Assembly (NCBI GenBank): GCA_934553255.1 | Contig: CAKTEZ010000003.1 | Coordinates: 21,012-85,011, forward strand | From: an uncultured Oscillospiraceae bacterium | Lineage (GTDB): Bacteria; Bacillota; Clostridia; Oscillospirales; Oscillospiraceae | Direction of reading: 5' to 3' | Length of the DNA: 64,000 nucleotides | Part shown: in pieces, positions 1 to 64,000 of the stretch | Layout of the letters: every line of letters begins with the position of its first letter | Numbering within the stretch: position 1 is the first letter of the stretch | Made by a program: the position numbers and the translations under genes | Notes under the pieces: generated by a model | The model's input: only the letters and a program-made list of their open reading frames with translations | What the model was told of the DNA's origin: nothing | Databases searched by the model: none

Positions 1-1
1 C

Positions 2-151
2 ATTCACCTCGGCATCTGCGGCGAGCATGGCGGCGACCCCGCTTCCGTCGAATTCTGCCACAAGGTCGGTCTGGACTATGTTTCCTGCAGCCCGTTCCGC
101 GTTCCCATCGCCCGCCTCGCCGCCGCGCAGGCCGCGATCAAGGAAATGTGA
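2..151 (+). CDS. ppdK: Pyruvate, phosphate dikinase, C-terminal end (partial)
   Basis: The window opens inside a gene. The reading frame ending at the TGA of 149-151 encodes 49 residues with the signature of the C-terminal PEP-utilising TIM barrel of pyruvate phosphate dikinase: the [10 protein letters not shown] segment, then [18 protein letters not shown]. The Cys of the SCSPFR segment corresponds to the catalytic cysteine region of PPDK. The enzyme interconverts pyruvate, ATP and Pi with PEP, AMP and PPi in the cytoplasm. In anaerobic Firmicutes it serves glycolysis or gluconeogenesis. Only the last part is visible, so nothing can be said about its promoter. A strong hairpin terminator follows about 90 bp downstream. 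Confidence 0.93.
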
Positions 152-242
152 GCGGTCCTTTGAGCGCTCCCAAAGCGGCTTGAAACGCGCAGACCTTTGA
201 CAGGACTGCGTTTGCAGGCGTCCTTGGCTGAAAACAAACAAA

Positions 243-285
243 AATACGGTGTTGCTCCCAATGGAGTGACACCGTATTTATTTTG
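243..285 (+). terminator. Rho-independent terminator after ppdK
   Basis: A perfect 11-bp inverted repeat, AAATACGGTGT (243-253) with ACACCGTATTT (270-280), encloses a further short CTCC/GGAG stem and is followed by ATTTTG. The A-rich run before it suggests it could also work on the other strand. Confidence 0.8.
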
Positions 286-307
286 ACACACCCCATTTTG
301 CTTGCGC

Positions 308-336
308 TTGCATTTGTCTGCGGGGCTTGCTATAAT
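308..336 (+). promoter_or_regulatory. Sigma-A promoter of the udp operon
   Basis: TTGCAT (308-313), a 17-bp spacer and TATAAT (331-336), 37 bp before the udp start. It is the only good promoter before udp-racemase-thyA-folA, which are spaced as one transcription unit. Confidence 0.75.
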
Positions 337-373
337 AGGGCTGCTATATTCAATGCTTTGCGAGGTGTTTTCC

Positions 374-1204
374 ATGCATGAACTGGAACGTCAATATCAT
401 ATCCATTGCGCCAAGGGCGAGGTGGGGCGTTATGTGATCCTGCCCGGCGATCCGGGCCGCTGCCCGTCCATCGCCGTGCTGTTCGACGGCGCGGTCAAGG
501 TCGCGCAGAACCGTGAGTACACCACCTATACCGGCACGCTGCTCGGCGAGAAGGTCTCGGTCTGCTCCACCGGCATCGGCGGACCCAGCGCGTCCATTGC
601 GATGGAGGAACTGCACCAGCTCGGTGCGGACACCTTTATCCGCACCGGCACCTGCGGCGGCATCGACATCAATGTGAAGTCCGGCGATGTGGTCGTGGCC
701 ACCGGCGCCATCCGCTATGAGCATACCTCGCTGGAGTATGCGCCCATCGAGTACCCCGCCGTGGCGAACTTCGATGTGACGCTCGCTCTGCGGCAGGCGT
801 CCGAGAGCCTCGGCTACCGCACGCACACGGGCGTCGTGCAGTGCAAGGACAGCTTCTACGGCCAGCACAGTCCGGAGAAGAGTCCGGTCTACTATGAACT
901 GCTGCAAAGATGGGAGAGCTGGAAGCGCCTTGGCGTGAAGGCGAGCGAGATGGAGAGCGCGGCGCTGTTCGTCGTGGCGGACGCGCTTGGCTGCCGCTGC
1001 GGCTCGTGCTTCCATGTCGTGTGGAATCAGGAGCGCGAAAAGGCGGGACTTGATCAGGACATGAGCGAGGATACCTCGTCCTCTGTCAAGGTCGCGGTGG
1101 AGGCGCTCAAGCTTATCATCGCGCGCGACCGCGAGCTTGCGGCGCTGCCGAACCATGAGCGGAAGCTGCTGGAGAAGAAGGAAAAGGGACTGCTGCATGA
1201 GTAA
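374..1204 (+). CDS. udp: Uridine phosphorylase (nucleoside phosphorylase family)
   Basis: A 276-residue member of the PNP/UDP phosphorylase family, which cleaves uridine with phosphate to uracil and ribose-1-phosphate in pyrimidine salvage. Visible signatures are the N-terminal phosphate-binding stretch VILPGDPGR, the central [10 protein letters not shown] and RTGTCGGI motifs, and the C-terminal SEMESAALF motif that contacts ribose. The length fits the family. The start at 374 is chosen because GAGGTG lies seven bases upstream; an upstream in-frame start at 302 would lie ahead of the promoter -10 element. The gene overlaps the next one by 8 bp (ATGAGTAA), implying coupled translation. Other nucleoside substrates cannot be excluded. 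Confidence 0.88.
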
Positions 1205-1898
1205 GAAGGTCATCGGCATTCTCGGCGGTATGGGTCCGCTCGCCACCGCGGACCTGTTTGAGAAGATCACGCTGCACACCGCCGCCTCCTGCGATCAGGA
1301 GCATCCGCGCGTGTGCATCGACTCGAACACGAACATTGCCGACCGCACGGCGGCGCTGCTCCACGGCGGCGCGGACCCTGTGCCGGAGATGGTCAAGAGC
1401 GCAAAGCGGCTCGAGAGCATCGGCGCGGACTTCCTCATCATGCCCTGCAACACGGCGCACAACTACTATGAGCCGGTCTGCGCGGCGGTGGGCATTCCCG
1501 TGCTGCACATGATCGCGCTCACGCGCGACGCGCTCAAGGCGCGCGGCGTAAAGCGCGCGGGTCTGCTTGCGACCGACGGCACGGTGCAGACCGGCATTTA
1601 CCAGCGCACCTTCGCGGGCAGCGGCGTGGAGCTGCTCGTGCCGGAGGGCGCGGACGATCAGGCCGCGGTGATGGATGTGATCTACAACGGGGTCAAGGCA
1701 GGCGATCTGGCGCATGATGTGACGGCGTTCCGCGCGGCGTGCGAGCATCTGCTCGCGCGCGGAGCCGAGGCGCTGATCCTCGGCTGCACGGAGCTGCCGC
1801 CCGCATTCGACCTCTATGGGCTGGACTATCCGAGCATCGACCCTACGCTGGAGCTGGCGCTCGGCGCGATCCGCGCTGCCGGCTGCGAGGTGAAGTAA
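1197..1898 (+). CDS. Aspartate/glutamate racemase family protein
   Basis: A 233-residue protein of the Asp/Glu racemase superfamily, which uses two cysteines to racemise an amino acid without cofactor. The N-terminus [14 protein letters not shown] is typical of the aspartate racemase branch. The two catalytic cysteines are in MPCNTAH (residue about 82) and GCTEL (residue about 193). The likely product is D-aspartate, which could serve peptidoglycan; an ATP-grasp ligase next to a MurE-like ligase lies near the right end of the window. The start overlaps the udp stop and has GAAAAGGGA as ribosome binding site. The exact substrate is inferred. Confidence 0.85.
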
Positions 1899-1925
1899 GA
1901 AAACAGACTATCTTGGAGGTGCGCG

Positions 1926-2756
1926 ATGAGCTACGCCGATCGGGTTTTCCGTCAGAACTGCGAGGACATTTTGAAAAACGGCGTGTGGGACACGGCACTC
2001 GCCGTCCGCCCGCATTGGGAGGACGGGACGCCCGCCCACACCGTAAAGAAATTCGGCATCGTCAACCGCTACGACCTTGCCGAAGAATTTCCCATCCTCA
2101 CGCTGCGCCGCACCTACTGGAAGAGCGCGGTGGACGAGCTTTTGTGGATCTGGCAGAAAAAGAGCAGCAATGTCCACGACCTCTCCACCCATATCTGGGA
2201 CGCGTGGGCGGACGAGAACGGCAGCATCGGCAAGGCCTACGGCTATCAGCTTGGCGTGAAGCACCGGTACAAGGAGGGAATGTTCGACCAGGTGGACCGT
2301 GTGCTCTACGACCTGAAGCATAACCCCGCCTCGCGCCGCATTCTGACGAACCTCTATAATTTTGAGGACCTGCATGAGATGGGGCTTTACCCCTGTGCCT
2401 ACTCGATGACCTTCAACGTCTCCGGCGATACGCTCAACGCCATTTTGAACCAGCGCAGCCAGGATATGCTGGCGGCGAACAACTGGAATGTGGTGCAGTA
2501 CGCGGTGCTGGTCCACATGATGGCGCAGGTGAGCGGGCTGAAGGCGGGCGAGCTGGTACACGTCATCGCGGACGCGCACATCTACGACCGCCATGTGCCG
2601 ATCATCGAGCAGATGCTCGCCGAGCCGGAGAGACCCGCGCCGAGGTTCTTTATCGATCCGCAGGTGACGGATTTCTATGCCTTCACCCGCGACAGCTTCC
2701 GTCTTGAGGGCTATGAGCCATGCCCGTTTGAGACCAAAATACCCATTGCGGTGTAA
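1926..2756 (+). CDS. thyA: Thymidylate synthase
   Basis: A 276-residue ThyA that methylates dUMP to dTMP using methylenetetrahydrofolate, which is oxidised to dihydrofolate. The catalytic cysteine is at residue 157 in LYPCAYSM; most ThyA proteins have PCH there, so the Ala after the Cys is a mild variant. The RSQD motif and the C-terminal folate-binding ending KIPIAV are present. CTTGGAGGTG precedes the ATG. folA, which recycles the dihydrofolate produced, starts 11 bp after the stop, so the two form a functional pair. Confidence 0.95.
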   Translation: MSYADRVFRQNCEDILKNGVWDTALAVRPHWEDGTPAHTVKKFGIVNRYDLAEEFPILTLRRTYWKSAVDELLWIWQKKSSNVHDLSTHIWDAWADENGSIGKAYGYQLGVKHRYKEGMFDQVDRVLYDLKHNPASRRILTNLYNFEDLHEMGLYPCAYSMTFNVSGDTLNAILNQRSQDMLAANNWNVVQYAVLVHMMAQVSGLKAGELVHVIADAHIYDRHVPIIEQMLAEPERPAPRFFIDPQVTDFYAFTRDSFRLEGYEPCPFETKIPIAV

Positions 2757-2767
2757 AGGAGAAGCGT

Positions 2768-3247
2768 ATGACCGCCGTCGTCTGTGTGGACAAAAACTGG
2801 GCCATCGGAGAGGAGAACCGGCTTCTCTTCCGCATTTCCGCCGACCTCAGGCGCTTCCGTGCGCTCACGGTGGGAAAGACCGTTGTGATGGGGAGGAATA
2901 CGCTGTTTTCCCTGCCCGGGGCGAAGCCGCTGCCGGACCGCCGCAACATCGTGGTGAGCCGAACGCTCCCGCCGCGCGAGGGTGTGGAGCTGGCGCGGAG
3001 CATCGACGAGGCCGCGGCGCTCGCGGGAGAGGATGCGGTGCTTATCGGCGGCGCACAGCTGTACCGTGCGCTGCTGCCGTGCTGCGGGCGCGTGCTGGTG
3101 ACGCAGGTGGACGCCGCGGCGGAGGGGGCGGACGCCTTCTTCCCGAACCTTGACGCCGACGGCGCATGGGCGGCGGAGACGGTGGGGGCGTGGCAGGAGG
3201 AGAACGGCCTGCGCTTCCGCTATGTCGATTATGTCCGAAAAGAGTGA
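2768..3247 (+). CDS. folA: Dihydrofolate reductase
   Basis: A 159-residue DHFR that reduces dihydrofolate to tetrahydrofolate with NADPH. Visible signatures are the N-terminal NWAIGEENRLLF segment, VVMGRNT of the NADPH site, the NIVVSR strand and the GGAQLY motif. It follows thyA by 11 bp and ends the operon at a strong terminator. Confidence 0.95.
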   Translation: MTAVVCVDKNWAIGEENRLLFRISADLRRFRALTVGKTVVMGRNTLFSLPGAKPLPDRRNIVVSRTLPPREGVELARSIDEAAALAGEDAVLIGGAQLYRALLPCCGRVLVTQVDAAAEGADAFFPNLDADGAWAAETVGAWQEENGLRFRYVDYVRKE

Positions 3248-3253
3248 AAACGG

Positions 3254-3284
3254 GGGCTTTCCGCGCGGCGCGGAAAGCCCTTTT
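3254..3284 (+). terminator. Terminator of the udp-thyA-folA operon
   Basis: A perfect 10-bp stem, GGGCTTTCCG (3254-3263) with CGGAAAGCCC (3271-3280), is followed by TTTT. The T tract is also the beginning of the -35 element of the recG promoter. Confidence 0.85.
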
Positions 3285-3309
3285 CAAATGCGGGGAAAGC
3301 GAGTATAAT
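3281..3309 (+). promoter_or_regulatory. Promoter of recG, overlapping the preceding terminator
   Basis: TTTTCA (3281-3286), a 17-bp spacer and TATAAT (3304-3309), 30 bp before the recG ATG. The -35 hexamer coincides with the T tract of the folA terminator. Confidence 0.65.
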
Positions 3310-3339
3310 GAGGATACCTTGGTGAGAGGAGGCGGGACG

Positions 3340-5388
3340 ATGGCAGAGCTGAATACCGATGTGCGCTATGTCAAGGGCGTGGGCGAGGCGCGGGCAAAGA
3401 GCCTCGCGAAGCTTGGCATTACCGACCTCAAAAGCCTGCTCGCCTACTTCCCCCGCGCTTATGAGGACCGGCGCGCCGTGCGCCGCATCGCGGAACTCAC
3501 GATCGGCGAGCGCGCCTGCGTGACGGCGATGGTCGCGGGCGCGCCGAAGCTTTCACGCATTCGCAAGGGACTGGAGCTTGTCAAGCTGCGCGTGGTCGAC
3601 GAGAGCGCCGCGCTGGAGTTGACGTATTTCAACCAGCCCTACCTGAAAAACATGTTCCGCGTGGGCGAGAGCTACACATTTTACGGGACGGTCGAGGGAA
3701 CGCTGCTGCGGCGGCAGATGACGAACCCCGTCTTTGAGCGGGAGGGGCAGCACGCCGTGACGGGCCGCATTGTGCCGGTCTACCCGCTGACGGCGGGCGT
3801 GGGGCAGAGCCTGCTCTACCGCGCCGTCCGACAGGGACTGGACGAGGCGGCGGACCGGCTGTGCGAGCTGCTCCCCGCGGAGCTGCGCGCGCAGCACGGT
3901 CTGTGCGACATGCGCTTCGCCTATGAGAATATCCACTTTCCGGCGGACGACGCGGCGCTGGCCGCCGCGCGGCGGCGGCTCGCGTTCGAGGAACTGTATT
4001 TCCTCACGCTGGGGCTGCGGCTGCTGCGCGCGCGGCGCGCGGAGGTGCGGGGCAGGACCTGCGCGAACGCTGACCTGACGCCGTTTCTCGACGCGCTGCC
4101 GTTCACGCTCACGAATGCCCAGACCCGCGCGGTGGACGATGTTCTGCGCGACCTGCGCGGCGCGCGGCCGATGAACCGCCTTGTGCAGGGCGACGTGGGC
4201 AGCGGCAAAACGATGGTCGCGGCGGCGGCAATTTACTGCGCGGCGAAAAACGGCCTTCAGTCCGCGCTGATGGTGCCGACGGAAATTCTGGCCGAGCAGC
4301 ATTACCGCACGCTCGCGCCGCTGCTGGAGGAGCTTGGCGTGCGCTGCGCGCTGCTGACCGCCTCGACGAAGGCGAAAACGCGCCGCTCTGTTTTGGAGCA
4401 GCTTACCGCGGGTGAGATCGACCTTGCCATCGGCACGCACGCGCTGCTCTCGCCGGATGTTTCGTACCGGGATCTCGGACTGGTCGTGACCGACGAGCAG
4501 CACCGCTTCGGCGTGAACCAGCGCGCGGCGCTGGGCGCGAAGGGCGAGGCGCCGCACCTGCTCGTCATGTCCGCGACGCCCATTCCGCGCACGCTGGCGC
4601 TGATGATCTACGGCGATCTGGATGTTTCCGTGATCGACGAGCTGCCGCCGGGACGGCGGAGCATCGAGACCTATGCCGTGCCGTCAAGCTACCACGAACG
4701 CATCTATGCCTTTATCGAAAGACAGCTTGCGGAGGGACGGCAGGCCTATGTGGTCTGTCCGATGGTAGAGGAGAACGGCGAACTGCCCGACGAGCGCAAG
4801 GCGGTGACCGCCTACGCGGAGAAACTGCGGAGAGAGGCGTTTCCGAGCCGTAGCGTTCGCTTCCTGCACGGGAAGATGAAGCCAAAGGAGAAAGAGGCGG
4901 TCATGCGCGATTTTGCCGCGGGCGGGATCGATGTGCTGGTTTCCACCACCGTTGTCGAGGTCGGTGTGGATGTGCCGAACGCGACGGTCATGGTCGTCGA
5001 GAATGCGGAGTGCTTCGGCCTGTCGCAGCTTCATCAGCTGCGCGGGCGCGTGGGACGCGGGCCGTGGCAGTCCTACTGCATTCTTGTCTCCGACAACCGC
5101 GGCGAGGACAACAAAACGCGGCTCGACGCGATGTGCCGCACGCAGAGCGGCTTTGCGCTGGCGGAGGAGGACCTGAGGCTGCGCGGCCCGGGCGACTTTT
5201 TCGGCGCGCGGCAGCATGGTCTGCCGACGCTGCGCGTGGCGGACTTCACCTGCGACATGGCGCTTTTGTATGAAGCGCAGGGCGCGGCGGAGGCGCTGCT
5301 TGCGTCCGATCCGACGCTGGAGCGGCACCCCGCGCTGTATGCGCGGGCACGGGAGCTTTTCGACCTCAACGCCGACGCGATGAACTGA
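3340..5388 (+). CDS. recG: ATP-dependent DNA helicase RecG
   Basis: A 682-residue superfamily 2 helicase that remodels stalled replication forks and branch-migrates Holliday junctions. The order is an N-terminal wedge/OB-fold domain (about residues 1-230), the helicase domain with Walker A GDVGSGKT (around residue 285), the DEQH box (around residue 385) and the SATPIPRT motif, then a second RecA-like domain with GRVGRG and the conserved LRGPGDFFG near the end. Length matches the family. The start at 3340 follows GAGAGGAGG; the longer upstream frame runs back into folA and is not credible. Confidence 0.96.
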   Translation: MAELNTDVRYVKGVGEARAKSLAKLGITDLKSLLAYFPRAYEDRRAVRRIAELTIGERACVTAMVAGAPKLSRIRKGLELVKLRVVDESAALELTYFNQPYLKNMFRVGESYTFYGTVEGTLLRRQMTNPVFEREGQHAVTGRIVPVYPLTAGVGQSLLYRAVRQGLDEAADRLCELLPAELRAQHGLCDMRFAYENIHFPADDAALAAARRRLAFEELYFLTLGLRLLRARRAEVRGRTCANADLTPFLDALPFTLTNAQTRAVDDVLRDLRGARPMNRLVQGDVGSGKTMVAAAAIYCAAKNGLQSALMVPTEILAEQHYRTLAPLLEELGVRCALLTASTKAKTRRSVLEQLTAGEIDLAIGTHALLSPDVSYRDLGLVVTDEQHRFGVNQRAALGAKGEAPHLLVMSATPIPRTLALMIYGDLDVSVIDELPPGRRSIETYAVPSSYHERIYAFIERQLAEGRQAYVVCPMVEENGELPDERKAVTAYAEKLRREAFPSRSVRFLHGKMKPKEKEAVMRDFAAGGIDVLVSTTVVEVGVDVPNATVMVVENAECFGLSQLHQLRGRVGRGPWQSYCILVSDNRGEDNKTRLDAMCRTQSGFALAEEDLRLRGPGDFFGARQHGLPTLRVADFTCDMALLYEAQGAAEALLASDPTLERHPALYARARELFDLNADAMN

Positions 5389-5396
5389 ACCGCATG

Positions 5397-5427
5397 AAAA
5401 AACGACCGCCGCAGCGGCCGTTTTTTG
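5397..5427. terminator. Bidirectional terminator between recG and the acyl-CoA ligase operon
   Basis: A hairpin around AACGACCGC/GCGGCCGTT, flanked by AAAAAA on the left and TTTTTT on the right, lies between two converging genes and so can stop both. Confidence 0.85.
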
Positions 5428-5440
5428 CTGTGATGGGGAC

Positions 5441-7180
5441 TTACTTGCCGGCATCGGCGGGGGCCGCCGCCTTGCGGCGGGCCAACTCCTCCTCTTCCAG
5501 AACGCGGTAGGCGACCTTGCCGACGAGCGTTTTGGGCAGCTCGTCGCGAAACTCGATGTCGCAGGGCATGGCGTACTTCGCGATGTGCTTGGAGCAGTAG
5601 CTCAAAAGCGCCTGACGGGTCGCGTCGTTGGCGGGGATACCGGCGGCAAGCTTGACGAAGGCCTTGACCTTCTGCATCCGGTAGGCGTCGGGAATGCCGA
5701 TGACGCAGGACATCTGGACCATCTCATTCGCGTCGAGAATGTTCTCGATCTGGCCCGGATAGACATTGTAGCCGGAGGAGACGATCATGCGCTTGGCGCG
5801 GCCGCGGAAGTAAACGAAGCCCTCCGAGTCCATCGTGCCAAGGTCGCCGGTGTAGACCCAGGTGAGGCCGTCGGCGTGACGGCGCAGCGTCTGCGCGGTC
5901 TCGTCGGGGTGCTTCATGTATTCCTTCATCACGGTGGGACCGGCGAGCAGGATCTCGCCCTCCGTGCCGTAGGGGACCTCCTTGTCGGTGTCCGGCTCGA
6001 CGATCTTGATGTAGGTGTCGGGGAAGGGGACGCCGATGCTGCCCTTCTTGAACATATGCGGCGGCGTCAGGCAGCAGGCCGTGACGGTCTCGGTGGTGCC
6101 GTAGCCCTCGCGCACCTGCACGGGCGCGCCGTGGGCGTAGAGGAATTTATCCAGCTTCTTCTTCAGCTCGATCGACAGGCTGTCGCCGCCGGAGAACACG
6201 CCCTTGAGCGAGCTGAGGTCCGCACCCTCCATGCTGGGCAGGCGCAGCAGCGCCTCGTAGAGCGTGGGGACGCCCGCAATGAAGTTGCAATGATACTTGG
6301 TGATGAGCTTCGCATAGCTCTTTGCGGTAAAGCGCGGGACGAGAATGCAGCGCCCGCCCTGGGAGAGCATGGTGTGGACGCACACGCCGAGACCGAAGCC
6401 GTGGAACAGCGGCATGGCAGCGAGCATCTTGTCGCCGGGATTGAACATCGGGTTCGCCGCGATGACCTGCGCTCCGAGGGCGTTGAAGTTCTTGTTCGTC
6501 AGCACGATGCCCTTGGTCGTGCCGGTCGTGCCGCCGGAGTAGAGAATGACGGCGGGATCGTCGCCGGTGCGCTTGACGGAATAGTTCCAGAAGCACGCCT
6601 TGCCCATGTTCATGAAATCCTTCCAGCGGATAACCGGCGCGTCCTTCGGAATCTTGGCGATCTTGCGGCCCTCGGTGAGCATATAGCCCGCGCGGACGGG
6701 CTTACTCAGTTCGTCCTTGACGCTCGCAATGATGATGTTGACGACCTTGGTGTTCTGGCGGATGTTTTCAAACTTGTTGTAGAACTGGTCGAGCGTGATG
6801 GCGGTGACGCTCTCGGACTCGTTGAGATAGAACTCGATCTCTTTCTCCGCCGAGAGGGGATGGATCATGTTCGCGATGCCGCCGACGAGGTTGACGGCGT
6901 AGAACATATAGATGGCCTGCGGGCAGTTGGGCATGGCGATGGTGACCTTGTCGCCCGCGCGCACGCCGATGGTCTTGAGGGAGCGGGCGCATTTCCTGAT
7001 CTCCTCGATCATGTGGGGATAGGTCGTGGACTTGCCCATAAAGTCGAACGCGACGTTCTTGGGATATTTCCGCGACACCAGCTCGAGCGCCTCGAACATC
7101 GAGCCTTCAAAATAGTCCAGATGCAGCGGCACGTCGCCGGTGTGACCCGCCCACGGGGTCTTGGCAGTGATCTCACTCAT
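5441..7180 (-). CDS. Acyl-CoA synthetase (AMP-dependent, long-chain type)
   Basis: A 579-residue ANL-superfamily adenylating enzyme that activates a carboxylic acid to acyl-AMP and then acyl-CoA. Visible motifs are the phosphate loop YSGGTTGTTKG, the YGTTET motif, the YTGDLG hinge region and the C-terminal Lys region in LPKTLVGKV. A medium- or long-chain fatty acid is the likely substrate, but this is inferred from family resemblance. Its start overlaps the end of the E2-like acyltransferase gene by 8 bp, so the two are translationally coupled and probably act on the same acyl group. It is the last gene of a minus-strand operon that begins with an MFS transporter. Confidence 0.87.
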   Translation of the reverse strand: MSEITAKTPWAGHTGDVPLHLDYFEGSMFEALELVSRKYPKNVAFDFMGKSTTYPHMIEEIRKCARSLKTIGVRAGDKVTIAMPNCPQAIYMFYAVNLVGGIANMIHPLSAEKEIEFYLNESESVTAITLDQFYNKFENIRQNTKVVNIIIASVKDELSKPVRAGYMLTEGRKIAKIPKDAPVIRWKDFMNMGKACFWNYSVKRTGDDPAVILYSGGTTGTTKGIVLTNKNFNALGAQVIAANPMFNPGDKMLAAMPLFHGFGLGVCVHTMLSQGGRCILVPRFTAKSYAKLITKYHCNFIAGVPTLYEALLRLPSMEGADLSSLKGVFSGGDSLSIELKKKLDKFLYAHGAPVQVREGYGTTETVTACCLTPPHMFKKGSIGVPFPDTYIKIVEPDTDKEVPYGTEGEILLAGPTVMKEYMKHPDETAQTLRRHADGLTWVYTGDLGTMDSEGFVYFRGRAKRMIVSSGYNVYPGQIENILDANEMVQMSCVIGIPDAYRMQKVKAFVKLAAGIPANDATRQALLSYCSKHIAKYAMPCDIEFRDELPKTLVGKVAYRVLEEEELARRKAAAPADAGK

Positions 7181-8054
7181 AGTCTACCTCCTGTTCAAAT
7201 GGAAGCTCGAGCAGCTCGGGGTGCGCGAGCAGATGCTTGAAGAGCTGGATGCTCTTGGAATAGTAATAGCCGTCGGCAATGCGTTCATCGACCGTGAAGC
7301 CGAGATCGACCGTTTCGCGCATGGCGACGAGGCCGGTTTGATCGTAAAGCGGGGTCCACTTCTTCTCGCCGATGACGCAGAAGAACGAGCAGGTACCCCA
7401 GTTGGTGAGGTGGTGGTAGCCGCTTCTGAGGCGGATGGAGCCGAGGTTGGAGAGAAATACCGAGGCGTAGTTCGGATCGTCTCCGATGAGAACATCCGGA
7501 CACCAGCCGTGGCGGTCGAGCCAGCGGATGAAGCGGACCGCCGCCTTGGAGAGAAAGCGCGGCAGCTTATTGAGAATGTCCATGCTGTTGTCCGTGGTGT
7601 TCATCTTCTGCTCGTGGCGCGTGGCGTGGACGCGGCGGCGGATCTCCTCGTGGATGGTGTCCACGGTGTCGGTCGGCGCGGCGTCGAGCAGAGCGACCGC
7701 CTCCTCGCTGCCGTCGGAAAATTCCTTTTTGATGATGAAGCCCGCCGTGACCTTATTGCGCTGGTAGTAATTCTCGTTCGCGTAGAAGCGGTTGAGCCTG
7801 GGACGCAGGGTGATGGTCTTGACAAGGGCGGCGACGATGACATGGAAGAAGGTGTACTTGAATTCGATGCCCTCGACATTCTTTTTTTCAAGATAGGCCT
7901 TGATCGGCTCAAGGTCGATGCGCTCGGCGATGTACGCCTCGTTGTCGGCGCGGTGGGGATAGATGATGCCCATGATGAAGTGCAGCGCGTCGGTCTCACG
8001 CAGAAGCGTGGCGTCCCGACGGTCGCCCCAGCGTCTCTTGGGGGTATCGCTCAT
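7173..8054 (-). CDS. Stand-alone 2-oxoacid dehydrogenase E2-type acyltransferase-fold protein
   Basis: A 293-residue protein with the chloramphenicol-acetyltransferase/E2 catalytic fold. It lacks the lipoyl and E1/E3-binding domains of true E2 subunits. The C-terminal half keeps the landmark SNLGSI (residues 202-207) and a DG pair near the end. The normal active-site motif DHRxxDG reads DERIADG at residues 256-262, so the catalytic His is replaced by Glu. It may use another base, have a structural role, or transfer acyl groups differently. The start at 8054 follows GAGGA. No E1 or E3 gene is near; the coupled partner is an acyl-CoA ligase. Confidence 0.7.
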   Translation of the reverse strand: MSDTPKRRWGDRRDATLLRETDALHFIMGIIYPHRADNEAYIAERIDLEPIKAYLEKKNVEGIEFKYTFFHVIVAALVKTITLRPRLNRFYANENYYQRNKVTAGFIIKKEFSDGSEEAVALLDAAPTDTVDTIHEEIRRRVHATRHEQKMNTTDNSMDILNKLPRFLSKAAVRFIRWLDRHGWCPDVLIGDDPNYASVFLSNLGSIRLRSGYHHLTNWGTCSFFCVIGEKKWTPLYDQTGLVAMRETVDLGFTVDERIADGYYYSKSIQLFKHLLAHPELLELPFEQEVDYE

Positions 8055-8073
8055 GGTGTGTCCTCTTTTCTCT

Positions 8074-8907
8074 TTATTTTTTGTTGGGGTCAAAGCCCTC
8101 AAAGATCGCCTGCGCGCCCTCGCGCTCGGCGGCCTCCAGGTCCGCGCGGGAGCGGACGGTCCAGTAGAAGATGCGGGCGCCGAACACGCGGCGGCAGAAC
8201 CGCAGCGGAGCCTTGGCGCGGTCCTCAAAGCGGTAGGCAAGGAAGTCCGGCAGGCCGTAGAAATTCATCAGCAGCTTTGCGGCGAGAGCGTCCATCAGAA
8301 AGCCGCGGTCCGAGCGGTCGCGGAGAAAGTCGGCGGACAGCTGCCCGCGGATAATGTCGGGACGGTGCTTCCGCAGCCAGCGAAGGCAGCGCGGGTCAAA
8401 ACTCTCCATGCAGTAGGGAATGTGAAATTTGTCCAGCTCCCGCACCGTGCGCTCCGTCAGGGTATTGTGGTTGCCGCGGCAGGGCTTGAGCTCCACGACG
8501 AGCGGAAAGCCGGTACCCTCGTAAAGGGAAAGGACTTCATAAAGCTGTGGGATCGTTTCCGGCGTACCGGCGAGGTGCAGCACGGGGAGATCCGCCGCCG
8601 TGCGGTCCTCAAGCGCACCGGTGCAGCCGGTCATGCGCGCGAGGGCGCTGTCGTGAAAGACGGCGAGCGAGCCGTCGCGCAGCAGATGCACATCCAGCTC
8701 CGCGCCATAGCCGTGCCGGATGGCGCGGCGGAAGGCGGCGAGGGAGTTTTCAGGCACGCCGTCGGCGGCGTTGTGCAGTCCGCGGTGGGCGTAGCGCCGA
8801 TGTTCCAGCTTATCCCAGCCGGATGCGTTGCGGCGGCAGCGCAGCAGCAGGAGCCAAAGCGCCGAGAGAAGAAGCGCGAAAAAGATAACAAAGCGTAAAA
8901 TCGGCAC
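8074..8907 (-). CDS. Membrane-anchored glycerophosphodiester phosphodiesterase
   Basis: A 277-residue GDPD-family protein that hydrolyses glycerophosphodiesters to glycerol-3-phosphate and an alcohol. One N-terminal hydrophobic segment (about residues 4-22) should anchor it in the membrane with the catalytic domain outside or at the surface. The catalytic motif is split as AHRGLHN, then PENS, ELDVH and FHD, followed by VELKP, all typical of the TIM-barrel family. The start is GTG at 8907 with a modest AAGAAGTGA site. It sits between the transporter and acyltransferase genes, suggesting lipid or cell-envelope metabolism. Confidence 0.87.
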   Translation of the reverse strand: MPILRFVIFFALLLSALWLLLLRCRRNASGWDKLEHRRYAHRGLHNAADGVPENSLAAFRRAIRHGYGAELDVHLLRDGSLAVFHDSALARMTGCTGALEDRTAADLPVLHLAGTPETIPQLYEVLSLYEGTGFPLVVELKPCRGNHNTLTERTVRELDKFHIPYCMESFDPRCLRWLRKHRPDIIRGQLSADFLRDRSDRGFLMDALAAKLLMNFYGLPDFLAYRFEDRAKAPLRFCRRVFGARIFYWTVRSRADLEAAEREGAQAIFEGFDPNKK

Positions 8908-8930
8908 GAAATATCACTTCTTGTTGAACA

Positions 8931-10265
8931 TTAGTCGTCCATGGCCTCGAAAGCGGCAAGTCCGCTCTTGGCCTCGGTCTTCACATCGCCGTGGCGCACG
9001 AAGCACATCGTAACGAACGAGGCGGCGACGAACAGCGCGGCGTAGGGGAAGAGGACGCGGTAGCTGACATTCCGCATCAGCGTACCCGCAAGGACGGGCG
9101 TGACGACCTGCGCCGCCATGGAGAAGGTGTAGTAGTAGCCGGTGAATTTGCCGATGTCGCTGCCGCGGCACATCTCCAGAACCATGGGCAGGCTGTTGAC
9201 GTTGATGGCCGCCCACGCAAAGCCGACGACGGCGAAGCAGACGAACATGATGGGATGAATGGTGGAGTAGAACGTGGTGAGGAAGTAGAAGGTCAGGAAC
9301 ATCGCGGAGAGCAGGGCGCAGCCGGTGAGAATGGTCTTCCTGCGGCCGATCTTCGAGGCGAGGTGACCGATGGGGATATAGCTGACGATGGCGCCGCCCG
9401 TGGCGACGAGCAGGCAGGTGGACGCACCGCCGAGACCCTGCCCCATGACCGCGCCGACATAGGTGGACCACCACGTCGTCACGCCGTTATAGCCGATGTA
9501 CCACAGCGCGATGGAGGCGAGCAGGAAGCCGAGCGAGCGCTTGACGGGCTTGGGCAGGACTTCGTTGCCGCTGCCGTCGTCCTCGGCGAGATTCCATTCG
9601 GGATGCTGCGCTTCCAGCGCGCGCGTCTCTGCGGCGAGCTTCGGCTCCTTCACCGTGAGGAAGAGGATTGCGACGCTCACGAGCATGACGGCGGAGACAA
9701 CGAGGAAGAGCGGCTGATAGTTGACATGGGCGAGACCCGCGATCTTGGAGTTGGGGTACATCACCGCGGCGACGGCAAGGTAGACAATGCCGCCGACCGC
9801 GCCCATGAGGTTGATGATGGCGTTCGCGCGGGAGCGCAGGGGGTTGGGCGTCACATCCGGCATCAGGGCGACGGCGGGCGAGCGGTAGGTCCCCATCGCA
9901 ATGAGCAGAAGGCCCAGCACGGCGGCGAAGCCGACGAGCTTCCCCGTGGACGGCGCGGCGGCATAGCCGTTGTCGAACAAGGGCAGCAGGTTCATCAGCA
10001 CGGCGGCGCAGCCCGTGCCGAAGAGAATGAACGGCATACGGCGGCCGAGCCTCGTGTCCGTGCGGTCGGAGAGCGCGCCGAACAGCGGCAGCAGGAACAG
10101 CGCGAGAATGTTGTCCAGCGCCATAATCGCGCCGGAGATGGTCTCGTTCAGGTGGAAGGTCTCGGTCAGTATCTTGGGAATGACGGTGTCGTACATCTGC
10201 CAGAACGAGCAGATGGACAAGAAGGCCAGACCGACGAGAATGGTGCGGCGATTGTTCAGCTTCAT
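8931..10265 (-). CDS. MFS transporter (SLC45/GPH-like)
   Basis: A 444-residue transporter of about 12 membrane helices. The GALSDRTDTRLGRRMPFI loop between helices 2 and 3 is the major-facilitator signature and resembles sugar/sucrose carriers of the SLC45 or glycoside-pentoside-hexuronide groups. The substrate is not determinable. The start at 10265 has AGGAG at the right distance; the longer frame reading back to 10445 crosses the promoter and is rejected. It is the first gene of the operon MFS, GDPD, acyltransferase, acyl-CoA ligase. Confidence 0.82.
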   Translation of the reverse strand: MKLNNRRTILVGLAFLSICSFWQMYDTVIPKILTETFHLNETISGAIMALDNILALFLLPLFGALSDRTDTRLGRRMPFILFGTGCAAVLMNLLPLFDNGYAAAPSTGKLVGFAAVLGLLLIAMGTYRSPAVALMPDVTPNPLRSRANAIINLMGAVGGIVYLAVAAVMYPNSKIAGLAHVNYQPLFLVVSAVMLVSVAILFLTVKEPKLAAETRALEAQHPEWNLAEDDGSGNEVLPKPVKRSLGFLLASIALWYIGYNGVTTWWSTYVGAVMGQGLGGASTCLLVATGGAIVSYIPIGHLASKIGRRKTILTGCALLSAMFLTFYFLTTFYSTIHPIMFVCFAVVGFAWAAINVNSLPMVLEMCRGSDIGKFTGYYYTFSMAAQVVTPVLAGTLMRNVSYRVLFPYAALFVAASFVTMCFVRHGDVKTEAKSGLAAFEAMDD

Positions 10266-10349
10266 GGGGAGCGTTCTCCTTTGCTCTCTATTTTTCGGAG
10301 TGCGCGGAACCAATGCGGGAAAAGTCCCTTTTCCCATTGACCACCCGTT

Positions 10350-10378
10350 AGAATAACACAAAAGCGCGGCGTTGACAA
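10350..10378 (-). promoter_or_regulatory. Promoter of the MFS/GDPD/acyltransferase operon
   Basis: On the minus strand TTGTCA (10378-10373), a 17-bp spacer and TATTCT (10355-10350). The -35 box lies in the loop of the terminator hairpin of the upstream gene. Confidence 0.6.
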
Positions 10379-10389
10379 GCGCCGCGCTT
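10355..10389 (-). terminator. Terminator of the XRE/membrane-protein pair
   Basis: A perfect 10-bp stem, AAGCGCGGCG (10362-10371) with CGCCGCGCTT (10380-10389), followed on the minus strand by TTTGTGTTATT. Confidence 0.75.
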
Positions 10390-10445
10390 CCGCTTAACAT
10401 TTTTTTAAGAATCAGCCTGCGGGAGGGCTGCGGGTCTGCCCGCAT

Positions 10446-10859
10446 TCAATAGGTGTTATTGTAGTGCCAGTAGAGAACGGTGTAGAGCAGGCTTTGCAGG
10501 CAGGTCAGGCCGAGGAGTACCTGCCCGACGAGCGGCTGATCGAACGCCAGGATCGCCAGCAGCGCCGCGGCGAGCTGGATATAGACGCAGAGAAGGAAGG
10601 TCATGCTCCGCGCTTTGTTGGCCACATACGCCGTGCGCTCGTCCTTGAGCGAGGCGTCGTAGTCCGCCGCCTTTTCCGGATCGCGGCTGAGCCGGGATAC
10701 CCGCAGCAGACGAACAAGACCGACCGCCGTCAGTCCGCCGCCGAAGCCGCCGACGTAGCCGCCGTATTCGGTCTCCCCCAGCAGCAGGCCCGCAAGGAAA
10801 AGCGCCGCGCCGATGCTGAGCCATAAAATGCCGAATTTTTTCTGTTCCTTTAATTTCAT
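10446..10859 (-). CDS. Small membrane protein paired with an XRE regulator
   Basis: A 137-residue protein with four probable membrane helices in two hairpins (about residues 10-28, 34-50, 85-105 and 110-130). They are separated by a charged cytoplasmic stretch rich in Lys, Asp and Arg. The start overlaps the XRE stop by 4 bp (ATGA). Pairs of a 65-70-residue Cro-like regulator and a small multi-pass protein are common in Firmicutes; the membrane partner usually has no known function. No enzymatic motif is visible. Confidence 0.7.
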   Translation of the reverse strand: MKLKEQKKFGILWLSIGAALFLAGLLLGETEYGGYVGGFGGGLTAVGLVRLLRVSRLSRDPEKAADYDASLKDERTAYVANKARSMTFLLCVYIQLAAALLAILAFDQPLVGQVLLGLTCLQSLLYTVLYWHYNNTY

Positions 10860-11059
10860 GCTTCTTCCTCCTCAAAAAGAAATATGTCCTCGATCTGCGT
10901 GCCGAACAGCCTTGCGATGGCGTGGGCGAGCAGGATGGACGGATTGTATTTCCCGCTTTCCAATGAGATGATGGTCTGGCGTGAGACGCCGAGCGCGGCG
11001 GCAAGCTGCTGCTGCGTCATGCCGCGTTCGCGCCGCTTTTGTTCGATGATGTTTTTCAT
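10856..11059 (-). CDS. XRE-family transcriptional regulator (67 aa)
   Basis: A single helix-turn-helix protein of the compact Cro-like group. The HTH covers about residues 12-55, with MTQQQLAAALGVSRQTI as first and recognition helices and LESGKYNP after it. The start is ATG at 11059 because AGGAG lies at ideal distance; the GTG six bases upstream would be too close to it. A consensus promoter precedes it and carries two copies of a GTCAAG-N5-TTTACAT repeat, so autoregulation is likely. Confidence 0.88.
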   Translation of the reverse strand: MKNIIEQKRRERGMTQQQLAAALGVSRQTIISLESGKYNPSILLAHAIARLFGTQIEDIFLFEEEEA

Positions 11060-11079
11060 AGGCACTCCTGTTCCGAAAA

Positions 11080-11144
11080 GTCAAGCTTGCTTTACATTCG
11101 AGAGAATAGCACACCGCCTCTGAAATGTCAAGTGTATTTTACAT
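11080..11144. promoter_or_regulatory. Two direct repeats, candidate operators of the XRE regulator
   Basis: GTCAAG-N5-TTTACAT occurs at 11080-11097 and again at 11127-11144. The two copies lie 47 bp apart in the same orientation. One overlaps the -35 box and the other the transcription start region of the XRE promoter. Confidence 0.55.
11103..11131 (-). promoter_or_regulatory. Promoter of the XRE/membrane-protein pair
   Basis: On the minus strand TTGACA (11131-11126), a 17-bp spacer and TATTCT (11108-11103), upstream of the ATG at 11059. Confidence 0.75.
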
Positions 11145-11156
11145 TTTATTTTGCGA

Positions 11157-11185
11157 TTGATTTTGGACGCGGCGTTTGCTACAAT
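11157..11185 (+). promoter_or_regulatory. Promoter of the rpe-recR operon
   Basis: TTGATT (11157-11162), a 17-bp spacer and TACAAT (11180-11185), 35 bp before rpe. Confidence 0.7.
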
Positions 11186-11220
11186 AAATTCAATATGTCG
11201 CAAATTAGGAGGCTGCTGCC

Positions 11221-11871
11221 ATGAACGTCAAGATCGCACCGTCCATTCTCTCCGCCGATTTTGCCAATCTCGAGCGGGACATTCGGAAAATCGACACCGC
11301 CGACTACGTCCATGTGGACATTATGGACGGTGAGTTCGTACCGAACATCTCCATCGGTATCCCGGTGGTCAAGGCCATTCGGCCCGTGACCGAGCTGCCG
11401 CTGGACGTGCATCTGATGATCGTCAAGCCCGTGCGCTACGTCGAGCAGTTCTGCGACGCGGGCGCGGATCTTGTGACGGTCCACGTCGAGGCGGACTTTC
11501 CCGAGAACATCCACGCCGCGCTGGAGAAGATCCACGCAAAGGGCAAGCGCGCGGGCATCGTCCTCAAGCCAAACACCCGCGCCGAGGCGGCGCTGCCATA
11601 TCTCAAGGAGTGCGACATCGTGCTGGTGATGACGGTCGAGCCGGGCTTCGGCGGGCAGAAGTTCATGGCGGACATGATGCCCAAGGTCGCGCAGCTGCGC
11701 GCGATGCTCGACGAGGTCAATCCTGCCTGCGAGCTGGAGGTGGACGGCGGCGTGGACACCGCCACGCGCGACGCCTGCGTGCGGGCGGGCGCGAACGTGC
11801 TGGTCGCGGGGAGCGCGGTCTATAAGGCGGCGGACATTCCCGCAAAGATCAAGGCTTTGAGAGAGGGTTAA
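11221..11871 (+). CDS. rpe: Ribulose-phosphate 3-epimerase
   Basis: A 216-residue TIM-barrel enzyme that interconverts ribulose-5-phosphate and xylulose-5-phosphate in the pentose phosphate pathway. Visible motifs are the N-terminal APSILSADFANL, HVDIMDGEFVPN with metal-binding His and Asp, LDVHLMI, and VEPGFGGQKF followed by EVDGGV with the last metal ligand. The length is canonical. AGGAGG precedes the ATG. recR begins 6 bp after its stop. Confidence 0.96.
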   Translation: MNVKIAPSILSADFANLERDIRKIDTADYVHVDIMDGEFVPNISIGIPVVKAIRPVTELPLDVHLMIVKPVRYVEQFCDAGADLVTVHVEADFPENIHAALEKIHAKGKRAGIVLKPNTRAEAALPYLKECDIVLVMTVEPGFGGQKFMADMMPKVAQLRAMLDEVNPACELEVDGGVDTATRDACVRAGANVLVAGSAVYKAADIPAKIKALREG

Positions 11872-11877
11872 CGAGGT

Positions 11878-12477
11878 ATGGAGTATTTTCCCGCGGCGCT
11901 GGAAAAGCTGGTCGAGCAGTTCGCGCGGCTGCCGGGCATCGGCAGCAAGAGCGCGCAGAGGCTGGCCTTCCATGTGCTGAGTCTGACGGACGCGGAGGCG
12001 CAGGAATTTGCAGACGCCATCGTGGACGCCAAAAAGAAGGTGATGTGCTGCCCCGTCTGCCGCAACCTGACGGACGGCGGGCTTTGCCCCATCTGCTCGT
12101 CGCCCAAGCGCGACGAGCGCGTGGTATGCGTGGTGGCGGACGCGCGGGACGTGGCGGCCATCGAGCGCTCGCGCGAGTATACGGGGCGCTACCATGTGCT
12201 GCATGGCGTGATCTCGCCGATGAACCACATCGGGCCGGACGATCTGGAGATCAAGTCGCTGGTCGAGCGGGTGAGCCGCGGCGGCATCGACGAGGTCATC
12301 ATGGCGACCAACCCCGACACGGAGGGCGAGGCTACGGCGATGTATCTCGCGCGGCTGCTGCGTCCCTTCGGCGTGAGGGTCACGCGGCTGGCCTATGGTA
12401 TCCCCGTGGGCGGGCATCTGGAATTTGCCGACGACGCGACGCTGATGCGAGCGCTGGAGGGTCGGCGGGAGATTTGA
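11878..12477 (+). CDS. recR: Recombination mediator RecR
   Basis: A 199-residue RecR that works with RecO and RecF in loading RecA at gaps. The order is an N-terminal helix-hairpin-helix region (LPGIGSKSAQRLAFH), a C4 zinc finger (CCPVC and CPIC around residues 56-73) and a Toprim domain with the acidic motifs VVADARDV and TNPDTEGEAT, ending in a Walker-B-like segment. The usual partner ybaB is not beside it. Confidence 0.96.
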   Translation: MEYFPAALEKLVEQFARLPGIGSKSAQRLAFHVLSLTDAEAQEFADAIVDAKKKVMCCPVCRNLTDGGLCPICSSPKRDERVVCVVADARDVAAIERSREYTGRYHVLHGVISPMNHIGPDDLEIKSLVERVSRGGIDEVIMATNPDTEGEATAMYLARLLRPFGVRVTRLAYGIPVGGHLEFADDATLMRALEGRREI

Positions 12478-12490
12478 GGAGGACGGATCT

Positions 12491-13411
12491 ATGACGGCAA
12501 AGCTGGAGCTGTACCGCGTGTTCCGTGAGGTGGCGGAGACGGGCAACATTTCCGCCGCGGCGCAGAATCTGTATATTTCCCAGTCGGCGGTGAGCCAGAG
12601 CATCAAGCAGCTCGAGGGCGCCTTGCAGACGCGGTTGTTTATCCGCTCGCCGCGCGGCGTGGCGCTGACGGATGACGGACAGATGCTCTTTGAACATGTC
12701 CGCAGCGCGATGGGGCTGCTGGAAACGGGGGAAGAAAAGCTCGCGCAGACCAAGGCGCTGCAGATGGGCAAGCTGGTCATCGGCGCGAGCGACACGGTGA
12801 CGAGCCAGTTTTTGCTGCCGCACCTCGATTCATTCCACCGGAGGTATCCGAACATTCACATTCAGATCGTCAGCGGACGCAGCCACAAGGTGCTGGGGCT
12901 GCTGCGCTCCGGCAAGGTGGACGTGGCGTTCGCCTCGTCGCCGAGCGAGGGCGAGGGGCTTTCCTGCGTGCCGTGCTTTGCGACGCATTCCTGCTTCGTC
13001 GCGGCGGCGGACTATCCCTGCGACTTCGAGCGCGCCTATTCGGTGAAGGAGATCGCGGCGCTGCCGCTGATCCTGCTCGAACGCAAGGCCAGCTCGCGCG
13101 TGTATCTGGAGAAGTATTTTCTGGCGCACGGGCAGTCGCTCGCGCCGGAGATCGAGCTGGGCGCGCGCAGTCTGCTCGTGGACCTCGCCCGCATCGGCTT
13201 CGGCGTGGCGGGCGTGACGCGGGAGTTTGTGACCGCCGAGCTGGAGAGCGGGACGATCCGCGAATTGAGGACCGATTTTGAAATTCCGCCGCGCTCCGTC
13301 GATATGTGTACGCTGCGCGATGTACCACCGAGCGCGGCGACCGCGCGCTTCACGCAGGAAGTCGCCGCGCGGGTACAGGCGGAGAAAGAGGAAAAGAATG
13401 CGAAGATTTGA
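12491..13411 (+). CDS. LysR-family transcriptional regulator
   Basis: A 306-residue LysR regulator with an N-terminal winged helix (about residues 1-62, including NISAAAQNLYISQSAVSQSIKQLE), a linker helix, and a periplasmic-binding-protein-like effector domain from about residue 90 onward. It lies in the rpe-recR-gph transcription unit. Its end overlaps the next gene by 14 bp. LysR proteins usually act on a neighbouring or divergent gene; no obvious target pair is next to it, so its effector is unknown. Confidence 0.9.
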   Translation: MTAKLELYRVFREVAETGNISAAAQNLYISQSAVSQSIKQLEGALQTRLFIRSPRGVALTDDGQMLFEHVRSAMGLLETGEEKLAQTKALQMGKLVIGASDTVTSQFLLPHLDSFHRRYPNIHIQIVSGRSHKVLGLLRSGKVDVAFASSPSEGEGLSCVPCFATHSCFVAAADYPCDFERAYSVKEIAALPLILLERKASSRVYLEKYFLAHGQSLAPEIELGARSLLVDLARIGFGVAGVTREFVTAELESGTIRELRTDFEIPPRSVDMCTLRDVPPSAATARFTQEVAARVQAEKEEKNAKI

Positions 13412-14051
13412 CACGGTTTTGTTCGATCTGGACGGGACGCTGCTCGACACGCTCGAGGACATTCTCGCCGCGGCGAACTACACGCTGCGCGAGATGGGCT
13501 ATCCGGAACGGACGCTCGCGGAGATGCGGCGATTCGTCGGAAATGGTGCGGAGATGCAGGTCCGCCGCGCGTTCGGCGCGGGGGCGGACGAGACGCTCAT
13601 TCAGAAGGCGCTCGTGCAGTATAAAGCCTACTACGCCGCGCATTGTCAGGAAAAAACAAGGCCGTACGACGGCGTTTTGGAGATGCTTGCCGAGCTGAAG
13701 CGGCGGGGCTATCGTCTTGCCGTGGTGTCCAACAAGCCGGACGAGGCGGTGCGGCCGCTGGCGGCGCAGTATTTCGGCGGCCTGATGGACGCCGCCATGG
13801 GCGAGACGGCGGGGCGGCGGCGCAAGCCCGCGCCGGACATGGTGAACGACGCGCTCGCCGCGCTGGGCGCGGACAGGACCCGCGCGGTCTATGTCGGCGA
13901 CAGCGAGGTGGACATCGAGACGGCAAGAAACGCGGGGCTTCCCTGCATCTCCGTCTGCTGGGGCTTCCGCGACCGCGAGCAGCTGGTGGAGGCTGGGGCG
14001 ACAGAGATTGCCGCGACCGCGCCGGAGCTGCTGGCACTGTTGGAAAAGTAA
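13398..14051 (+). CDS. HAD-family hydrolase, phosphoglycolate phosphatase type
   Basis: A 217-residue haloacid dehalogenase phosphatase with the four motifs in order: DLDGTLLDT (motif I), VVSNKP (motif II), RRRKPAPD (motif III Lys) and YVGDSEVDIETARNAG (motif IV). A helical cap follows motif I, placing it in the Gph/PGP subgroup. The start at 13398 follows GAAAAG and lies inside the end of the LysR gene; the longer frame from 13278 only reads the LysR C-terminus out of frame. Confidence 0.88.
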   Translation: MRRFDTVLFDLDGTLLDTLEDILAAANYTLREMGYPERTLAEMRRFVGNGAEMQVRRAFGAGADETLIQKALVQYKAYYAAHCQEKTRPYDGVLEMLAELKRRGYRLAVVSNKPDEAVRPLAAQYFGGLMDAAMGETAGRRRKPAPDMVNDALAALGADRTRAVYVGDSEVDIETARNAGLPCISVCWGFRDREQLVEAGATEIAATAPELLALLEK

Positions 14052-14054
14052 AAA

Positions 14055-14125
14055 GCGCGCGCCGGAGGCGGCGCGCGAAAAGAGGAGGGAGAAGGTCCGT
14101 CGGACCTTCTCCCTCCTCTTTACTT
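14055..14125. terminator. Double hairpin terminator between converging genes
   Basis: First a GCGCGCC/GGCGCGC stem (14057-14063 with 14070-14076). Then a perfect 19-bp inverted repeat, 14081-14099 with 14101-14119, whose right arm ends in TCCTCT and runs into TTTACTTTTT. It terminates the plus-strand operon and can act on the permease gene from the other side. Confidence 0.85.
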
Positions 14126-14141
14126 TTTGGGGAAAATGAAC

Positions 14142-15563
14142 TCAGGCGCTCTTCTTGCTGAAGCGGGAGCCGATGAACATGATGACGGCGAAAACGAGGA
14201 GATACCAGAAGTTGCCCATCTTGTGGCCGATCAGGCAGGCGATGACCATGAAGATCGAGCCGCAGATGGCGAGCGCCGGAATGACATAGCGGCGGAGCGT
14301 GGACTCATCGGTCGCCTTTTTCATCCAGTTGATGAAGATGGGGAGGTAGAGCGCGTAGATGGTGATGATGGGGAGTTCGGTGGGATCGAAGAAGAAAATG
14401 ACGCTCTCGAACGGCGTGCCGGCGAAGGCGACCGCGTTGTTCCAAGTGCCGGCGAGGTTGGACAGGTAGAAGTAAAGACCCCACGCGGCGCAGTAGAACA
14501 GTCCGAGAATGGCGGAGTTGTTGGGGAGGTTGGAGACCTTATCCACCTGACCGAACAGCTCGGGATGGGGACCCTCGCCGCGGGCGGCAAGGGAGTAGGG
14601 ACCGCGGCAGCAGCCGAGCATCAGGCCGTTCATCGTACCCATGCAGGAGATGGCGATGAAGAGGTTGAGAATGTTGCCGAGGATGTTGCCGAACACATTG
14701 ATGAACGCGGCGGTGGCGCCGACATCGCACAGCTCCTGATTGGTGGCGCCGCCGGCAACGCCGACATAGTAGAGAATGTAGGTGGCGACGATGATGAGAC
14801 CGCCGATGAGCAGAGCCTTGGGAAGATTGCGCTTGGAGTCCTTGAGTTCGGCGTTGATCGAGGTGGCGATGATCCAGCCCTCATAGGCGAAGGAGGTAGC
14901 GCAGACGGCGGCGAAGAGCGGGCTGCCCGCGACCTCGTAGCCGACGGCGGGATTGGTGAAATTGCTGGTCAGCATACCGTTGGCAAGACCGTAGATGATG
15001 CCGACGACGGCCATGAGCGAGAGAGGGACGAACTTGATGACGGTGGTGGCGACCTGGAACTTGCCGGCGAGCTTCGGAGAGAGCGCGTTGACGGCGTAGG
15101 CGCAGACCATGTAGAAGAGCATAAGCGCAAGGCACTCAGGGCCGATGACGCAGCCGCCCTGCGCGGCGGGGACGATGAGCGGGAAGTCGGGGTTGACGGA
15201 GGTGACGAACACCAGCGTGTAGCGCGCGCTCAGCCATGCGAGGGCCGAGGTGAGCGTGGGGTAATAGGTGGTGGAAAGGAACCAGCCGACATAGTAGCCG
15301 TACTTTTTGCCGACGATGGCCTCGGCATAGTCCACGATGCCGTTGACCTTTTCGTATTTCTGCGCCATGGCGGAGAAGGCGAGAATGCAGACGATCATGA
15401 TGGCGCCGCCGATGAGCCAGGCGAGAATGCCGAGCGGCATATCGCCGCCGGTTTTCTGCAAGATGACCTGCGCCTTAAAGAATACGCCCGAACCTACGAC
15501 GATGCCGACGACCATGCAGATGGCGGTGAGGAGGCCGTATTTCTTTTCGAGCTTGTTTTCCAT
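14142..15563 (-). CDS. APC-family amino-acid permease
   Basis: A 473-residue transporter with about 12 membrane helices. Helix 1 has the conserved VVGSGVFF break that binds the amino-acid carboxylate. A second signature, CATSFAYEGW, lies in helix 6. The protein resembles the basic-amino-acid/polyamine and LAT-type branches of the APC superfamily; the precise substrate is unknown. The start at 15563 follows AAGGAG. A clean promoter lies about 130 bp upstream. In a glutamate-fermenting organism an amino-acid importer or exchanger is expected. Confidence 0.85.
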   Translation of the reverse strand: MENKLEKKYGLLTAICMVVGIVVGSGVFFKAQVILQKTGGDMPLGILAWLIGGAIMIVCILAFSAMAQKYEKVNGIVDYAEAIVGKKYGYYVGWFLSTTYYPTLTSALAWLSARYTLVFVTSVNPDFPLIVPAAQGGCVIGPECLALMLFYMVCAYAVNALSPKLAGKFQVATTVIKFVPLSLMAVVGIIYGLANGMLTSNFTNPAVGYEVAGSPLFAAVCATSFAYEGWIIATSINAELKDSKRNLPKALLIGGLIIVATYILYYVGVAGGATNQELCDVGATAAFINVFGNILGNILNLFIAISCMGTMNGLMLGCCRGPYSLAARGEGPHPELFGQVDKVSNLPNNSAILGLFYCAAWGLYFYLSNLAGTWNNAVAFAGTPFESVIFFFDPTELPIITIYALYLPIFINWMKKATDESTLRRYVIPALAICGSIFMVIACLIGHKMGNFWYLLVFAVIMFIGSRFSKKSA

Positions 15564-15689
15564 TGTGCTGTCACTCCTTATCCGGCGGGGCATTTTCGCG
15601 TCCGCCGTGTGTAAAAATTGGGCGGGCGCTTCAGACCCGCTGTGTAAAAAGACTTCCGCACGCTGGGGAACGGCGGAAGAACAATAAAA

Positions 15690-15718
15690 ATTATAATACA
15701 CCTTTTGAAGAATAGCAA
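15690..15718 (-). promoter_or_regulatory. Promoter of the APC permease
   Basis: On the minus strand TTGCTA (15718-15713), a 17-bp spacer and TATAAT (15695-15690). Confidence 0.7.
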
Positions 15719-15979
15719 TCGTTTTAGCGCTTTAGTGAAGAAAATTATGAACATTTCATGAAGCGGACAAGCCAAACGGTCGATTTTTGTAGAATTTAAC
15801 GAAAACGAGAAGAGGGGAGAAAAAATAAGTTTCGGCTGTGGCACGGAAATGTGCAACAAGACGGGGACGCGCGGCTACGGGTGAGAACAGGAGAACGGAC
15901 GCGCCGGACGGGAGACCGTACCGCGCAGAAAGGAAGAAACAGCGGCGGCGCGGGACGTTCGGAAGAGAGAGGGGAAGGA
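15719..15979. other. Intergenic region before the phage-like cluster
   Basis: This stretch separates the permease promoter from the first phage-like gene. The left half is AT-rich and the right half is purine- and GC-rich. I find no convincing sigma-A promoter on the plus strand, no SOS box and no copy of the CAAG-N3-CTTG operator seen at 51 kb. The ribosome binding site GAGAGGGGAAGGA is clear. Transcription of the cluster may therefore depend on a dedicated factor. Confidence 0.5.
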
Positions 15980-16273
15980 ATGCGGAAAAAGGCGACCCGT
16001 GAGCGGGTGGTGCAGAGGCTTTATGAAATGGCGCTGGGGCGCGCGAACGACGCGGTGTGGCTGGCCTATTTTCAGGAGCCGACGGAGGAGAACATCAAAA
16101 AGCTGGACCTCGGCGCGGTGGCGGAGTTCCGCCGCAGCAACCTCGGAAGCGTGGAGATCCGCTTCATCGACCGCGTGAAGGCGCTGCAGGCGCTCGCCGA
16201 GCTGCTCAGCGGCGAGGGCGGCGAGGCTGAGGAATTCCTGCGCGCGATGGTGCAGGCGGAGGAGGGCGCGTGA
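15980..16273 (+). CDS. Short small-terminase-like subunit
   Basis: A 97-residue protein placed where xtmA, the small terminase subunit, lies in PBSX. The second half, with VEIRFIDRVKALQALAELL, resembles the C-terminal part of Terminase_2-type small subunits that ends near the large-subunit-binding tail. The usual N-terminal helix-turn-helix that recognises pac or cos DNA is not evident, and the protein is shorter than the roughly 150-260 residues typical of the family. The start at 15980 follows GAGGGGAAGGA; the longer frame from 15851 begins with low-complexity Arg/Gly/Thr sequence and is rejected. The stop overlaps the terminase large gene by 4 bp. The identification rests mainly on position. 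Confidence 0.6.
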   Translation: MRKKATRERVVQRLYEMALGRANDAVWLAYFQEPTEENIKKLDLGAVAEFRRSNLGSVEIRFIDRVKALQALAELLSGEGGEAEEFLRAMVQAEEGA

Positions 16274-17523
16274 GAGAGACGGCGGGCTTTTCCCCCAAGC
16301 AGCGGTTGGCGTTTTTGTGGTGGGCAAAGCCGGAGTACGCGGACTATGAGGCGGTCATCTGCGACGGGGCGGTGCGCTCGGGCAAGACGCTGTCGATGGG
16401 GCTTGGCTTTTTCTACTGGGCGATGTGGCGCTTCAACGGCATGCAGTTCGCCCTGTGCGGGCGGAGCGCGGGGGCGCTGCGGCGCAACCTGCTCAACACC
16501 GTGCTGCCGAAGCTGCGGGCGCTGGGCTTCTCCTGTGAGGAGAGACGGAGCGAGCGGCTGCTGGTGGTGCGCTGCCGCGGACGCGAAAACCGATTTTACC
16601 TTTTCGGCGGGGCGAACGAGGCGAGCGCGGCGCTCATTCAGGGCATGACGCTGGCGGGGGCGGCGTTCGACGAGGTGGCACTAATGCCGCGCTCGTTCGT
16701 GGAGCAGGCCTGCGCGCGCTGCTCGGTGGAGGGGAGCCGCGTGTGGTTCAACTGCAATCCCGAGGGACCGCAGCATTGGTTCTATCGGGAATGGATACTG
16801 CGCGCGGCGGAGCGCAGGGCGCTTTACCTCCGCTTCACGATGGAGGATAACCCCGTTTTGAGCGAGCGCATCCGGCGGCGCTACGAGAGCGCGTACAGCG
16901 GCGTATTTTACCGCCGCTTCGTGCAGGGCGAGTGGGTGACGGCGGAGGGCCGCATCTACGATTTCTACGAGCCGGAGGAATACGCGCAGGACATGCCGGA
17001 CGAGCCGTGGGAGAGGCTGCGCGTATCGGTGGACTACGGCACGGTGAACCCGACGAGCATGGGGCTGTGGGCGCTCAAGGACGGCGTGTGGTATCGCGTG
17101 GACGAATATTATTACGATTCGCGCGCGGCGGGACGGCAGAAAACGGACGAGGAATATGTGGACGCGCTGTGCGAGCTGACGCGGGGACGGAGGATCGAAC
17201 GGCTGCTGGTGGACCCGTCGGCGGCGAGCTTCATCGAGACGCTGCGGCGCAGAGGGTTTTCCGTGGCGCGCGCCAACAACGCCGTGGCGGACGGGCTGCG
17301 GGTGACCGCCGATCTGCTCAAACGGAGGAAGATCGTGATCTGCCGGAACTGCACGGACTGCCTGCGGGAGATCGCGCTCTACCGCTGGGCAGACGGCGGC
17401 GGACACGACGCGCCGCGCAAGGAGGACGATCACGCGATGGACGAGATGCGCTATTTTGCCATGTCTGTGGCTGCGCGGCGCACGGCGATGCCGACGGTGC
17501 GAGCGGTGGAGCGCGCGACATGA
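16270..17523 (+). CDS. Terminase large subunit (PBSX/XtmB family)
   Basis: A 417-residue DNA-packaging motor. The ATPase half has Walker A GAVRSGKT (residues 33-40), and FDEVA (133-137) carries the Walker B acid and catalytic Glu. The RNase-H-like nuclease half supplies D255 (SVDYGTVNPT), D315 (LLVDPSAAS) and D391 (HAMDEMRYF), all intact. It translocates DNA into the prohead through the portal and cuts it. The start is GTG at 16270, inside the stop of the preceding gene (GTGA). Motor and nuclease appear functional, which argues against random decay. Confidence 0.92.
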   Translation: MRETAGFSPKQRLAFLWWAKPEYADYEAVICDGAVRSGKTLSMGLGFFYWAMWRFNGMQFALCGRSAGALRRNLLNTVLPKLRALGFSCEERRSERLLVVRCRGRENRFYLFGGANEASAALIQGMTLAGAAFDEVALMPRSFVEQACARCSVEGSRVWFNCNPEGPQHWFYREWILRAAERRALYLRFTMEDNPVLSERIRRRYESAYSGVFYRRFVQGEWVTAEGRIYDFYEPEEYAQDMPDEPWERLRVSVDYGTVNPTSMGLWALKDGVWYRVDEYYYDSRAAGRQKTDEEYVDALCELTRGRRIERLLVDPSAASFIETLRRRGFSVARANNAVADGLRVTADLLKRRKIVICRNCTDCLREIALYRWADGGGHDAPRKEDDHAMDEMRYFAMSVAARRTAMPTVRAVERAT

Positions 17524-18710
17524 AGAAGGAGGAGAGCAGGAAGATGCGATGGGGGAAGAAACAGAGGAACGGCGGCGCGCCCGCCGCGGTGCAGGTGCGC
17601 GAGGGGAGCGTGCAGCCCTTTTCGGCGCTGGGCGGCTACGTGCCGCTCGGCGGCGCGGACGTGGCGCTCTACCGCAGCATTCGCGAGGCGGTGCCGCTGG
17701 TGGACGCGGCGGTGGGGAAGCTGGTGCGTCTGTGCGGCGGCGTGCGGGTGCGCTGCGGGGACGCTCACGCGGAGGAGGAACTGGACGAATTTCTGCGTGC
17801 GGTGGACATTGGACGTGGGCAGACGGGGTTCAACGCCTTTTTGGAGAGCTATCTGGACTCGCTGCTGACCTGCGGACGCGCGGTGGGCGAGGCCGTGCCG
17901 GACGCGGAGGGGCGAGACATCGCGGCGGTGCTGTGTCACCGCGTGGAGCAGGTGCAGCTGCGCGAGGGCGCGACGGCATTGGACACGCGCTTCTGGGGCT
18001 ATGACCGCGCGGGTCGGCTGCGCGAGCTGCCGCGGCAGGAACTGGTGCTGTTCACGCCGCTCGCGCCGGAGCCGGAAAATCCCTACGGCGTTTCGCTGCT
18101 GCGCTCGATGCCGTTTATGAGCGAACTGCTGGTGAAGATCTACTACGCGATGGGACAGAACTGGGAGCGCTGCGGAAACGTGCGCTTTGCGGTGGTCTAC
18201 AAGCCGCAGGGTGAGGAGACGGACAGCACGCTCGCCCGCGAGCGGGCGGAACTTCTCGCGCAGGAATGGGGCGGCGCGATGCGCGCGGCGCGCAGCGGGA
18301 GCGTGCGCGACTTTGTGAGCGTAGGCGATGTGAGCATCCGCGCCATCGGCGCGGACAATGTGATGCCGGACAGCGAGGTACCGGTGCGCCAGATCCTCGA
18401 GCAGCTGGTCGCCAAGACAGGGCTGCCTCCGTTTTTGCTGGGGCTGAGCTGGTCATCCACCGAGCGCATGAGCAGTCAGCAGGCGGATATGCTCACGAGC
18501 GAGATCACGGCGCTGCGCCGCTCGCTCACGCCGATGGTCGAGCGCGTGTGCCGCCTGTGGCTGCGGCTGCACGGCTACGGCTGCCGCTTCGCCGTGGAGT
18601 GGGACGACATCAATTTGCAGGACATGGTCGAGGAGGCCAGAGCCGAGCTGTACCGCGAGCAGGCGCGGAAGCTGCGGCAGGAAAATGACAAAAGGGAGAA
18701 AGCGACATGA
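17520..18710 (+). CDS. Phage portal protein (PBSX XkdE-like)
   Basis: A 396-residue portal subunit; twelve copies form the DNA channel at the head vertex. The C-terminal segment TGLPPFLLGLSWSSTERMSSQQ, then the helical wing and a charged tail, is typical of the PBSX/SPP1-like portal group. The first 40 residues are basic and flexible. The start at 17520 overlaps the terminase stop (ATGA) and has GGTGGAGCG nearby. The larger frame beginning at 16932 is an antisense-free shadow of the terminase gene. Confidence 0.88.
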   Translation: MKKEESRKMRWGKKQRNGGAPAAVQVREGSVQPFSALGGYVPLGGADVALYRSIREAVPLVDAAVGKLVRLCGGVRVRCGDAHAEEELDEFLRAVDIGRGQTGFNAFLESYLDSLLTCGRAVGEAVPDAEGRDIAAVLCHRVEQVQLREGATALDTRFWGYDRAGRLRELPRQELVLFTPLAPEPENPYGVSLLRSMPFMSELLVKIYYAMGQNWERCGNVRFAVVYKPQGEETDSTLARERAELLAQEWGGAMRAARSGSVRDFVSVGDVSIRAIGADNVMPDSEVPVRQILEQLVAKTGLPPFLLGLSWSSTERMSSQQADMLTSEITALRRSLTPMVERVCRLWLRLHGYGCRFAVEWDDINLQDMVEEARAELYREQARKLRQENDKREKAT

Positions 18711-19624
18711 CGGAGGAAAGAAAGGCGCAGAGCGCCGCTGTGACGGCGGAGGAGCTGGCGCGCATCAACCGCTTTGCCAAAAAGGAGCTGAGCGCGGAGG
18801 AGGTCTACACCTTCTCGGTGAAGCTGTGCGACAACGAGGTGGACCGCGACTTTGAGCGCTTCGACCGCGAGGCGCTGGCAAAGCTTGCCGAGCTGTTCGT
18901 CGGCAGGACGGGCATTTTCGACCACAGCTGGTCGGCGCTCGGGCAGAGCGCGCGCATCTACCGCACGGAGGTGGTCGAGGAGGAGAGGACGATGGCCGCG
19001 GGCGAAAAATACTGCTGGTGCAAGGGCTGGGCGTATATGCTGCGGACGGAGAAGAACGCCGAACTGATCGCGGAGATCGAGGGCGGCATCAAGAAGGAAG
19101 TGAGCGTGGGGTGCAGCGCGGGCAAGAGCATCTGCTCCATCTGCGGCAAAAGCATCGCCGAATGCGGGCATGAGCGCGGAAAGGAGTACGGCGGGAGGCT
19201 CTGCTACGCGACGCTAGGCGACATCACGGACGCCTACGAGTGGAGCTTTGTGGCCGTCCCCGCGCAGCGCGGCGCGGGCGTGGTCAAGCGCTTCGGACAG
19301 GGAGAGGGTTCGCTCAAGGCGCTGGTGCGCGCGAGCGGCAGCGGCGCGCAGCTGCGCGAGCTGGAGCAGCTGGAAAAGCTGGCGGGCATGGGCCGAAGTT
19401 ACCTCGAAGCGCTGCGCGGCGAGGTGAAGCGGCTGCTGCTGGTGAGCGAGGAGACGCTCGACGGCGCGGTGGCAGAGCGTGTGGCGGGCAGGCTCGACGA
19501 GGCGGAGCTGCTGGAGCTGAAGAAGGTGTTCGGCGCGCGCTCGGCGAAAAAGCTGGGGCTGAATGTACAATGCCTCGCCGCGCACGGCGCGGACGCCGAG
19601 GACGGACAGGACTTCCGCGTATGA
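18707..19624 (+). CDS. Prohead protease / scaffold-like protein (XkdF-like)
   Basis: A 305-residue protein in the position of the head maturation protease. It contains the EVSVGCS segment (residues 131-137), followed by a Cys/His cluster C143-x2-C146, C153, H155 and C166, then AYEWSFVAVPAQRGAGVVK, which is characteristic of prohead proteases of clostridial PBSX-like phages. The C-terminal third is helical and may act as scaffold. It would trim capsid or scaffold during maturation. The Cys/His group suggests a bound metal. The start overlaps the portal stop (ATGA). Confidence 0.78.
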   Translation: MTEERKAQSAAVTAEELARINRFAKKELSAEEVYTFSVKLCDNEVDRDFERFDREALAKLAELFVGRTGIFDHSWSALGQSARIYRTEVVEEERTMAAGEKYCWCKGWAYMLRTEKNAELIAEIEGGIKKEVSVGCSAGKSICSICGKSIAECGHERGKEYGGRLCYATLGDITDAYEWSFVAVPAQRGAGVVKRFGQGEGSLKALVRASGSGAQLRELEQLEKLAGMGRSYLEALRGEVKRLLLVSEETLDGAVAERVAGRLDEAELLELKKVFGARSAKKLGLNVQCLAAHGADAEDGQDFRV

Positions 19625-19700
19625 GGCGGGAGAGGAAAGAACGGTCCGACGGGGTGGGGACGCCCCTTGGGATAGAAAGAACGATCTAAGGAGGAGACAG

Positions 19701-20051
19701 ATGAACATTTCTTATCAGGGCATCGGCGCGTGCTGCGCGACCTTCGCGTGCGAGAACATGAGTGAGGGCGCGCTGGTCAAGGTGTCGGCGAGCGGCACGG
19801 TGGAGGCGTGCGCGGAGAACAACGACTTCTGCGGCGTGGTGCTGGCGGTCGGCCGCGACGGAAAGGCCTGTACCGTGCAGCTTGGCGGTCTGGTGACCGT
19901 GCCGTACAGCGGCGAGACCGCGCCCGCGCTCGGTTATTCCGCGCTGGCCGCGGACGACGCGGGCGGCGTGAAGGCTGTGACGACCGGCGGACGCAGCCAT
20001 CTTGTGCTGGAGCAGGACACGGGCGCAGGCACCGTGACCATCATGCTTTAA
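19701..20051 (+). CDS. Head decoration/cement-like protein
   Basis: A 116-residue, beta-rich, Gly/Ala/Val-rich protein immediately before the major capsid gene, a place where many phages encode a capsid-stabilising protein. The sequence of short strands separated by Gly and Asp turns fits a beta-barrel of the DUF2190 or decoration type, but no diagnostic motif is visible. AGGAGGAGACAG precedes the ATG at 19701. The function is inferred from position and composition. Confidence 0.6.
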   Translation: MNISYQGIGACCATFACENMSEGALVKVSASGTVEACAENNDFCGVVLAVGRDGKACTVQLGGLVTVPYSGETAPALGYSALAADDAGGVKAVTTGGRSHLVLEQDTGAGTVTIML

Positions 20052-20065
20052 GAGGAGGAGAGACC

Positions 20066-21094
20066 ATGGCATACAATTACGAAAACCTGAAGCTGGAAAA
20101 GGGAATGTACGCCCAGAGCGGCAGAAGCTTTTCCAAGGTCCTGGAGAGCATTGACCCCAGTGAAAATTACCGCGGCACGCCGCTGGAGGGCATGGACGCA
20201 TTTCAGCGCCAGCTCAAGCGCTTTGACATCCATGTCAAGGGCGCGGGCAGCGACATGGTGGAGAAATTCTTCCACACGAGCGACAGCGCCGTGCTGTTTC
20301 CGGAGTTTGTTTCGCGCGTGGTCCGTCAGGGCATGGAGAGCGACATTCTGCCCGACATCACCGCGACGACCACCCATTTTGAGGGTATGGACTACCGTAC
20401 CATCGCATCCGTGCCGAGCGAGGACGACAAGAAGCTGCGCCGCGTGGAGGAGGGGGCGGAGATCCCAACGACAAGCATCCGCACGCAGGAAAATCTGGTG
20501 AAGCTCCACAAGCGCGGGCGTATGCTCGTGGCAAGCTATGAGGCCATCCGCTTCCAGCGTCTGGACCTCTTTTCCGTCACGCTGCGCCAGATCGGCGCGT
20601 ACATCGCGCGTATGCATCTGGAGGACGCCGTGGAGGTTTTGCTCAACGGCGATGGCAACAACAACGCCGCCGAGAAGTACAAGGTCGGCGCCAGTCCCAT
20701 CGGCGGTACGGCGGGCAGCCTGAGCTATGAGGCGCTGCTGGACTTCTGGGCAAAATTCGACCCCTACTGCATGAACACCATGCTGGTGTCGAATGATGTG
20801 ATGCTCAAGATGCTCAAGCTGTCGGAGTTCCAGAACCCGCTGACGGGGCTGAATTTCCAGGGGACCGGCACGCTCTCTACGCCGCTGGGCGCAAAGCTGC
20901 TGCGTACCACTGCCGTTCCCGCGGGCAAGCTGATCGGTCTTGACCGAAACTATGCGCTTGAGCGCATCTGCGCGGGCGATGTGACGGTCGAGTACGACAA
21001 GCTTATCGACCGCCAGATCGAACGCGCGGCCATCACGAGCATCTCCGGCTTTGCCAAGCCGTATAAGGACGCCTCCAAGGTGCTGAGCATCTGA
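20066..21094 (+). CDS. Major capsid protein (HK97 fold, XkdG-like)
   Basis: A 342-residue protein with the HK97-type arrangement: a short N-terminal arm, the EFVSRVVRQGMESDILPDI region, an extended E-loop region with acidic residues, a central P-domain helix, and a C-terminal ending GFAKPYKDASKVLSI. No long scaffold delta domain is fused to it, matching a separate protease/scaffold gene. A strong AGAGGAGGAGAG site supports the start at 20066 and high expression. Confidence 0.88.
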   Translation: MAYNYENLKLEKGMYAQSGRSFSKVLESIDPSENYRGTPLEGMDAFQRQLKRFDIHVKGAGSDMVEKFFHTSDSAVLFPEFVSRVVRQGMESDILPDITATTTHFEGMDYRTIASVPSEDDKKLRRVEEGAEIPTTSIRTQENLVKLHKRGRMLVASYEAIRFQRLDLFSVTLRQIGAYIARMHLEDAVEVLLNGDGNNNAAEKYKVGASPIGGTAGSLSYEALLDFWAKFDPYCMNTMLVSNDVMLKMLKLSEFQNPLTGLNFQGTGTLSTPLGAKLLRTTAVPAGKLIGLDRNYALERICAGDVTVEYDKLIDRQIERAAITSISGFAKPYKDASKVLSI

Positions 21095-21128
21095 GCGCGG
21101 CGGCGCGGACACGGAAGGAGGCGGGCGA

Positions 21129-21497
21129 ATGGACGAGGAGATCCTGAAAACGGCGAAGAGCATCTGCGCCTGCGCCGAGGAGGACGGGCCGCTGCTCGAG
21201 CGCCTTTGCGCGGCGAGTGCGCGCGCTCTCAGAGGCAGCCTGCGCGCGGGCGTTTCGCCGGAGGACTGCGAGGGAGCGTTTGTATGCGCGAGCGCATGGC
21301 TCGCCGCCGCGGCGCTGACCGAGGCAAGGCTTGCGGGCGGAGAGGAGCTTTCCGCGCTGCGCGCGGGCGATGTGACGGTCACGATGAAGAGCGCGGGAGG
21401 CAGCGAGCGCGCGGCGGCGCTGCGCCGCAGCGCCCGACAGCTGATGGCGCCGTATACGGAGGGAGGCGGCTTTTTCTTTTGCGCGGTGAAAGGATAA
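21129..21497 (+). CDS. Head-tail connector (adaptor) protein
   Basis: A 122-residue, all-helical protein right after the capsid gene, where PBSX-like phages encode the gp6/gp15-type adaptor that docks under the portal. Its first helix has several Cys and Ala; the ending RRSARQLMAPYTEGGGFFFCAVKG resembles adaptor C-termini that insert into the connector. The assignment is positional with moderate sequence support. Confidence 0.65.
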   Translation: MDEEILKTAKSICACAEEDGPLLERLCAASARALRGSLRAGVSPEDCEGAFVCASAWLAAAALTEARLAGGEELSALRAGDVTVTMKSAGGSERAAALRRSARQLMAPYTEGGGFFFCAVKG

Positions 21498-21502
21498 AGA
21501 GC

Positions 21503-21817
21503 ATGATCGCGCAGGCGTTCCGGCAGTACGGGACGCTTGTGACGGTAGAACACGGAGCGGAGCGCACACAGGCGCACGGCTTTGTGCAGCCCATTACGGC
21601 GGAGAGCGGCGGCGAGCCGTTTTCCGTCGGGCCGCTGGGCGCGGCGGACGGACGCTGCTGGCGCTATCTGGGCGAAGCGGGCGTATGCGTGGAGCAGGGC
21701 GACCGGATACAGTACGGCACGAAGCGCTACCGGGTGCGCCGCGCGGAACGCGTGGACGCGGGCGGCATGACGACGCATTACTGGGCGGTGCTGGACCGAG
21801 AGGAGGCAGTACGGTGA
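21503..21817 (+). CDS. Head-closure/stopper protein (XkdH-like)
   Basis: A 104-residue, beta-rich protein in the place of the head-closure stopper that plugs the DNA channel. Features include an ITAESGGEPFSVGPLG stretch and the C-terminal DRIQYGTKRYRVRRAERV strands, as in minor-capsid or head-tail joining proteins. The start at 21503 follows AAAGGATAAAG. Its stop overlaps the next GTG start. Confidence 0.62.
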   Translation: MIAQAFRQYGTLVTVEHGAERTQAHGFVQPITAESGGEPFSVGPLGAADGRCWRYLGEAGVCVEQGDRIQYGTKRYRVRRAERVDAGGMTTHYWAVLDREEAVR

Positions 21818-22314
21818 CGACGAGCGGACAGGTGCGGGACGCGATCGTGGCGCGGCTGAAGGCGGCCGGACTCGACGCGATCCCCGCATACGAGGAGGAG
21901 CGCTTCCGCGAGCGCAGCGCGAGCGTTATCTCGGTGGGCGCAAGACAGACGGAGCTGACGAAGGCGGGTATGCTGGACTATCTCGGCGAGCGGTACGATG
22001 CGGAGCTGGGGTGCATGGCCGAGGTGTACGGGCGCAGGCTGCTCCTGACGGCGGCGGTGGACATTTATGCGCCGCGCCGCAGGGGGGCGCGCGGCTGCGA
22101 GCAGACCGCCGAGGCCGCGGCGGAGGCGCTGATGACGGGTCTGCCGGACGGCTTGCAGATCGAGGAGATGTGCTGGGAGAAAACGGAATGGGACGCCGAG
22201 TACGGCGTGTTTGTGCGGCGAGGCACCGCGCGCTGCACCGCCTATTTCGTGGCGCAGGCAGACGAGAGGAGCGCGGTGCTGACGGATTTTATTTTGAAAG
22301 GTGTGAAGCAGTAA
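21814..22314 (+). CDS. Tail terminator/neck-like protein
   Basis: A 166-residue protein between the stopper and the sheath, the usual place of the tail terminator in contractile phages. It starts with an amphipathic helix, has a basic loop rich in Arg and Gly, and ends in beta strands. The start is GTG at 21814 overlapping the previous stop (GTGA), and the sheath gene begins directly after its stop. No unique motif is visible. Confidence 0.58.
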   Translation: MTTSGQVRDAIVARLKAAGLDAIPAYEEERFRERSASVISVGARQTELTKAGMLDYLGERYDAELGCMAEVYGRRLLLTAAVDIYAPRRRGARGCEQTAEAAAEALMTGLPDGLQIEEMCWEKTEWDAEYGVFVRRGTARCTAYFVAQADERSAVLTDFILKGVKQ

Positions 22315-23364
22315 GTGAGCAACACAGTAGTACATGAGCATCCAGGCGTGTATTCCGCCTACGACGCTTCGAGTACGATCGGCGGAAAGAAAATGAGTCG
22401 CGTGGTCGGCGTGGCGGCGGTCGCGGCAAGGGGTACGGCGAATGAGGTGGTGACTCTGACCTCCTACGCCGAGGGCGTGACCGCTTTCGGCGAGGACACA
22501 GAGGGCAGCGTCGGTATGGCGGCCGTGCTGCGCGCGCTGTATGAAAACGGCGCGGCGGTGGTTAAGGCGGCGGCGGTCGGCAAAACGAGCGCGGGCGCGG
22601 ACGACTATGAAAGCGCGTTCAAGGCGCTGGAGGAGTGCGAGGGCATCGATACGGTCGTGTGCGACAGCGCGGACGCGGATGTGCAGAAGAAGCTGAAGGA
22701 GAGCGTGGAGAGCGCGTCCGGCAAGCAGCGCGAGCGCATCGGCGTCGTCGCGGGCGGCGCAGAGGAAACGGCGGCGGAGCTGGTGACGCACGCCGCAAAG
22801 CTCGACAGCGAGCGCATGGTACTCGTCGCGCCGGGCGATGTGCGTACCGCGGCGGCTGCCGCGGCGGTCATCGCGGCGGAGGAGGACCCCTCCGTGCCGG
22901 TCAACGGCGCGGTACTCAAGGGCTTTTCGACCCTCAGCGCACGCTACGACGACACGCAGATCGACCTGCTGGTTCGCGGCGGCGTGACGCCGCTGGAGGT
23001 GAGTGCGGGCGAGGTGAGCATCGTGCGCGGCATCACGACCCGCACGACCACCGGCGGCGCGGCGGACAAGACCTGGCGCGAACTGACGAGCATCCGCATC
23101 GTGGACGATGTGATCCCATCGCTGCGCGCCTCGCTGCGCGCCCGCTTCGCGCGCAGCCGCAACACCGAACAGACGCGTGCTGCCATTCGCTCGCAGGTGA
23201 TCGTGGAGCTGGAAAACAAGCGCGCGCAGGAGATCATCGACAGCTTCGGCGAGGTGAGCGTGCGCGCGTCGGAGGACGATGCGACGGTGTGCGTGGTGGA
23301 ATTCAGCTTTGCGGTGGCACACGGTCTCAACCGCATTTATCTGACCGCGCACATTACGATGTAA
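22315..23364 (+). CDS. Contractile tail sheath protein (XkdK-like)
   Basis: A 349-residue sheath subunit, the defining gene of a contractile tail. The N-terminus HEHPGVYSAYDAS is the typical sheath arm, and the C-terminal domain (about residues 230-349) with the ISIVRGITT-type strand, the TSIRIVDDV segment and the NRIYLTAHI ending is the conserved sheath core. The outer domain is small. The start is GTG at 22315 touching the preceding TAA. Confidence 0.9.
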   Translation: MSNTVVHEHPGVYSAYDASSTIGGKKMSRVVGVAAVAARGTANEVVTLTSYAEGVTAFGEDTEGSVGMAAVLRALYENGAAVVKAAAVGKTSAGADDYESAFKALEECEGIDTVVCDSADADVQKKLKESVESASGKQRERIGVVAGGAEETAAELVTHAAKLDSERMVLVAPGDVRTAAAAAAVIAAEEDPSVPVNGAVLKGFSTLSARYDDTQIDLLVRGGVTPLEVSAGEVSIVRGITTRTTTGGAADKTWRELTSIRIVDDVIPSLRASLRARFARSRNTEQTRAAIRSQVIVELENKRAQEIIDSFGEVSVRASEDDATVCVVEFSFAVAHGLNRIYLTAHITM

Positions 23365-23376
23365 GGAGGGAACACG

Positions 23377-23766
23377 ATGGCAAGCATGACGATCCCAACG
23401 AGCAGGGACATTTATCTGGAGCTGAACGGGAAAAAGCTGGCGGTGGTGCAGAGCTACAGCGCCAAGGCGACTCGCACGGGACGCGAGATCGAGGCCTTCG
23501 GCGAGAGCGAGCCGGTGGCGACGGTCGGCGGGCAGATGCGCTACGCGCTGGAGCTCAGCCGCCTGTATGCGACCGACGAGGCCATCAGCGACGGCGTCAA
23601 TTTCTACGAGCTGGAGGATTTTTCCGTGGTGATCTGCCGTCCCGGCAAGCGCATCATCTACAGCCGCTGCCGCTGGAACAACATCGAGGAGCTGGGCAAG
23701 CTCGGCGATCCGGTGGTGGAGAAGGTGTCGGTCATCTCCTGTAAGCGTCTGGAGACGAACGCCTGA
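23377..23766 (+). CDS. Tail tube protein (XkdM-like)
   Basis: A 129-residue, beta-rich protein right after the sheath. The IEAFGESEPVATVGG segment and the LYATDEAISDGVNFYEL region are typical of the XkdM tail-tube family, which forms the inner tube driven through the envelope on contraction. AGGAGGGAACACG precedes the ATG. The stop overlaps the next start (TGATG). Confidence 0.88.
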   Translation: MASMTIPTSRDIYLELNGKKLAVVQSYSAKATRTGREIEAFGESEPVATVGGQMRYALELSRLYATDEAISDGVNFYELEDFSVVICRPGKRIIYSRCRWNNIEELGKLGDPVVEKVSVISCKRLETNA

Positions 23767-24539
23767 TGACGGACGAAGCGGTTTTCGCGGCGCGGAAAAG
23801 GCGCGTGACCGAGCAGCTCGGCGAGGCGGTATTCGCGGCGGTCGGACTGATGGTGCGGCAGTATCTGGAAGCGCCCGATGTAAAGTTTGACGGGGCAGAC
23901 TTCGACGCCGCGGCGCAGGAGGACCGTGCGGAGACAGCGGACGCCGGACGCGGGGAAAACGAGAGCTTTGACATGGCGCGCTATCAGCGGCTTCAAGCGG
24001 AGGCGTCGGCGGCAGAGCGCGGAGAGAGCGAAGACCGCGCCGATGCGGAGGAGGGAAACGCGGCGCACCGACAGCGCGCGGAGGCGGCAGACGGCAGCGG
24101 AGAGACCGCGCCGACGGCGGAGACAGACACCGGACGCGGCGCGGAAAACAAACGCCCGCACACCGCGCTGCCGCAGAACACGGAGCCGCAGAGCAGGAAA
24201 AGGGCTGACGCGGGGGAAGCGGACGATCGGCGCCGCTCTTTGCGGGAGAGCGGGGAAAAGCCGGACGGGGACGAGAGCGCGGCTGAGGAGGCCGTGCGGC
24301 CGAAGCATCGCACGGCGGAGGAAGCGAAAGCCCTGAGGAGCGTTCGGCACACTACGCGTGCGGCGGTATGGGAACGGCCCGCGGGAGCGGCTGAGGAGAG
24401 CCGCACGGCGCGGAACGCGGGAGCGGCAGCGTTTTTCGAGCGGACGGAGAGGGGCGAGCCTCTCCGCGCCGCGCGCGGGGTGAGCGAGGAGATCGAGCGC
24501 GACGCGCGGCGCTATGACGGGAATTTTTATCTTTACTGA
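23766..24539 (+). CDS. Charged low-complexity protein in the tail chaperone/tape-measure slot
   Basis: A 257-residue protein where PBSX has the assembly chaperone xkdN and the long tape measure xkdO. The first 60 residues are folded-looking (helical, with VFAAVGLMVRQYL). The middle (about 50-235) is extremely rich in Glu, Arg, Ala, Asp and Gly, with little hydrophobic content and probably disordered. The end ERDARRYDGNFYLY looks conserved. There is no other gene before the LysM protein, so no tape measure of ordinary length (several hundred to over 1,000 residues) exists. It may be a very short ruler, an assembly chaperone, or a fusion of remnants. Confidence 0.55.
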   Translation: MTDEAVFAARKRRVTEQLGEAVFAAVGLMVRQYLEAPDVKFDGADFDAAAQEDRAETADAGRGENESFDMARYQRLQAEASAAERGESEDRADAEEGNAAHRQRAEAADGSGETAPTAETDTGRGAENKRPHTALPQNTEPQSRKRADAGEADDRRRSLRESGEKPDGDESAAEEAVRPKHRTAEEAKALRSVRHTTRAAVWERPAGAAEESRTARNAGAAAFFERTERGEPLRAARGVSEEIERDARRYDGNFYLY

Positions 24540-24554
24540 GAGGGGGCGGGGCGC

Positions 24555-25112
24555 ATGAGACTGACACCGATGCGCTATAAGGACTATATCTGGCCGAACA
24601 ATCCGGAGAGCTACCGCATTTCGTTCCGCCGCTCCGTGGCGGCGCACAAGCTGCCGGGCGGGACCTATGCCATGCAGGACCTCGGAACGGTCTGGCGCGT
24701 GCTGGAGGGCGAGGGGGCGTTCGCGGGAGCGGGCGCGTACGAGGAGTTCAAAAAGCTGGCGACGGTGTTTTATCAGGGCGGCGCGGGCATTCTGGTGCAT
24801 CCGGTGTGGATGACGACGCGGGCCTACTTTGTGGAACTGGAGGCTTTGCAGGAGCCGACGCCGGACTATGTGCGCTATCGCTTTGCCTTCTGGGAGACCC
24901 TTGAGAGCGCGGCGGCGCTCAAGCGCGTGGACGAGGCGGCGCAGGAGAGCGCGGCGGTGCGGGATACGCGGGAGCATACCGTGGCGCAGGGCGAAACGCT
25001 GTGGGGCATCGCGGCGCGGTACGGCACGACGGTGCAGAAGCTGCTGGCGGCGAACCCGCAGATCAAAAACGCCAATCTCATTTACGCGGGAGAGCGGGTG
25101 AGACTGGCGTGA
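24555..25112 (+). CDS. LysM-containing tail/baseplate hub protein (XkdP-like)
   Basis: A 185-residue protein with an N-terminal domain of the contractile-phage XkdP/gp53 type and a C-terminal LysM repeat (about residues 138-184: EHTVAQGETLWGIAARYGTTVQKLL, ending YAGERVRL). LysM may help seat the hub on peptidoglycan or join baseplate components. Its stop overlaps the GTG start of the next gene. Confidence 0.82.
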   Translation: MRLTPMRYKDYIWPNNPESYRISFRRSVAAHKLPGGTYAMQDLGTVWRVLEGEGAFAGAGAYEEFKKLATVFYQGGAGILVHPVWMTTRAYFVELEALQEPTPDYVRYRFAFWETLESAAALKRVDEAAQESAAVRDTREHTVAQGETLWGIAARYGTTVQKLLAANPQIKNANLIYAGERVRLA

Positions 25113-26041
25113 CGGGACGGGTGACGACCGCGCAGGGCGCGGTGTATGAGCTGCCGACGCTGCTGTCGTGGCGGCTGCGGCGCACGGGCGGCGTTCCGTG
25201 CGACAGCTTTACGGTGCAATGCCTTTACAGCGCCGCGATGACGGATGTGTTCAGGTGCGCCTGCCGCTTCACGGCGGTCGAGGACGGCGCGGCGGTGTTC
25301 GTCGGCGTGGTGGACGAGTGGCGGGCGGAAATGGACGGAACGGGTTTGGTGCTGACGATGAGCGGGCGCGGCATGGCCGCGCTGCTGCTCGACAACGAGG
25401 CGGAGAGCATGACCTACCAGCGCGCGGCGCTGAGCGAGATCGTGCGCGATCATGTGACGCCGTGCGGCGTCATGTGCCGGACGCGCGGGGAGGTCCGCAC
25501 GGTGGGTGAGTACACGGTGGCAAGCGGCGCGAGCCGCTGGAAGGCGGTAGAGGGCTTTGCGAACCGCTGCGGTCTGCTGCCGCAGTTCACGAAGGACGGC
25601 GTGCTGTGCTTCCGCGCGGCGGACGAAGGCGTGCGGCACATACTGGGCGCGGGAGCGCCCATTGTGAGTGCGGCGTACCGCGACAGACGGTACGGCGTGC
25701 TTTCGGAGGTCGTGGCGATCGACCGGACGAGAGGAACGCGCCAGACCGTGCGGAACGAGGCGTTTCTCGCGCGGGGCGGAAGCTGCCGCCGCGTCGTATA
25801 TGTGCCGTCGCGGGGCGGAGACGAGCTGCGCTATACGGGACGCTATCAGATCGAAAAGAGCGCGGAGGGGGCGCGGGAACTGACGCTGACGCTGGCGGGG
25901 CGCGCCGCGGCGGAGCCGCAGGACTATGTGGAGCTGCGGCTGGAGAGGCTGGGGCTTGCCGGAACATATCGCGTGAGCGAGACGACGCGCGCGCTGACGG
26001 CGCGCGGCGAGACGACGGAGCTGGTGCTGTGGGAGGAATGA
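25109..26041 (+). CDS. Baseplate hub protein (XkdQ-like, gp27/gpD fold)
   Basis: A 310-residue protein that corresponds to XkdQ, the hub that joins the tail tube to the spike. The segment SRWKAVEGFANRCGLLPQFTKDGVLCF is a hallmark of this family (a gpD-like domain). The start is GTG at 25109 overlapping the LysM gene by 4 bp; the longer frame from 25001 reads only the LysM gene out of frame. Confidence 0.8.
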   Translation: MTGRVTTAQGAVYELPTLLSWRLRRTGGVPCDSFTVQCLYSAAMTDVFRCACRFTAVEDGAAVFVGVVDEWRAEMDGTGLVLTMSGRGMAALLLDNEAESMTYQRAALSEIVRDHVTPCGVMCRTRGEVRTVGEYTVASGASRWKAVEGFANRCGLLPQFTKDGVLCFRAADEGVRHILGAGAPIVSAAYRDRRYGVLSEVVAIDRTRGTRQTVRNEAFLARGGSCRRVVYVPSRGGDELRYTGRYQIEKSAEGARELTLTLAGRAAAEPQDYVELRLERLGLAGTYRVSETTRALTARGETTELVLWEE

Positions 26042-26045
26042 GAGA

Positions 26046-26444
26046 ATGTGGATAGCGGGACGCCTGCGCGGCGCGCAGACGGAGGAGAGCGTGCAGGGAG
26101 AATGCGGGACGGTGACCATTGGCGGAAGTGCGGCGGGCGTGCTGATGCGCGGCGAGGAGCGCGGTCTACCGACGGCGGCGCCGGGCGGTTACGCATGGCG
26201 GCCGAGAGGCGGCGAGCGAGTGTTGGTACTCAAAAGCGGGACGCGCGGCGAGGAACGCTGCGTGGCGCTGTCGCTGGACACGGCGGCAAAGCAGGCGGGA
26301 TTGGCGGACGGTGAGATCTGCCTTTACAGCGCCGGAGGCGCGAGCGTCTGCCTGCGGAACAATGGGCGCGTGGAGATCAAGGGACGGCTTTTTCTGAATG
26401 GAAGGGAACTGAGGCTGCCGGAGGAGGACGACGATGGAGCTTAA
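26046..26444 (+). CDS. Baseplate spike protein (gpV-like, XkdR position)
   Basis: A 132-residue, beta-rich protein with an OB-like N-terminal half (GTVTIGGSAAGVLM, then PRGGERVLVL) and a short C-terminal strand repeat, SVCLRNNGRVEIKG, that resembles the beta-prism of tail spikes. It would form the membrane-piercing tip. It is short for a spike and has no visible metal-binding HxH tip. The end overlaps the gp25-like gene by 11 bp. Confidence 0.68.
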   Translation: MWIAGRLRGAQTEESVQGECGTVTIGGSAAGVLMRGEERGLPTAAPGGYAWRPRGGERVLVLKSGTRGEERCVALSLDTAAKQAGLADGEICLYSAGGASVCLRNNGRVEIKGRLFLNGRELRLPEEDDDGA

Positions 26445-26793
26445 AATGAGGAACGGGGACTATGTTCCCGACGGCATCGGCGGAGAGAAGCGCGCGGTCG
26501 GAACGGAGGAACTGCTGGCAAGGGCGCTGTTTCGCCTGAGCGTGCGGCGGGGGAGCTTTCCATTCCTGCCGGAGTTGGGCAGCGAACTGCATCTTCTCGG
26601 GCGGGAGAAGCCGAGCGCGCGGCGCGCGGCGGCGAAGCAGTATGCCGCCGCCGCGCTGGCGGAAGAGAGCGCGCTGACGGTGGAGGATGTGGAACTGACG
26701 GAGTGCGGCGAGGGGCTTTGCGCCCTGCATGTGACGCTGCGGCTCGACAGCGGAAAGGCCGCGGCGCTGGAGCTGACGGTGGGAGGAGAGTGA
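26434..26793 (+). CDS. Baseplate wedge protein (gp25/GPW family, XkdS-like)
   Basis: A 119-residue protein matching the gp25-like wedge: GTEELLARALFRLSVRRGSFPFLPELGSELH, followed by a helix and two strands. Such proteins prime sheath assembly at the baseplate. It is flanked by the spike and baseplate J genes exactly as in PBSX. Confidence 0.8.
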   Translation: MELKMRNGDYVPDGIGGEKRAVGTEELLARALFRLSVRRGSFPFLPELGSELHLLGREKPSARRAAAKQYAAAALAEESALTVEDVELTECGEGLCALHVTLRLDSGKAAALELTVGGE

Positions 26794-27858
26794 ATGATGA
26801 GGGAAGTGAAAACGATCTATGAGGGGCTGCGCGAAAGCTTTGCCGAGCGCGCGGGCTTTCCGCCGAGCGAGGGCTGCGACAGCGCGGTGCGCCTGTATGC
26901 GCTGGCGGCGGAGCTGCAGTCGCTGCTGATGCAGGCGGACTGGGTGCTGGACCAGAGCTTTCCGCAGACGGCGAGAGGGACCTATCTTGATTATCATGCC
27001 GAGACGCGGGGTCTTACGCGCGTGCCCGCCGAGCGCGCGCACGGCACGCTGCGCTTTGCGGCGGCGGGCGAGATGGCGGCAGACCGGCCCATTGCAAAGG
27101 GAACGGTCTGCATGACGGCGGAGGGCGTCCGCTTCGAGACCACGGAGGACGCGGTGCTTTCCGCGGGCGAGACATGGGTGGACATTTCTGCCCGCGCCGT
27201 GGAGGCGGGGGCGGGCGGAAACGCCGTCGCGGGGACGGTAACGGTGCTGTCGGCGCTGCCGGTGGGCATTGTGCAATGCACGAATACGGCGGCATTTTCC
27301 GGCGGACGCGACGCCGAGGACGACGAGACGCTGCGCGAACGCATCCTTGCAAGCTACCGCCGTCTGCCGAACGGCGCGAACGCCGCCTACTACGAGCAGG
27401 AAGCGCTGCGCTTTGCGGGCGTGGCGGCGGCAAAGGCGGTGGGGCGCGCCCGCGGCATTGGGACGGTAAATGTGATCGTCGCGGCGCAGGAGGGTATGCC
27501 TTCTCAGGCGCTGCTGGCTGCGGTAGAGACGGAGCTGCAGAAAAAGCGTGAGATCGCAGTCGATCTCAAGGTGTTTGCTCCGACGGAGAGGGCTGTGGCG
27601 GTAAGCGCGGCGCTCAAGACGGCGAGCGGCTACGGCTTCGCCGAGGTCAAGACGCGCGCCGAGGCCGCGCTGCGCGCGCACTTTACCGGTGCGCTGCTGG
27701 GAAGGAGCGTTCCTGCGGCGGAGCTGCTGACGCTGCTCTACAGCGTGGAGGGCGTGGAGAATGTACACCTCGCCGCGCCGACGGCGGATGTGACGGCGGC
27801 GGCGACGGATCTGCCGACGCTCGGGACGCTGACGCTCAGCGAACTGACGGAGGCGTAG
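26794..27858 (+). CDS. Baseplate J-like protein (XkdT-like)
   Basis: A 354-residue Baseplate_J protein. It shows the conserved DQSFPQTARGTYLDYHAETRGL near residue 60, the central GGRDAEDDETLRERIL segment and NGANAAYYEQEALRFAGVAAAKAV, typical of gpJ/XkdT wedge proteins. It links the hub to the outer wedge. The adjacent in-frame Met at residue 2 could be the true start. Confidence 0.88.
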   Translation: MMREVKTIYEGLRESFAERAGFPPSEGCDSAVRLYALAAELQSLLMQADWVLDQSFPQTARGTYLDYHAETRGLTRVPAERAHGTLRFAAAGEMAADRPIAKGTVCMTAEGVRFETTEDAVLSAGETWVDISARAVEAGAGGNAVAGTVTVLSALPVGIVQCTNTAAFSGGRDAEDDETLRERILASYRRLPNGANAAYYEQEALRFAGVAAAKAVGRARGIGTVNVIVAAQEGMPSQALLAAVETELQKKREIAVDLKVFAPTERAVAVSAALKTASGYGFAEVKTRAEAALRAHFTGALLGRSVPAAELLTLLYSVEGVENVHLAAPTADVTAAATDLPTLGTLTLSELTEA

Positions 27859-27862
27859 GACG

Positions 27863-28438
27863 ATGGGCTATTACGATTATCTGTGCGAACTGCTGGGGCC
27901 GCTGCGCGTGTATGAACTGCGCGAAAACAGTCTGAGCGGCGCGGAACTGGCGGCGGCGGGCAAGGGATTGGACGAGGCGGCGGCGCGGCTGGCCTACGCC
28001 GAACGGGAGGGGATCCTGATGACGGCAGAGGACGAGGGGCTTGCACGCCGCGAACGGCTGTTTTCCCGCCTCGGTGTGCGTACGACGCCGGAACTGCGCC
28101 GCCTTGCCATAGCGTCGCTCAGCAGAGTGGATGCGGACGGCTTTACGCCCGAGGCGATCAACCGGACCATCAGCGGCTGCGGCATCCGCGCTGTGGCAGA
28201 GGAGACGGACAAGTATGGCACCGTGCGCGTGACATTCCCGCAGACGGCGGGCGAACCGGAGGACTTCGAGCGTATCCGCGAGATCGTTCTGGACATCATG
28301 CCCTGTCATCTGCAGGTGGATTTCTATCTCCGCTATCTCACATGGGATGAGTGCGAGGGACAGCGCTTTACCTGGGAGAAGGCAGAGGCGGCGGGTCACA
28401 CATGGAAAAGCTTCGAGCTGGCGGTGCCGACGGACTGA
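27863..28438 (+). CDS. Baseplate/tail protein (XkdU-like, DUF2313 family)
   Basis: A 191-residue protein of the gpI/XkdU type, usually the last baseplate component before the tail fibres. Recognisable parts are the N-terminal YYDYLCELLGPLRVYEL and TPEAINRTISGCGIRAVAEE. In PBSX xkdV (fibre) follows; here the next gene is a holin-like protein, so the fibre module is missing. Confidence 0.75.
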   Translation: MGYYDYLCELLGPLRVYELRENSLSGAELAAAGKGLDEAAARLAYAEREGILMTAEDEGLARRERLFSRLGVRTTPELRRLAIASLSRVDADGFTPEAINRTISGCGIRAVAEETDKYGTVRVTFPQTAGEPEDFERIREIVLDIMPCHLQVDFYLRYLTWDECEGQRFTWEKAEAAGHTWKSFELAVPTD

Positions 28439-28501
28439 CGCGGAACGCGGACGGGCGCGGGCGGATACAATAATGAAGAAGAGACAGGGGGAGGGAACGG
28501 A

Positions 28502-28690
28502 ATGAAGGAACTGCTTGGAAAACGCATGGCAAATCTTTTTACCGTCAAGAGCATCGTGACCATTACGCTGACGATCACATTCTGCGTGCTGGAGTGCTGC
28601 GGGTCGCTGTCGCAGGACTATATGACGATCTACACGGCGGTGATCGGCTTCTATTTCGGAACGCAGACCAAGAGGGAAGAAGATGCTTGA
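28502..28690 (+). CDS. Small holin-like membrane protein
   Basis: A 62-residue protein with two hydrophobic segments (about residues 14-34 and 38-54) and the pattern FTVKSIVTITLT, then YMTIYTAVIGFYFGTQT, which recurs in small membrane proteins of clostridial prophages next to endolysins. It probably permits release or export of the endolysin. The start follows GGGGGAGGGAACGG and its end overlaps the endolysin gene by 8 bp. Confidence 0.72.
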   Translation: MKELLGKRMANLFTVKSIVTITLTITFCVLECCGSLSQDYMTIYTAVIGFYFGTQTKREEDA

Positions 28691-29330
28691 CAGCAGGGAC
28701 ATCGGAGCGCTGCGCGCGGATGTGGCGGAGAACTGTCGGACGCTGCTGCGCCGTGCGGAGGCGCGGGGGCTGCGGCCGTTGGTGGTGCAGACGGTACGCG
28801 ACGCGGAGTATCAACGCTATCTCGCTGCGGCGGGGTTCGCGGCAAAGGGCGCGACGACGCCGAGCTTCCACGCCGCCGATGCGGGCCTGGCGTTCGACAT
28901 ATGCAAAAATGTGCGCGGACATGAGTATGACGACCCCGCGTTTTTTGAGGAGATGGGAAGGCTCGGCAAGGAGATGGGCTTTACCTGGGGCGGCGATTGG
29001 CGAAGCTTTCCGGACCGGCCGCACTTTCAATGGGACGGCGGCGGGCTTTACAGCTCGGCCATGGTCCGCGCGGGACGGTACCCGCCGCCGATGCCGCGCT
29101 TTTCAGAGGAGGAAACGATGACACAGGAGCAGTTCAACGCCCTGATGGAGGGCTATTGGCGGTCGCTGGCGGAAAGGGAGCCGTCGGACTGGAGCGCGGA
29201 GGCGCGCCGATGGGCCGAGGAAAACGGACTGATCGTGGGGGACGGAAACGGCAACAAGCAGTACAAGGCATTTGTCACACGCGAGCAGATGGCGGTTTTT
29301 CTCAAGCGGCTGGCGGAAAGAAAGGAATAA
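28683..29330 (+). CDS. Endolysin: M15-type peptidase with C-terminal SLH-like domain
   Basis: A 215-residue lysis enzyme. Residues 1-130 form an M15 (VanY/Ply118-like) zinc peptidase: H63 and D72 in SFHAADAGLAFDI, then GGDW (D105) and RPH (H114). Residues 146-215 form an S-layer-homology-like domain (WSAEARRWAEENGLIVGDG, then FVTREQMAVFLKRL) that would bind the cell wall. An internal ATG at 29118 preceded by GAGGAGGAAACG lies exactly at the domain border, so the 70-residue SLH part may also be made alone. The gene is followed by a strong terminator. Confidence 0.85.
   Translation: MLDSRDIGALRADVAENCRTLLRRAEARGLRPLVVQTVRDAEYQRYLAAAGFAAKGATTPSFHAADAGLAFDICKNVRGHEYDDPAFFEEMGRLGKEMGFTWGGDWRSFPDRPHFQWDGGGLYSSAMVRAGRYPPPMPRFSEEETMTQEQFNALMEGYWRSLAEREPSDWSAEARRWAEENGLIVGDGNGNKQYKAFVTREQMAVFLKRLAERKE
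29118..29330 (+). CDS. Possible internal start: free SLH-like wall-binding domain of the endolysin
   Basis: In the same frame as the endolysin, ATG at 29118 has a near-perfect ribosome binding site (GAGGAGG, six bases before the ATG). It would yield a 70-residue protein consisting only of the SLH-like domain. Internally initiated binding-domain fragments are known for several endolysins; here it is an inference from the sequence. Confidence 0.45.
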   Translation: MTQEQFNALMEGYWRSLAEREPSDWSAEARRWAEENGLIVGDGNGNKQYKAFVTREQMAVFLKRLAERKE

Positions 29331-29340
29331 GGCATACGCC

Positions 29341-29379
29341 AAAACGAGCGGGCAGACGAAAAATCTGCCCGCTCGTTTT
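29341..29379 (+). terminator. Terminator of the phage-like cluster
   Basis: A perfect 16-bp stem, AAAACGAGCGGGCAGA (29341-29356) with its complement (29364-29379), and a seven-base loop. The right arm ends in TTTT. Confidence 0.85.
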
Positions 29380-29550
29380 GCGGTGGAAGAGAGGGTGGGG
29401 TGAAGAAAGCGTTAAAAAAATAACAGATGCAAGTTTTCTTGCAAAATTGCAGGAAAGGACAAGAAAAAACGGGCGGAGAGACTACACGAATGCGACAAAA
29501 AAGCACAGAAAATTTTGGTCACTTTTTTTTGGTTTTCTTAATATTTTTCA
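29380..29550. other. AT-rich intergenic region with a CAAG/CTTG palindrome
   Basis: This stretch between the phage-like cluster and the gct promoter is AT-rich and holds no gene. The palindrome TGCAAGTTTTCTTGCA is at 29428-29443. It resembles the operators near 51 kb, but its half-sites are separated by four bases instead of three. Confidence 0.4.
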
Positions 29551-29579
29551 TTGATTAAATCGGAGACTTCCTCTATAAT
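29551..29579 (+). promoter_or_regulatory. Promoter of the glutamate-fermentation (gct) operon
   Basis: TTGATT (29551-29556), a 17-bp spacer and a perfect TATAAT (29574-29579). It lies about 110 bp before gctA, leaving an unusually long leader. Confidence 0.8.
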
Positions 29580-29585
29580 CTACAA

Positions 29586-29691
29586 TGAAGCCTGTATGAG
29601 TACCTATCGGCCAATTTTGAAAGGTTTCATGCAAATAGGCGCCCATTGGCGATAAGAGACCGTAACCAAAAAAAACAGGGAGGGTTTTATC
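29586..29691 (+). other. Structured 5' leader of gctA
   Basis: About 105 bases of leader RNA can fold in two exclusive ways. TATCG-g-CCAAT (29605-29615) pairs with ATTGGCGATA (29645-29654), or CCTAT (29603-29607) pairs with ATAGG (29635-29639). A smaller GAA/TTC hairpin lies between. It matches no riboswitch class I know. The gene's ribosome binding site GGGAGGG is at 29679-29685. Confidence 0.4.
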
Positions 29692-30789
29692 TTGAATAAG
29701 GTCATGTCACTGCACGATGCCGTTGCAAAGTACGTTGAAAACGGCGACGTACTCGCTACCGGCGGCTTCACCACCAACCGTAAGCCGTACGCGGCGGTTT
29801 CCGAGATCCTGCGTCAGGGTCAGAAGGACTTCATCGTTTATGCCGGTCCCGGCGGCGGCGAGGTCGATATGCTCATCGGCGAGGGCCGTGTGGCGGCTTA
29901 CATCAACTGCTACACCGCGAACTCCGGCTACACCAACGTTTCCCGCCGCTTCCGCGCTGCCATTGAGCAGGGCAAGCTTACCTACGAGGATTATTCGCAG
30001 GACGTTCTGATGCTCATGCTCCACGCCTCTTCCCTCGGCCTTCCGTTCCTGCCGGTCCGCCTGATGCAGGGCAGCGGCCTGATGAAGTACTGGGGCATCA
30101 GCGAGGAAAAGCGCAAGAGCATGCCCAAGATGGAAGACCTCAAGTGCGTTGAGATCGAAAATCCCATGGTTCCCGGGCAGAAGGTCGTCGCCGTTCCCGT
30201 TCCCAAGATCGATACCGCGCTCATCCACGTCCAGCAGGCCAGCCCCGACGGCACCTGCATCATCATGGGCGATGAGTTCCACGACATCGACATCGCGGTC
30301 GCCGCGCGCAAGACCATCGTGACCTGCGAGGAGATCGTCTCCGACGAGTACATCCGCCGCGACCCCACCAAGACCCGCATCTTCGGCGAGTGCGTGCAGG
30401 CCGTTGTGAAGGCGCCCTACGGCGCATGGCCCGCCCAGTGCTATGACTATTACGACGACGATGACGCCGCCCTGAAGGAGTACGACAAGGCCTCCAAGTA
30501 TCAGGACAAGGCCGACGCCATCGAGCAGCTTGCCAAGGCTGCCGCGAAGGCCGTCAAGAGCCTTGAGAAGGCTCCCGCCGACGAGAAGCTCGCCGCCGCC
30601 GCCGAGGCCGCCGCGAAGGCCGCCAAGGCTGCCGCGGAAGGCACGCTGATCCCCGAGACCTTCGAGGATTATCTGGAAAAGTGGGTCTACAGCTGCAAGG
30701 ACCAGGCCGAGCTGCTCGACAAGATCGGCGGCAGCCGCCTGATGCGCCTGAAGAACGAGCCGCACCTCGGCTATTCCACGACGCACTAA
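29692..30789 (+). CDS. gctA: Glutaconate CoA-transferase subunit A, with Ala/Lys-rich insertion
   Basis: A 365-residue GctA subunit of the enzyme that moves CoA from acetyl-CoA (or glutaconyl-CoA) to (R)-2-hydroxyglutarate, entering the fermentation pathway. The sequence tracks the Acidaminococcus GctA closely, including LATGGFTTNRKPYAAV, INCYTANSGYTNVSRRFR and PVRLMQGSGL. It is about 45 residues longer because of an insertion at about residues 271-321 made almost entirely of Ala, Lys, Glu and Asp, placed between the YDKxSK segment and the conserved FEDYLEKWV. The start is TTG at 29692, giving an N-terminus that aligns with the family (SKVMxL); the ATG at 29704 lacks a ribosome site. Confidence 0.93.
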   Translation: MNKVMSLHDAVAKYVENGDVLATGGFTTNRKPYAAVSEILRQGQKDFIVYAGPGGGEVDMLIGEGRVAAYINCYTANSGYTNVSRRFRAAIEQGKLTYEDYSQDVLMLMLHASSLGLPFLPVRLMQGSGLMKYWGISEEKRKSMPKMEDLKCVEIENPMVPGQKVVAVPVPKIDTALIHVQQASPDGTCIIMGDEFHDIDIAVAARKTIVTCEEIVSDEYIRRDPTKTRIFGECVQAVVKAPYGAWPAQCYDYYDDDDAALKEYDKASKYQDKADAIEQLAKAAAKAVKSLEKAPADEKLAAAAEAAAKAAKAAAEGTLIPETFEDYLEKWVYSCKDQAELLDKIGGSRLMRLKNEPHLGYSTTH

Positions 30790-30807
30790 GTTAGGAGGGG
30801 TATTGAA

Positions 30808-31614
30808 ATGTCTGATTATACGAAGTATACCAAGCAGGAGATGCAGGCTTACGCCATCGCCAAGAGCATCAAGGAAAACCAGATCGTCATCGTCGGCACC
30901 GGCCTGCCGCTCATCGGCGCCTCCCTCGCCAAGCGCGCGATCTGCCCGAGCTGCCACCCCATCGTCGAGTCCGGTCTGATGGACTGCGACCCCGTTGAGG
31001 TCCCCCGCTCCGTCGGCGACAACCGCTTCATGGCGCACTGCGCCGTGCAGTGGCCCAACATCCGCTTCGTCGGCTTTGAGGCCAACGAGTGGCTGCACGA
31101 CGAGGATCGTCTGGTCGCCTTCATCGGCGGCGCGCAGATCGACCCCTACGGCAACGTGAACTCCACCTGCATTTTCGGCAAGGGCGATTATCTCCAGCCC
31201 ACCACGCGCTTCACCGGCTCCGGCGGCGCGAACGGCATCGCCACCTACTGCAACACCATCATCATGATGCAGCACCAGAAGCGCCGCTTCATCGACCACG
31301 TCGACTACATCACCTCCTGCGGCTGGATGGACGGCCCCGGCGGCCGTGAGCGCGCGGGCCTGCCCGGCAACCGCGGTCCTCAGATGGTCGTCACCGACCT
31401 CGGCATCATGAAGTTCGACGACGAGACCAAGCGTATGTACTGCGCCTATATGTTCCCCGGCGTCACGGCCGAGATCATTCAGGAAAACACCGGCTTTGAG
31501 ATCGACTGCTCCCGCGCGGAGATGTTCGAGGCGCCCCCCGCCGAGATCATCCGCCTCATTCGCGAGGAGATCGACCCCGGCCAGGCCTTCATCAAGGTCC
31601 CAAAGGAAAAGTAA
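30808..31614 (+). CDS. gctB: Glutaconate CoA-transferase subunit B
   Basis: A 268-residue GctB, the catalytic subunit. E54 in IVESGLMDC is the glutamate that forms the enzyme-CoA thioester. GGAQIDPYGNVNST, RFTGSGGANGIATYCNT and SCGWMDGPGGRERAGLPG are all conserved. It forms a heterooctamer with GctA. GGAGGGG precedes the ATG; the gene is 18 bp after gctA. Confidence 0.96.
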   Translation: MSDYTKYTKQEMQAYAIAKSIKENQIVIVGTGLPLIGASLAKRAICPSCHPIVESGLMDCDPVEVPRSVGDNRFMAHCAVQWPNIRFVGFEANEWLHDEDRLVAFIGGAQIDPYGNVNSTCIFGKGDYLQPTTRFTGSGGANGIATYCNTIIMMQHQKRRFIDHVDYITSCGWMDGPGGRERAGLPGNRGPQMVVTDLGIMKFDDETKRMYCAYMFPGVTAEIIQENTGFEIDCSRAEMFEAPPAEIIRLIREEIDPGQAFIKVPKEK

Positions 31615-31650
31615 GCTTAGAAATCATTTAAATAAGAAGGAGAACAACCT

Positions 31651-33420
31651 ATGAGCGAATATTCCATGCCCTCTTATTTCCAGACGATGCCCGTCATCGG
31701 CAAGGAGCTGGCCCACTTCAGCGAAGAGAACGCGGCGCAGATCCAGGAAGTGGAGCAGGAGATCCATGAGATCCGTGAAGCCGCGCTCGAAGCCGGCAAG
31801 AGTACCGAGGCTCTCAACGAGTCTGGCCAGTGGACTGCGATGCAGCGCATCGAGGAGCTGGTGGACGAGGGGACCTGGTGCCCGCTGAACAGCCTCTACA
31901 ACCCCGAGGACAACGATAACGGCAGCGTCGGCATTGTCAAGGGCCTCGGCCGCATCAACGGCAAGTGGGCCGTCGTCATTGCCAGCGACAACAAGAAGCT
32001 TGCTGGCGCGTGGGTCCCCGGTCAGGCGGACGCCCTGCTGCGCGGCAGCGACACGGCCAAGCGCCTTCGCATTCCTCTGGTCTACGTCCTCAACTGCTCC
32101 GGCGTCAAGCTCGACGAGCAGGAGAAGGTCTATCCCAACCGCCGCGGCGGCGGTACCCCGTTCTATCGCAACAGCGAGCTGAACCAGATGGGCATTCCCG
32201 TCATCGTCGGCATCTACGGCACCAACCCCGCGGGCGGCGGCTACCACTCCATCAGCCCCACCATCCTCATCGCGCATGAGGACGCGAACATGGCGGTCGG
32301 CGGCGCCGGCATCGTCGGCGGCATGAACCCCAAGGGCTATGTGGATAAGGAAGCGGCGGAAGCGCTCATTCAGGCCCAGAAGAACCTCAAGACCGATATT
32401 CCGGGCACCGTCTCCATCCACTACGATGAGACCGGCTTCTTCCGTGAGGTTTACTGCGACGAGGAAGGCGTGCTCGGCGGCATCCGCAAGTACATTGATA
32501 TGCTGCCCGCCTACGATCCCGAGTTCTTCCGCGTGGACGATCCCAAGGAGCCTCTGTTCGACGCGAACGATCTGTATTCCATCGTCCCGTTCAACCAGAA
32601 GCGCAGCTACGATATGTACGATGTTATGGCGCGCCTGCTTGACGGCTCCGAGTTCATGGAGTTCAAGCATGGCTACGGCCCCGAGATGATCACCGGTCTT
32701 GCCAAGATCGACGGTCTGCTCGTCGGCGTGGTCGCCAACGCGCAGGGCATGCTGATGAATTACCCCGAGTACAAGATGGCCACCTACGGCTCCGCGATGG
32801 GCGTCGGCGGCAAGCTGTACCGTCAGGGCCTCATCAAGATGAACGAGTTCGTCACCCTCTGTGCCCGCGACCGCATCCCCATGCTGTGGATCCAGGATAC
32901 CACCGGCATCGATGTCGGCAACGACGCTGAGCGCGCGGAGCTGCTCGGTCTCGGCCAGAGCCTCATTTATTCCATCCAGTCCAGCAAGCTGCCCATGATG
33001 GAGATCACCCTCCGCAAGGGTACCGCCGCGGCGCACTATGTCCTTGGCGGCCCGCAGGGCAACGACAACAACGCCTTCTCCATCGGCACCGCCACCACCG
33101 AGATCTACGTCATGCACGGCGAGACCGCTGCGGCCGCCATGTATGCCCGCCGTCTCGTGAAGGACGAAAAGGCCGGTAAGGACCTGCAGCCCACCATCGA
33201 CAAGATGAACGAGCTGATCCAGGATTACGCGCACAAGTCCAGCCCGAAGTTCTGCGCCAAGGCCGGTCTGACGGATGAGATCGTTGACATGAACGATATG
33301 CGTCCCTACATTCAGGCTTTCGCCAACGCCTGCTACCAGAATCCCGAGAGCATCTGCCCGTTCCACCAGATGCTTCTCCCGCGCGTGATCCGCGATTACG
33401 ACGCGCTCAACCAGCACTAA
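31651..33420 (+). CDS. gcdA: Glutaconyl-CoA decarboxylase subunit alpha (carboxyltransferase)
   Basis: A 589-residue carboxyltransferase that takes CO2 from glutaconyl-CoA and puts it on the biotin of GcdC. It has two crotonase-like carboxyltransferase domains: the N-terminal half has NRRGGGTPFYRNSELNQMGIPVIVGIYGTNPAGGGYHS and the C-terminal half has DTTGIDVGNDAE and KGTAAAHYVLGGPQG. The length is the family norm. It follows gctB by 36 bp with AGAAGGAGAA as ribosome site. Confidence 0.96.
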   Translation: MSEYSMPSYFQTMPVIGKELAHFSEENAAQIQEVEQEIHEIREAALEAGKSTEALNESGQWTAMQRIEELVDEGTWCPLNSLYNPEDNDNGSVGIVKGLGRINGKWAVVIASDNKKLAGAWVPGQADALLRGSDTAKRLRIPLVYVLNCSGVKLDEQEKVYPNRRGGGTPFYRNSELNQMGIPVIVGIYGTNPAGGGYHSISPTILIAHEDANMAVGGAGIVGGMNPKGYVDKEAAEALIQAQKNLKTDIPGTVSIHYDETGFFREVYCDEEGVLGGIRKYIDMLPAYDPEFFRVDDPKEPLFDANDLYSIVPFNQKRSYDMYDVMARLLDGSEFMEFKHGYGPEMITGLAKIDGLLVGVVANAQGMLMNYPEYKMATYGSAMGVGGKLYRQGLIKMNEFVTLCARDRIPMLWIQDTTGIDVGNDAERAELLGLGQSLIYSIQSSKLPMMEITLRKGTAAAHYVLGGPQGNDNNAFSIGTATTEIYVMHGETAAAAMYARRLVKDEKAGKDLQPTIDKMNELIQDYAHKSSPKFCAKAGLTDEIVDMNDMRPYIQAFANACYQNPESICPFHQMLLPRVIRDYDALNQH

Positions 33421-33426
33421 GGATAT

Positions 33427-33458
33427 TGCCCCCGCGCGGCCTGCGCCGCGCGGGGGAG
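33427..33458 (+). other. GC-rich intercistronic hairpin between gcdA and hgdC
   Basis: A perfect 12-bp stem, CCCCCGCGCGGC (33429-33440) with GCCGCGCGGGGG (33445-33456), and a CTGC loop. No T tract follows, so it more likely sets mRNA stability or partial attenuation than full termination. Confidence 0.6.
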
Positions 33459-33478
33459 CAACGGAGTTTTAAGCGACT

Positions 33479-34267
33479 ATGAGCATTTACACCATGGGCA
33501 TCGACGTGGGGTCCACCGCGTCGAAATGCGTGATCATGAAGGACGGCGCGGAGATTGTCGCGAAGTCCCTCGTTGCCGTCGGTACCGGCACCTCCGGCCC
33601 CGCCCGCGCCATCGCGGAAGTGCTGGAGAACGCGCAGATGACGCGCGAGCAGATGGACTTCGTCCTTGCCACCGGCTACGGCCGCAACTCGCTCGACGGG
33701 CTTGCCGATATGCAGATGAGCGAGCTGAGCTGCCACGCCAAAGGCGCGGCCTACCTTTTCCCCGATGTCCGCACGGTCATCGACATCGGCGGACAGGATG
33801 TGAAGGTCATCGAGATCGAGAACGGGCAGATGCGTAACTTCGTCATGAACGACAAGTGCGCTGCCGGTACGGGGCGCTTCCTTGATGTCATGGCGCGCGT
33901 GCTGGAGGTCCGCGTCGAGGACCTCGGCGACCTTGGCGATAAGTCCACCAAGGAGATCGGCATCAGCTCGACCTGCACGGTCTTTGCCGAGAGCGAGGTC
34001 ATTTCGCAGCTTGCCGTCGGCACGGATAAGTGCGACATCATTGCCGGTATCCATCGCTCGGTGGCGGGCCGCGTGAGCGGTCTGTGCAACCGTGTGGGCG
34101 TGCGCGACCGCGTGGTGATGACGGGCGGCGTGGCGCAGAACCACGGTATCGTGCAGGCGTTGGAGAACCAGCTGCAGCACGAGATCTTCACCTCGCCTCT
34201 CACGCAGTACAACGGTGCCCTCGGTGCGGCGCTCTTTGCCTACCAGAAGGCACTTAAAAAGCAGTAA
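33479..34267 (+). CDS. hgdC: 2-hydroxyglutaryl-CoA dehydratase activator (component D)
   Basis: A 262-residue ASKHA-fold ATPase that injects one electron into the dehydratase at the cost of ATP. The homodimer shares one [4Fe-4S] cluster held by the Cys in NDKCAAGTGRFLD and the Cys in SSTCTVFAESEVIS. Phosphate-binding motifs are GIDVGSTASK, DIGGQDVK and MTGGVAQN. A GC hairpin separates it from gcdA. It is expected to be oxygen-sensitive. Confidence 0.96.
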   Translation: MSIYTMGIDVGSTASKCVIMKDGAEIVAKSLVAVGTGTSGPARAIAEVLENAQMTREQMDFVLATGYGRNSLDGLADMQMSELSCHAKGAAYLFPDVRTVIDIGGQDVKVIEIENGQMRNFVMNDKCAAGTGRFLDVMARVLEVRVEDLGDLGDKSTKEIGISSTCTVFAESEVISQLAVGTDKCDIIAGIHRSVAGRVSGLCNRVGVRDRVVMTGGVAQNHGIVQALENQLQHEIFTSPLTQYNGALGAALFAYQKALKKQ

Positions 34268-34304
34268 TTCAAACGATTTTCTACAACAATAGGAGGAATC
34301 AAAC

Positions 34305-35750
34305 ATGGCGAAACAGGTCAGTCCCGGCGTCCTCGCTCTGCGTAAGGTCGTCGATGACGTGTATGCCGACGCCCGCGAAGCAAAGAAGCAAGGCAAGATC
34401 GTCGGCTGGTCCAGCTCCAAGTTCCCCTGTGAGCTGGCGGAGGCCTTTGACCTCAATGTAATGTATCCGGAAAATCAGGCCGCCGGTATCGCCGCCCAGC
34501 GCGACGGCGAGATCATGTGTCAGGCTGCCGAGGACCTCGGCTTCGACAACGACATCTGCGGCTATGCTCGCATCTCCCTCGCTTACGCCGCGGGCAAGCG
34601 CGCCAGCCGTAAGTTCGACCCCGAGACGCTGGAGTTCATCATCGACCCCAAGAGCGGCAAGCCCCTCAAGGACGAAAACGGCAATGTTGTCATCGATCCC
34701 GAGACCGGCAAGCCCAAGAAGGATCCCAAGACGCAGGTCCCCTACACCGTACTCGACGATATTTATGAGATCGAGGCGCTGCCCGAGACCACCGAGAAGG
34801 AGATCGCCTACAAGAACTTCCGCCGCGAGGCCATCAAGCCCTACAAGCAGATGCGCATCCCCCAGCCCGACTTCGTGCTGTGCTGCAACAACATCTGCAA
34901 CTGCATGACCAAGTGGTACGAGAACATCGCCCGTATGTGCAACATTCCGCTCATCATGGTCGACATTCCCTACAACAACACCGTGGAAGTCAGCGACTCC
35001 GCCGTGAAGTATGTCCGCGCCCAGTTCGACAACGCCATTCATCAGCTTGAGGAGCTGACCGGCAAGAAGTTCGACGAGGCCAAGTTCGAGGCGGCCTGCA
35101 AGCACGCCAACCGTACCGCGCAGAATTGGCTGAAGGTCTGCGACTACCTGCAGTATAAGCCCGCCCCGATGAGCGGCTTCGACCTCTTTAACCACATGGC
35201 CGATGTCGTTACCGCCCGCGGCAAGGAAGCCGCCGCCGACGCGTTCGATCTGCTCGCGCAGGATCTGGAGCAGAACATCAAGGAAGGCACCTCCACGCTG
35301 CCCTTCCCCGAGAAGTACCGCGTCATGTTCGAGGGCATTCCCTGCTGGCCGAAGCTTCCGAACCTGTTCAAGCCCCTCAAGGAGAACGGCGTGAATGTCA
35401 CCGCTGTCGTGTACGCGCCCGCCTTCGGCTTTGTTTACAACAACATGGACGAAATGGCTCGCGCCTACTACAAGGCGCCGAACAGCGTCTGCATCGAGCA
35501 GGGCGTTGCTTGGCGCGAGGGTATCTGCCGCGACAACAAGGTGGACGGCGTTCTCGTCCACTACAACCGCTCCTGCAAGCCGTGGAGCGGCTACATGGCC
35601 GAAATGCAGCGCCGCTTCACCAAGGACCTTGGTGTGCCGTGCGCCGGCTTTGACGGCGACCAGGCCGACCCGCGCAACTTCAACGAAGCGCAGTACGCCA
35701 CCCGCGTGCAGGGCCTTGTCGAAGCCATGGAAGCCAACAAGAAAGACTAA
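34305..35750 (+). CDS. hgdA: (R)-2-hydroxyglutaryl-CoA dehydratase subunit alpha
   Basis: A 481-residue dehydratase subunit that, with HgdB, removes water from 2-hydroxyglutaryl-CoA by a ketyl-radical mechanism to give (E)-glutaconyl-CoA. Cluster-binding cysteines lie in the VLCCNNICNCMTKWYENIARMCN region. The protein includes the DPxxGKPLKD, DPETGKPKKDPKTQ loop known from Acidaminococcus HgdA. AATAGGAGG precedes the start. hgdB follows 15 bp after its stop. Confidence 0.96.
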   Translation: MAKQVSPGVLALRKVVDDVYADAREAKKQGKIVGWSSSKFPCELAEAFDLNVMYPENQAAGIAAQRDGEIMCQAAEDLGFDNDICGYARISLAYAAGKRASRKFDPETLEFIIDPKSGKPLKDENGNVVIDPETGKPKKDPKTQVPYTVLDDIYEIEALPETTEKEIAYKNFRREAIKPYKQMRIPQPDFVLCCNNICNCMTKWYENIARMCNIPLIMVDIPYNNTVEVSDSAVKYVRAQFDNAIHQLEELTGKKFDEAKFEAACKHANRTAQNWLKVCDYLQYKPAPMSGFDLFNHMADVVTARGKEAAADAFDLLAQDLEQNIKEGTSTLPFPEKYRVMFEGIPCWPKLPNLFKPLKENGVNVTAVVYAPAFGFVYNNMDEMARAYYKAPNSVCIEQGVAWREGICRDNKVDGVLVHYNRSCKPWSGYMAEMQRRFTKDLGVPCAGFDGDQADPRNFNEAQYATRVQGLVEAMEANKKD

Positions 35751-35765
35751 GGAGGGCGTGAAAAA

Positions 35766-36911
35766 ATGAGTATCGAAGCTATCGTGAAGGAATTTTCCGC
35801 CGTCGCCGCGAACCCCAAGGGCCAGCTCAAGGCCTATAAGGACGCCGGCAAGAAGTGCATCGGTGTGATGCCCTACTACGCCCCCGAGGAGCTGGTCTAC
35901 GCCGCCGGCATGATGCCGTTCGGTATGTGGGGCAGCAACAGCAAGACCATCCAGCGCGCCAAGGAATACTGCGCGACCTTCTACTGCACCATCGCCCAGC
36001 TCGACCTCGAGATGCTGCTCGACGGCACGATGGACCTGCTCGACGGCGTCATCACCCCGACCATCTGTGATACGCTGCGTCCCATGAGCCAGAACATCCG
36101 CGTCGCCATGAGCGAGAAGCTGCCCTGCATCTTCCTCGCCCATCCCCAGAACCGCTTTGCCGACTGGGGCAAGCAGTTCTGCCTGGATCAGTACAACGAC
36201 GTCAAGGCCGGTCTTGAAAAGATCGCCGGTCACGAGATCAAGAGCGAGGACATCGCTGCGGCCATCAAGGTCTACAACAAGTCCCGCGCTGCCCGCCGCG
36301 AGTTCGTCAAGCTCGCAAGCGACCACTGCGACGTTATCGACCCGATCATGCGCTCGGCCGTCCTCAAGGCTGCCTGGTTCATGGATAAGGCCGAGTACAC
36401 CGAGAAGCTCGAGGCCCTCAACGCCGAGCTCAAGGCGCTGCCCGAGGCCAAGTGGAACGGCGTGAAGGTCGTCACCTCCGGCATCATCTGCGACAATCCC
36501 ACCCTGCTCAAGGTATTTAAGGACAACAATGTTGCCATCGCCGCCGACGATGTGGCGCACGAGTCCCGTGCGTTCCGCACCGACGCAAGCGAGGAGGGCG
36601 ACCCGATGATGGCGCTCGTCGAGCAATTCACCAACACCGACTACGATGTGCTGCTCTACGATCCGCAGTCCAGCAAGAACCGCCGCGGCGAGTTCGTGGC
36701 GAACCTCGTCAAGGAATCCGGCGCGCAGGGTCTGGTGCTGTTCATGCAGCAGTTCTGCGACCCCGAGGAGATGGAGTTCCCGTACCTCAAGAAGGCGCTC
36801 GACGCCGCAGGCATCCCCTTCATCAAACTCGGCGTGGATCAGCAGATGCGCGACTTTGGCCAGGCGGCCACCGCCATTCAGGCGTTTGCCGACGTTCTGT
36901 CCGTTCAGTAA
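35766..36911 (+). CDS. hgdB: (R)-2-hydroxyglutaryl-CoA dehydratase subunit beta
   Basis: A 381-residue second subunit of the dehydratase with GVMPYYAPEELVYAAGMMPFGMWG at the N-terminus, LDGVITPTICDTLRPMSQN in the middle and FMQQFCDPEEMEFPYLKK near the end, typical of HgdB. It carries a [4Fe-4S] cluster and flavin together with HgdA. A bulged GC hairpin (36922-36955) without a T tract follows the gene. Confidence 0.95.
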   Translation: MSIEAIVKEFSAVAANPKGQLKAYKDAGKKCIGVMPYYAPEELVYAAGMMPFGMWGSNSKTIQRAKEYCATFYCTIAQLDLEMLLDGTMDLLDGVITPTICDTLRPMSQNIRVAMSEKLPCIFLAHPQNRFADWGKQFCLDQYNDVKAGLEKIAGHEIKSEDIAAAIKVYNKSRAARREFVKLASDHCDVIDPIMRSAVLKAAWFMDKAEYTEKLEALNAELKALPEAKWNGVKVVTSGIICDNPTLLKVFKDNNVAIAADDVAHESRAFRTDASEEGDPMMALVEQFTNTDYDVLLYDPQSSKNRRGEFVANLVKESGAQGLVLFMQQFCDPEEMEFPYLKKALDAAGIPFIKLGVDQQMRDFGQAATAIQAFADVLSVQ

Positions 36912-36996
36912 GGTATCCCAACGGCGGCGGGGAGGGAGAAGCTCTCCCCGCGCCGCGCCGCTCGTTCAGGCAGCGTAAAGAAATGCATGACCGCTG

Positions 36997-37024
36997 TTGC
37001 AATTTGACGGCGATTTGCTATAAT
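36997..37024 (+). promoter_or_regulatory. Internal promoter before gcdD-gcdC-gcdB
   Basis: TTGCAA (36997-37002), a 16-bp spacer and TATAAT (37019-37024), 31 bp before gcdD. It could give the membrane part of the decarboxylase independent expression. Confidence 0.65.
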
Positions 37025-37054
37025 CCACTCTAACGAAAGGGATAAGGAGAATCC

Positions 37055-37330
37055 ATGTACAGCAGTCTTTTCGTCACGCTCATGGGTATCGGTACCGTGT
37101 TCTTCGGCCTGATCTGCATCATCGTCCTCACGACGCTGATGGGTAAGGTCCTCAAGAGCGATGCCAAGCCCGCCCCCGCTCCTGCGGCCCCCAAGGCTGC
37201 GGCTCCCGCCGCCCCCGTGGTCAACACCGCGAAGGAGCAGGAGGTCCTCGCCGCCATCCTCGCGGCAGTCACCGAGGACCTCGGCCCCAGCGCCTCCCGT
37301 ATGAAGATCACCAGCATCCACAAAATCTAA
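37055..37330 (+). CDS. gcdD: Glutaconyl-CoA decarboxylase subunit delta (OadG/GcdD-like)
   Basis: A 91-residue protein with one N-terminal membrane helix (about residues 5-27), the family start GIGTVFFGLICIIVLTTLMGKVL, a Pro/Ala linker, and a C-terminal segment that reads AILAAVTEDLG and ends in ITSIHKI. Delta subunits hold the carboxyltransferase to the membrane beta subunit. A near copy of the same length lies at 45778-46053. Confidence 0.88.
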   Translation: MYSSLFVTLMGIGTVFFGLICIIVLTTLMGKVLKSDAKPAPAPAAPKAAAPAAPVVNTAKEQEVLAAILAAVTEDLGPSASRMKITSIHKI

Positions 37331-37352
37331 TTATTTTAGGAGAGAAAACATC

Positions 37353-37766
37353 ATGACTAAGCAGTACACTGTTACCGTTAACGGCACCGCCTACGAAGTT
37401 ACCGTTGAGTCCGCCGCCGGCGGCCGCATGGCTTCCGCCCCCGTCGCACGCACCGCCGCCGCTCCCGTCGCCCGCGCTGCCGCTCCCGTTGCCGCTCCCG
37501 CTCCTGTTGCGGCTCCCGCCGCCCCCAAGGCCGCTCCCGCCGCTTCCGGCTCCGGTGAGACCGTTTCCTGCCCCATGCCCGGCACCATTCTTGATGTCCG
37601 CGTTGCGGCCGGTCAGGCGGTCAAGTCCGGCGACATCCTCTTTATCCTCGAGGCCATGAAGATGGAGAACGAGATTTTCGCTCCCTGCGATGGCACCGTT
37701 TCCTCTGTTGCAGTTGCCAAGGGCGCTACCGTCAACCCCGGCGATGTTCTGTGCGTCATCGGCTGA
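37353..37766 (+). CDS. gcdC: Glutaconyl-CoA decarboxylase biotin carrier subunit (gamma)
   Basis: A 137-residue biotin carrier. A short N-terminal region is followed by a flexible Ala/Pro linker (about residues 28-66) and a biotinyl domain with EAMKMEN, in which K103 is biotinylated. The domain starts SCPMPGTILDV and ends PGDVLCVIG. The linker lets biotin swing between GcdA and GcdB. Confidence 0.95.
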   Translation: MTKQYTVTVNGTAYEVTVESAAGGRMASAPVARTAAAPVARAAAPVAAPAPVAAPAAPKAAPAASGSGETVSCPMPGTILDVRVAAGQAVKSGDILFILEAMKMENEIFAPCDGTVSSVAVAKGATVNPGDVLCVIG

Positions 37767-37816
37767 GACAAGAAAGCTTCCCTTTGAAATAAACTGTGAA
37801 AGGAAACCAGAAATAA

Positions 37817-39076
37817 ATGGCTGCTATTATCAATTTCCTGCAGCAGACCGGCTTCTATCTGTTCGGTCAGGACGGCAACTGGAAGTGCCTCATCATGATC
37901 GCCATTTCCTTCGTTCTGCTGTATCTGGCCATCGTGAAGGGCTTTGAGCCGTTGCTGCTCCTGCCCATCGCGTTCGGTATGCTGTGTACCAACCTGCCTG
38001 GCGCGGACATGTTCCACGAGATCTTCTTCGCGGGCGGTCACGTCCATTGGGACCTCTTCGGCGGTCAGCCGATCACGCAGGAGTTCCTCGATGAGATGGC
38101 GGCGAGCGGCGTGGCTGAGGCTGTGCTTGCTCCGTGGAGTGCCGGTGACACCGTGACGCTTGGCCTGCTCGACGTACTCTATCTCGGCGTCAAGCTCGGC
38201 GTGTATCCCTGCCTGATCTTTATGGGCGTCGGCACGATGACCGACTTCGGTCCCCTGATCGCCAACCCCAAGTCCCTGCTGCTCGGCGCTGCCGCCCAGC
38301 TCGGTATCTTCATGACCTATGTCGGCACCCAGTGGATGGGCTTCACCGCGCAGGAATCCTCCTCCATCGGCATCATCGGCGGCGCGGACGGCCCGACGGC
38401 GATCTTCGTCACGACCCGTCTTGCTCCCCATCTGCTCGGTCCCATCGCCGTTGCGGCGTATTCCTACATGGCGCTCGTTCCGGTCATTCAGCCGCCCATC
38501 ATGAAGGCTCTGACCACCAAGGAGGAGCGCAAGATCGTCATGAAGCCGCTGCGTCAGGTCAGCAAGAAGGAGAAGATCATCTTCCCCGTCATGATCACCG
38601 TGTTCGTGGCGCTGCTTGTTCCCTCCGCCGGTCCGCTGATCGCCTGCCTGATGCTCGGCAACCTGTTCCGTGAGTCCGGCGTCGTTGAGCGTCTGAACAA
38701 GACCGCTGGCAACGAGCTGATGAACATCGTCACCATCTTCCTCGGCTTCACCGTCGGCGCGACCGCCACGGCGACCACCTTCCTTTCCTGGCAGACCATC
38801 AAGATCATGTGCATGGGCGTCGTGGCCTTCGGCTTCGGCACCGCGGGCGGCGTTCTGCTTGCCAAGTTCATGAACCTGTTCCTGAAGGAAAAGATCAACC
38901 CGCTGATCGGCTCCGCGGGCGTTTCCGCCGTCCCGATGGCGGCGCGCGTCTCTCAGGTCGTCGGCCAGAAGGAGAATCCCAGCAACTTCCTGCTGATGCA
39001 CGCCATGGGTCCCAATGTGGCCGGCGTTATCGGCTCCGCGATCGCCGCAGGCGTCCTTATGGCGCTGTTCGGCTAA
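37817..39076 (+). CDS. gcdB: Glutaconyl-CoA decarboxylase subunit beta (Na+ pump)
   Basis: A 419-residue polytopic membrane protein that releases CO2 from carboxybiotin and exports Na+. Conserved parts are [40 protein letters not shown] with the Asp that binds Na+ and the carboxyl group, and the C-terminal [15 protein letters not shown]. Oxaloacetate and methylmalonyl-CoA decarboxylase beta subunits look alike, but the surrounding gct, gcd and hgd genes make glutaconyl-CoA the substrate. Confidence 0.95.
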
Positions 39077-39086
39077 GAGAGCAAGC

Positions 39087-39121
39087 AAAAGAAAAAGAGG
39101 GCGCCGCCCTCTTTTTCTTTT
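39087..39121 (+). terminator. Terminator of the gct-gcd-hgd cluster
   Basis: A perfect 16-bp stem, AAAAGAAAAAGAGGGC (39087-39102) with its complement (39106-39121), rich in A on the left arm and T on the right. Confidence 0.9.
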
Positions 39122-39134
39122 GTGCATTTATCCG

Positions 39135-39163
39135 TTGTCTTTTGCATGGGAATGTGCTACTAT
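39135..39163 (+). promoter_or_regulatory. Promoter of the aminotransferase gene
   Basis: TTGTCT (39135-39140), a 17-bp spacer and TACTAT (39158-39163), 35 bp before the ATG. Confidence 0.6.
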
Positions 39164-39197
39164 TGTCATATCCAGACAAAAACAGGAGGCTGTTCCG

Positions 39198-40469
39198 ATG
39201 AAATACGAGGAAATGACACCCGAACTGCGAAAGGCCGAGCTTGCCAAGGTGACCGCCGAATTTGAGGCGTGGAAGGCCAAGAACCTGAAGCTGAACATGG
39301 CGCGCGGCAAGCCCTGCAAGGCCCAGCTTGACATGGTGTCCGACATTCTGACCGTGCTGACCGATCCGAACGAGTGCGTGGACGGCGGCGTGGAGGTCCG
39401 CAACTATGGCGAACTGACCGGCATTCCGAGCGCGAGGAAGCTTTTTGCCGAGATCCTCGGCTGCAAACCGGAGCAGGTCTTTGTCGGCGGCAACGCCAGC
39501 CTCCAGCTGATGTACGATACCATTGCCAAGGCGTACACCAACGGTCTTCTGCACAGCGAGAAGCCGTGGTGCCGCGAGGAGCATATCAAGTGGCTCTGCC
39601 CTGCGCCGGGCTATGACCGCCATTTCAAGGTGACAGAGAGCTTCGGTTTTGAGCTTATCACCGTTCCCATGACCGAGACCGGCCCGAACATGGACCTTGT
39701 TGAGCAGCTCATCAAGGACCCGTCGGTCAAGGGTATGTGGAATGTGCCGAAGTATTCCAATCCCGACGGCATCATCTACTCCGCCGAAACGGTCGAGCGC
39801 CTTGCGAAGATGAAGCCCGCCGCGCCCGACTTCCTGCTCATGTGGGACAATGCCTACTGCATTCACGAGTTCGACGGCGACTTTGTCCCGTTCCCCGACA
39901 TTCTCAGCGAATGCGCGAAGTACGGCAACGCCGACATGGTGTTCGAGTATGCGTCCACCAGCAAGATCACGCTGCCCGGCGACGGTGTGGCGGTGTTTGC
40001 CTGCAGCGAGGCAAACATGGCGTATATGACCAAGCTCATCGGCATACAGGCGATCAGCTTCGATAAGATCAATCAGCTGCGCCATGTGAAGTACCTCAGG
40101 GACAAGGCGCACACACTGGAGCTGATGAAGAAGCACGCGGCTATCATGGGTCCGAAATTCAAGCTGGTGACGGGCAAGCTTGAAGCGGAGATCGCCCCGC
40201 TGGGCCTTGCCACATGGCACGATCCCAAGGGCGGCTACTTTGTCTCCGTCAACACGCTGCCGGGCCTTGCCAAGCGCACATTGGCGCTGTGCAAGGAGGC
40301 GGGCGTGGTCATGACGAGCGCGGGCGCGACCTTCCCCTATGGCGCAGATCCGAAGGACAGCAACATTCGCGTTGCTCCGTCGCTGCCGCCGCTGGAGGAA
40401 CTGGAGCAGGCGATGGATGTGTTCTGCTGCTGCCTGAAGCTTGCGGCGCTGGAACAAATGCAGAAATAA
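39198..40469 (+). CDS. Aspartate-type aminotransferase (PLP, fold I)
   Basis: A 423-residue PLP-dependent aminotransferase of the atypical aspartate aminotransferase group (MocR-free, Asp_aminotransf family). It has NYGELTGIPSARKLFAEILG, the VFVGGNASLQLM cofactor-binding region, CPAPGYDRHF, WDNAYCIHEF and the Schiff-base lysine in YASTSKITLPGDG. It would move amino groups between aspartate or another donor and 2-oxoglutarate, so it can feed or drain glutamate next to the glutamate-fermentation genes. The start at 39198 follows AACAGGAGG. The donor specificity is not proven. Confidence 0.87.
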   Translation: MKYEEMTPELRKAELAKVTAEFEAWKAKNLKLNMARGKPCKAQLDMVSDILTVLTDPNECVDGGVEVRNYGELTGIPSARKLFAEILGCKPEQVFVGGNASLQLMYDTIAKAYTNGLLHSEKPWCREEHIKWLCPAPGYDRHFKVTESFGFELITVPMTETGPNMDLVEQLIKDPSVKGMWNVPKYSNPDGIIYSAETVERLAKMKPAAPDFLLMWDNAYCIHEFDGDFVPFPDILSECAKYGNADMVFEYASTSKITLPGDGVAVFACSEANMAYMTKLIGIQAISFDKINQLRHVKYLRDKAHTLELMKKHAAIMGPKFKLVTGKLEAEIAPLGLATWHDPKGGYFVSVNTLPGLAKRTLALCKEAGVVMTSAGATFPYGADPKDSNIRVAPSLPPLEELEQAMDVFCCCLKLAALEQMQK

Positions 40470-40476
40470 AAGACGC

Positions 40477-40508
40477 GAGGAGCGGGGCATCGCCCCGCTC
40501 CTCCTTTT
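40477..40508 (+). terminator. Terminator of the aminotransferase gene
   Basis: A perfect 12-bp stem, GAGGAGCGGGGC (40477-40488) with GCCCCGCTCCTC (40492-40503), followed by CTTTTTG. Confidence 0.9.
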
Positions 40509-40540
40509 TGCCCTCGGCGTGTTTTTCGACAGGAGAGGAC

Positions 40541-40569
40541 TTTACTTTTGGAGCGGCGTGTGCTATTAT
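40541..40569 (+). promoter_or_regulatory. Promoter of the NAGPA/SLH gene
   Basis: TTTACT (40541-40546), a 17-bp spacer and TATTAT (40564-40569), 47 bp before the ATG. Confidence 0.55.
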
Positions 40570-40615
40570 AGCATTATGTTAACTTCAACCGTCGCAACCG
40601 CAAAAGGAGACTGTC

Positions 40616-43600
40616 ATGAAAGCACCTTCCCGCAAATTTCTGTCGTTCGTTTTATCCGCCGTTCTGCTGCTCACGCTCGCGCAGCCTGCCGCCGCGTCCA
40701 TCGCGCTCGGCGACGATCTTTCCGCCCGCACAGAGCCGCTGCATCGCGGCGTGGAGCTGGCCGAGGGGACCTTCTGGAGCAATACCTACTCCGACCTCCG
40801 GCAGGAGAATTACGTGGTCTACACGCCCGGGACAGTCGTGACGCCCATTGTCACCTATGGAGACTATGTGACCGCCACGACTACCGTCAGCGCCGCCGCC
40901 AAGACGCTTGAGGAACAGGGACTGCGCGTGGTCGCGGGCATCAACGGCGATTACTACGGCGTGACGAACGGCGTTCCGCTCGGTTCGGTGATGACGCAGG
41001 GCGTGCTGCGCGTCGCGGCCGCCGGAAACTACGCCGCGGGCTTCCGCGCGGACGGTACGGCGGTTCTCGGCGCGCCGGAGCTGAAGCTGCGCGCGGAGAG
41101 CGCGGCGGGCGGCTTTGACATCGCCGCCGTCAATCAGGTACGCTACAGCTATGGCGGCATCTTTCTCTACACCTATGATTTCAACGCCCGCCGTTCCACC
41201 GGCACAAACGCCGCCGGATACGATGTGGTCTGTTCCGCCGCGGACGGACGCCTGAGCATCGGCGAGACGCTGACGCTTACGGTCGAGGAAATTCTTCCGG
41301 AGGCGACGGATACCACCGTCGAGGAGGGGAAGTATGTTCTGACGGCGAACCTCCTCTCCGGTGAGGAGACGGTTGCGCCGCTGCGCGCGCTTTCCGTCGG
41401 CGATACGCTGACCGTGACGGTCACGGCGGCGGACGAGGGCTGGAACGATGTGGAGTATATGGTCGGCGCGCTATACCGGCTTGTCGCGGACGGCGCGGTG
41501 TGCGAGGGGCTGGAGGCGGGCGCCGCGCCGCGTACGGCCATCGGACAGCGCGCGGACGGCAGCGTTGTGTTTTACACCATCGACGGTCGCCGGAGCGGTC
41601 ACTCTATCGGCGCGACGCTGACGCAGGTGGCTGCCCGCATGGTCGAGCTGGGCTGCGTGACGGCGCTGAGCCTGGACGGCGGCGGCTCGACCACGATGTG
41701 TGTCACCCTGCCCGGGGAGGCTGCGGCGGGCGTTTACAACACACCCTCCGAGGGACGCCCGCGTGCGGTGTCGAACCATGTGTTTCTGGTCGCGCCGAAC
41801 GAGCCGAGCGGGGAACTGGATCACATTTCTCTGCGCGCGGAGAGTGACCGCGCCCTCGCCGGAGCGAGAGTGACGCTTTCTGCCGCCGCCATTGACACGA
41901 ATTATCTGCGAATGGAGCTTCCGGTCGCTCTTGCGAGCGACCGCGGCAGCGTGTATGAGGAGGAAGCGCTCGGCACGGTCCTCGGCACCCCCAAGGAGAG
42001 CGGGAGCGTGACCGTCGGAGCAAAGGCGGGTGGAAAATACGCGACCGTAACGGTCCATGTGGTGGAAACGCCGGACGAGATACGGCTGCGGCGAAACGGC
42101 AGCGCCCTCACCGCGCTGCGCGTTTCGCCGGGCGAGAGCGTGGAGTTGACGGCGCAGGCCTACCATAACCACCTGCGTCTGACGGCGCAGAACGACTGCT
42201 TTGTTTGGAGCGCGGACGGCGGCGTGGGTGCGGTGGACGAAAACGGCGTGTTTACCGCCGCGGACCATGTGGCTTACGGTACGCTGACCGTCGCGGCGGG
42301 GGAGACGGCACTCACGCTCCCCGTCTATGTCAGCGCCGAGCCATTGGCGCTGCTCGACGGCTTTGAGGGCGAGCAAGCCGTCCTTACGGCAAACACGGAC
42401 AAAAACTATGTCCGCTTCGGCTTTGCCTCCGCACGCTGGGACTATGCCGCAGAACGCGCTCCGGAGGAGACGCGCGATGTCATTCTGAGCGTGGAGCGGA
42501 GCGATACCGTTCCCGACGGCTATGACCGTGTGTCGCTCTGGGTCTACGGCGACGGCAGCGGCGCACGGCTCGCGCTGACGACCTCCGCGGCGGCTGCGGC
42601 CGCAGGGACCGTGGCGTCGGACACGGAGACTGCCGCAGAGATGACCGGAACGGTGGAAACAGAAGCGGCTGCGATCGACTTCGCCGGCTGGAAGCGGCTG
42701 TCCTTTGCGCTTCCGACGGGAACAAAGACCATTGCGGGCTTTGTCCTGCATACGCAGGAGGGCGTGAGCGGCACGCTCTATCTGGACCAGATGACGGCCT
42801 CGTGCGGCGAGGGCGCGGCGGACAGCACCGCGCCGGATATTGCGCTGACGCTTTCCGAGGACGGCACGGCGCTGACCGGAAAGGTGTTCGACACGGTGGA
42901 CGGCGGCTCGCTTCCGACGCTGCGTGTGACGCTTGACGGCAAGGCGCTTGCCTATACCTACGATCATCAGACCGGTGCGCTGCGCGCCGCGCTGCCCGCG
43001 GCAGACAGCGCGGTGCACCGCCTCACGGTCACCGCGGGAGATGCGAGCGGCAACCTTGCGCGTCGGTCGCTGGCGATCGAGCCGGAGGGGCTGAACGCCG
43101 CCTTTGCCGATACGGCGGGGCATCGGTCCATTGCCGCCGTGAGCTACCTTAGAGCGAACGGCGTGACGAACGGCGACGGCGAGGGAAACTTCCATCCGGA
43201 CAGCAGCATCACACGGCAGGAATTTGCCGTGCTGCTGTACCGTTGGCTTGCGCCGGAGGACGATTTTTCGACGGTCGAGATGCCCTTTGCGGACGGAGGA
43301 GACATCTCCGGCTGGGCGCGGGACGGCATCCGCGCCATGTACGCCATGGGCGTGACGAAGGGCAGCGAGGACCTGCACGGGCGGCTTTGCTTCTATCCCA
43401 AGGCGACCATCAGCCGTCAGGAGGTCGTGACCATGCTCGGCCGTCTGCTGGAGCTGGGCTATACGGCGCCGGAGCAGACATTTGCGGACGGTGAAGCGGT
43501 CGCGTCCTGGGCGCGCAGCCACATCTTCACGCTCTGCGCCGTCGGCGCGCTTTCGCCGAATGAGGATGGGACGATCCGTCCGACCGAGGCCATCACGCGC

Positions 43601-43636
43601 GCACAGGTCGCGGAATTGCTCTACGGGCTTTCCTGA
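40616..43636 (+). CDS. Secreted phosphodiester glycosidase (NAGPA domain) with SLH anchor
   Basis: A 1,006-residue exported protein. Residues 1-28 are a signal peptide ending AQPAAAS. About residues 95-390 form a NAGPA domain (phosphodiester glycosidase family), with GINGDYYGVTNGVPLGS, DGRRSGHSIGATLTQVA and LSLDGGGSTTM. The middle has Ig-like and galactose-binding-like beta domains. Three SLH repeats (about residues 825-1006) each contain FAD or FADG and end in VLLYRWL, MLGRLL or LLYGL. It should sit on the cell surface and cut sugar-1-phosphodiester bonds in wall teichoic-acid-like or capsular polymers. The exact substrate is unknown. AAAAGGAG precedes the start. Confidence 0.85.
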   Translation: MKAPSRKFLSFVLSAVLLLTLAQPAAASIALGDDLSARTEPLHRGVELAEGTFWSNTYSDLRQENYVVYTPGTVVTPIVTYGDYVTATTTVSAAAKTLEEQGLRVVAGINGDYYGVTNGVPLGSVMTQGVLRVAAAGNYAAGFRADGTAVLGAPELKLRAESAAGGFDIAAVNQVRYSYGGIFLYTYDFNARRSTGTNAAGYDVVCSAADGRLSIGETLTLTVEEILPEATDTTVEEGKYVLTANLLSGEETVAPLRALSVGDTLTVTVTAADEGWNDVEYMVGALYRLVADGAVCEGLEAGAAPRTAIGQRADGSVVFYTIDGRRSGHSIGATLTQVAARMVELGCVTALSLDGGGSTTMCVTLPGEAAAGVYNTPSEGRPRAVSNHVFLVAPNEPSGELDHISLRAESDRALAGARVTLSAAAIDTNYLRMELPVALASDRGSVYEEEALGTVLGTPKESGSVTVGAKAGGKYATVTVHVVETPDEIRLRRNGSALTALRVSPGESVELTAQAYHNHLRLTAQNDCFVWSADGGVGAVDENGVFTAADHVAYGTLTVAAGETALTLPVYVSAEPLALLDGFEGEQAVLTANTDKNYVRFGFASARWDYAAERAPEETRDVILSVERSDTVPDGYDRVSLWVYGDGSGARLALTTSAAAAAAGTVASDTETAAEMTGTVETEAAAIDFAGWKRLSFALPTGTKTIAGFVLHTQEGVSGTLYLDQMTASCGEGAADSTAPDIALTLSEDGTALTGKVFDTVDGGSLPTLRVTLDGKALAYTYDHQTGALRAALPAADSAVHRLTVTAGDASGNLARRSLAIEPEGLNAAFADTAGHRSIAAVSYLRANGVTNGDGEGNFHPDSSITRQEFAVLLYRWLAPEDDFSTVEMPFADGGDISGWARDGIRAMYAMGVTKGSEDLHGRLCFYPKATISRQEVVTMLGRLLELGYTAPEQTFADGEAVASWARSHIFTLCAVGALSPNEDGTIRPTEAITRAQVAELLYGLS

Positions 43637-43648
43637 AGATAAGAAAAC

Positions 43649-43748
43649 ACGCAAACGGCTCTTGTCCGGAGATCGACAAGAGCCGCCTGCGTGATCGTGT
43701 GGAGGGTGTTGCCACCCTTGGTATAAGAACCGCCTGCAGGCGGTTTTT
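43649..43748. terminator. Tandem hairpins between NAGPA/SLH gene and the two-component genes
   Basis: A long hairpin with arms CGGCTCTTGTC (43656-43666) and GACAAGAGCCG (43675-43685), extended by ACGCA/TGCGT, is followed by a terminator AACCGCC-TGCA-GGCGGTT (43728-43745) with a T run. They separate two convergent genes. Confidence 0.8.
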
Positions 43749-43777
43749 ATCGTTTTCGGGACGGGACCCCGTGTGCG

Positions 43778-44485
43778 TCAATCGCTTTCGAGCATACGGT
43801 AGCCTACGCCGATCTCGGTGAAGATGTACTCCGGCTCAGCGGGGCTTTTCTCGATCTTGCGGCGGATATTCGCCATGTTGACGCGCAGGATCTGATTGTC
43901 TGCCTTTGCCTTGGGTCCCCAGATCTCGCGGATAAGGAAGTCATAGGTCAGCACCTTGCCCGCATATTTGCCGAGCAGGGCGACGATCTTGAACTCATTG
44001 AGCGTAAGGTGAACATCTTCGCCGTTCATCAGGACGTGATGCTTATCGTAGTCGATGGTGAGGTCGCGGACCGTGTACTTGCCGGACTGGGCGATGGAGT
44101 CGTTGCCGAGCGCGGTGCGTGTGTGGCGGATAGCGGTGCGGATGCGCGCGAGCAGCTCAGAGGTTCCAAACGGCTTTTCAATGTAATCGTCCGCGCCGAG
44201 GTCGAGCGCGGCGACCTTGTCGCCCTCGTGGGTGCGGGCGGAAACAACGATGACCGGTACGCTGGACCATGCGCGCACCTGCTTGATGACCTCCATTCCG
44301 TCCGCATCGGGAAGCCCCAGGTCAAGGAGGATCAGGTCCGGACAATGGGACGAGATCATCGACAGCGCCTCCTTCGCGCTGCCCGCCATGAGCGTATCGA
44401 ACCCATTGGCGCTCAGGATCGTGGACATGAAATTTTTGATATTCTGCTCGTCCTCAACGATCAAAACCTTATCGCGGATCTTCAT
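43778..44485 (-). CDS. Response regulator, OmpR/KdpE type
   Basis: A 235-residue response regulator. The receiver domain (about residues 1-120) shows VEDEQN, the phospho-acceptor in LILLDLGLPDADG, the Thr/Ser region VVSART and the switch Lys in IEKPF. The C-terminal winged helix (about 135-230) ends VGYRML. It is closest to KdpE, which controls the Kdp K+ pump. Its start lies within the end of the kinase gene (17-bp overlap). No kdpFABC operon is in the window, so the target may be elsewhere or different. Confidence 0.88.
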   Translation of the reverse strand: MKIRDKVLIVEDEQNIKNFMSTILSANGFDTLMAGSAKEALSMISSHCPDLILLDLGLPDADGMEVIKQVRAWSSVPVIVVSARTHEGDKVAALDLGADDYIEKPFGTSELLARIRTAIRHTRTALGNDSIAQSGKYTVRDLTIDYDKHHVLMNGEDVHLTLNEFKIVALLGKYAGKVLTYDFLIREIWGPKAKADNQILRVNMANIRRKIEKSPAEPEYIFTEIGVGYRMLESD

Positions 44486-45593
44486 TCCCTTTTTCCTCCT
44501 TCATGGGCAGATAGAAGCGGAAGCAGGCTCCGCCCTCTGCGAGGTTTTCGGCGGTGATGACGCCGCCGTGCGCCTTGACGATGGTTTGGCAGACGGATAG
44601 ACCGATGCCCATATTTTTTTTCATATCGAACCCGCCGCTCTTTTCCCCGAGCAGACGGCCATCAAACAGCGTGGGGAGCTTTTCCTTGGGGATACCGACA
44701 CCATTGTCGCTGACGGCGAAGCAGGCATAGTCCTCATTCCGCTCCGCGCTCAGGAAAAGCGCGGAGACCATTTCGCCGTGCAGGATCGCATTCTCCATCA
44801 GGTTCAGCAGGACCTGCTGAATGAGCGTTGCGTCCATCGGTACGAGCAACACCTCGTCCGGCACGGAAACAGAGATGCGAATATCGCTTTTAAAGCGTTT
44901 GCGGAATTTGCGGACAGCGGCGGCGATGATCTCCTCCGCGGCCTCATAGTCCTTGTTTATGTTAGCCTGTTCGCCGGAGATGCGGGTGATGGAGAGCAGA
45001 TTTTCGACCATGCGGATCAGCCATTGCGCGTCCTCGTTCACATCCCGCAGCAGCTTGTGCTGCTGCTCCTTGGAAAGGGTGTCCTCGTTTTCCAGAATGG
45101 CGGAGGTGTTGCCGACGATGCTCGTGAGCGGGGTTCGTATATCGTGCGACATGGCGCGCAGCAGGTTGGCGCGCATGGTCTCGCGCTCGGCCTCCGTACG
45201 CAGGCGATCCTGTTTTTTGATCTTCGTGTTCATGGCGCTGATGATGAGCGACACGGCCAGCATGGACAGGAATGTCAGCGGGTAGCCGGTGATCGTGAAG
45301 TTGAACGCCCAGAAGGGGTAGGTGAAAACATAGTTGACACAGACGACGCTGAACAACGCGCTGAAGATGCCCCAAAAGTATCCCTCGGTAAAGCGGGAGA
45401 TGGTCGTGACGGCGAGGACAAAGATCAGCGTCGTGTAGCTTCCGGTCTCATCGATGCGCCGCAGCAGAAAACACAGCGCGGCCGCGCCGGTCAGCATCAG
45501 TACCGTCAGGAGAGGATCCCGCACGGCGGGCTTCAACTGCCACCAATGCCGCTGCGCTTCCTTTGTTACTTCCATAGGCAGTTCCCTTTCCAT
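44469..45593 (-). CDS. Sensor histidine kinase, truncated KdpD type
   Basis: A 374-residue kinase made of a DUF4118 membrane domain (four helices, about residues 28-125), a dimerisation domain with the phospho-His in AMSHDIRTPL (H150) and a HATPase domain with NLMENAILH and DNGVGIP. The long cytosolic KdpD/Usp N-terminal domain of classic KdpD is missing, so K+ or c-di-AMP sensing through that domain is not expected. The start at 45593 is preferred because GGGGGAG precedes it and a candidate -10 box covers the upstream ATG at 45611. Confidence 0.85.
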   Translation of the reverse strand: MERELPMEVTKEAQRHWWQLKPAVRDPLLTVLMLTGAAALCFLLRRIDETGSYTTLIFVLAVTTISRFTEGYFWGIFSALFSVVCVNYVFTYPFWAFNFTITGYPLTFLSMLAVSLIISAMNTKIKKQDRLRTEAERETMRANLLRAMSHDIRTPLTSIVGNTSAILENEDTLSKEQQHKLLRDVNEDAQWLIRMVENLLSITRISGEQANINKDYEAAEEIIAAAVRKFRKRFKSDIRISVSVPDEVLLVPMDATLIQQVLLNLMENAILHGEMVSALFLSAERNEDYACFAVSDNGVGIPKEKLPTLFDGRLLGEKSGGFDMKKNMGIGLSVCQTIVKAHGGVITAENLAEGGACFRFYLPMKEEKGNEDPR

Positions 45594-45609
45594 CTCTCTA
45601 CTCCCCCAC

Positions 45610-45642
45610 ATTGTAGCATACTTTATGCTAATTATCTGCTAA
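45610..45642 (-). promoter_or_regulatory. Candidate promoter and palindrome before the sensor kinase
   Basis: TACAAT (45615-45610, minus strand) could be a -10 box but has no good -35. A perfect palindrome TAGCATA-CTT-TATGCTA (45614-45630) overlaps its upstream edge and suggests an operator or an activated promoter. Confidence 0.45.
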
Positions 45643-45685
45643 GCTTTGGGAAAATGCAAGTGAAATCCATTTATTTTCTTCACGC

Positions 45686-45727
45686 GAAAAAGCAGCAGGA
45701 GCGGCGTTGTGTGCCGCTCCTGCTGCT
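45686..45727 (-). terminator. Terminator of the orphan delta-subunit gene
   Basis: A 15-bp stem, AGCAGCAGGAGCGGC (45691-45705) with its complement (45713-45727), followed on the minus strand by TTTTTCG. Confidence 0.8.
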
Positions 45728-45777
45728 TAAAGGGAGAAGTGAGAATCGTCAGTATGTAAAAACGGGACGCCTTCGCC

Positions 45778-46053
45778 TCAGATCTTGCGGATGTCGATGG
45801 AGGTGACACGGCTGAGATCGAAGCCTGGCTCCTGCTGCAGCGCCGCGATGATGGCGACCTTGACCTCGGCGGTCAGACCGTCGGCGGGAACCGCGGGGGC
45901 GGCGGCGACGGGGACCGGCGCGGCCTTCGGCGGCTCGGGCGTCCTGCTCTTGAGGACCTTGCCCATCAGCGTGGTCAGGAAGATGATGCAGGTCAGACCG
46001 ACAAAGGTAGTACCCATACCCATCAGGCAGACGAACAGATTGGAAACTTGCAT
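45778..46053 (-). CDS. Orphan decarboxylase delta subunit (OadG/GcdD-like)
   Basis: A 91-residue protein, the same length as GcdD at 37055-37330 and clearly related: an N-terminal helix with GMGTTFVGLTCIIFLTTLMGKVLKS, a Pro/Ala linker, and the ending TSIDIRKI. No other decarboxylase subunit is next to it. It has its own promoter and terminator. It may replace GcdD under some conditions, serve another biotin-dependent Na+ pump encoded elsewhere, or be a free duplicate. The start at 46053 has GAGGAG upstream. Confidence 0.82.
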   Translation of the reverse strand: MQVSNLFVCLMGMGTTFVGLTCIIFLTTLMGKVLKSRTPEPPKAAPVPVAAAPAVPADGLTAEVKVAIIAALQQEPGFDLSRVTSIDIRKI

Positions 46054-46089
46054 GGAAAACACGCTCCTCTTTTTCTCTTGGTGTTTCCC

Positions 46090-46118
46090 ATTATATGGCT
46101 GCAAACTTCTCTGTACAA
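46090..46118 (-). promoter_or_regulatory. Promoter of the orphan delta subunit
   Basis: On the minus strand TTGTAC (46118-46113), a 17-bp spacer and TATAAT (46095-46090). Confidence 0.65.
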
Positions 46119-46177
46119 GGGCCTTTCCCGTCTCTTCACGCCCTCTTTACGCGATGAAGTTTTCTCTTAACATGGGA

Positions 46178-46867
46178 TTAACCGTCCCGTTCCTCCGTCA
46201 GCTCCGTCACCTCAACGACACCGTCCGCGACACGGAAGCGGACCTCCAGTCCGGCGAAGCGCATACCGTAGATGCGCGCGGGATCGTCCTGATAATGCGG
46301 ACGCGGATCCTGCGCGAGGACTCCCCTGAGCGCGGCGCGCTTGCCCTCCGGCACGCACGCGAGCAGAGCGTCGGGAATGCGGACGGCCAGCTCCGCGCCG
46401 CGCTGCGGCGCAAAGCCGCCGCTCGCGTCCGTCTTACAGTCGGCATAGGGGAGGTAGGGCTTGATGTCGTAGATGGGCGTGCCGTCCATCAGATCCGCGC
46501 CGGCGACGAGCAGCACCGGCCCCTCCGCCGTCTGCTCCACGCCCTCCAGCCGCACGCAGGACAGGCCGAGGGCGTTCGGACGGAACGGCGAGCGCGTGGC
46601 GAACACGCCCATGCGTTCATTCCCGCCGAGCCGCGGCGGACGCACGGTGGGCGACCATTCCTCGCGCACGGCCTCGGAAAACTGCCAGATGAGCCACAGG
46701 TGGGAAAAGCCCTCGATGCCGCGCAGCGCGTCCGGATTGCGGAACTCCGGTTCGAATACGACGGCGGCGCGCAGCGCGTCCACCAGCCCGCTCTGGCGCG
46801 GGATACCGAATTTGGTTTGAAAATCGCTGCGGATGCGGGCGATGACCCGAAGGCTGTGCTGTTCCAT
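46178..46867 (-). CDS. trmO: tRNA (N6-threonylcarbamoyladenosine37-N6)-methyltransferase TrmO
   Basis: A 229-residue TrmO (TsaA/YaeB family), an all-beta SAM-dependent enzyme that methylates t6A37 of certain tRNAs. Signatures are IARIRSDFQTKFGIPRQSGL, the GFSHLWLIW segment, RSPFRPNALGLS and DGTPIYDIKPYLPYAD. The C-terminal part is the domain typical of the longer bacterial forms. The start at 46867 follows GGAGGGAACG; the longer frame to 46954 runs through the promoter. Confidence 0.93.
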   Translation of the reverse strand: MEQHSLRVIARIRSDFQTKFGIPRQSGLVDALRAAVVFEPEFRNPDALRGIEGFSHLWLIWQFSEAVREEWSPTVRPPRLGGNERMGVFATRSPFRPNALGLSCVRLEGVEQTAEGPVLLVAGADLMDGTPIYDIKPYLPYADCKTDASGGFAPQRGAELAVRIPDALLACVPEGKRAALRGVLAQDPRPHYQDDPARIYGMRFAGLEVRFRVADGVVEVTELTEERDG

Positions 46868-46913
46868 ATCGTTCCCTCCACGAAGCCGCGCGCAGGCGCG
46901 GGAGAATGGGAAA

Positions 46914-46945
46914 GGCGCTGCGGCCATTATATCAGCCGCAGCGCC
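46914..46945 (-). terminator. Terminator of the DUF4914 gene
   Basis: A perfect 11-bp stem, GGCGCTGCGGC (46914-46924) with GCCGCAGCGCC (46935-46945), and a ten-base loop that contains the -10 box of trmO. Confidence 0.65.
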
Positions 46946-46954
46946 GGAATGCAA
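46926..46954 (-). promoter_or_regulatory. Promoter of trmO inside the upstream terminator
   Basis: On the minus strand TTGCAT (46954-46949), a 17-bp spacer and TATAAT (46931-46926). The -10 box forms the loop of the hairpin that ends the DUF4914 gene. Confidence 0.7.
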
Positions 46955-48856
46955 TTATTTGAGCTTCATCGGGGTGAGGGCGAGGTAGTCGTCCAGCGTG
47001 CCGTCGTGCAGGCAGCAGTCGATGATCTCGCGGCCCAGCGGGTCGAGATCGTCGCAGACGAACTGCTGGATCTGCTCCTTGAAGAAGTCGGTGAGGATCT
47101 TCGCGCCCGCATCGTAGCCCTCGACGCCAAGCTTGGACTGCGTTTCGGGGCGAAGGAAGGTCTGACGGACGAACTGACCGTCAAGCTTCATTTCATCCAG
47201 CGCATAACCGAAGAGGGCGCAGCGCGCGGGGACAAGATGCTTGGCGCGGACGAAGCCGAGGTGGCGCGCAAGGTATTCGCGGCTGAGCCACTCGCCCATA
47301 AAGCCGACATGGTATGCGCCGATGTGCTGATTGGGAATCAGAACGTTCGTGGTGTTGGGACTTGCCATGATCTGCTCGAGCAGCAGGTTGGCCTGCGTGA
47401 CCTTGCGGCCGGTCGCAAACGGCCAGTAGGAGCCGACGCCCTCCGCCTTCAGGCCGCTGCCTGCGTTCGCGTCGGCGATGGACGGGTTCTTGAAGCCGCG
47501 CGGGGACACCAGCCTCCACAGCCACGCCACGCTCTGCGGCACGACCTGAAGCATACCCATCACGCCGTAATTGGGGTTCTTCGCGGTACTCGGCGGCATA
47601 CGCACGCCGAAGCTGCGGACATCGACCTCCACCGGCTCGGTGTCCGGCACAATGTTATCGACCATTTTGCGCGGCAGAATGACGCGCGGGTTCGTGCAGG
47701 GCTTGCCGTTGGACTCGATCACATGCTCCCAGATGAGGCAGGTCGAGCCGGGGACGCCGTCCATATTGAAGAAAACCAACGGCTCGGAGGGGTGGATGCA
47801 GATGCGCTCATAGAGCGGGCTGTTGCCGTAGGCATTCATGCCGTCCATACGCAGGAACCAGCCGTCCTCGGCGTCGATGATGTGCAGCTTTCCGCTCTCG
47901 GGGTCCTGAATGGACTTGAGCGCGCAGGCCATATCATCGGCAATGGGATGGATCTTGCAGCTTTCGGCGAGCGTCATGTAGTACTTTTCGCCCGTGACCG
48001 TGTGTGTGCCGATGAGCAGGCGGTCGTCGTCCTCACGGTGGAAATCCTCAAGCATTTCGCTCTTGCCGCCGCCGGACGCGCCCTCGTGCATGAACACGAT
48101 CTCGTTTTCGTACGGGGTCTCGACCATGGCCGCGCTCGTGTGGCAGCAGACCCAGCCCTCGTGTTCGCCGATGTCGAGCAGCAGAGAGAAAACGCCCTTC
48201 TTGGCGCTGGGGCCGGGATAGAGGTTGTAGGCCCAGACCTCGTGCAGCTCTTCGCTGCGGTTGTGAACGACGACCTGCTTGCCGTCAAAGTGCGTGTGGC
48301 GGAACGGGGGCGCGACGAAGATAATGGCGCGCGGCTTATAATGCTCCGGCACATCCACAATGCTCACGAAGCCCTGCATATTGGCAAGCGACAGCGCAAA
48401 AAACGCCGCGTTCATCGGGCAGATCATCAAACTGGGGTAGCCGTGTCCGTTCGGACCGGCGGAGAAGGGCAGCATGATGAGCTGCTGCGTACTCAGCCAA
48501 TCGAGCGTTTCCTGACGAAGCTTGGGAAATTCATAGCCGAAACGGTCCTTAAAGCGGGGCTTGTCGGTCGGCAGATCGTCGCCGATGGCCATGCTGTTCG
48601 GGTCACGGCGGCGCATATAGTCCTCCATAAAGTTGACCACGCAGCCGTTCTTGCAGCGCACGACCTCAGCCTCTTTGATCATGCCGCGCCCCTCGATGGG
48701 GTAGACCACATCGTAGCGGGAGGTGTGCGTGGGGCCGTAGGCCATTTCCTGCAGCTCTTCTTTGGTTTCGGCATAGGCGATGCAGCGGCATTTTTTCAGA
48801 GCCGCCGCCACCTCGGGGGCAAGCTCGAAGCGGTTGAAGTAATTGTCGGTATACAT
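46955..48856 (-). CDS. DUF4914-family protein with PEP-carboxykinase-like P-loop
   Basis: A 633-residue protein that I recognise as the DUF4914 family of clostridia and Bacteroidetes. Residues 259-266 (GASGGGKS) form a P-loop resembling the kinase-1a motif of PEP carboxykinases, preceded by acid- and His-rich segments such as APPFRHTHFDGK, and followed by DDDRLLIGTHT and the HIIDAEDGWFLRMDG segment. The arrangement suggests a nucleotide-dependent kinase or carboxykinase, but there is no assigned reaction. It is encoded alone between its own promoter and terminator. The start at 48856 has GGAGGAG about ten bases upstream. Confidence 0.75.
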   Translation of the reverse strand: MYTDNYFNRFELAPEVAAALKKCRCIAYAETKEELQEMAYGPTHTSRYDVVYPIEGRGMIKEAEVVRCKNGCVVNFMEDYMRRRDPNSMAIGDDLPTDKPRFKDRFGYEFPKLRQETLDWLSTQQLIMLPFSAGPNGHGYPSLMICPMNAAFFALSLANMQGFVSIVDVPEHYKPRAIIFVAPPFRHTHFDGKQVVVHNRSEELHEVWAYNLYPGPSAKKGVFSLLLDIGEHEGWVCCHTSAAMVETPYENEIVFMHEGASGGGKSEMLEDFHREDDDRLLIGTHTVTGEKYYMTLAESCKIHPIADDMACALKSIQDPESGKLHIIDAEDGWFLRMDGMNAYGNSPLYERICIHPSEPLVFFNMDGVPGSTCLIWEHVIESNGKPCTNPRVILPRKMVDNIVPDTEPVEVDVRSFGVRMPPSTAKNPNYGVMGMLQVVPQSVAWLWRLVSPRGFKNPSIADANAGSGLKAEGVGSYWPFATGRKVTQANLLLEQIMASPNTTNVLIPNQHIGAYHVGFMGEWLSREYLARHLGFVRAKHLVPARCALFGYALDEMKLDGQFVRQTFLRPETQSKLGVEGYDAGAKILTDFFKEQIQQFVCDDLDPLGREIIDCCLHDGTLDDYLALTPMKLK

Positions 48857-48899
48857 AGTCGAATAACTCCTCCCCAAAATAAAAAAGATTAGGTCGTAC

Positions 48900-48929
48900 A
48901 TTATCACACTTTTCTGAGAAAATCAACAA
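48900..48929 (-). promoter_or_regulatory. Promoter of the DUF4914 gene
   Basis: On the minus strand TTGTTG (48929-48924), an 18-bp spacer and GATAAT (48905-48900), with the extended -10 element TGT before it. Confidence 0.5.
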
Positions 48930-49003
48930 AAAGTTTTGAAACGCCCTTATTAAACTATCCGATATGCACAAAATCATGCGTGATTTGATCCGCATGCAGG
49001 AGA

Positions 49004-49034
49004 AAATGCAAAGGAGACGCCGTTTGGCGCCTCC
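49004..49034 (-). terminator. Terminator of the YitT-family gene
   Basis: A stem GGAGaCGCC (49013-49021) with GGCGcCTCC (49026-49034), containing one mismatch, and followed on the minus strand by TTTGCATTTTC. Confidence 0.6.
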
Positions 49035-49042
49035 CCCTGCGG

Positions 49043-49924
49043 TCAGGACAGTCTGCGGATAAAGTTTCCGTGAATGGTCACGCCCTCCTGCGTAATGAAA
49101 AAGGCGTGCGGGTCCAGCTCGTGGACCACGCTGTAGAGGTCCGCCTCCTCGAATTTGGAGACGCATACGCACAGCACGCGAAGGCTGTCGCCGGTGTAGG
49201 CGCCGTGGCCCTCCCAGTAGGTCACGCCGCGGCCCAACCGCGTCATGATATTTTTCGGCAGGTCGGGGTCCTCATCCTTGGTGAAAATGAGGACCTGATC
49301 GGTGATGTTCTGTTGGTGTCCGCGGTCAATGAAAAGCGAGCAGAACACGGTGTAGATGACCGAGTAGATGGCAGCGCGTAGGCCGAAGAGCCACGCGCAC
49401 AGCGCGTAGAGCAGGGCGTTGAAGCTCAGGCTGAAGCGGCCGACGCTGAAGCCCTTTCCCTTCTTGGTGAGCCAGAGACCGAGAATGTCCAGCCCGCCGG
49501 TCGAGCAGCCGCAGGTGAGGACGACGCCCAGCGAAAAGCCGACAAGAATGCCGCCGAGGACACAGCTTGTCAGCGTTTCCTCCACCAACATGGCGGGCGG
49601 CGGCGGGACGATGCTCAAAAAGAGCGAGGAGGTGAGCGTGCAGATCGCGGTCCGCATAAAGAAGCCCTTGCCCAACGCCCGCCACGCCAGTAGCAGAATG
49701 GGGATGTTTGCGGCGAGGTATAGGATACCGGAAAAGTCCACGGACGGCGAAAGTCCCAGCGCGTTGACGATCAGCGTTCGCGCCACCTGACACGCGCCGA
49801 GCAGACCGCCGGTGTACAGTCCCATCGGAACGATGAACCAGTTCACGCCGACGGCGTAGAGCAGCGTTGCGACCACTGCCGCGGCGAGACGGTACCATTG
49901 ATTTTGCATGACCTTGTGCAGCAT
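49043..49924 (-). CDS. YitT-family membrane protein
   Basis: A 293-residue protein with five or six N-terminal helices of the YitT/DUF161 type (FIVPMGLYTGGLLGACQV, then GCSTGGLDILG) and a C-terminal DUF2179 domain (about residues 210-290) that includes VTYWEGHGAYTGDSLRVL. It is an integral membrane protein of unknown transport function. The start at 49924 follows AAGGGGG. Confidence 0.88.
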   Translation of the reverse strand: MLHKVMQNQWYRLAAAVVATLLYAVGVNWFIVPMGLYTGGLLGACQVARTLIVNALGLSPSVDFSGILYLAANIPILLLAWRALGKGFFMRTAICTLTSSLFLSIVPPPPAMLVEETLTSCVLGGILVGFSLGVVLTCGCSTGGLDILGLWLTKKGKGFSVGRFSLSFNALLYALCAWLFGLRAAIYSVIYTVFCSLFIDRGHQQNITDQVLIFTKDEDPDLPKNIMTRLGRGVTYWEGHGAYTGDSLRVLCVCVSKFEEADLYSVVHELDPHAFFITQEGVTIHGNFIRRLS

Positions 49925-49958
49925 AGCATGGCCCCCTTGCTTTCGGTAAGCTTCTACT

Positions 49959-49987
49959 ATTGTATGTAGGTGAGCGTCGGAAGTCAA
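49959..49987 (-). promoter_or_regulatory. Promoter of the YitT-family gene
   Basis: On the minus strand TTGACT (49987-49982), a 17-bp spacer and TACAAT (49964-49959). Confidence 0.7.
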
Positions 49988-50006
49988 GCGCAGCTTACAT
50001 CATAAA

Positions 50007-50306
50007 TCAAAGCGTGTAGCGCAGACACTTGTATAAGCGGCCCTTGGCGCGCACGATGGTGCGCGAAACGGTGGATTTGTTTACGCCAAGCTCCCGTGCG
50101 ATCTCCGTCACGCTTTTGTTCTGCTCAAAATTCATGCGAAGCATGAGCCGCTGACGCTCGGTCAGCTCCTCCTGACGGGCGACGCGCAGATTGCGCTTGA
50201 GACGGCGCAGGTCGCTCTCGTTGTCCTGCGCGTTGGCGCGCAGCCACGCCGCCATGTCGCCGTAAAACTCGTTGTTGCGAATGCTATAGGGTGTATTTTT
50301 TGTCAC
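50007..50306 (-). CDS. Sigma-70 region 4-like regulator (99 aa)
   Basis: A 99-residue protein whose C-terminal half (about residues 48-95) is a sigma region 4 helix-turn-helix: LTERQRLMLRMNFEQNKSVTEIARELGVNKSTVSRTIVRAK. There is no region 2. Proteins of this size and type drive late genes in Firmicutes phages (for example Xpf of PBSX and ArpU-like factors). The start is GTG at 50306 with AAGGAG; it overlaps the preceding gene by 23 bp. Its target is unknown; the phage-like cluster at 16-29 kb lacks a visible sigma-A promoter and is a candidate. Confidence 0.75.
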   Translation of the reverse strand: MTKNTPYSIRNNEFYGDMAAWLRANAQDNESDLRRLKRNLRVARQEELTERQRLMLRMNFEQNKSVTEIARELGVNKSTVSRTIVRAKGRLYKCLRYTL

Positions 50307-50517
50307 GGTAGTAGCTCCTTTCGTAATAGTGCCGCGTCAGCTCGGCCAGCTCGCGCGACTGACGGCGCAGCGTCTGAAGCTCGGTAATGCGGCGGCGCAG
50401 CGCGTCGCCCGCCTCGCGCGTTTCGGCGGCGCGCGCCTCGGCGCGCAGCGCGAGGATACGGGCGCGGAATACCGCCGCGTCCTCGCGGTATGTACAGGAC
50501 ATCTCGTATAAGGTCAT
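50284..50517 (-). CDS. Small helical protein of the sigma-like cassette
   Basis: A 77-residue protein predicted to be nearly all helix and rich in Arg, Ala, Glu and Leu (AAVFRARILALRAEARAAE, then ITELQTLRRQSRELAELT), a pattern of a coiled coil. It begins at an ATG that overlaps the stop of the zinc-ribbon gene and ends inside the sigma-like gene. No known domain is recognised. It may modulate the sigma-like protein. Confidence 0.6.
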   Translation of the reverse strand: MTLYEMSCTYREDAAVFRARILALRAEARAAETREAGDALRRRITELQTLRRQSRELAELTRHYYERSYYRDKKYTL

Positions 50518-50723
50518 TTTTCCCACTCCGTTCCGAGTATAATCTCGTAGGGTGCCAGCTCCGCGCGGGCGAGCGCGGGGAAGCAGTCCTCGCACACGCT
50601 CTGCCCGTTGAGATACCAGCCTTTCTCGCCGCACAAAAGCTCGCCGCCGCACAGCGAGCAGCGGCCGCACGGTCTGCCGCGGCGGAGCAGACGGGCCGCT
50701 TGGTCATTCCGGTTAAAGCGCAA
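50514..50723 (-). CDS. Zinc-ribbon protein of the sigma-like cassette
   Basis: A 69-residue protein with two Cys pairs: CGRCSLCGG near residue 20 and CEDC near residue 45, a treble-clef or ribbon-type zinc site. The best start is TTG at 50723, seven bases after GGGAGG; the alternative at 50738 would have no ribosome site. Its stop overlaps the next ATG. It lies back to back with the tRNA promoter. Confidence 0.62.
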   Translation of the reverse strand: MRFNRNDQAARLLRRGRPCGRCSLCGGELLCGEKGWYLNGQSVCEDCFPALARAELAPYEIILGTEWEK

Positions 50724-50754
50724 AAGTTTTCCTCCCAAAAAGGTGAATTAAGGC

Positions 50755-50783
50755 TTGACAAATTCTGAGCCATCTGCTAAAAT
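50755..50783 (+). promoter_or_regulatory. Promoter of the tRNA-Thr/tRNA-Tyr pair
   Basis: A consensus TTGACA (50755-50760), a 17-bp spacer and TAAAAT (50778-50783), 18 bp before the tRNA-Thr. Confidence 0.8.
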
Positions 50784-50801
50784 CCATTCTGTTGCTGAAA
50801 T

Positions 50802-50877
50802 GCTGGTATAGCTCAGTTGGTAGAGCAGCTGATTTGTAATCAGCAGGTCGGGGGTTCGAGTCCGTCTACCAGCTCCA
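50802..50877 (+). tRNA. tRNA-Thr (anticodon TGT)
   Basis: A 76-base tRNA with encoded CCA. The acceptor stem GCTGGTA pairs with TACCAGC, the anticodon stem is GCTGA/TCAGC with loop TTTGTAA, and the T loop is GGTTCGAGTCC-like. Confidence 0.95.
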
Positions 50878-50906
50878 AGCTTCCGCTTCAGCGCACAAGT
50901 GAATAT

Positions 50907-50991
50907 GGGGGAATTCCCGAGTGGCCAAAGGGGGCAGACTGTAAATCTGTTGTCAGTGACTTCGGTGGTTCGAATCCACCTTCCCCCACCA
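50907..50991 (+). tRNA. tRNA-Tyr (anticodon GTA)
   Basis: An 85-base class II tRNA with encoded CCA. The acceptor stem is GGGGGAA/TTCCCCC, the anticodon stem is GCAGA/TCTGT with loop CTGTAAA, and a long variable arm follows. Confidence 0.95.
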
Positions 50992-51020
50992 AACCGGACA
51001 GGCTTTGCCTGTCCGGTTTT
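50992..51020 (+). terminator. Terminator of the tRNA operon
   Basis: A perfect 12-bp stem, AACCGGACAGGC (50992-51003) with GCCTGTCCGGTT (51007-51018), followed by TT. Confidence 0.85.
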
Positions 51021-51047
51021 CCGTTCTTACACAGGCAGAGGAAATGC

Positions 51048-51121
51048 CAAGTTTCTTGTGAGCGTGGATAGAATAACACAAGTATCTTGTGATGTCAAGG
51101 ATTATTTTACAAGTTTCTTGT
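51048..51121. promoter_or_regulatory. Three CAAG-N3-CTTG palindromes at 31-bp intervals
   Basis: CAAGTTTCTTG at 51048-51058, CAAGTATCTTG at 51079-51089 and CAAGTTTCTTG at 51110-51120. The centres (51053, 51084 and 51115) are exactly 31 bp apart, about three helix turns. The last ends 10 bp before the -35 box of the S24 regulator gene. They are candidate operators of that regulator. Confidence 0.75.
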
Positions 51122-51130
51122 TAAATATAA

Positions 51131-51159
51131 TTGACAAGCACAAGCTTATGGATTATGAT
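51131..51159 (+). promoter_or_regulatory. Promoter of the XRE-S24 regulator gene
   Basis: A consensus TTGACA (51131-51136), a 17-bp spacer and TATGAT (51154-51159), 33 bp before the ATG. Confidence 0.8.
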
Positions 51160-51191
51160 AGGAGCAAGAACCGCAAAAGGAGGAACTCTTT

Positions 51192-51947
51192 ATGAGCTTC
51201 GGTACGCAGCTGAAGGCGCGGCGGGAGGCACTCGGTCTGTCCCGCGGCGCGTTGGCCGAGCGCCTCGGCGTGTCCGCCTCGGCCATTGGCAACTATGAAA
51301 CGGGCGTCAGCTTTCCGAAGGAGGATGTGCTGCTGCGGCTGTTCGACGCGCTGCGCGCCGAGCCGAATACGCTCTTTCGAGACAGCTACCGCCTTCGCAG
51401 CCTTGACCTGACGGCGCAGGAGCGCGAGCTGATCGAAAAGTGCCGCTCGCTCTCGCCGCTGGGCCGCCGGACGGTCCGGGATGTGGCGGACGCGCTGTGC
51501 GGCTACCGTGACGAGCTGACGGAGGAGCGCGGCGAGAGGAGCGAGCCGCGGCTGATCCCGTTCTACACCTCGCCCGCCGCGGCGGGCTATGCCGCGCCGG
51601 TGCCGGACGAGGACTTCACCTATATCCCCGCCGATGAGAGCGTGCCGCGCGGCGCGGACTTTGCCGTCCGCATTCAGGGCGACTCGATGGAGCCGGAGAT
51701 CGCCGACGGTAGCACGGTCTACGTCAACCGCGACCCGCTGACGGACGGCGATGTGGGCATCTTCTGCGTGGACGGCGCAATGCTCTGCAAGCAGTACCAC
51801 CGCGACGCGATGGGCGTGGTCTATCTGTTCTCGCTCAACCGCGCACGGTCGGACGCGGATGTGGTGCTGACGCCCTCGGGCGGGCGCGGCTTTGCCTGCG
51901 TGGGCCGCGTGATGCTGCCGCACCGTGTTCCGGTCGTGGGACGATAG
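51192..51947 (+). CDS. XRE-family repressor with S24 (LexA/CI-like) peptidase domain
   Basis: A 251-residue phage-repressor-type regulator. Residues 1-60 are an HTH (LSRGALAERLGVSASAIGNYETG). Residues 120-250 are an S24 domain with the serine of GDSMEP (S165) and the lysine of MLCKQY (K200), and an Ala-Gly pair (131-132) in the region where LexA and CI cleave. It should therefore self-cleave when RecA is activated by DNA damage. AAAGGAGG precedes the ATG. Three palindromes lie directly upstream. No lysogeny module adjoins it; its controlled genes may include the phage-like cluster, which is inference. Confidence 0.87.
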   Translation: MSFGTQLKARREALGLSRGALAERLGVSASAIGNYETGVSFPKEDVLLRLFDALRAEPNTLFRDSYRLRSLDLTAQERELIEKCRSLSPLGRRTVRDVADALCGYRDELTEERGERSEPRLIPFYTSPAAAGYAAPVPDEDFTYIPADESVPRGADFAVRIQGDSMEPEIADGSTVYVNRDPLTDGDVGIFCVDGAMLCKQYHRDAMGVVYLFSLNRARSDADVVLTPSGGRGFACVGRVMLPHRVPVVGR

Positions 51948-51950
51948 GGC

Positions 51951-51978
51951 TTGCATTTTTTGCAAAAAGGGTTACAAT
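51951..51978 (+). promoter_or_regulatory. Promoter of the COG0523 pair
   Basis: TTGCAT (51951-51956), a 16-bp spacer and TACAAT (51973-51978), 42 bp before the ATG. No Zur-type box is visible. Confidence 0.55.
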
Positions 51979-52019
51979 ACAGGGTTGAAAATACATGATA
52001 TAAAGGAAGTTGATCACCT

Positions 52020-53177
52020 ATGGCAAAAATTGACATTATTTCCGGCTTTCTCGGCGCGGGGAAAACGACGCTCATCAAAAAGCTGCTTGCCGAAGCCTAC
52101 GCGGGCGAAAAGCTCGTGCTGATCGAAAACGAATTCGGCGAGATCAGCATTGACGGCGGCTTCCTGCAGGACAGCGGCGTGCAGATCAGCGAGATGTCCT
52201 CCGGCTGCATCTGCTGCTCCCTCGTCGGCGACTTCGGCAAGGCGCTCGAGAGCGTTGAGGCGCAGTTCCACCCCGATCGCATTCTCATCGAGCCGAGCGG
52301 CGTGGGCAAGCTCAGCGATGTGATCCGCGCGGTCGAGGGCGTGGCGGAGGACGATGAGCACATCCGCCTCAACAGCTTCATCACCGTGGTGGACGCCTCC
52401 AAGTGCAAGGCCTACATGAAAAACTTCGGCGAGTTCTTCAACAATCAGGTCGAGAACGCCCAGTGCATCATTCTCAGCCGCACGGGGAAACTCAGCGAAG
52501 AGAAGGTCGCGGCGGCGGTCGCGCTGCTGCGCGAGCATAATCCGAACGCCGTCATCATCACGACCCCGTGGGAGCAGCTCGGCGGCGCGCAGATCCTCGC
52601 CGCGATGGAGAGCAACTCTGCTGCGCGCGTGCAGGAGCTGGCTGAGGAGATGGAGCATGAGCATCATCACCACCATCACCACGACGAGGACGAGTGCGAC
52701 GATCCCGACTGCGCCTGCCACCATCACCACGACCATGACCACGAGGACGATGACCACGAGCATCATCACCATGAGCATGAACACCATCACGACCACGACG
52801 ATGCGTGCTGCCATGGCCATGAGCATCACCACCACGATCACGAGGACGGCGAGTGTGACGACCCCGACTGCTCCTGCCACGACCATCACCATCATCACCA
52901 TGCCGACGAGGTGTTTACCTCTTGGGGTAAGGAGAGTCCGAAGAGCTTCTCCAAGGCTGACATCGACCGCATCCTGACCGCGCTGGACACCGGTGCCTAC
53001 GGTCAGATCGTCCGCTGCAAGGGCATTGTGCCTGCGGGCGACGGCAAGTGGCTGCACTTCGACTATGTTCCTGAGGAGCATGAGGTCCGCGAAGGCTCGG
53101 CCGAGGTCACGGGCCGCCTGTGCGTCATCGGCGCGCAGCTTGCCGAGGATAAGCTTGCCGAGCTGTTCGGCGTGTAA
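52020..53177 (+). CDS. COG0523 (CobW-type) GTPase with extreme His-rich metal-binding insertion
   Basis: A 385-residue metallochaperone GTPase. The G domain has Walker A GFLGAGKT (residues 9-16), the ENEFGE segment and the CxCC motif GCICC (63-66). Residues about 213-294 are an insertion with roughly 38 histidines, many Asp/Glu, and two copies of an ECDDPDCxCH motif. The C-terminal CobW domain follows. Such proteins deliver Zn, Co or Ni to client proteins or serve as metal stores. The metal is not determinable here. GGAAG precedes the start; a second CobW-like gene lies 12 bp downstream. Confidence 0.88.
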   Translation: MAKIDIISGFLGAGKTTLIKKLLAEAYAGEKLVLIENEFGEISIDGGFLQDSGVQISEMSSGCICCSLVGDFGKALESVEAQFHPDRILIEPSGVGKLSDVIRAVEGVAEDDEHIRLNSFITVVDASKCKAYMKNFGEFFNNQVENAQCIILSRTGKLSEEKVAAAVALLREHNPNAVIITTPWEQLGGAQILAAMESNSAARVQELAEEMEHEHHHHHHHDEDECDDPDCACHHHHDHDHEDDDHEHHHHEHEHHHDHDDACCHGHEHHHHDHEDGECDDPDCSCHDHHHHHHADEVFTSWGKESPKSFSKADIDRILTALDTGAYGQIVRCKGIVPAGDGKWLHFDYVPEEHEVREGSAEVTGRLCVIGAQLAEDKLAELFGV

Positions 53178-53189
53178 GAAAGGGTCGCT

Positions 53190-54119
53190 ATGGATATTCC
53201 TGTCTATCTGGTCGCCGGCTTTTTGGACGCCGGCAAGACCAATTTCATCAACGGCATCTTAGAGGACGGGTTTGCCCGCGAGGATAAAACGCTCCTGCTC
53301 TGCTGCGAGGAGGGCGACGAGGAGTACGAAAAGAAGGCGCTCGACAATGTCACCGTCGTCACGGTGGACGACGAGGACGAGTTGACCGCCGACTTCTGCC
53401 GCGAGTTGGAGAAGAAGTACCGCCCCAAGCAGGTACTCATCGAGTACAACGGCATGTGGCAGATGGAACGGCTCTACCGCGATGTGCTGCCCGCCAACTG
53501 GGTACTCTACCAGATCATGACCTTTGTCCACGCGCCGACCTTTGAGCTGTTCGTGAAGAACATGGGCCAGCTGATGATGGAAAAGATCACCAATGCGGAT
53601 ATGCTGGTTTTCAACCGCTGCACGCCGGAGCTGAAGGAGGCTCTGCGTGCGCGCAACCTCCGCATGGTCAACCGCCGCGCGGACATCTATCTCGAGGACA
53701 ACGACGGCAACAGCGAGGACTACCTCACCGGCGACGAGTGTCCGTTCGATATGACGCCCGCCCTCATCGACATTCCCGACGAGGACTATGGCGTGTGGTA
53801 TGTCGATGCCATGGACCATACCGACCGCTGGGACGGCAAGCAGGTCCGCATGAAGCTTGTCATGTGCCATTCCAAGAAGTACCCCGGCCTCCACTGCCCG
53901 GGCCGCTTTGTGATGACCTGCTGCGAGAACGACATTCAGTTCGTCGGCGTGGTCGCCAAGGGAAAGGACCTCAAGGCGTACAAGAACCGCGACTGGGTGG
54001 AGGTCACCGCCACCGTCCGCAAGGAGCATGTGGACGCCTACCAGGGCGACGGCCCCGTGCTGTATGTAGACCGGATCACGACCTGCGCCAAGCCCGCGCA
54101 GGAGGTCGTTTCGTTCTGA
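53190..54119 (+). CDS. Divergent CobW-like GTPase without CxCC
   Basis: A 309-residue partner of the preceding gene. It has Walker A GFLDAGKT (residues 10-17) but the CxCC motif is missing, a CCEEGDEEYEK stretch replaces the usual ENEFGE region, and the guanine-specificity NKxD reads NRCT, so GTP selectivity may be lost. The C-terminal half (about 195-309) is a separate beta-rich domain with YPGLHCPGRFVMTCCENDIQFVG, resembling the TIGR03943/YcgQ group. It may be the functional partner of the His-rich protein. Confidence 0.72.
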   Translation: MDIPVYLVAGFLDAGKTNFINGILEDGFAREDKTLLLCCEEGDEEYEKKALDNVTVVTVDDEDELTADFCRELEKKYRPKQVLIEYNGMWQMERLYRDVLPANWVLYQIMTFVHAPTFELFVKNMGQLMMEKITNADMLVFNRCTPELKEALRARNLRMVNRRADIYLEDNDGNSEDYLTGDECPFDMTPALIDIPDEDYGVWYVDAMDHTDRWDGKQVRMKLVMCHSKKYPGLHCPGRFVMTCCENDIQFVGVVAKGKDLKAYKNRDWVEVTATVRKEHVDAYQGDGPVLYVDRITTCAKPAQEVVSF

Positions 54120-54123
54120 AAAA

Positions 54124-54200
54124 AAGAAGCCGCGCTTTGCGCGACTTCTTTGGCAGACTGAGCAAAGCTCCCGCCTTCTGCAAGGCGGGAGCTTTTTCCG
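54124..54200. terminator. Two hairpin terminators after the COG0523 pair
   Basis: First AAGAAGCCGCGC (54124-54135) with GCGCGACTTCTT (54139-54150). Second AAAGCTCCCGCCTT (54164-54177) with its complement (54182-54195), followed by TTCC. They lie between convergent genes. Confidence 0.8.
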
Positions 54201-54201
54201 T

Positions 54202-54438
54202 TTATTCTTCCTCCGGAAAGGGAACAATGAGCCTGCGGCACGGGCGGCAACAGTATGCCTTCGGCCATTCCCGCTGCGTCAGAGCAGGGTTCCACGCCAG
54301 CCCGACCGCGCCGACCTTTTCCATGCTCTCGCGCGTGAACCACGCCGGGAGCTTTGCGCCGTCCGGCAGAAAATACTCACCCCCTCGGCTGTGAAGCGTT
54401 CCCTTTTCCAGCGCGCCGCCGCAGTATGGACAGTTCAT
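54202..54438 (-). CDS. Zinc-ribbon protein (PF20097/DUF6487-like)
   Basis: A 78-residue protein with CPYCGG near the N-terminus and CCRPCRR near the C-terminus, giving a four-Cys zinc ribbon. It also has the GALEKGTLHSRGGEYF and AWNPALTQ segments common to a family of small clostridial ribbon proteins. The start at 54438 follows AAGGAGGAG; the upstream in-frame Met is not supported. The function is unknown. Confidence 0.72.
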   Translation of the reverse strand: MNCPYCGGALEKGTLHSRGGEYFLPDGAKLPAWFTRESMEKVGAVGLAWNPALTQREWPKAYCCRPCRRLIVPFPEEE

Positions 54439-54457
54439 CTTCTCTCCTCCTTCCTTT

Positions 54458-55507
54458 TTATTTCTCTTTTTCAATCACTTCCTGCAATTTTCGCCAGCAA
54501 TTTTCCTCATTGTATTCAAAATTCTTCTGAAACTCGACCCACTCCGCTCCCTCGCGCACGGGCGTGAAGCCCCATTCCGCCGCGCGGCGCAGGCCCTTCT
54601 CATTGCCCTTGGCAATGCGTTCGGTCGAGAGCGTGCGGCAGCCGTGCGCGCGGGCGTAGGACAGCGCCTGCCCGACGAGCTGCTGACCGAAGCCAAGCCT
54701 CTGCGCGTAGTCCTCCAGCCAGAATTCACCGATCTCTGCCACGCCGTTTTCGCATTTTTCCACGCTCACCGCGCCCACAGTCTCGTCCGCGCGGCAGACG
54801 GCGAAGCGCCCCGCCTCGCCGGAGGGAACATAGTAGATGCCGCCCTCAAAGCCGCGCGCGTTTTTGAGCCACGCCTGCCGCTTGAGCGTCATCAGCTCGT
54901 CGCTCAGGTGGCTCGCGTCGTCACGGGATACCACGCGGAACGCGCCGTTTTCGTATTCGATCCGGCTCACCGCCGTGTTCTCGGCGTGTCCCGTGCCGTC
55001 GATCTCGTGAAGGGAAAGCCCTTGCATCGTGCCGACCGTCAGGCGAATCGCCATGCCGTGTGAAAACACGGCGACGGTCCCGCTTGGGTGCACCTCGGCG
55101 ATCTCGCGCAGCGCGCCGAGCATACGCTCGCGCACGGCGGGGAGCGTTTCGCCGCCCTCGACGCTCCAATGCTCCGCGTCCGTGTTGAACTGCGTCAGCC
55201 GCGCGCCGTCCGTGTACTCCAGCTCCGCCCACGGGCGGTCCTCCCACACGCCGATGCCGATCTCGCGCAGGCGCGGCGTGGTCACGAGCGGCAGAGCGTG
55301 GGTCCTGTAAATGGAAAGCGCCGTTGTCATCGTGCGGTGGCGGTCGCTGGAATACACGGCGTCGAACGGCATGTCGGCGAAGCGCGCGGCGAGCGCCGCG
55401 ATCTGGCGGTAGCCGCGGTCGGTGATGACGCTGTTGTACCAGCCGTGCGCGCGGCGGTACAGGTTGCCGTCGGCCTCGGCGTGGCGAATCAGATACAAAG
55501 TGGTCAT
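54458..55507 (-). CDS. Histidine phosphatase - GNAT acetyltransferase fusion
   Basis: A 349-residue two-domain protein. Residues 1-190 are a histidine phosphatase (phosphoglycerate-mutase branch) with LYLIRHAEADGN, the conserved SSDRHRTMTTA and VAVFSHGMAIR. Residues about 205-349 are an acetyltransferase of the GNAT fold with GEFWLEDYAQRLGFGQQLVGQAL and the C-terminal EWGFTPV region. The pairing of a phosphatase and an acyltransferase in one chain suggests sequential chemistry on one metabolite. The start at 55507 has AAGGAGACC. A palindrome overlaps its promoter. Confidence 0.85.
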   Translation of the reverse strand: MTTLYLIRHAEADGNLYRRAHGWYNSVITDRGYRQIAALAARFADMPFDAVYSSDRHRTMTTALSIYRTHALPLVTTPRLREIGIGVWEDRPWAELEYTDGARLTQFNTDAEHWSVEGGETLPAVRERMLGALREIAEVHPSGTVAVFSHGMAIRLTVGTMQGLSLHEIDGTGHAENTAVSRIEYENGAFRVVSRDDASHLSDELMTLKRQAWLKNARGFEGGIYYVPSGEAGRFAVCRADETVGAVSVEKCENGVAEIGEFWLEDYAQRLGFGQQLVGQALSYARAHGCRTLSTERIAKGNEKGLRRAAEWGFTPVREGAEWVEFQKNFEYNEENCWRKLQEVIEKEK

Positions 55508-55540
55508 GGCGGTCTCCTTGCGCTTATTTTTTCAAACTTT

Positions 55541-55569
55541 ATTATAACGGCGGCGGCCAAATTTGGCAA
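55541..55569 (-). promoter_or_regulatory. Promoter of the phosphatase-GNAT gene with overlapping palindrome
   Basis: On the minus strand TTGCCA (55569-55564), a 17-bp spacer and TATAAT (55546-55541). The 12-bp palindrome GCCAAATTTGGC (55556-55567) covers part of the -35 box. Confidence 0.65.
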
Positions 55570-55636
55570 CTCTCATTCCGACTTTTTTGCGCCCGCGCGG
55601 ACATACTACCGTTGTGCGAAAAGGAGTGTGAGAGAT

Positions 55637-55813
55637 ATGGATTCTACCGTTTTTTGGCGCGGTATGGGCGCCGGGCTGGTGCTTGGCGCGGCGGTCGGCA
55701 TGGCGGTCTCGCCCCGCCGCAAGTCCATGAAAACCTGCGTGGGCCGCACCATGCAGCAGATGGGTAACGCCGTGGACGAAGTGTGGGAGGACCTTTTGCG
55801 GACCATGAAGTAA
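55637..55813 (+). CDS. Small membrane-anchored protein (58 aa)
   Basis: A 58-residue protein with a Gly/Ala-rich hydrophobic segment (about residues 9-25) followed by a basic, amphipathic helix. The overall shape resembles YtxH-like small proteins of sporulating Firmicutes. AAGGAGTGTGAGAGAT precedes the ATG. No catalytic motif is visible. A strong terminator follows. Confidence 0.62.
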   Translation: MDSTVFWRGMGAGLVLGAAVGMAVSPRRKSMKTCVGRTMQQMGNAVDEVWEDLLRTMK

Positions 55814-55816
55814 AAG

Positions 55817-55853
55817 CGAGAAGAGACGCCGATAGGCGTCTCTTCTCGTTTAA
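55817..55853 (+). terminator. Terminator after the 58-aa gene
   Basis: A perfect 14-bp stem, CGAGAAGAGACGCC (55817-55830) with its complement (55835-55848), followed by TTTAAT. Confidence 0.9.
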
Positions 55854-55891
55854 TATGCGGCGGGAATACGCAAAAACCTGCCGGACCCTTT

Positions 55892-55975
55892 CTACGCTTC
55901 GGCTTCCTTATCGATGTATTCGGCGATGTCCTCTAACCGACAGCCGAGTATTTTGCAAAATTCATGATCGCCCCG
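55892..55975 (-). pseudogene. Remnant of an XRE-type regulator
   Basis: About 24 codons on the minus strand read EFCKILGCRLEDIAEYI and end at a stop. This is the C-terminal sequence of small HTH regulators of the XRE (HTH_26) group. The rest of the gene is missing and the upstream frame is broken, so it is a fragment. Confidence 0.5.
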
Positions 55976-56044
55976 ATTACCGGCGTGGTCATGCCGAAAG
56001 CCTCAGTATGAGAGAAATGACACCCTGTCTCTGTTCGCTTTCCC

Positions 56045-56320
56045 TCAAAGGTGATAAAAGCTGTCTTCTTGTCGCTTTGGAAGACTATGTGAAAGTGGTT
56101 TTCGTCCTGTTCTCATTCTGTAATTGTGCCGGTCGTAGTCCAGCCCCATGCCGATCTCGCGGAAGCGGACCTTGCTTCCTGCGTGATAGTTCCCGTCATA
56201 GAGATTGCATTCGATGTGGCAGGGACTCCATTTTACAAACTCTTCGTCAAAGTTAGCAGTCCATGTCTCCATTTTTTCATAGGGCGCCGGAATCTCTATC
56301 TGCTCTGTAAGAATAACCAT
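56045..56320 (-). pseudogene. Truncated SRPBCC/polyketide-cyclase-like gene
   Basis: The frame starts ILTEQIEIPAPYEKM and continues with WSPCHIECNLYDGNYHAGSK and VRFREIGMGLDYD, as in SRPBCC-fold proteins. It then shifts into a basic, unrelated tail and stops. Full proteins are about 170 residues; here about 60 are recognisable. Probably a frameshifted or truncated relic. Confidence 0.55.
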
Positions 56321-56340
56321 TTTTCTATTCCGCGTTTCTG

Positions 56341-56433
56341 TCAAAGCGGCATCGGCGTTCCGGCGATCTCAATGATCACGACAATGGCGATCACAAACGC
56401 CGTAATTCCGATGACCGCCTTCCTGTTCGACAA
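56341..56433 (-). pseudogene. Fragment of a small membrane protein
   Basis: An open stretch without a start codon encodes NRKAVIGITAFVIAIVVIIE followed by a stop. It is one membrane helix, apparently the C-terminal end of a lost gene. Confidence 0.35.
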
Positions 56434-56445
56434 ACTGGAATTTGT

Positions 56446-56676
56446 CTATTCGTTTGTTTCTCTATAAACTGTCATTCCGAGTATTTTGATTTCGAACCCG
56501 TCAATATATGGTTTTACACCATCTACTTCTGGTGAAAGTTGGTGTATTTTTGTAACTTCATACACTAATGCTTTATACCTTACACTTCCGCCGTCTTTTA
56601 AGTTCATACGAACAGGGGTTAATAGGATTACTAAAACAACTATAATTGCAATTACCACAAAGAATTTCTTTTTCAT
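56446..56676 (-). CDS. Small exported or membrane-anchored protein (76 aa)
   Basis: A 76-residue protein with an N-terminal hydrophobic segment after MKKK (about residues 5-22), which may be a signal anchor, and a soluble C-terminal half rich in Lys, Val and Glu. It has a good ribosome site (CAAGGAG) and an AT-richer composition than its surroundings. No family is recognised. It is the only apparently intact gene in this decayed stretch. Confidence 0.55.
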   Translation of the reverse strand: MKKKFFVVIAIIVVLVILLTPVRMNLKDGGSVRYKALVYEVTKIHQLSPEVDGVKPYIDGFEIKILGMTVYRETNE

Positions 56677-56734
56677 ACAATCACACTCCTTGACCAAATT
56701 TCGATTTGTTCGGTTCGTCCGATCGTGAGGTATC

Positions 56735-56941
56735 TTACCCTTCGTATACAGGAGCGGATAGGGGGGAGCCTTCCTCGTCCAGATCGGTCCGCTTATAGGT
56801 CTCGAAGCCCATGCGCTCATAAAATCCGACCGTCTGCGGATTTTGATTGAATGGCTTGCCGTTGCGGAAAAGTATAGGATCATTGTCTCCTTCGAGCGAG
56901 AATATATAATGTATCATACCGTTTTCTTTTTGCAAAAGCAA
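56735..56941 (-). pseudogene. Truncated, frameshifted GNAT acetyltransferase
   Basis: The frame encodes PFNQNPQTVGFYERMGFETY and TDLDEEGSP, the typical C-terminal end of a GNAT acetyltransferase. The first two thirds are absent. A C-run at about 56761-56767 (G-run on the plus strand) shifts the frame; the other frame continues with the expected PYPLLYTKG ending. It is a double-hit pseudogene. Confidence 0.6.
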
Positions 56942-56995
56942 TAGGGGAAATTACCACGTTTGCCTATCCTGATTTTTGGCGGCGCCGAAGCCCCC

Positions 56996-57025
56996 TTGCC
57001 AAACCGCGCTATTCTATGGTATCCT
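56996..57025 (+). promoter_or_regulatory. Candidate promoter of the MATE transporter
   Basis: TTGCCA (56996-57001), an 18-bp spacer and TATCCT (57020-57025). A leader hairpin CGCGGGGG/CCTCCGCG (57035-57058) and a 10-bp inverted repeat ATTTTTGGCG/CGCCAAAAAT (56972-56981 with 57056-57065) enclose the promoter. Confidence 0.45.
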
Positions 57026-57086
57026 GATAGGGACGCGGGGGTGCGAGCAGCCTCCGCGCCAAAAATAAGTCAAAGGATGTGTTATT

Positions 57087-58391
57087 TTGCTGCTCTCAGG
57101 GAAAAGTCTGAAACACGACTTTGTCCGCTTTGCGTCGGCTACGATGGTCTCGCAGATGGTCTTTTCGCTTTACTCTATGGTCGACGGACTGATGGTCTCC
57201 GTCGGCGTGAACGAGTACGCTATGAGCGCCGTCAACCTCGCTATCCCGTTCACCAACGCGCTTTTCTCCATCGCGGTGCTTTTTGCCGTCGGCTCGTCCA
57301 CGCTCATTGCCATCTATCTCGCGCAGGAGCGGCGGCGCGAGGCGAACACGCTCTTCTCACAGAATTTTGTCACGCTCCTCGTTCTCGGCGCAGTCATCAC
57401 GGCGCTGGCGCTGCTTTTTCTGGAGCCGTTCGCGCGGCTTCTCGGCGCGGACGAGATCACGCTGGACTATGTCAAGCAATATCTGCTCGGCATCGCGCCG
57501 TTCAGCGTGTGCTATCTCATCTCCTACAATCTTGAGGTCCTTGTCAAGACGGACGGCTATCCCCGCTATGCGCTTTTTACGGTCATCGGCGGATGCCTGA
57601 CGAACTGCGTATTGGACTATGTTGCCATTTTTTGGCTCGATATGGGCGTGTTCGGCGCGGCGGTCGCTACGGGCATTTCCCAGCTCGTGACCTGTCTGTC
57701 CTATTTCGCCCATTTTTTCAGCAAGAAGTGTTCCTTCCGCCTGTGCCGGTTCCGCTTTGACCCGCGCCTTTACGCCCGCGTGGTTCCCATCGGCCTGTCC
57801 GACGGCGTGACGGAGCTTTGCACAGGCCTGATGATCTTCCTCTTCAACCACACGGTGCTTCGCTGCATCGGCACGGACGGCGTCGTGACCTACACGGTCA
57901 TCGCCTACATCACCACCATCATCATTAACCTCATGGTCGGCGTGTCGCAGGGGATGCAGCCGCTCGTGAGCTATCATTACGGCAAGGATGAGCGGGCCGC
58001 GTGCCGGACGCTGCTGCGCTACGCGGTCACCACGGTTTGCATTCTCGCTCCTATCCTATTCATCGGGCTTTATGTTTTTGCGCCGCAGCTCGTGCGCGCG
58101 TATCTCTCCCACGCGGACAGCGCGCTTGTGCAGTATTCCGTTTCCGCCTTCCGGCGCTACAGCTTTTCCTACCTGCTGCTTGGCTTCAACGTCGTGATCG
58201 GCGGCTTCCTGACGGCTGTGGAGCGCCCCGTCCCCGCCATCTGCATCTCCGTGGGACGCGGTCTCGTGCTGCAAAGCGCCGTGCTGCTGACGCTCGCCGC
58301 GCTTTTCGGCGGCGACGCCGTGTGGTATACCCCTGTTTTCTCGGAAGCGATGTGCCTTGTCCTCTCGCTTTTCTTCTACCGACGGAAATAG
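57087..58391 (+). CDS. MATE-family efflux transporter
   Basis: A 434-residue multidrug/toxin extrusion transporter with 12 helices, in two similar halves. Helix 1 starts FVRFASATMVSQMVFSLYSMVDGLMVS. The second half repeats the pattern from GLSDGVTELCTGLMIF. Substrate unknown. The likely start is TTG at 57087 with AAAGGATG upstream, a weak site. The frame stops at TAG (58389-58391) but stays open for another 38 codons to TAA (58506-58508) with coding-like third positions. Confidence 0.85.
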   Translation: MLLSGKSLKHDFVRFASATMVSQMVFSLYSMVDGLMVSVGVNEYAMSAVNLAIPFTNALFSIAVLFAVGSSTLIAIYLAQERRREANTLFSQNFVTLLVLGAVITALALLFLEPFARLLGADEITLDYVKQYLLGIAPFSVCYLISYNLEVLVKTDGYPRYALFTVIGGCLTNCVLDYVAIFWLDMGVFGAAVATGISQLVTCLSYFAHFFSKKCSFRLCRFRFDPRLYARVVPIGLSDGVTELCTGLMIFLFNHTVLRCIGTDGVVTYTVIAYITTIIINLMVGVSQGMQPLVSYHYGKDERAACRTLLRYAVTTVCILAPILFIGLYVFAPQLVRAYLSHADSALVQYSVSAFRRYSFSYLLLGFNVVIGGFLTAVERPVPAICISVGRGLVLQSAVLLTLAALFGGDAVWYTPVFSEAMCLVLSLFFYRRK

Positions 58392-58508
58392 CGTCCGCTG
58401 TATGCGGCCACGGACCGCGAGGACCGCAGCGCGAGCGATCAGGTCCCGCCCCTCCTCCGCGGCGCCGTCAGAGCGTGCGCGCAGGAGTACGGCGAGATCA
58501 GGCTGTAA
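58392..58508 (+). other. Open in-frame extension after the MATE stop codon
   Basis: The 38 codons after the TAG keep almost exclusively G or C in third position, as real genes here do, and end at TAA just before a terminator. They could be a former C-terminal tail cut by a nonsense mutation, a readthrough product, or a gene remnant. Confidence 0.4.
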
Positions 58509-58510
58509 AG

Positions 58511-58541
58511 AAAAACGACCGCTTATGCGGTCGTTTTCTGT
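58511..58541. terminator. Terminator between the MATE gene and dpaAB
   Basis: A perfect 11-bp stem, AAAACGACCGC (58512-58522) with GCGGTCGTTTT (58527-58537), with A before and T after, acting for two convergent genes. Confidence 0.88.
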
Positions 58542-58574
58542 ATGTTACCGGTAGTCGGTACTGCACGGACGCGC

Positions 58575-59144
58575 TCAAAGCAGCAGCGGCTGGAGCTGAA
58601 CGCCGCGCAGCGCGCTCTCCAGCGTCGGCACGAGCAGCGAAAAGTCCGCGATGAGCGAGGTCGGCTTTTTCTGCGCGTCGTCCTGCCCAAAGGGGACAAA
58701 GTAGTAATTCTTCCGGTTGAGCAGCGCGGCGAGGTTCGGCGCGCTTGCGCTCAGTCCGTCGTTCGTGGCGATGGCAAGCACCACGGGCTTTCCGTTGCGA
58801 AGGTGCGACTTTGCCGCCATCGTCACCGGCCCGTCCGTGATGCCGTGGGCGAGCTTGGCGAGCGTGTTGCCCGTGCAGGGAGCGATGACCAGCACATCGG
58901 CGAGGTCCTGCGGGCCGAACGGCTCGGCGTCTACGATGGTGCGGATCGCGCGCCGCCCCGCGGCGCGCTCCACGCGCGCGATAAGGTCCTCCGCCATGCC
59001 GAAGCGCGTGTCGTACCGCGCGGCGTTTTCAGACAGAATGGGTACGACCTCAAACTCCGCCGCCAGCTCCTCGAAGCGCGTGAGTACCTCGGGGTGGTTG
59101 CAGAATGAGCCGCAAAAGGCAAATCCGATGCGTTCCGTCCTCAT
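58575..59144 (-). CDS. dpaB: Dipicolinate synthase subunit B
   Basis: A 189-residue flavoprotein-like subunit (SpoVFB/DpaB) that with DpaA makes dipicolinic acid from dihydroxytetrahydrodipicolinate for the spore core. Signatures are GFAFCGSFCNHPEV, the ADVLVIAPCTGNTLAKLAHGI segment and VLAIATNDGLSA. GGAGGAAG precedes the ATG, which overlaps the dpaA stop (ATGA). Confidence 0.94.
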   Translation of the reverse strand: MRTERIGFAFCGSFCNHPEVLTRFEELAAEFEVVPILSENAARYDTRFGMAEDLIARVERAAGRRAIRTIVDAEPFGPQDLADVLVIAPCTGNTLAKLAHGITDGPVTMAAKSHLRNGKPVVLAIATNDGLSASAPNLAALLNRKNYYFVPFGQDDAQKKPTSLIADFSLLVPTLESALRGVQLQPLLL

Positions 59145-59977
59145 GCTTCTTCCTCCCATAGCTTTTCCAAGGTCTGCCGGATGGCGGCGGCAGCCGTCTC
59201 CGGCGCAATTTTTCCGGGCAGCCCGCCCGCCGCGACGCACTTCAGTCCAAGCGCCTCCGCCGCGGCGCGGTCGAAGCCTGCGCCACTCGCCAGCTCGATG
59301 AGAACGCAGTCGCTCCGCAGCTCGCGCAGCAGCGCCTCGGTAAGCACCATGTGCGGCACGGTGTTGAACACCACGCGGAAGCTGCCCAGCTTCCCCGCGA
59401 GCCGGTTCGTATGCAGCGGACGGTAGCCGAACGCGTCGATCCACGCGAGATCGTCCATGCGCCGCGCGCTGACTGACACCTCCGCGCCCAGCCCCCGCAG
59501 GCGGTGGGCAAGCAGCTTTCCGATGCGGCCGAAGCCGACCACGAGACAGGGCGTGCCGCAGAGCGTCACCTCCGTTTCCGCCATGGCGACCTCGATGGCA
59601 CCCTCCGCCGTCGGCACGCCGTTGCACACCGCCAATTCCTCCCGCGCGAGATAGTCCGTCAGCGTCAGACCGTGTTCCGCCGCCGCTTCGCGGTCGGCGG
59701 CCTTTACCCCGCCCGCGAAGATCTCCTGCTCCGGCCGCAGCAGCGTGAACAGGGCGCACAGCGGCAGCGCCGTTTCGGTGCAATTCAGATTTTTCCCCCG
59801 CGCGAACGGCACGGGCAGCACGATGCGCTCGGCGCGTACGGCCTCCTCCAGCGGCGCGTCCTCCGCGCCGAAGGCACGCAGTCCCCAGGTCTGCACGGTA
59901 TAGCCGTCCGCGGCGAGCGAGCGTGCGAGCAGCGCCATGCGGCGGTCGCCGCCGAGAACGGAGATCGTTTTTTCCAT
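59141..59977 (-). CDS. dpaA: Dipicolinate synthase subunit A
   Basis: A 278-residue Rossmann-fold subunit (SpoVFA/DpaA). Signatures are ISVLGGDRRMALLARSLA at the N-terminus, LCGTPCLVVGFGRIGKLLAHRL for nucleotide binding and VFNTVPHMVL near the end. The start at 59977 follows AAAGGGGGAAG; the upstream in-frame ATG at 59995 is less well placed. A sigma-K-like -10 element precedes it, consistent with mother-cell expression during sporulation. Confidence 0.92.
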   Translation of the reverse strand: MEKTISVLGGDRRMALLARSLAADGYTVQTWGLRAFGAEDAPLEEAVRAERIVLPVPFARGKNLNCTETALPLCALFTLLRPEQEIFAGGVKAADREAAAEHGLTLTDYLAREELAVCNGVPTAEGAIEVAMAETEVTLCGTPCLVVGFGRIGKLLAHRLRGLGAEVSVSARRMDDLAWIDAFGYRPLHTNRLAGKLGSFRVVFNTVPHMVLTEALLRELRSDCVLIELASGAGFDRAAAEALGLKCVAAGGLPGKIAPETAAAAIRQTLEKLWEEEA

Positions 59978-60001
59978 ACGCTTCCCCCTTTCCATTGCTC
60001 C

Positions 60002-60010
60002 TACTCTATG
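60002..60010 (-). promoter_or_regulatory. Sigma-K-like -10 element before dpaAB
   Basis: CATAGAGTA on the minus strand (60010-60002) fits the CATANNNTA form of sigma-K promoters. The matching -35 element is not clear. Confidence 0.45.
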
Positions 60011-60031
60011 CGCGCGGCGGGGGAAAATTGA

Positions 60032-60060
60032 TTGCGAAATGGGGCGGAGTGTGGTATCAT
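60032..60060 (+). promoter_or_regulatory. Promoter of the HAD phosphatase gene
   Basis: TTGCGA (60032-60037), a 17-bp spacer and TATCAT (60055-60060), 26 bp before the ATG. Confidence 0.6.
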
Positions 60061-60086
60061 GGCAAAAAAATCAAAGGAGGCCTGTC

Positions 60087-60773
60087 ATGACCCGCTATCC
60101 CTATCTGCTCTTCGACGCGGACAACACGCTCTTCTGCTTCGATGAGGCGAACCGACACGCCTTCCATACCGTGTGTGAAACATTCGGTCTGCCCGACACA
60201 CAGGCTTTTTTTGAGCGCTTTGAAATTATCAACAACGCAACATGGGAGTGCTTCGACCGCGGCGAGCTGACGAAGGATGAGACTGTGCTTGAGCGCTTTC
60301 GTCGCTTTTTTGCTGCCGAGGGCATCACGGGCATCGATCCCGCAGCCTGCAACCGCGTCCATCTGGAGTGCCTGAGCCGCTCGACCTACCTCATGCCGTA
60401 TGCGGCGGAGGTCGCGGCGGAGCTGCACAAAACACACCGCATCTACCTGATCACCAACGCGGTCGAGTCCGTCCAGCGCGGGCGGTTGGGCCGCTCCGCT
60501 CTCGCGCCGCTTGTGGAGGAGGCGTTCATCTCCGAGGCCGCGGGCGCGGCGAAGCCGTCCACGGAATACTTTGACTATGTGTTTGCCCACATCGACGGCA
60601 TCACAAAGGAAAACTGCCTCGTCATCGGAGACTCCCTCACGAGCGACATTCGGGGCGCGAACAACTACGGCCTTCCCTGCTGCTGGTACAACCCCAAGCA
60701 GCTGCCAAGGCCGGAGGACCTGCGTGTGGACTATGTGATCCGCGACCTGCGGGAGCTGTACCGTATTGCGTAG
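60087..60773 (+). CDS. HAD-family hydrolase, YjjG-like nucleotidase type
   Basis: A 228-residue HAD phosphatase. Motif I is LLFDADNTLFCFDEAN, with the DxDNTL form typical of YjjG/YfnB-like pyrimidine nucleotidases; motif II is LITNAVESVQ; motif III is the Lys in GAAKPSTEYF; motif IV is VIGDSLTSDIRGANNYG. It probably removes phosphate from noncanonical nucleotides. AAAGGAGG precedes the start. A hairpin terminator follows at 60801-60828. Confidence 0.87.
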   Translation: MTRYPYLLFDADNTLFCFDEANRHAFHTVCETFGLPDTQAFFERFEIINNATWECFDRGELTKDETVLERFRRFFAAEGITGIDPAACNRVHLECLSRSTYLMPYAAEVAAELHKTHRIYLITNAVESVQRGRLGRSALAPLVEEAFISEAAGAAKPSTEYFDYVFAHIDGITKENCLVIGDSLTSDIRGANNYGLPCCWYNPKQLPRPEDLRVDYVIRDLRELYRIA

Positions 60774-60797
60774 CCGCATAACTCTTGTTATATGGAA

Positions 60798-60835
60798 TGA
60801 AAAGCGCCGACCCATGGGCCGGCGCTTTCCGTTAT
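60798..60835. terminator. Terminator between the HAD gene and the ATP-grasp gene
   Basis: A stem AAAGCGCCG/CGGCGCTTT (60801-60809 with 60820-60828), extended inward by CCC/GGG, for two convergent genes. Confidence 0.8.
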
Positions 60836-62061
60836 TTTTCCTTGCTTTTATCAAAATAGTAGCGCGCAAAGTTCTTATACTGCGCGGCGTAATACCGCGC
60901 TAGACGGTAGATACGCGCGGGCGCGAGGTCGCCGCCGCACCAGAGGGTATGCGTCGCCTTAAGTCCCGCCAGCTCCTCGCGCAGGGCGGGCGAGGTGACA
61001 TACTTTTTCAGGATGCCGCGCGGGACGTTCGACCACAGCGCGGTCGCTTCGCTGTACACGCAGGCGCTGCGGCGGCCGTATACCGCGTCCTCGGTCAGCA
61101 GCCGCATCATGTTCAGCCCCGCCGCGCGGCAGAAGTAGCTTGAACGGCCGAGACGCGGGTTGATCTCAAAGAGAACGTAGCGCCCCGTGCGGCGGTCGTA
61201 CTTCATGTCGATGTTGGAGAAGCCGACATAGCCGAGCGCTTCAAGAAACTGCTGGATCTTGTCGTAGAGCAGCGCGTCGCCGCGCGAAACGATGGCGGCG
61301 TAGTTGCCCGCGCTCTTGGGGTCGTAGTATTCCAGCACCGGCTGGCCGAGACACATCGCGCGTACCCGCCCGTCTGTGTCCGAGTAGCTGTTGAGTACGC
61401 GCATGGCGTCGTCCCCGCCGGGGATAAACTCCTGCAGAATGAGCTTGCCGCGGTAGCCGGAGCCGTTCATGCTCCGTACCATGGCGAGGTACTCCTCCCT
61501 CGTGTCGAAGAAGTAGACCTTTTTCTGCCCCTCAAAGTGGCAGCGCAGATAGTCGAGCGCGTTGGAGTTTTCCGGCTTCACCACGATGGGAAAGCCGAAC
61601 GGCAGACGGTCGACGATCCCGAGGCGCTCCTCCGGCGCGGCGACCGCTGTTTTGGGATAATCCATGCCGAAGCGTTCGCAGAGCGCGTAGAATTTGTCCT
61701 TCGTGTCAAAGGTCTCCAGCAGCGGCTCGGGGATAAAGCGGTTTGCGATGAGGCCCTCAAAATGGTTGTAGTGGCGGCAGAGCAGCCCTGTGTAGTAGTC
61801 CGAGCAGGGAATGACGAGCAGCTTCTCGTAATCCTCGGCGCATTCGCGCAGCACGCCCAGCAGCGCGCCGGGAAACACATCCTCTCGCTCAAAGCCATCG
61901 AGAATGCGGCAGGTGAAAAGCTTGGAGTGCCGCGTGGGGATAAGCTGCGCGGTACACAGCAGCAGCGGCGTGACCTCCGGATACGCCTCGCGGAACAGCC
62001 GCGCCGTGCCGTAGGCGTTTTCATCGCTGCCGAGTATGATGGGCAGAAAATCCTGTTTCAT
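60832..62061 (-). CDS. ATP-grasp carboxylate-amine ligase
   Basis: A 409-residue ATP-grasp protein coupled to the MurE-like gene by a 4-bp overlap. The ATP-grasp core (about residues 115-320) has PIVVKPENSNALDYLR, KLILQEFIPGGDDAMRVL and the metal ligands near LFEINPRLGRSS. Such ligases join a carboxylate and an amine with ATP. Its coupling to a Mur ligase suggests it adds an amino acid (for example D-aspartate as cross-bridge) to a peptidoglycan precursor, but the reaction is inferred. The start at 62061 is supported by the overlap with the MurE stop. Confidence 0.8.
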   Translation of the reverse strand: MKQDFLPIILGSDENAYGTARLFREAYPEVTPLLLCTAQLIPTRHSKLFTCRILDGFEREDVFPGALLGVLRECAEDYEKLLVIPCSDYYTGLLCRHYNHFEGLIANRFIPEPLLETFDTKDKFYALCERFGMDYPKTAVAAPEERLGIVDRLPFGFPIVVKPENSNALDYLRCHFEGQKKVYFFDTREEYLAMVRSMNGSGYRGKLILQEFIPGGDDAMRVLNSYSDTDGRVRAMCLGQPVLEYYDPKSAGNYAAIVSRGDALLYDKIQQFLEALGYVGFSNIDMKYDRRTGRYVLFEINPRLGRSSYFCRAAGLNMMRLLTEDAVYGRRSACVYSEATALWSNVPRGILKKYVTSPALREELAGLKATHTLWCGGDLAPARIYRLARYYAAQYKNFARYYFDKSKEK

Positions 62062-63572
62062 CGTGTCTGCGCCTGCCTTTCGTCGTATTCCGCCAGATAT
62101 TTCCGCGTCAGCTCCACATCGCTGGGGTAGGGGATAAATTCCCGCCCGCGTTTCATGGTCGTCTCCTCGCCCTTTCCGGTGAGCAGAATGACGCGCGGCG
62201 CGGTATGCTCCAGAATGGCGCGGCGGATGCACTCCGCGCGGTCCTCCAGAACAAGGTGCGGACCCTTGACATGCTTTTCGATGTCCGCCGCGATCTGCGC
62301 GAACGGCTCCTCGCCGGAGTCCTCCTCCGTGATGTAGACGAACGCGCAGTTCTCGCCGCTCAGTTCGCCGAGGTCCTGCCGCCGCTGGAGCGCGTGCGAG
62401 CCGGGGCAGCCGAACACGGAGATCATCTCCTTGCCCGGGTATTCCACGCGCGTCGAACGGTAGAGCGCGTCAAAGCTCATGCGGTTATGGGCATAGTCCA
62501 CGATGACCGTCACCTTTTTGTCGCGGCTCTCGTAGACCTGCATGCGCCCGTTTGCCCGCGCGCGGCGCAGGCCCGAACGGACGAATTCCTCCGGCACGCC
62601 CAGCGCCAGCGAAATGGCCATCGCCGCGAGCGCGTTGGATACGTTAAATAGACCGGGCATCGTAATGGAAAATTCGCCGTTGTACTTCGGCGAGCGCACG
62701 GTAAAATACAGTCCGTCCGCGCGCTTTTCGACCCCCTTGCAGGAAACGGTGTCGTCCGCATGACTGCCGAAGGTGATCAGCTCGCAGCCGCTCGCTTTCG
62801 CCCGCGCGACCGTTTCCGCGGCGTGGTCGGCGTCGGTGTTGATGCAGGCGGTGCGGCAGCTGTCGAAAAGCTTCAGCTTCGAGGCGTAGTAGTCCGCGAA
62901 ATCTGGGTGTTCGATGGGACTGATGTGGTCCGTGCCGACATTCAGGAACGCGCCCACGCGGAACCGCATTCCGCGCACGCGCCCGACCTTGAGCGCCTGC
63001 GACGAGACCTCCATCACCAGATGGGAAATGCCGCTTTCGTAGGCGTTTTCAAAATGCCGGTACAGCTCCAGCACCTCCGGCGTCGTGATGTGCGACTCCT
63101 CTGTTGCCACGCCGTCGTAGTTGTCGATGGATGAGAGAACGGCGCATTCCGGCTTTCCCTCGCTCGTGAGCCAATCGTTGAGAATGGCGCGTACATAATA
63201 GGCGGTCGTGCTTTTGCCCTTGGTCCCCGTGATGCCGACGCTCGTGAGCCGGTCGGTCACATGGTCGAAAAAGAGCTGGCCGAGTATCACCATCGCATAG
63301 CGCACATCGCTCACCAGCAGGCGCGGCGCGTCGACGGCGTAGGCGCGCTCGGCGACATAGGCCGCCGCGCCCTGTGCGAGCGCTGCGTGCAGGTACTCCT
63401 CCTTGAAGTGTGCGCCCTTGCACAGAAAAAGCGCTGTCCCGTGCAGCTGCCGCGTATCGTAGGTCAGGCAGTCGATCGCCGTCTCCGCCGCGGCGGGCGT
63501 GAGCGTGTTCTCCGTCAGCAATCCCGCGTGCGCGAGCGCCTCGGCATATTCCTGTAGGGTGTGCTTCTCCAT
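62058..63572 (-). CDS. MurE-like UDP-N-acetylmuramoyl-peptide ligase
   Basis: A 504-residue Mur ligase with the three domains of MurE: an N-terminal UDP-binding domain (CLTYDTRQLHGTALFLCKG), a central ATPase domain with GTKGKST (residues 116-122) and EVSSQALKVGRV, and a C-terminal domain. The specificity motif, usually DNPR (diaminopimelate) or a DNPA/DDPN type (lysine), reads TEEDSGEEP at residues 415-423, so the amino acid added at position 3 cannot be read from it. It may be a second MurE. AAAGGAG lies upstream of the ATG. It is the first gene of an operon with the ATP-grasp ligase. Confidence 0.87.
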   Translation of the reverse strand: MEKHTLQEYAEALAHAGLLTENTLTPAAAETAIDCLTYDTRQLHGTALFLCKGAHFKEEYLHAALAQGAAAYVAERAYAVDAPRLLVSDVRYAMVILGQLFFDHVTDRLTSVGITGTKGKSTTAYYVRAILNDWLTSEGKPECAVLSSIDNYDGVATEESHITTPEVLELYRHFENAYESGISHLVMEVSSQALKVGRVRGMRFRVGAFLNVGTDHISPIEHPDFADYYASKLKLFDSCRTACINTDADHAAETVARAKASGCELITFGSHADDTVSCKGVEKRADGLYFTVRSPKYNGEFSITMPGLFNVSNALAAMAISLALGVPEEFVRSGLRRARANGRMQVYESRDKKVTVIVDYAHNRMSFDALYRSTRVEYPGKEMISVFGCPGSHALQRRQDLGELSGENCAFVYITEEDSGEEPFAQIAADIEKHVKGPHLVLEDRAECIRRAILEHTAPRVILLTGKGEETTMKRGREFIPYPSDVELTRKYLAEYDERQAQTR

Positions 63573-63628
63573 AGGGCATGCTCCTTTGCGGGCGGTCCGG
63601 CCGCCCTCGTTGACAATGATAATATAAT

Positions 63629-63657
63629 AGTATAGCACTCGGCCTGCAGCCTGACAA
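63629..63657 (-). promoter_or_regulatory. Promoter of the MurE-like operon
   Basis: On the minus strand TTGTCA (63657-63652), a 17-bp spacer and TATACT (63634-63629). Confidence 0.75.
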
Positions 63658-63682
63658 GCAAAACCGCTGGAAGAGATTGCAT

Positions 63683-63711
63683 TTGCATTCTGCCCGCCCG
63701 CGCGGTATCAT
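63683..63711 (+). promoter_or_regulatory. Promoter of a 20-residue peptide gene
   Basis: TTGCAT (63683-63688), a 17-bp spacer and TATCAT (63706-63711). Confidence 0.55.
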
Positions 63712-63761
63712 AGACCCGTCCTTGATCAAGACGAAACTACCGATAAGGAGGCTCACGCGCT

Positions 63762-63824
63762 ATGAATTGTGCTGCTCTGCTTGCGCTGCTGTGCCAGATG
63801 CTCGGCGTCGGCTGCAACGGCTGA
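63762..63824 (+). CDS. Candidate 20-residue hydrophobic, Cys-containing peptide
   Basis: An ATG at 63762 follows AAGGAGG by ten bases and a recognisable promoter by about 50 bases. The peptide has a Leu/Ala-rich core and three Cys, and ends at TGA (63822-63824). It is too short for family recognition and could be a small membrane peptide or a leader peptide. Only the promoter and ribosome site support it. Confidence 0.4.
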   Translation: MNCAALLALLCQMLGVGCNG

Positions 63825-63913
63825 TCGGAATGCCGCGGCGGGGGGACGGGGTGACCGTTTCCCCGCCGTCTTGCCGCGCAAAATAAAAAATTCAAAAAAT
63901 TGTAAAAAAGTTG
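63825..63913 (+). other. Intergenic region with GC hairpin and AT-rich tract
   Basis: A GGCGGGG/CCCCGCC hairpin lies at about 63836-63870. It is followed by an A/T-rich tract (63880-63912) that has the look of an UP element for the strong promoter after it. Confidence 0.45.
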
Positions 63914-63942
63914 TTGACAAGAAGTGCGCGGCGTGGTAATCT
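63914..63942 (+). promoter_or_regulatory. Strong promoter, probably of an rRNA operon
   Basis: TTGACA (63914-63919), a 17-bp spacer and TAATCT (63937-63942), preceded by an A/T-rich UP-like tract. The downstream sequence CCTTGTAAATTAAACAACGA (63971-63990) resembles leader sequences of Firmicutes rRNA operons. The rRNA gene itself would lie beyond the window. Confidence 0.55.
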
Positions 63943-64000
63943 ATCAACTGTTCCGCGGTTGGAGCGTGTACCTTGTAAATTAAACAACGAAGAACTTGAC

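What the first reader, a model, noticed from the sequence alone, without database searches (positions are those of the whole stretch)
15980..29330. A mobility-free, PBSX-order particle cluster that could be a gene-transfer agent
Seen: 22 tight plus-strand genes for terminase, portal, protease, capsid, connectors, contractile tail, baseplate and lysis, all apparently open, with motor and nuclease motifs of the terminase intact. Integrase, excision, replication and repressor genes are absent, no flanking repeat is visible, and base use looks host-like. Known: PBSX of Bacillus and true GTAs package random host DNA and lack autonomous transfer genes. Inference: this is a domesticated particle, either PBSX-like or GTA-like, in an Oscillospiraceae-type host.
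Basis: partly seen in the sequence, partly recalled or inferred. Interest (0 to 1): 0.85.

Follow-up and report, generated by a model that had tools for sequence, protein, structure and literature searches.

The report
Inherited DNA-packaging particle of gut Clostridia
This gut bacterium carries a phage-like particle that has become an inherited part of its genome; related bacteria across their order carry the same gene cluster, which mostly keeps its DNA-packaging head while its tail shrinks, as one would expect of a machine that bacteria use to move their own DNA.

Summary
It is not a decaying prophage. The closest genomes have it at the same site (amino-acid permease / gctA). Its capsid gene is in 128 of 300 family and 71 of 394 order genomes sampled, nearly always single-copy. 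Cluster genes track host RpoB (r 0.76-0.93, 25 genomes; 16 of 22 tree splits shared); prophage portals do not (r 0.08, 10 genomes). All 19 genes tested have dN/dS below 1.

There is no normal tape measure (only a 257-aa polar protein) and no tail fibre. And relatives come in three forms: contractile, sheathless, head-only. Portal and capsid stay in all typed loci and terminase in all but three, while the tail is lost. That fits a gene-transfer-agent-like, DNA-packaging function better than PBSX-style killing. The window's small terminase lacks its N-terminal domain, as reported for GTAs. Packaging and transfer of host DNA were not testable here. Closest published case: FpGTA of Faecalibacterium; homology to it could not be tested.

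The parts
15980..16273 (+). TerS, terminase small subunit, 97 aa; N-terminal (DNA-binding) domain absent
   Evidence: Pfam Terminase_2 matched only at profile 59-128 of 141, below cut-off; N-terminal domain found in 38 of 65 loci, not here
16270..17523 (+). TerL, terminase large subunit (ATPase and nuclease)
   Evidence: TIGR01547 over cut-off; phrog_2 1e-44
17520..18710 (+). portal protein
   Evidence: phrog_30703 1e-157
18707..19624 (+). putative head maturation protease/scaffold (invariant His73, Ser133 and a Cys/His cluster)
   Evidence: phrog_16951, unknown function; invariant columns; AF2 pLDDT 85.5 but no PDB fold match at E 0.001, so role inferred from position
19701..20051 (+). head decoration/structural protein
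   Evidence: phrog_4588 8e-27
20066..21094 (+). major capsid protein
   Evidence: Pfam PF25209, phrog_3922 1e-117
21129..21497 (+). head-tail adaptor-like
   Evidence: weak phrog_477, position
21503..21817 (+). head closure-like
   Evidence: weak phrog_161, position
21814..22314 (+). tail completion/terminator-like
   Evidence: phrog_25177 8e-38, unknown function; position
22315..23364 (+). contractile tail sheath
   Evidence: Pfam Phage_sheath_1 and 1C over cut-off
23377..23766 (+). tail tube
   Evidence: phrog_27038 2e-53, unknown function; position as XkdM (recalled)
23766..24539 (+). 257-aa polar protein in the tape-measure position; looks like a fusion of a chaperone C-terminus and the mini tape seen in relatives
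   Evidence: no Pfam/PHROG match; matches a mini-tape model trained on relatives incl. L028 and L029, not the chaperone model; gravy -1.11; relatives
24570..25112 (+). LysM tail protein (XkdP/gpU-like)
   Evidence: Pfam LysM and DNA_circ_N
25121..26041 (+). baseplate hub (XkdQ-like)
   Evidence: phrog_177 6e-36
26046..26444 (+). baseplate protein (XkdR position)
   Evidence: phrog_25991 9e-23, unknown function
26434..26793 (+). baseplate wedge (XkdS/GP46-like)
   Evidence: weak PF07409, phrog_180
26794..27858 (+). baseplate J (XkdT)
   Evidence: Pfam Baseplate_J 7e-52
27863..28438 (+). Mu gp48-like tail protein (XkdU); last structural gene
   Evidence: phrog_521 3e-15
28502..28690 (+). small protein, putative holin
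   Evidence: phrog_13256 1e-17, unknown function; position
28683..29330 (+). endolysin, M15 peptidase
   Evidence: Pfam Peptidase_M15_4 4e-11
14142..15563 (-). left border: amino-acid permease, conserved neighbour
   Evidence: Pfam AA_permease_2; same neighbour in L028 and L029 at 87%
29704..30789 (+). right border: gctA-like CoA transferase, conserved neighbour
   Evidence: Pfam CoA_trans; downstream of the cluster in L028, L029 and L060

Best explanation
A domesticated, vertically inherited DNA-packaging particle of gene-transfer-agent type. Proposed steps: (1) the host switches on the 13.4-kb operon in some cells (inferred); (2) capsids assemble on portal and the putative scaffold/protease (inferred from homology and position); (3) TerL, aided in the window by a TerS without its N-terminal domain, fills them with chromosomal DNA without site preference (inferred); (4) a stub of contractile tail, length set by the 257-aa mini tape, with a LysM/hub baseplate is attached (inferred); (5) holin and endolysin release the particles (inferred); (6) particles deliver DNA to kin (the least certain step). 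Shown by computation: gene content, intactness, selection, vertical descent, absence of mobility genes, reduced tape measure, and retention of head genes while the tail is lost in relatives.
For: Collinear cluster in Oscillospiraceae; capsid in 128 of 300 family genomes, 127 with one match, and in 71 of 394 order genomes, two of them weak or partial. Mantel r with RpoB 0.76-0.93 over 10 genes, 24-25 genomes, p=0.001 each; 16 of 22 splits shared with the RpoB tree, 0 of 13 well-supported RpoB splits contradicted, label shuffles share 0.2 on average. Control: prophage portals r=0.08, p=0.31, in 10 genomes where the cluster portal gives 0.83 and the capsid 0.95. dN/dS 0.04-0.76 in 57 of 57 gene-pair tests; synonymous divergence mostly like that of three host genes. 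No tyrosine integrase on the cluster contig in 7 of 7 genomes. TerS N-terminus absent in 27 of 65. Architectures A 37, B 15, C 15 of 67 typed loci. Two tape-measure families are absent over cut-off in 11 of 23 cluster-bearing genomes. Published: GTA-like packaging in Oscillospiraceae particles without an identified cluster (PMC12946183, section 9 read).
Against: No direct evidence of particles, packaged DNA or transfer for this cluster. TerS keeps its N-terminal domain in 38 of 65 loci, so non-specific packaging is not a family-wide inference. Three sister loci (L241, L242, L255) lack TerS/TerL at the site, and two of their genomes have no close TerL elsewhere, so packaging is not kept in every lineage. 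172 of 300 family genomes have no match even with a profile, so the element is often lost or limited to some genera. No receptor-binding protein is encoded, so delivery is unexplained. The regulator is unknown. Serine recombinases were not searched for.
Confidence: 0.75

Rival explanations
1. PBSX-like killing particle: it packages host DNA as PBSX does, but its use is to kill competitors through a contractile tail, not to transfer genes.
For: PBSX-family TerL; sheath, tube and baseplate under purifying selection here; lysis genes present; a -1 frameshift with a slippery A-run in the tail-chaperone gene in 10 of 10 loci with shifted frames suggests tails are still made in those relatives.
Against: Relatives drop the sheath (15 of 67) or nearly the whole tail (15 of 67) while keeping portal, putative protease and capsid in all, and TerL in all but three, the reverse of a tailocin. 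No tail fibre or long tape measure in the window.
Confidence: 0.15
2. Defective prophage on its way out, kept by chance.
For: No mobility genes; no match in 172 of 300 family genomes; lysis genes vary between relatives.
Against: Same order and open frames across an order; dN/dS below 1 in 57 of 57 tests; agreement with the host tree.
Confidence: 0.03
3. A satellite or capsid-forming island (cfPICI-like, recalled) that needs helper tails from prophages.
For: Head-only variants without tail genes (L079, L080, L197, L231 and others).
Against: No integrase near, vertical descent, own tail and baseplate in the window.
Confidence: 0.04
4. A domesticated particle with a non-transfer job, such as DNA disposal, public-goods release or a decoy.
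For: No receptor-binding protein in the cluster; tail reduction across the order.
Against: Baseplate genes are kept in A and B forms and under purifying selection in the window's clade.
Confidence: 0.1

Closest known systems
FpGTA I/II of Faecalibacterium prausnitzii (Borodovich et al. 2026, PMC12946183; abstract, section 8 part 1, sections 9, 10, 26 and passages read)
   Same: Related host group; TerS without obvious DNA-binding domain, TerL, portal, scaffold, capsid; no replication genes; portal and capsid accession numbers are two apart (RCH50851, RCH50849), like those relatives here in which one gene separates them; particles package host DNA.
   Different: FpGTA is described as podovirus-like with about 40-nm heads and a separate second operon for baseplate, fibre, receptor-binding protein and lysis; the window has one operon with a sheath and no fibre. 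Homology was not testable: no FpGTA sequence was in hand (one search did not find the genus).
PBSX of Bacillus subtilis (gene order recalled; packaging facts from passages of PMC12946183 and PMC7667829)
   Same: PBSX-family terminase; same late-gene order sheath, tube, chaperone position, LysM, hub, baseplate J, gp48-like; no mobility genes.
   Different: No long tape measure (PBSX XkdO about 1300 aa, recalled), no fibre genes; inherited across an order; tail lost in relatives; killing not known.
RcGTA and other alphaproteobacterial GTAs (recalled, plus statements in PMC12946183)
   Same: Immobile, vertically inherited, under purifying selection; TerS without DNA-binding domain.
   Different: Different phage ancestry (recalled); contractile sheath here; transfer not shown here.

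Membership tests
Gene transfer agent | no integration, excision or replication genes with the structural cluster | tested here: met
   serine recombinases not searched
Gene transfer agent | vertical inheritance under purifying selection | tested here: met
Gene transfer agent | small terminase lacking the N-terminal DNA-binding domain | tested here: met
   met in the window; only 27 of 65 loci in all
Gene transfer agent | particles package random host DNA | not testable with these tools
   needs particle DNA sequencing
Gene transfer agent | packaged DNA is delivered to recipient cells | not testable with these tools
   needs a transfer assay
PBSX-type element | PBSX-family large terminase | tested here: met
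   TIGR01547 163 bits, cut-off 105
PBSX-type element | full-length contractile tail with long tape measure | tested here: not met
   257-aa protein in the tape position; mini-tape open frames 129-298 aa in 48 relatives
PBSX-type element | tail fibre genes after the gp48-like gene | tested here: not met
   63 bp between gp48 and holin in the window; none seen by eye after gp48 in 10 flanks; L258 has a possible one, weak match only
PBSX-type element | kills strains lacking the element | not testable with these tools
   needs culture
FpGTA | capsid and terminase homologous to FpGTA I | not testable with these tools
   no FpGTA sequence in hand; one search did not identify a Faecalibacterium genome in the sample
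FpGTA | podovirus-like, no contractile sheath | tested here: not met
   sheath over Pfam cut-offs; sheathless relatives exist
Tailocin | head and packaging genes lost, tail kept | tested here: not met
   head and packaging genes intact
Satellite/cfPICI | integrase and island regulators beside the capsid genes | tested here: not met

The most novel reading that the evidence does not exclude
One GTA lineage, older than the families of its order, has descended with Oscillospirales and is losing its tail step by step: contractile with a mini tape (Oscillospiraceae), sheathless with baseplate (capsid kin in Acutalibacter, Neglectibacter, Hominenteromicrobium), head-only (capsid kin in Ruminococcus). 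The small terminase has lost its N-terminal domain several times in parallel. FpGTA is one tail-reduced branch, and this lineage is the unidentified source of the GTA-like packaging reported for Oscillospiraceae and Ruminococcus in human faeces.
Probability: 0.5. Interest if true: 0.92.

Novelty: new variant of a known kind. Interest (0 to 1): 0.82.

Why it matters
If it works as proposed, several families of gut Clostridia carry an inherited machine for exchanging chromosomal DNA, which would help explain the host DNA found in faecal virus fractions. It gives gene targets (capsid, terminase, portal) for a family where packaging was reported but no cluster was found, and its keep-the-head, lose-the-tail pattern makes it possible to test what part of a phage a GTA needs. 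It also shows that such loci are filed as viruses in public collections.

Tried and rejected
Rejected: decaying prophage (intact, selected, vertical); tailocin (head kept); tRNA- or repeat-flanked integration. An integrase-like hit 0.2-0.9 kb past the last cluster gene in L064 (E 8e-7) lies antisense to an ORF chosen by my codon model that reads like polyphosphate kinase; I take it as spurious but did not exclude it. One integrase in G232 is about 17-18 kb from the cluster.

Led nowhere: RNA families near the start; capsid structure model of low confidence, 52 pLDDT, not used; no PDB fold for the putative protease; promoter/terminator scan, 10 terminator-like sites against 10.8 in shuffles and 3 promoter-like against 1.6; search for a Faecalibacterium genome by a phage FP_Mushu gene, best identity over its length 78%, inconclusive. 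One search used RpoB in wrong frames and is discarded; one search replaces it. The strict motif count for TerS (21 of 65) is replaced by the HMM count (38 of 65).

Rows dropped: from the tree (68 rows) I left out L243 (a lone second capsid gene in G602) and L015 (a viral contig); L198 was in the tree but untyped, and L196 was typed A although its contig ends early. The 32 order-level loci come from 31 of the 71 matching genomes, picked by me; the named loci were found by patterns from the window's capsid; so architecture counts are not a random sample, and tail genes too far diverged for my models would be missed. Control portals: 10 of the 12 genomes with a portal over cut-off entered; two of the 10 rows had no similarity to the others.

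Literature searches: (nine); the one paper of substance for these bacteria is PMC12946183. Only open-licence PMC papers are held, so unseen reports are possible.
Full report
What is there. Twenty plus-strand genes between 15980 and 29330 form one operon-like block: small and large terminase, portal, a putative protease/scaffold, decoration protein, capsid, three connectors, sheath, tube, a 257-aa polar protein, LysM protein, hub, two baseplate proteins, baseplate J, a gp48-like protein, a small putative holin and an M15 endolysin. All 20 frames are open and third-position G+C is near that of host genes.

What is missing. Besides integrase, repressor and replication genes, there is no tape measure of normal size and no tail fibre. 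In relatives, the stretch between tube and LysM gene holds a chaperone-like ORF, in some a second overlapping ORF, and a short polar ORF ending in a conserved RRYDGGF-type tail; stop-to-stop frames of this mini tape are 129-298 aa in 48 loci. In the window the chaperone and mini tape appear fused into the 257-aa protein, since a mini-tape model (trained on relatives, L028 and L029 among them) matches and the chaperone model does not. At about 0.15 nm per residue (recalled) this would give a tail of some tens of nanometres at most. In 10 of 10 relatives where the two chaperone ORFs lie in different frames, the shift is -1 and a slippery A-run lies in the overlap; in two more loci they share one frame (only loci in which both ORFs were recognised by motif). 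This is the layout of lambda-type G/GT chaperones (recalled) and suggests that tails are made in those relatives. Tape-measure families PF10145 and PF20155 match over cut-off in 12 of 23 cluster-bearing genomes; 11 of 23 have neither. In 9 of those 12 the match is on another contig; in the single-contig genome G007 it is over 1.6 Mb away; for G311 and G315 I did not establish the cluster's contig number.

Same place, same history. In L028 (Oscillibacter valericigenes An907) and L029 (Oscillibacter sp. MSJ-31) the cluster lies between the same permease and gctA (Pfam names), with one extra gene before gctA in L028. L060 has gctA downstream, L030 and L068 a relative of the window's HAD-hydrolase gene upstream, and L196 has that hydrolase and genes that read as thymidylate synthase and DHFR beside it, all neighbours in the window. 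Eleven other loci share a sensor-kinase gene upstream instead, so the site has changed between subclades. Two records deposited as 'Bacteriophage sp.' look like host contigs: L196 as above and L197, whose flanks read as ribosomal-protein, rpoA and adenylate-kinase genes (names by my reading).

Vertical descent. Over 25 genomes, protein distances of ten cluster genes follow RpoB with r 0.76 (TerL) to 0.93 (capsid), p=0.001 each; the capsid's median distance is 0.27 against 0.20 for RpoB. The cluster tree shares 16 of 22 splits with the RpoB tree, none of 13 well-supported RpoB splits is contradicted by a well-supported cluster split, and shuffled labels share 0.2 on average. Prophage portals of the same genomes give r=0.08, p=0.31 (10 genomes), where the cluster portal gives 0.83 and the capsid 0.95. 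dN/dS between the window, L028 and L029 is below 1 in 57 of 57 tests: 0.04-0.15 for capsid, 0.23-0.27 for TerL, up to 0.76 for the decoration protein. Synonymous distances between window and relatives are 0.33-1.02 in the cluster (highest in the XkdR- and gp48-like genes) and 0.33-0.55 in three host genes (simple counting method). The 257-aa gene was not tested.

Spread. The capsid is found in 128 of 300 genomes of the family by single sequence and again in 128 of 300 by profile, once per genome except G262 with a second weak hit. Frames are open in all rows; the four stops flagged did not recur when the profile, which begins at the capsid's own start, was used. In the order, 71 of 394 genomes match, G608 and G671 only weakly or in part. 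Named proteins close to the query are Oscillibacter and Oscillospiraceae for the window's capsid, Hominenteromicrobium (88%), Neglectibacter (66%) and Acutalibacter (64%) for a sheathless form's capsid and Ruminococcus (56-57%) for a head-only form's capsid; the architecture of those named genomes was not looked at.

No mobility. A complete list of PF00589 integrases in seven genomes shows none on the contig that carries the cluster. A model of eight integrases that recovers 30 of 30 known integrase loci was run on the window, loci L001-L115 and 20 flank stretches of 20 kb from ten genomes: it gave one hit about 17-18 kb from a cluster and one, probably spurious, antisense hit in L064. In the 40 loci scanned only the L064 hit appeared. 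Serine recombinases were not searched.

Three architectures. Typed on 67 loci: A, with sheath, 37; B, without sheath but with baseplate J, 15; C, head genes with at most LysM/hub matches and a few unmatched ORFs, 15. On the tree of TerL, portal, putative protease and capsid this takes 6 changes against 26 in shuffles. Form A occurs in several deep branches (L260, L073, L244, L258), which suggests that the contractile form is old and tails were lost more than once; the root is not fixed. Portal, putative protease and capsid are present in all typed loci, and TerS/TerL in all but L241, L242 and L255; of those three genomes, one has a TerL elsewhere with a stop in it and two have none close. L258 keeps a short ORF after gp48 that looks fibre-like by eye but has only a weak PHROG match of unknown function. 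Selection thus seems to hold the head more strongly than the tail, the opposite of tailocins.

Small terminase. The window's TerS matches only the C-terminal part of Terminase_2. An HMM of the N-terminal domain, present in 38 of 65 loci, is not found in the window, L028, L029 and 24 others; this needs 8 changes on the tree. PMC12946183 reports a TerS without obvious DNA-binding domain for FpGTA. Loss of the domain fits packaging without a preferred start; that it causes this is inference.

Known work. Borodovich et al. 2026 (PMC12946183; abstract, section 8 part 1, sections 9, 10 and 26, and passages read) found GTA-like packaging in faecal particles from Ruminococcaceae, Oscillospiraceae (Onthomonas) and Christensenellaceae, searched four MAGs and found a strong GTA operon in one, a F. 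prausnitzii MAG. PBSX packages 13-kb host fragments but is reported to act like a bacteriocin (passages of PMC7667829). Nine searches found no report of a GTA cluster in Oscillibacter or of an order-wide family; only open-licence papers are held.

Verdict. A domesticated, vertically inherited DNA-packaging particle is well supported; random packaging and transfer are inferences to be tested. The most novel reading, one ancient GTA lineage of Oscillospirales that is losing its tail and includes FpGTA, is open.

Noticed in passing
L196 (MT835769.1), L197 (MT835508.1): Records deposited as 'Bacteriophage sp.' from human faeces look like bacterial chromosome contigs carrying this cluster beside host genes.
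   Followed up: yes
L001-L027: IMG/VR viral contigs, several about 13 kb long, hold this cluster, so domesticated clusters are catalogued as viruses.
   Followed up: partly
L014, L019, L022, L031, L058, L063, L066, L071, L072, L076 (between tube and LysM genes): A -1 frameshift with a slippery A-run joins two tail-chaperone ORFs; the second encodes a CPxC...CPVC cluster that resembles a zinc knuckle by eye.
   Followed up: partly
L241, L242, L255 (genomes G496, G602, G627): Sister loci keep portal, capsid and baseplate but lack the terminase genes; G602 also has a second lone capsid gene (L243).
   Followed up: partly
window 50007-50306 (-): Small sigma-70 region-4 protein resembling phage sigma factors, 21 kb from the cluster, near tRNA-Thr/Tyr; a possible but untested regulator.
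   Followed up: no
window 51192-51947 (+): Repressor with helix-turn-helix and S24 peptidase domains (phage-repressor-like), not linked to the cluster.
   Followed up: no
L186 near 19.6 kb (genome G232): An integrase about 17-18 kb downstream of the cluster, probably a separate element.
   Followed up: no
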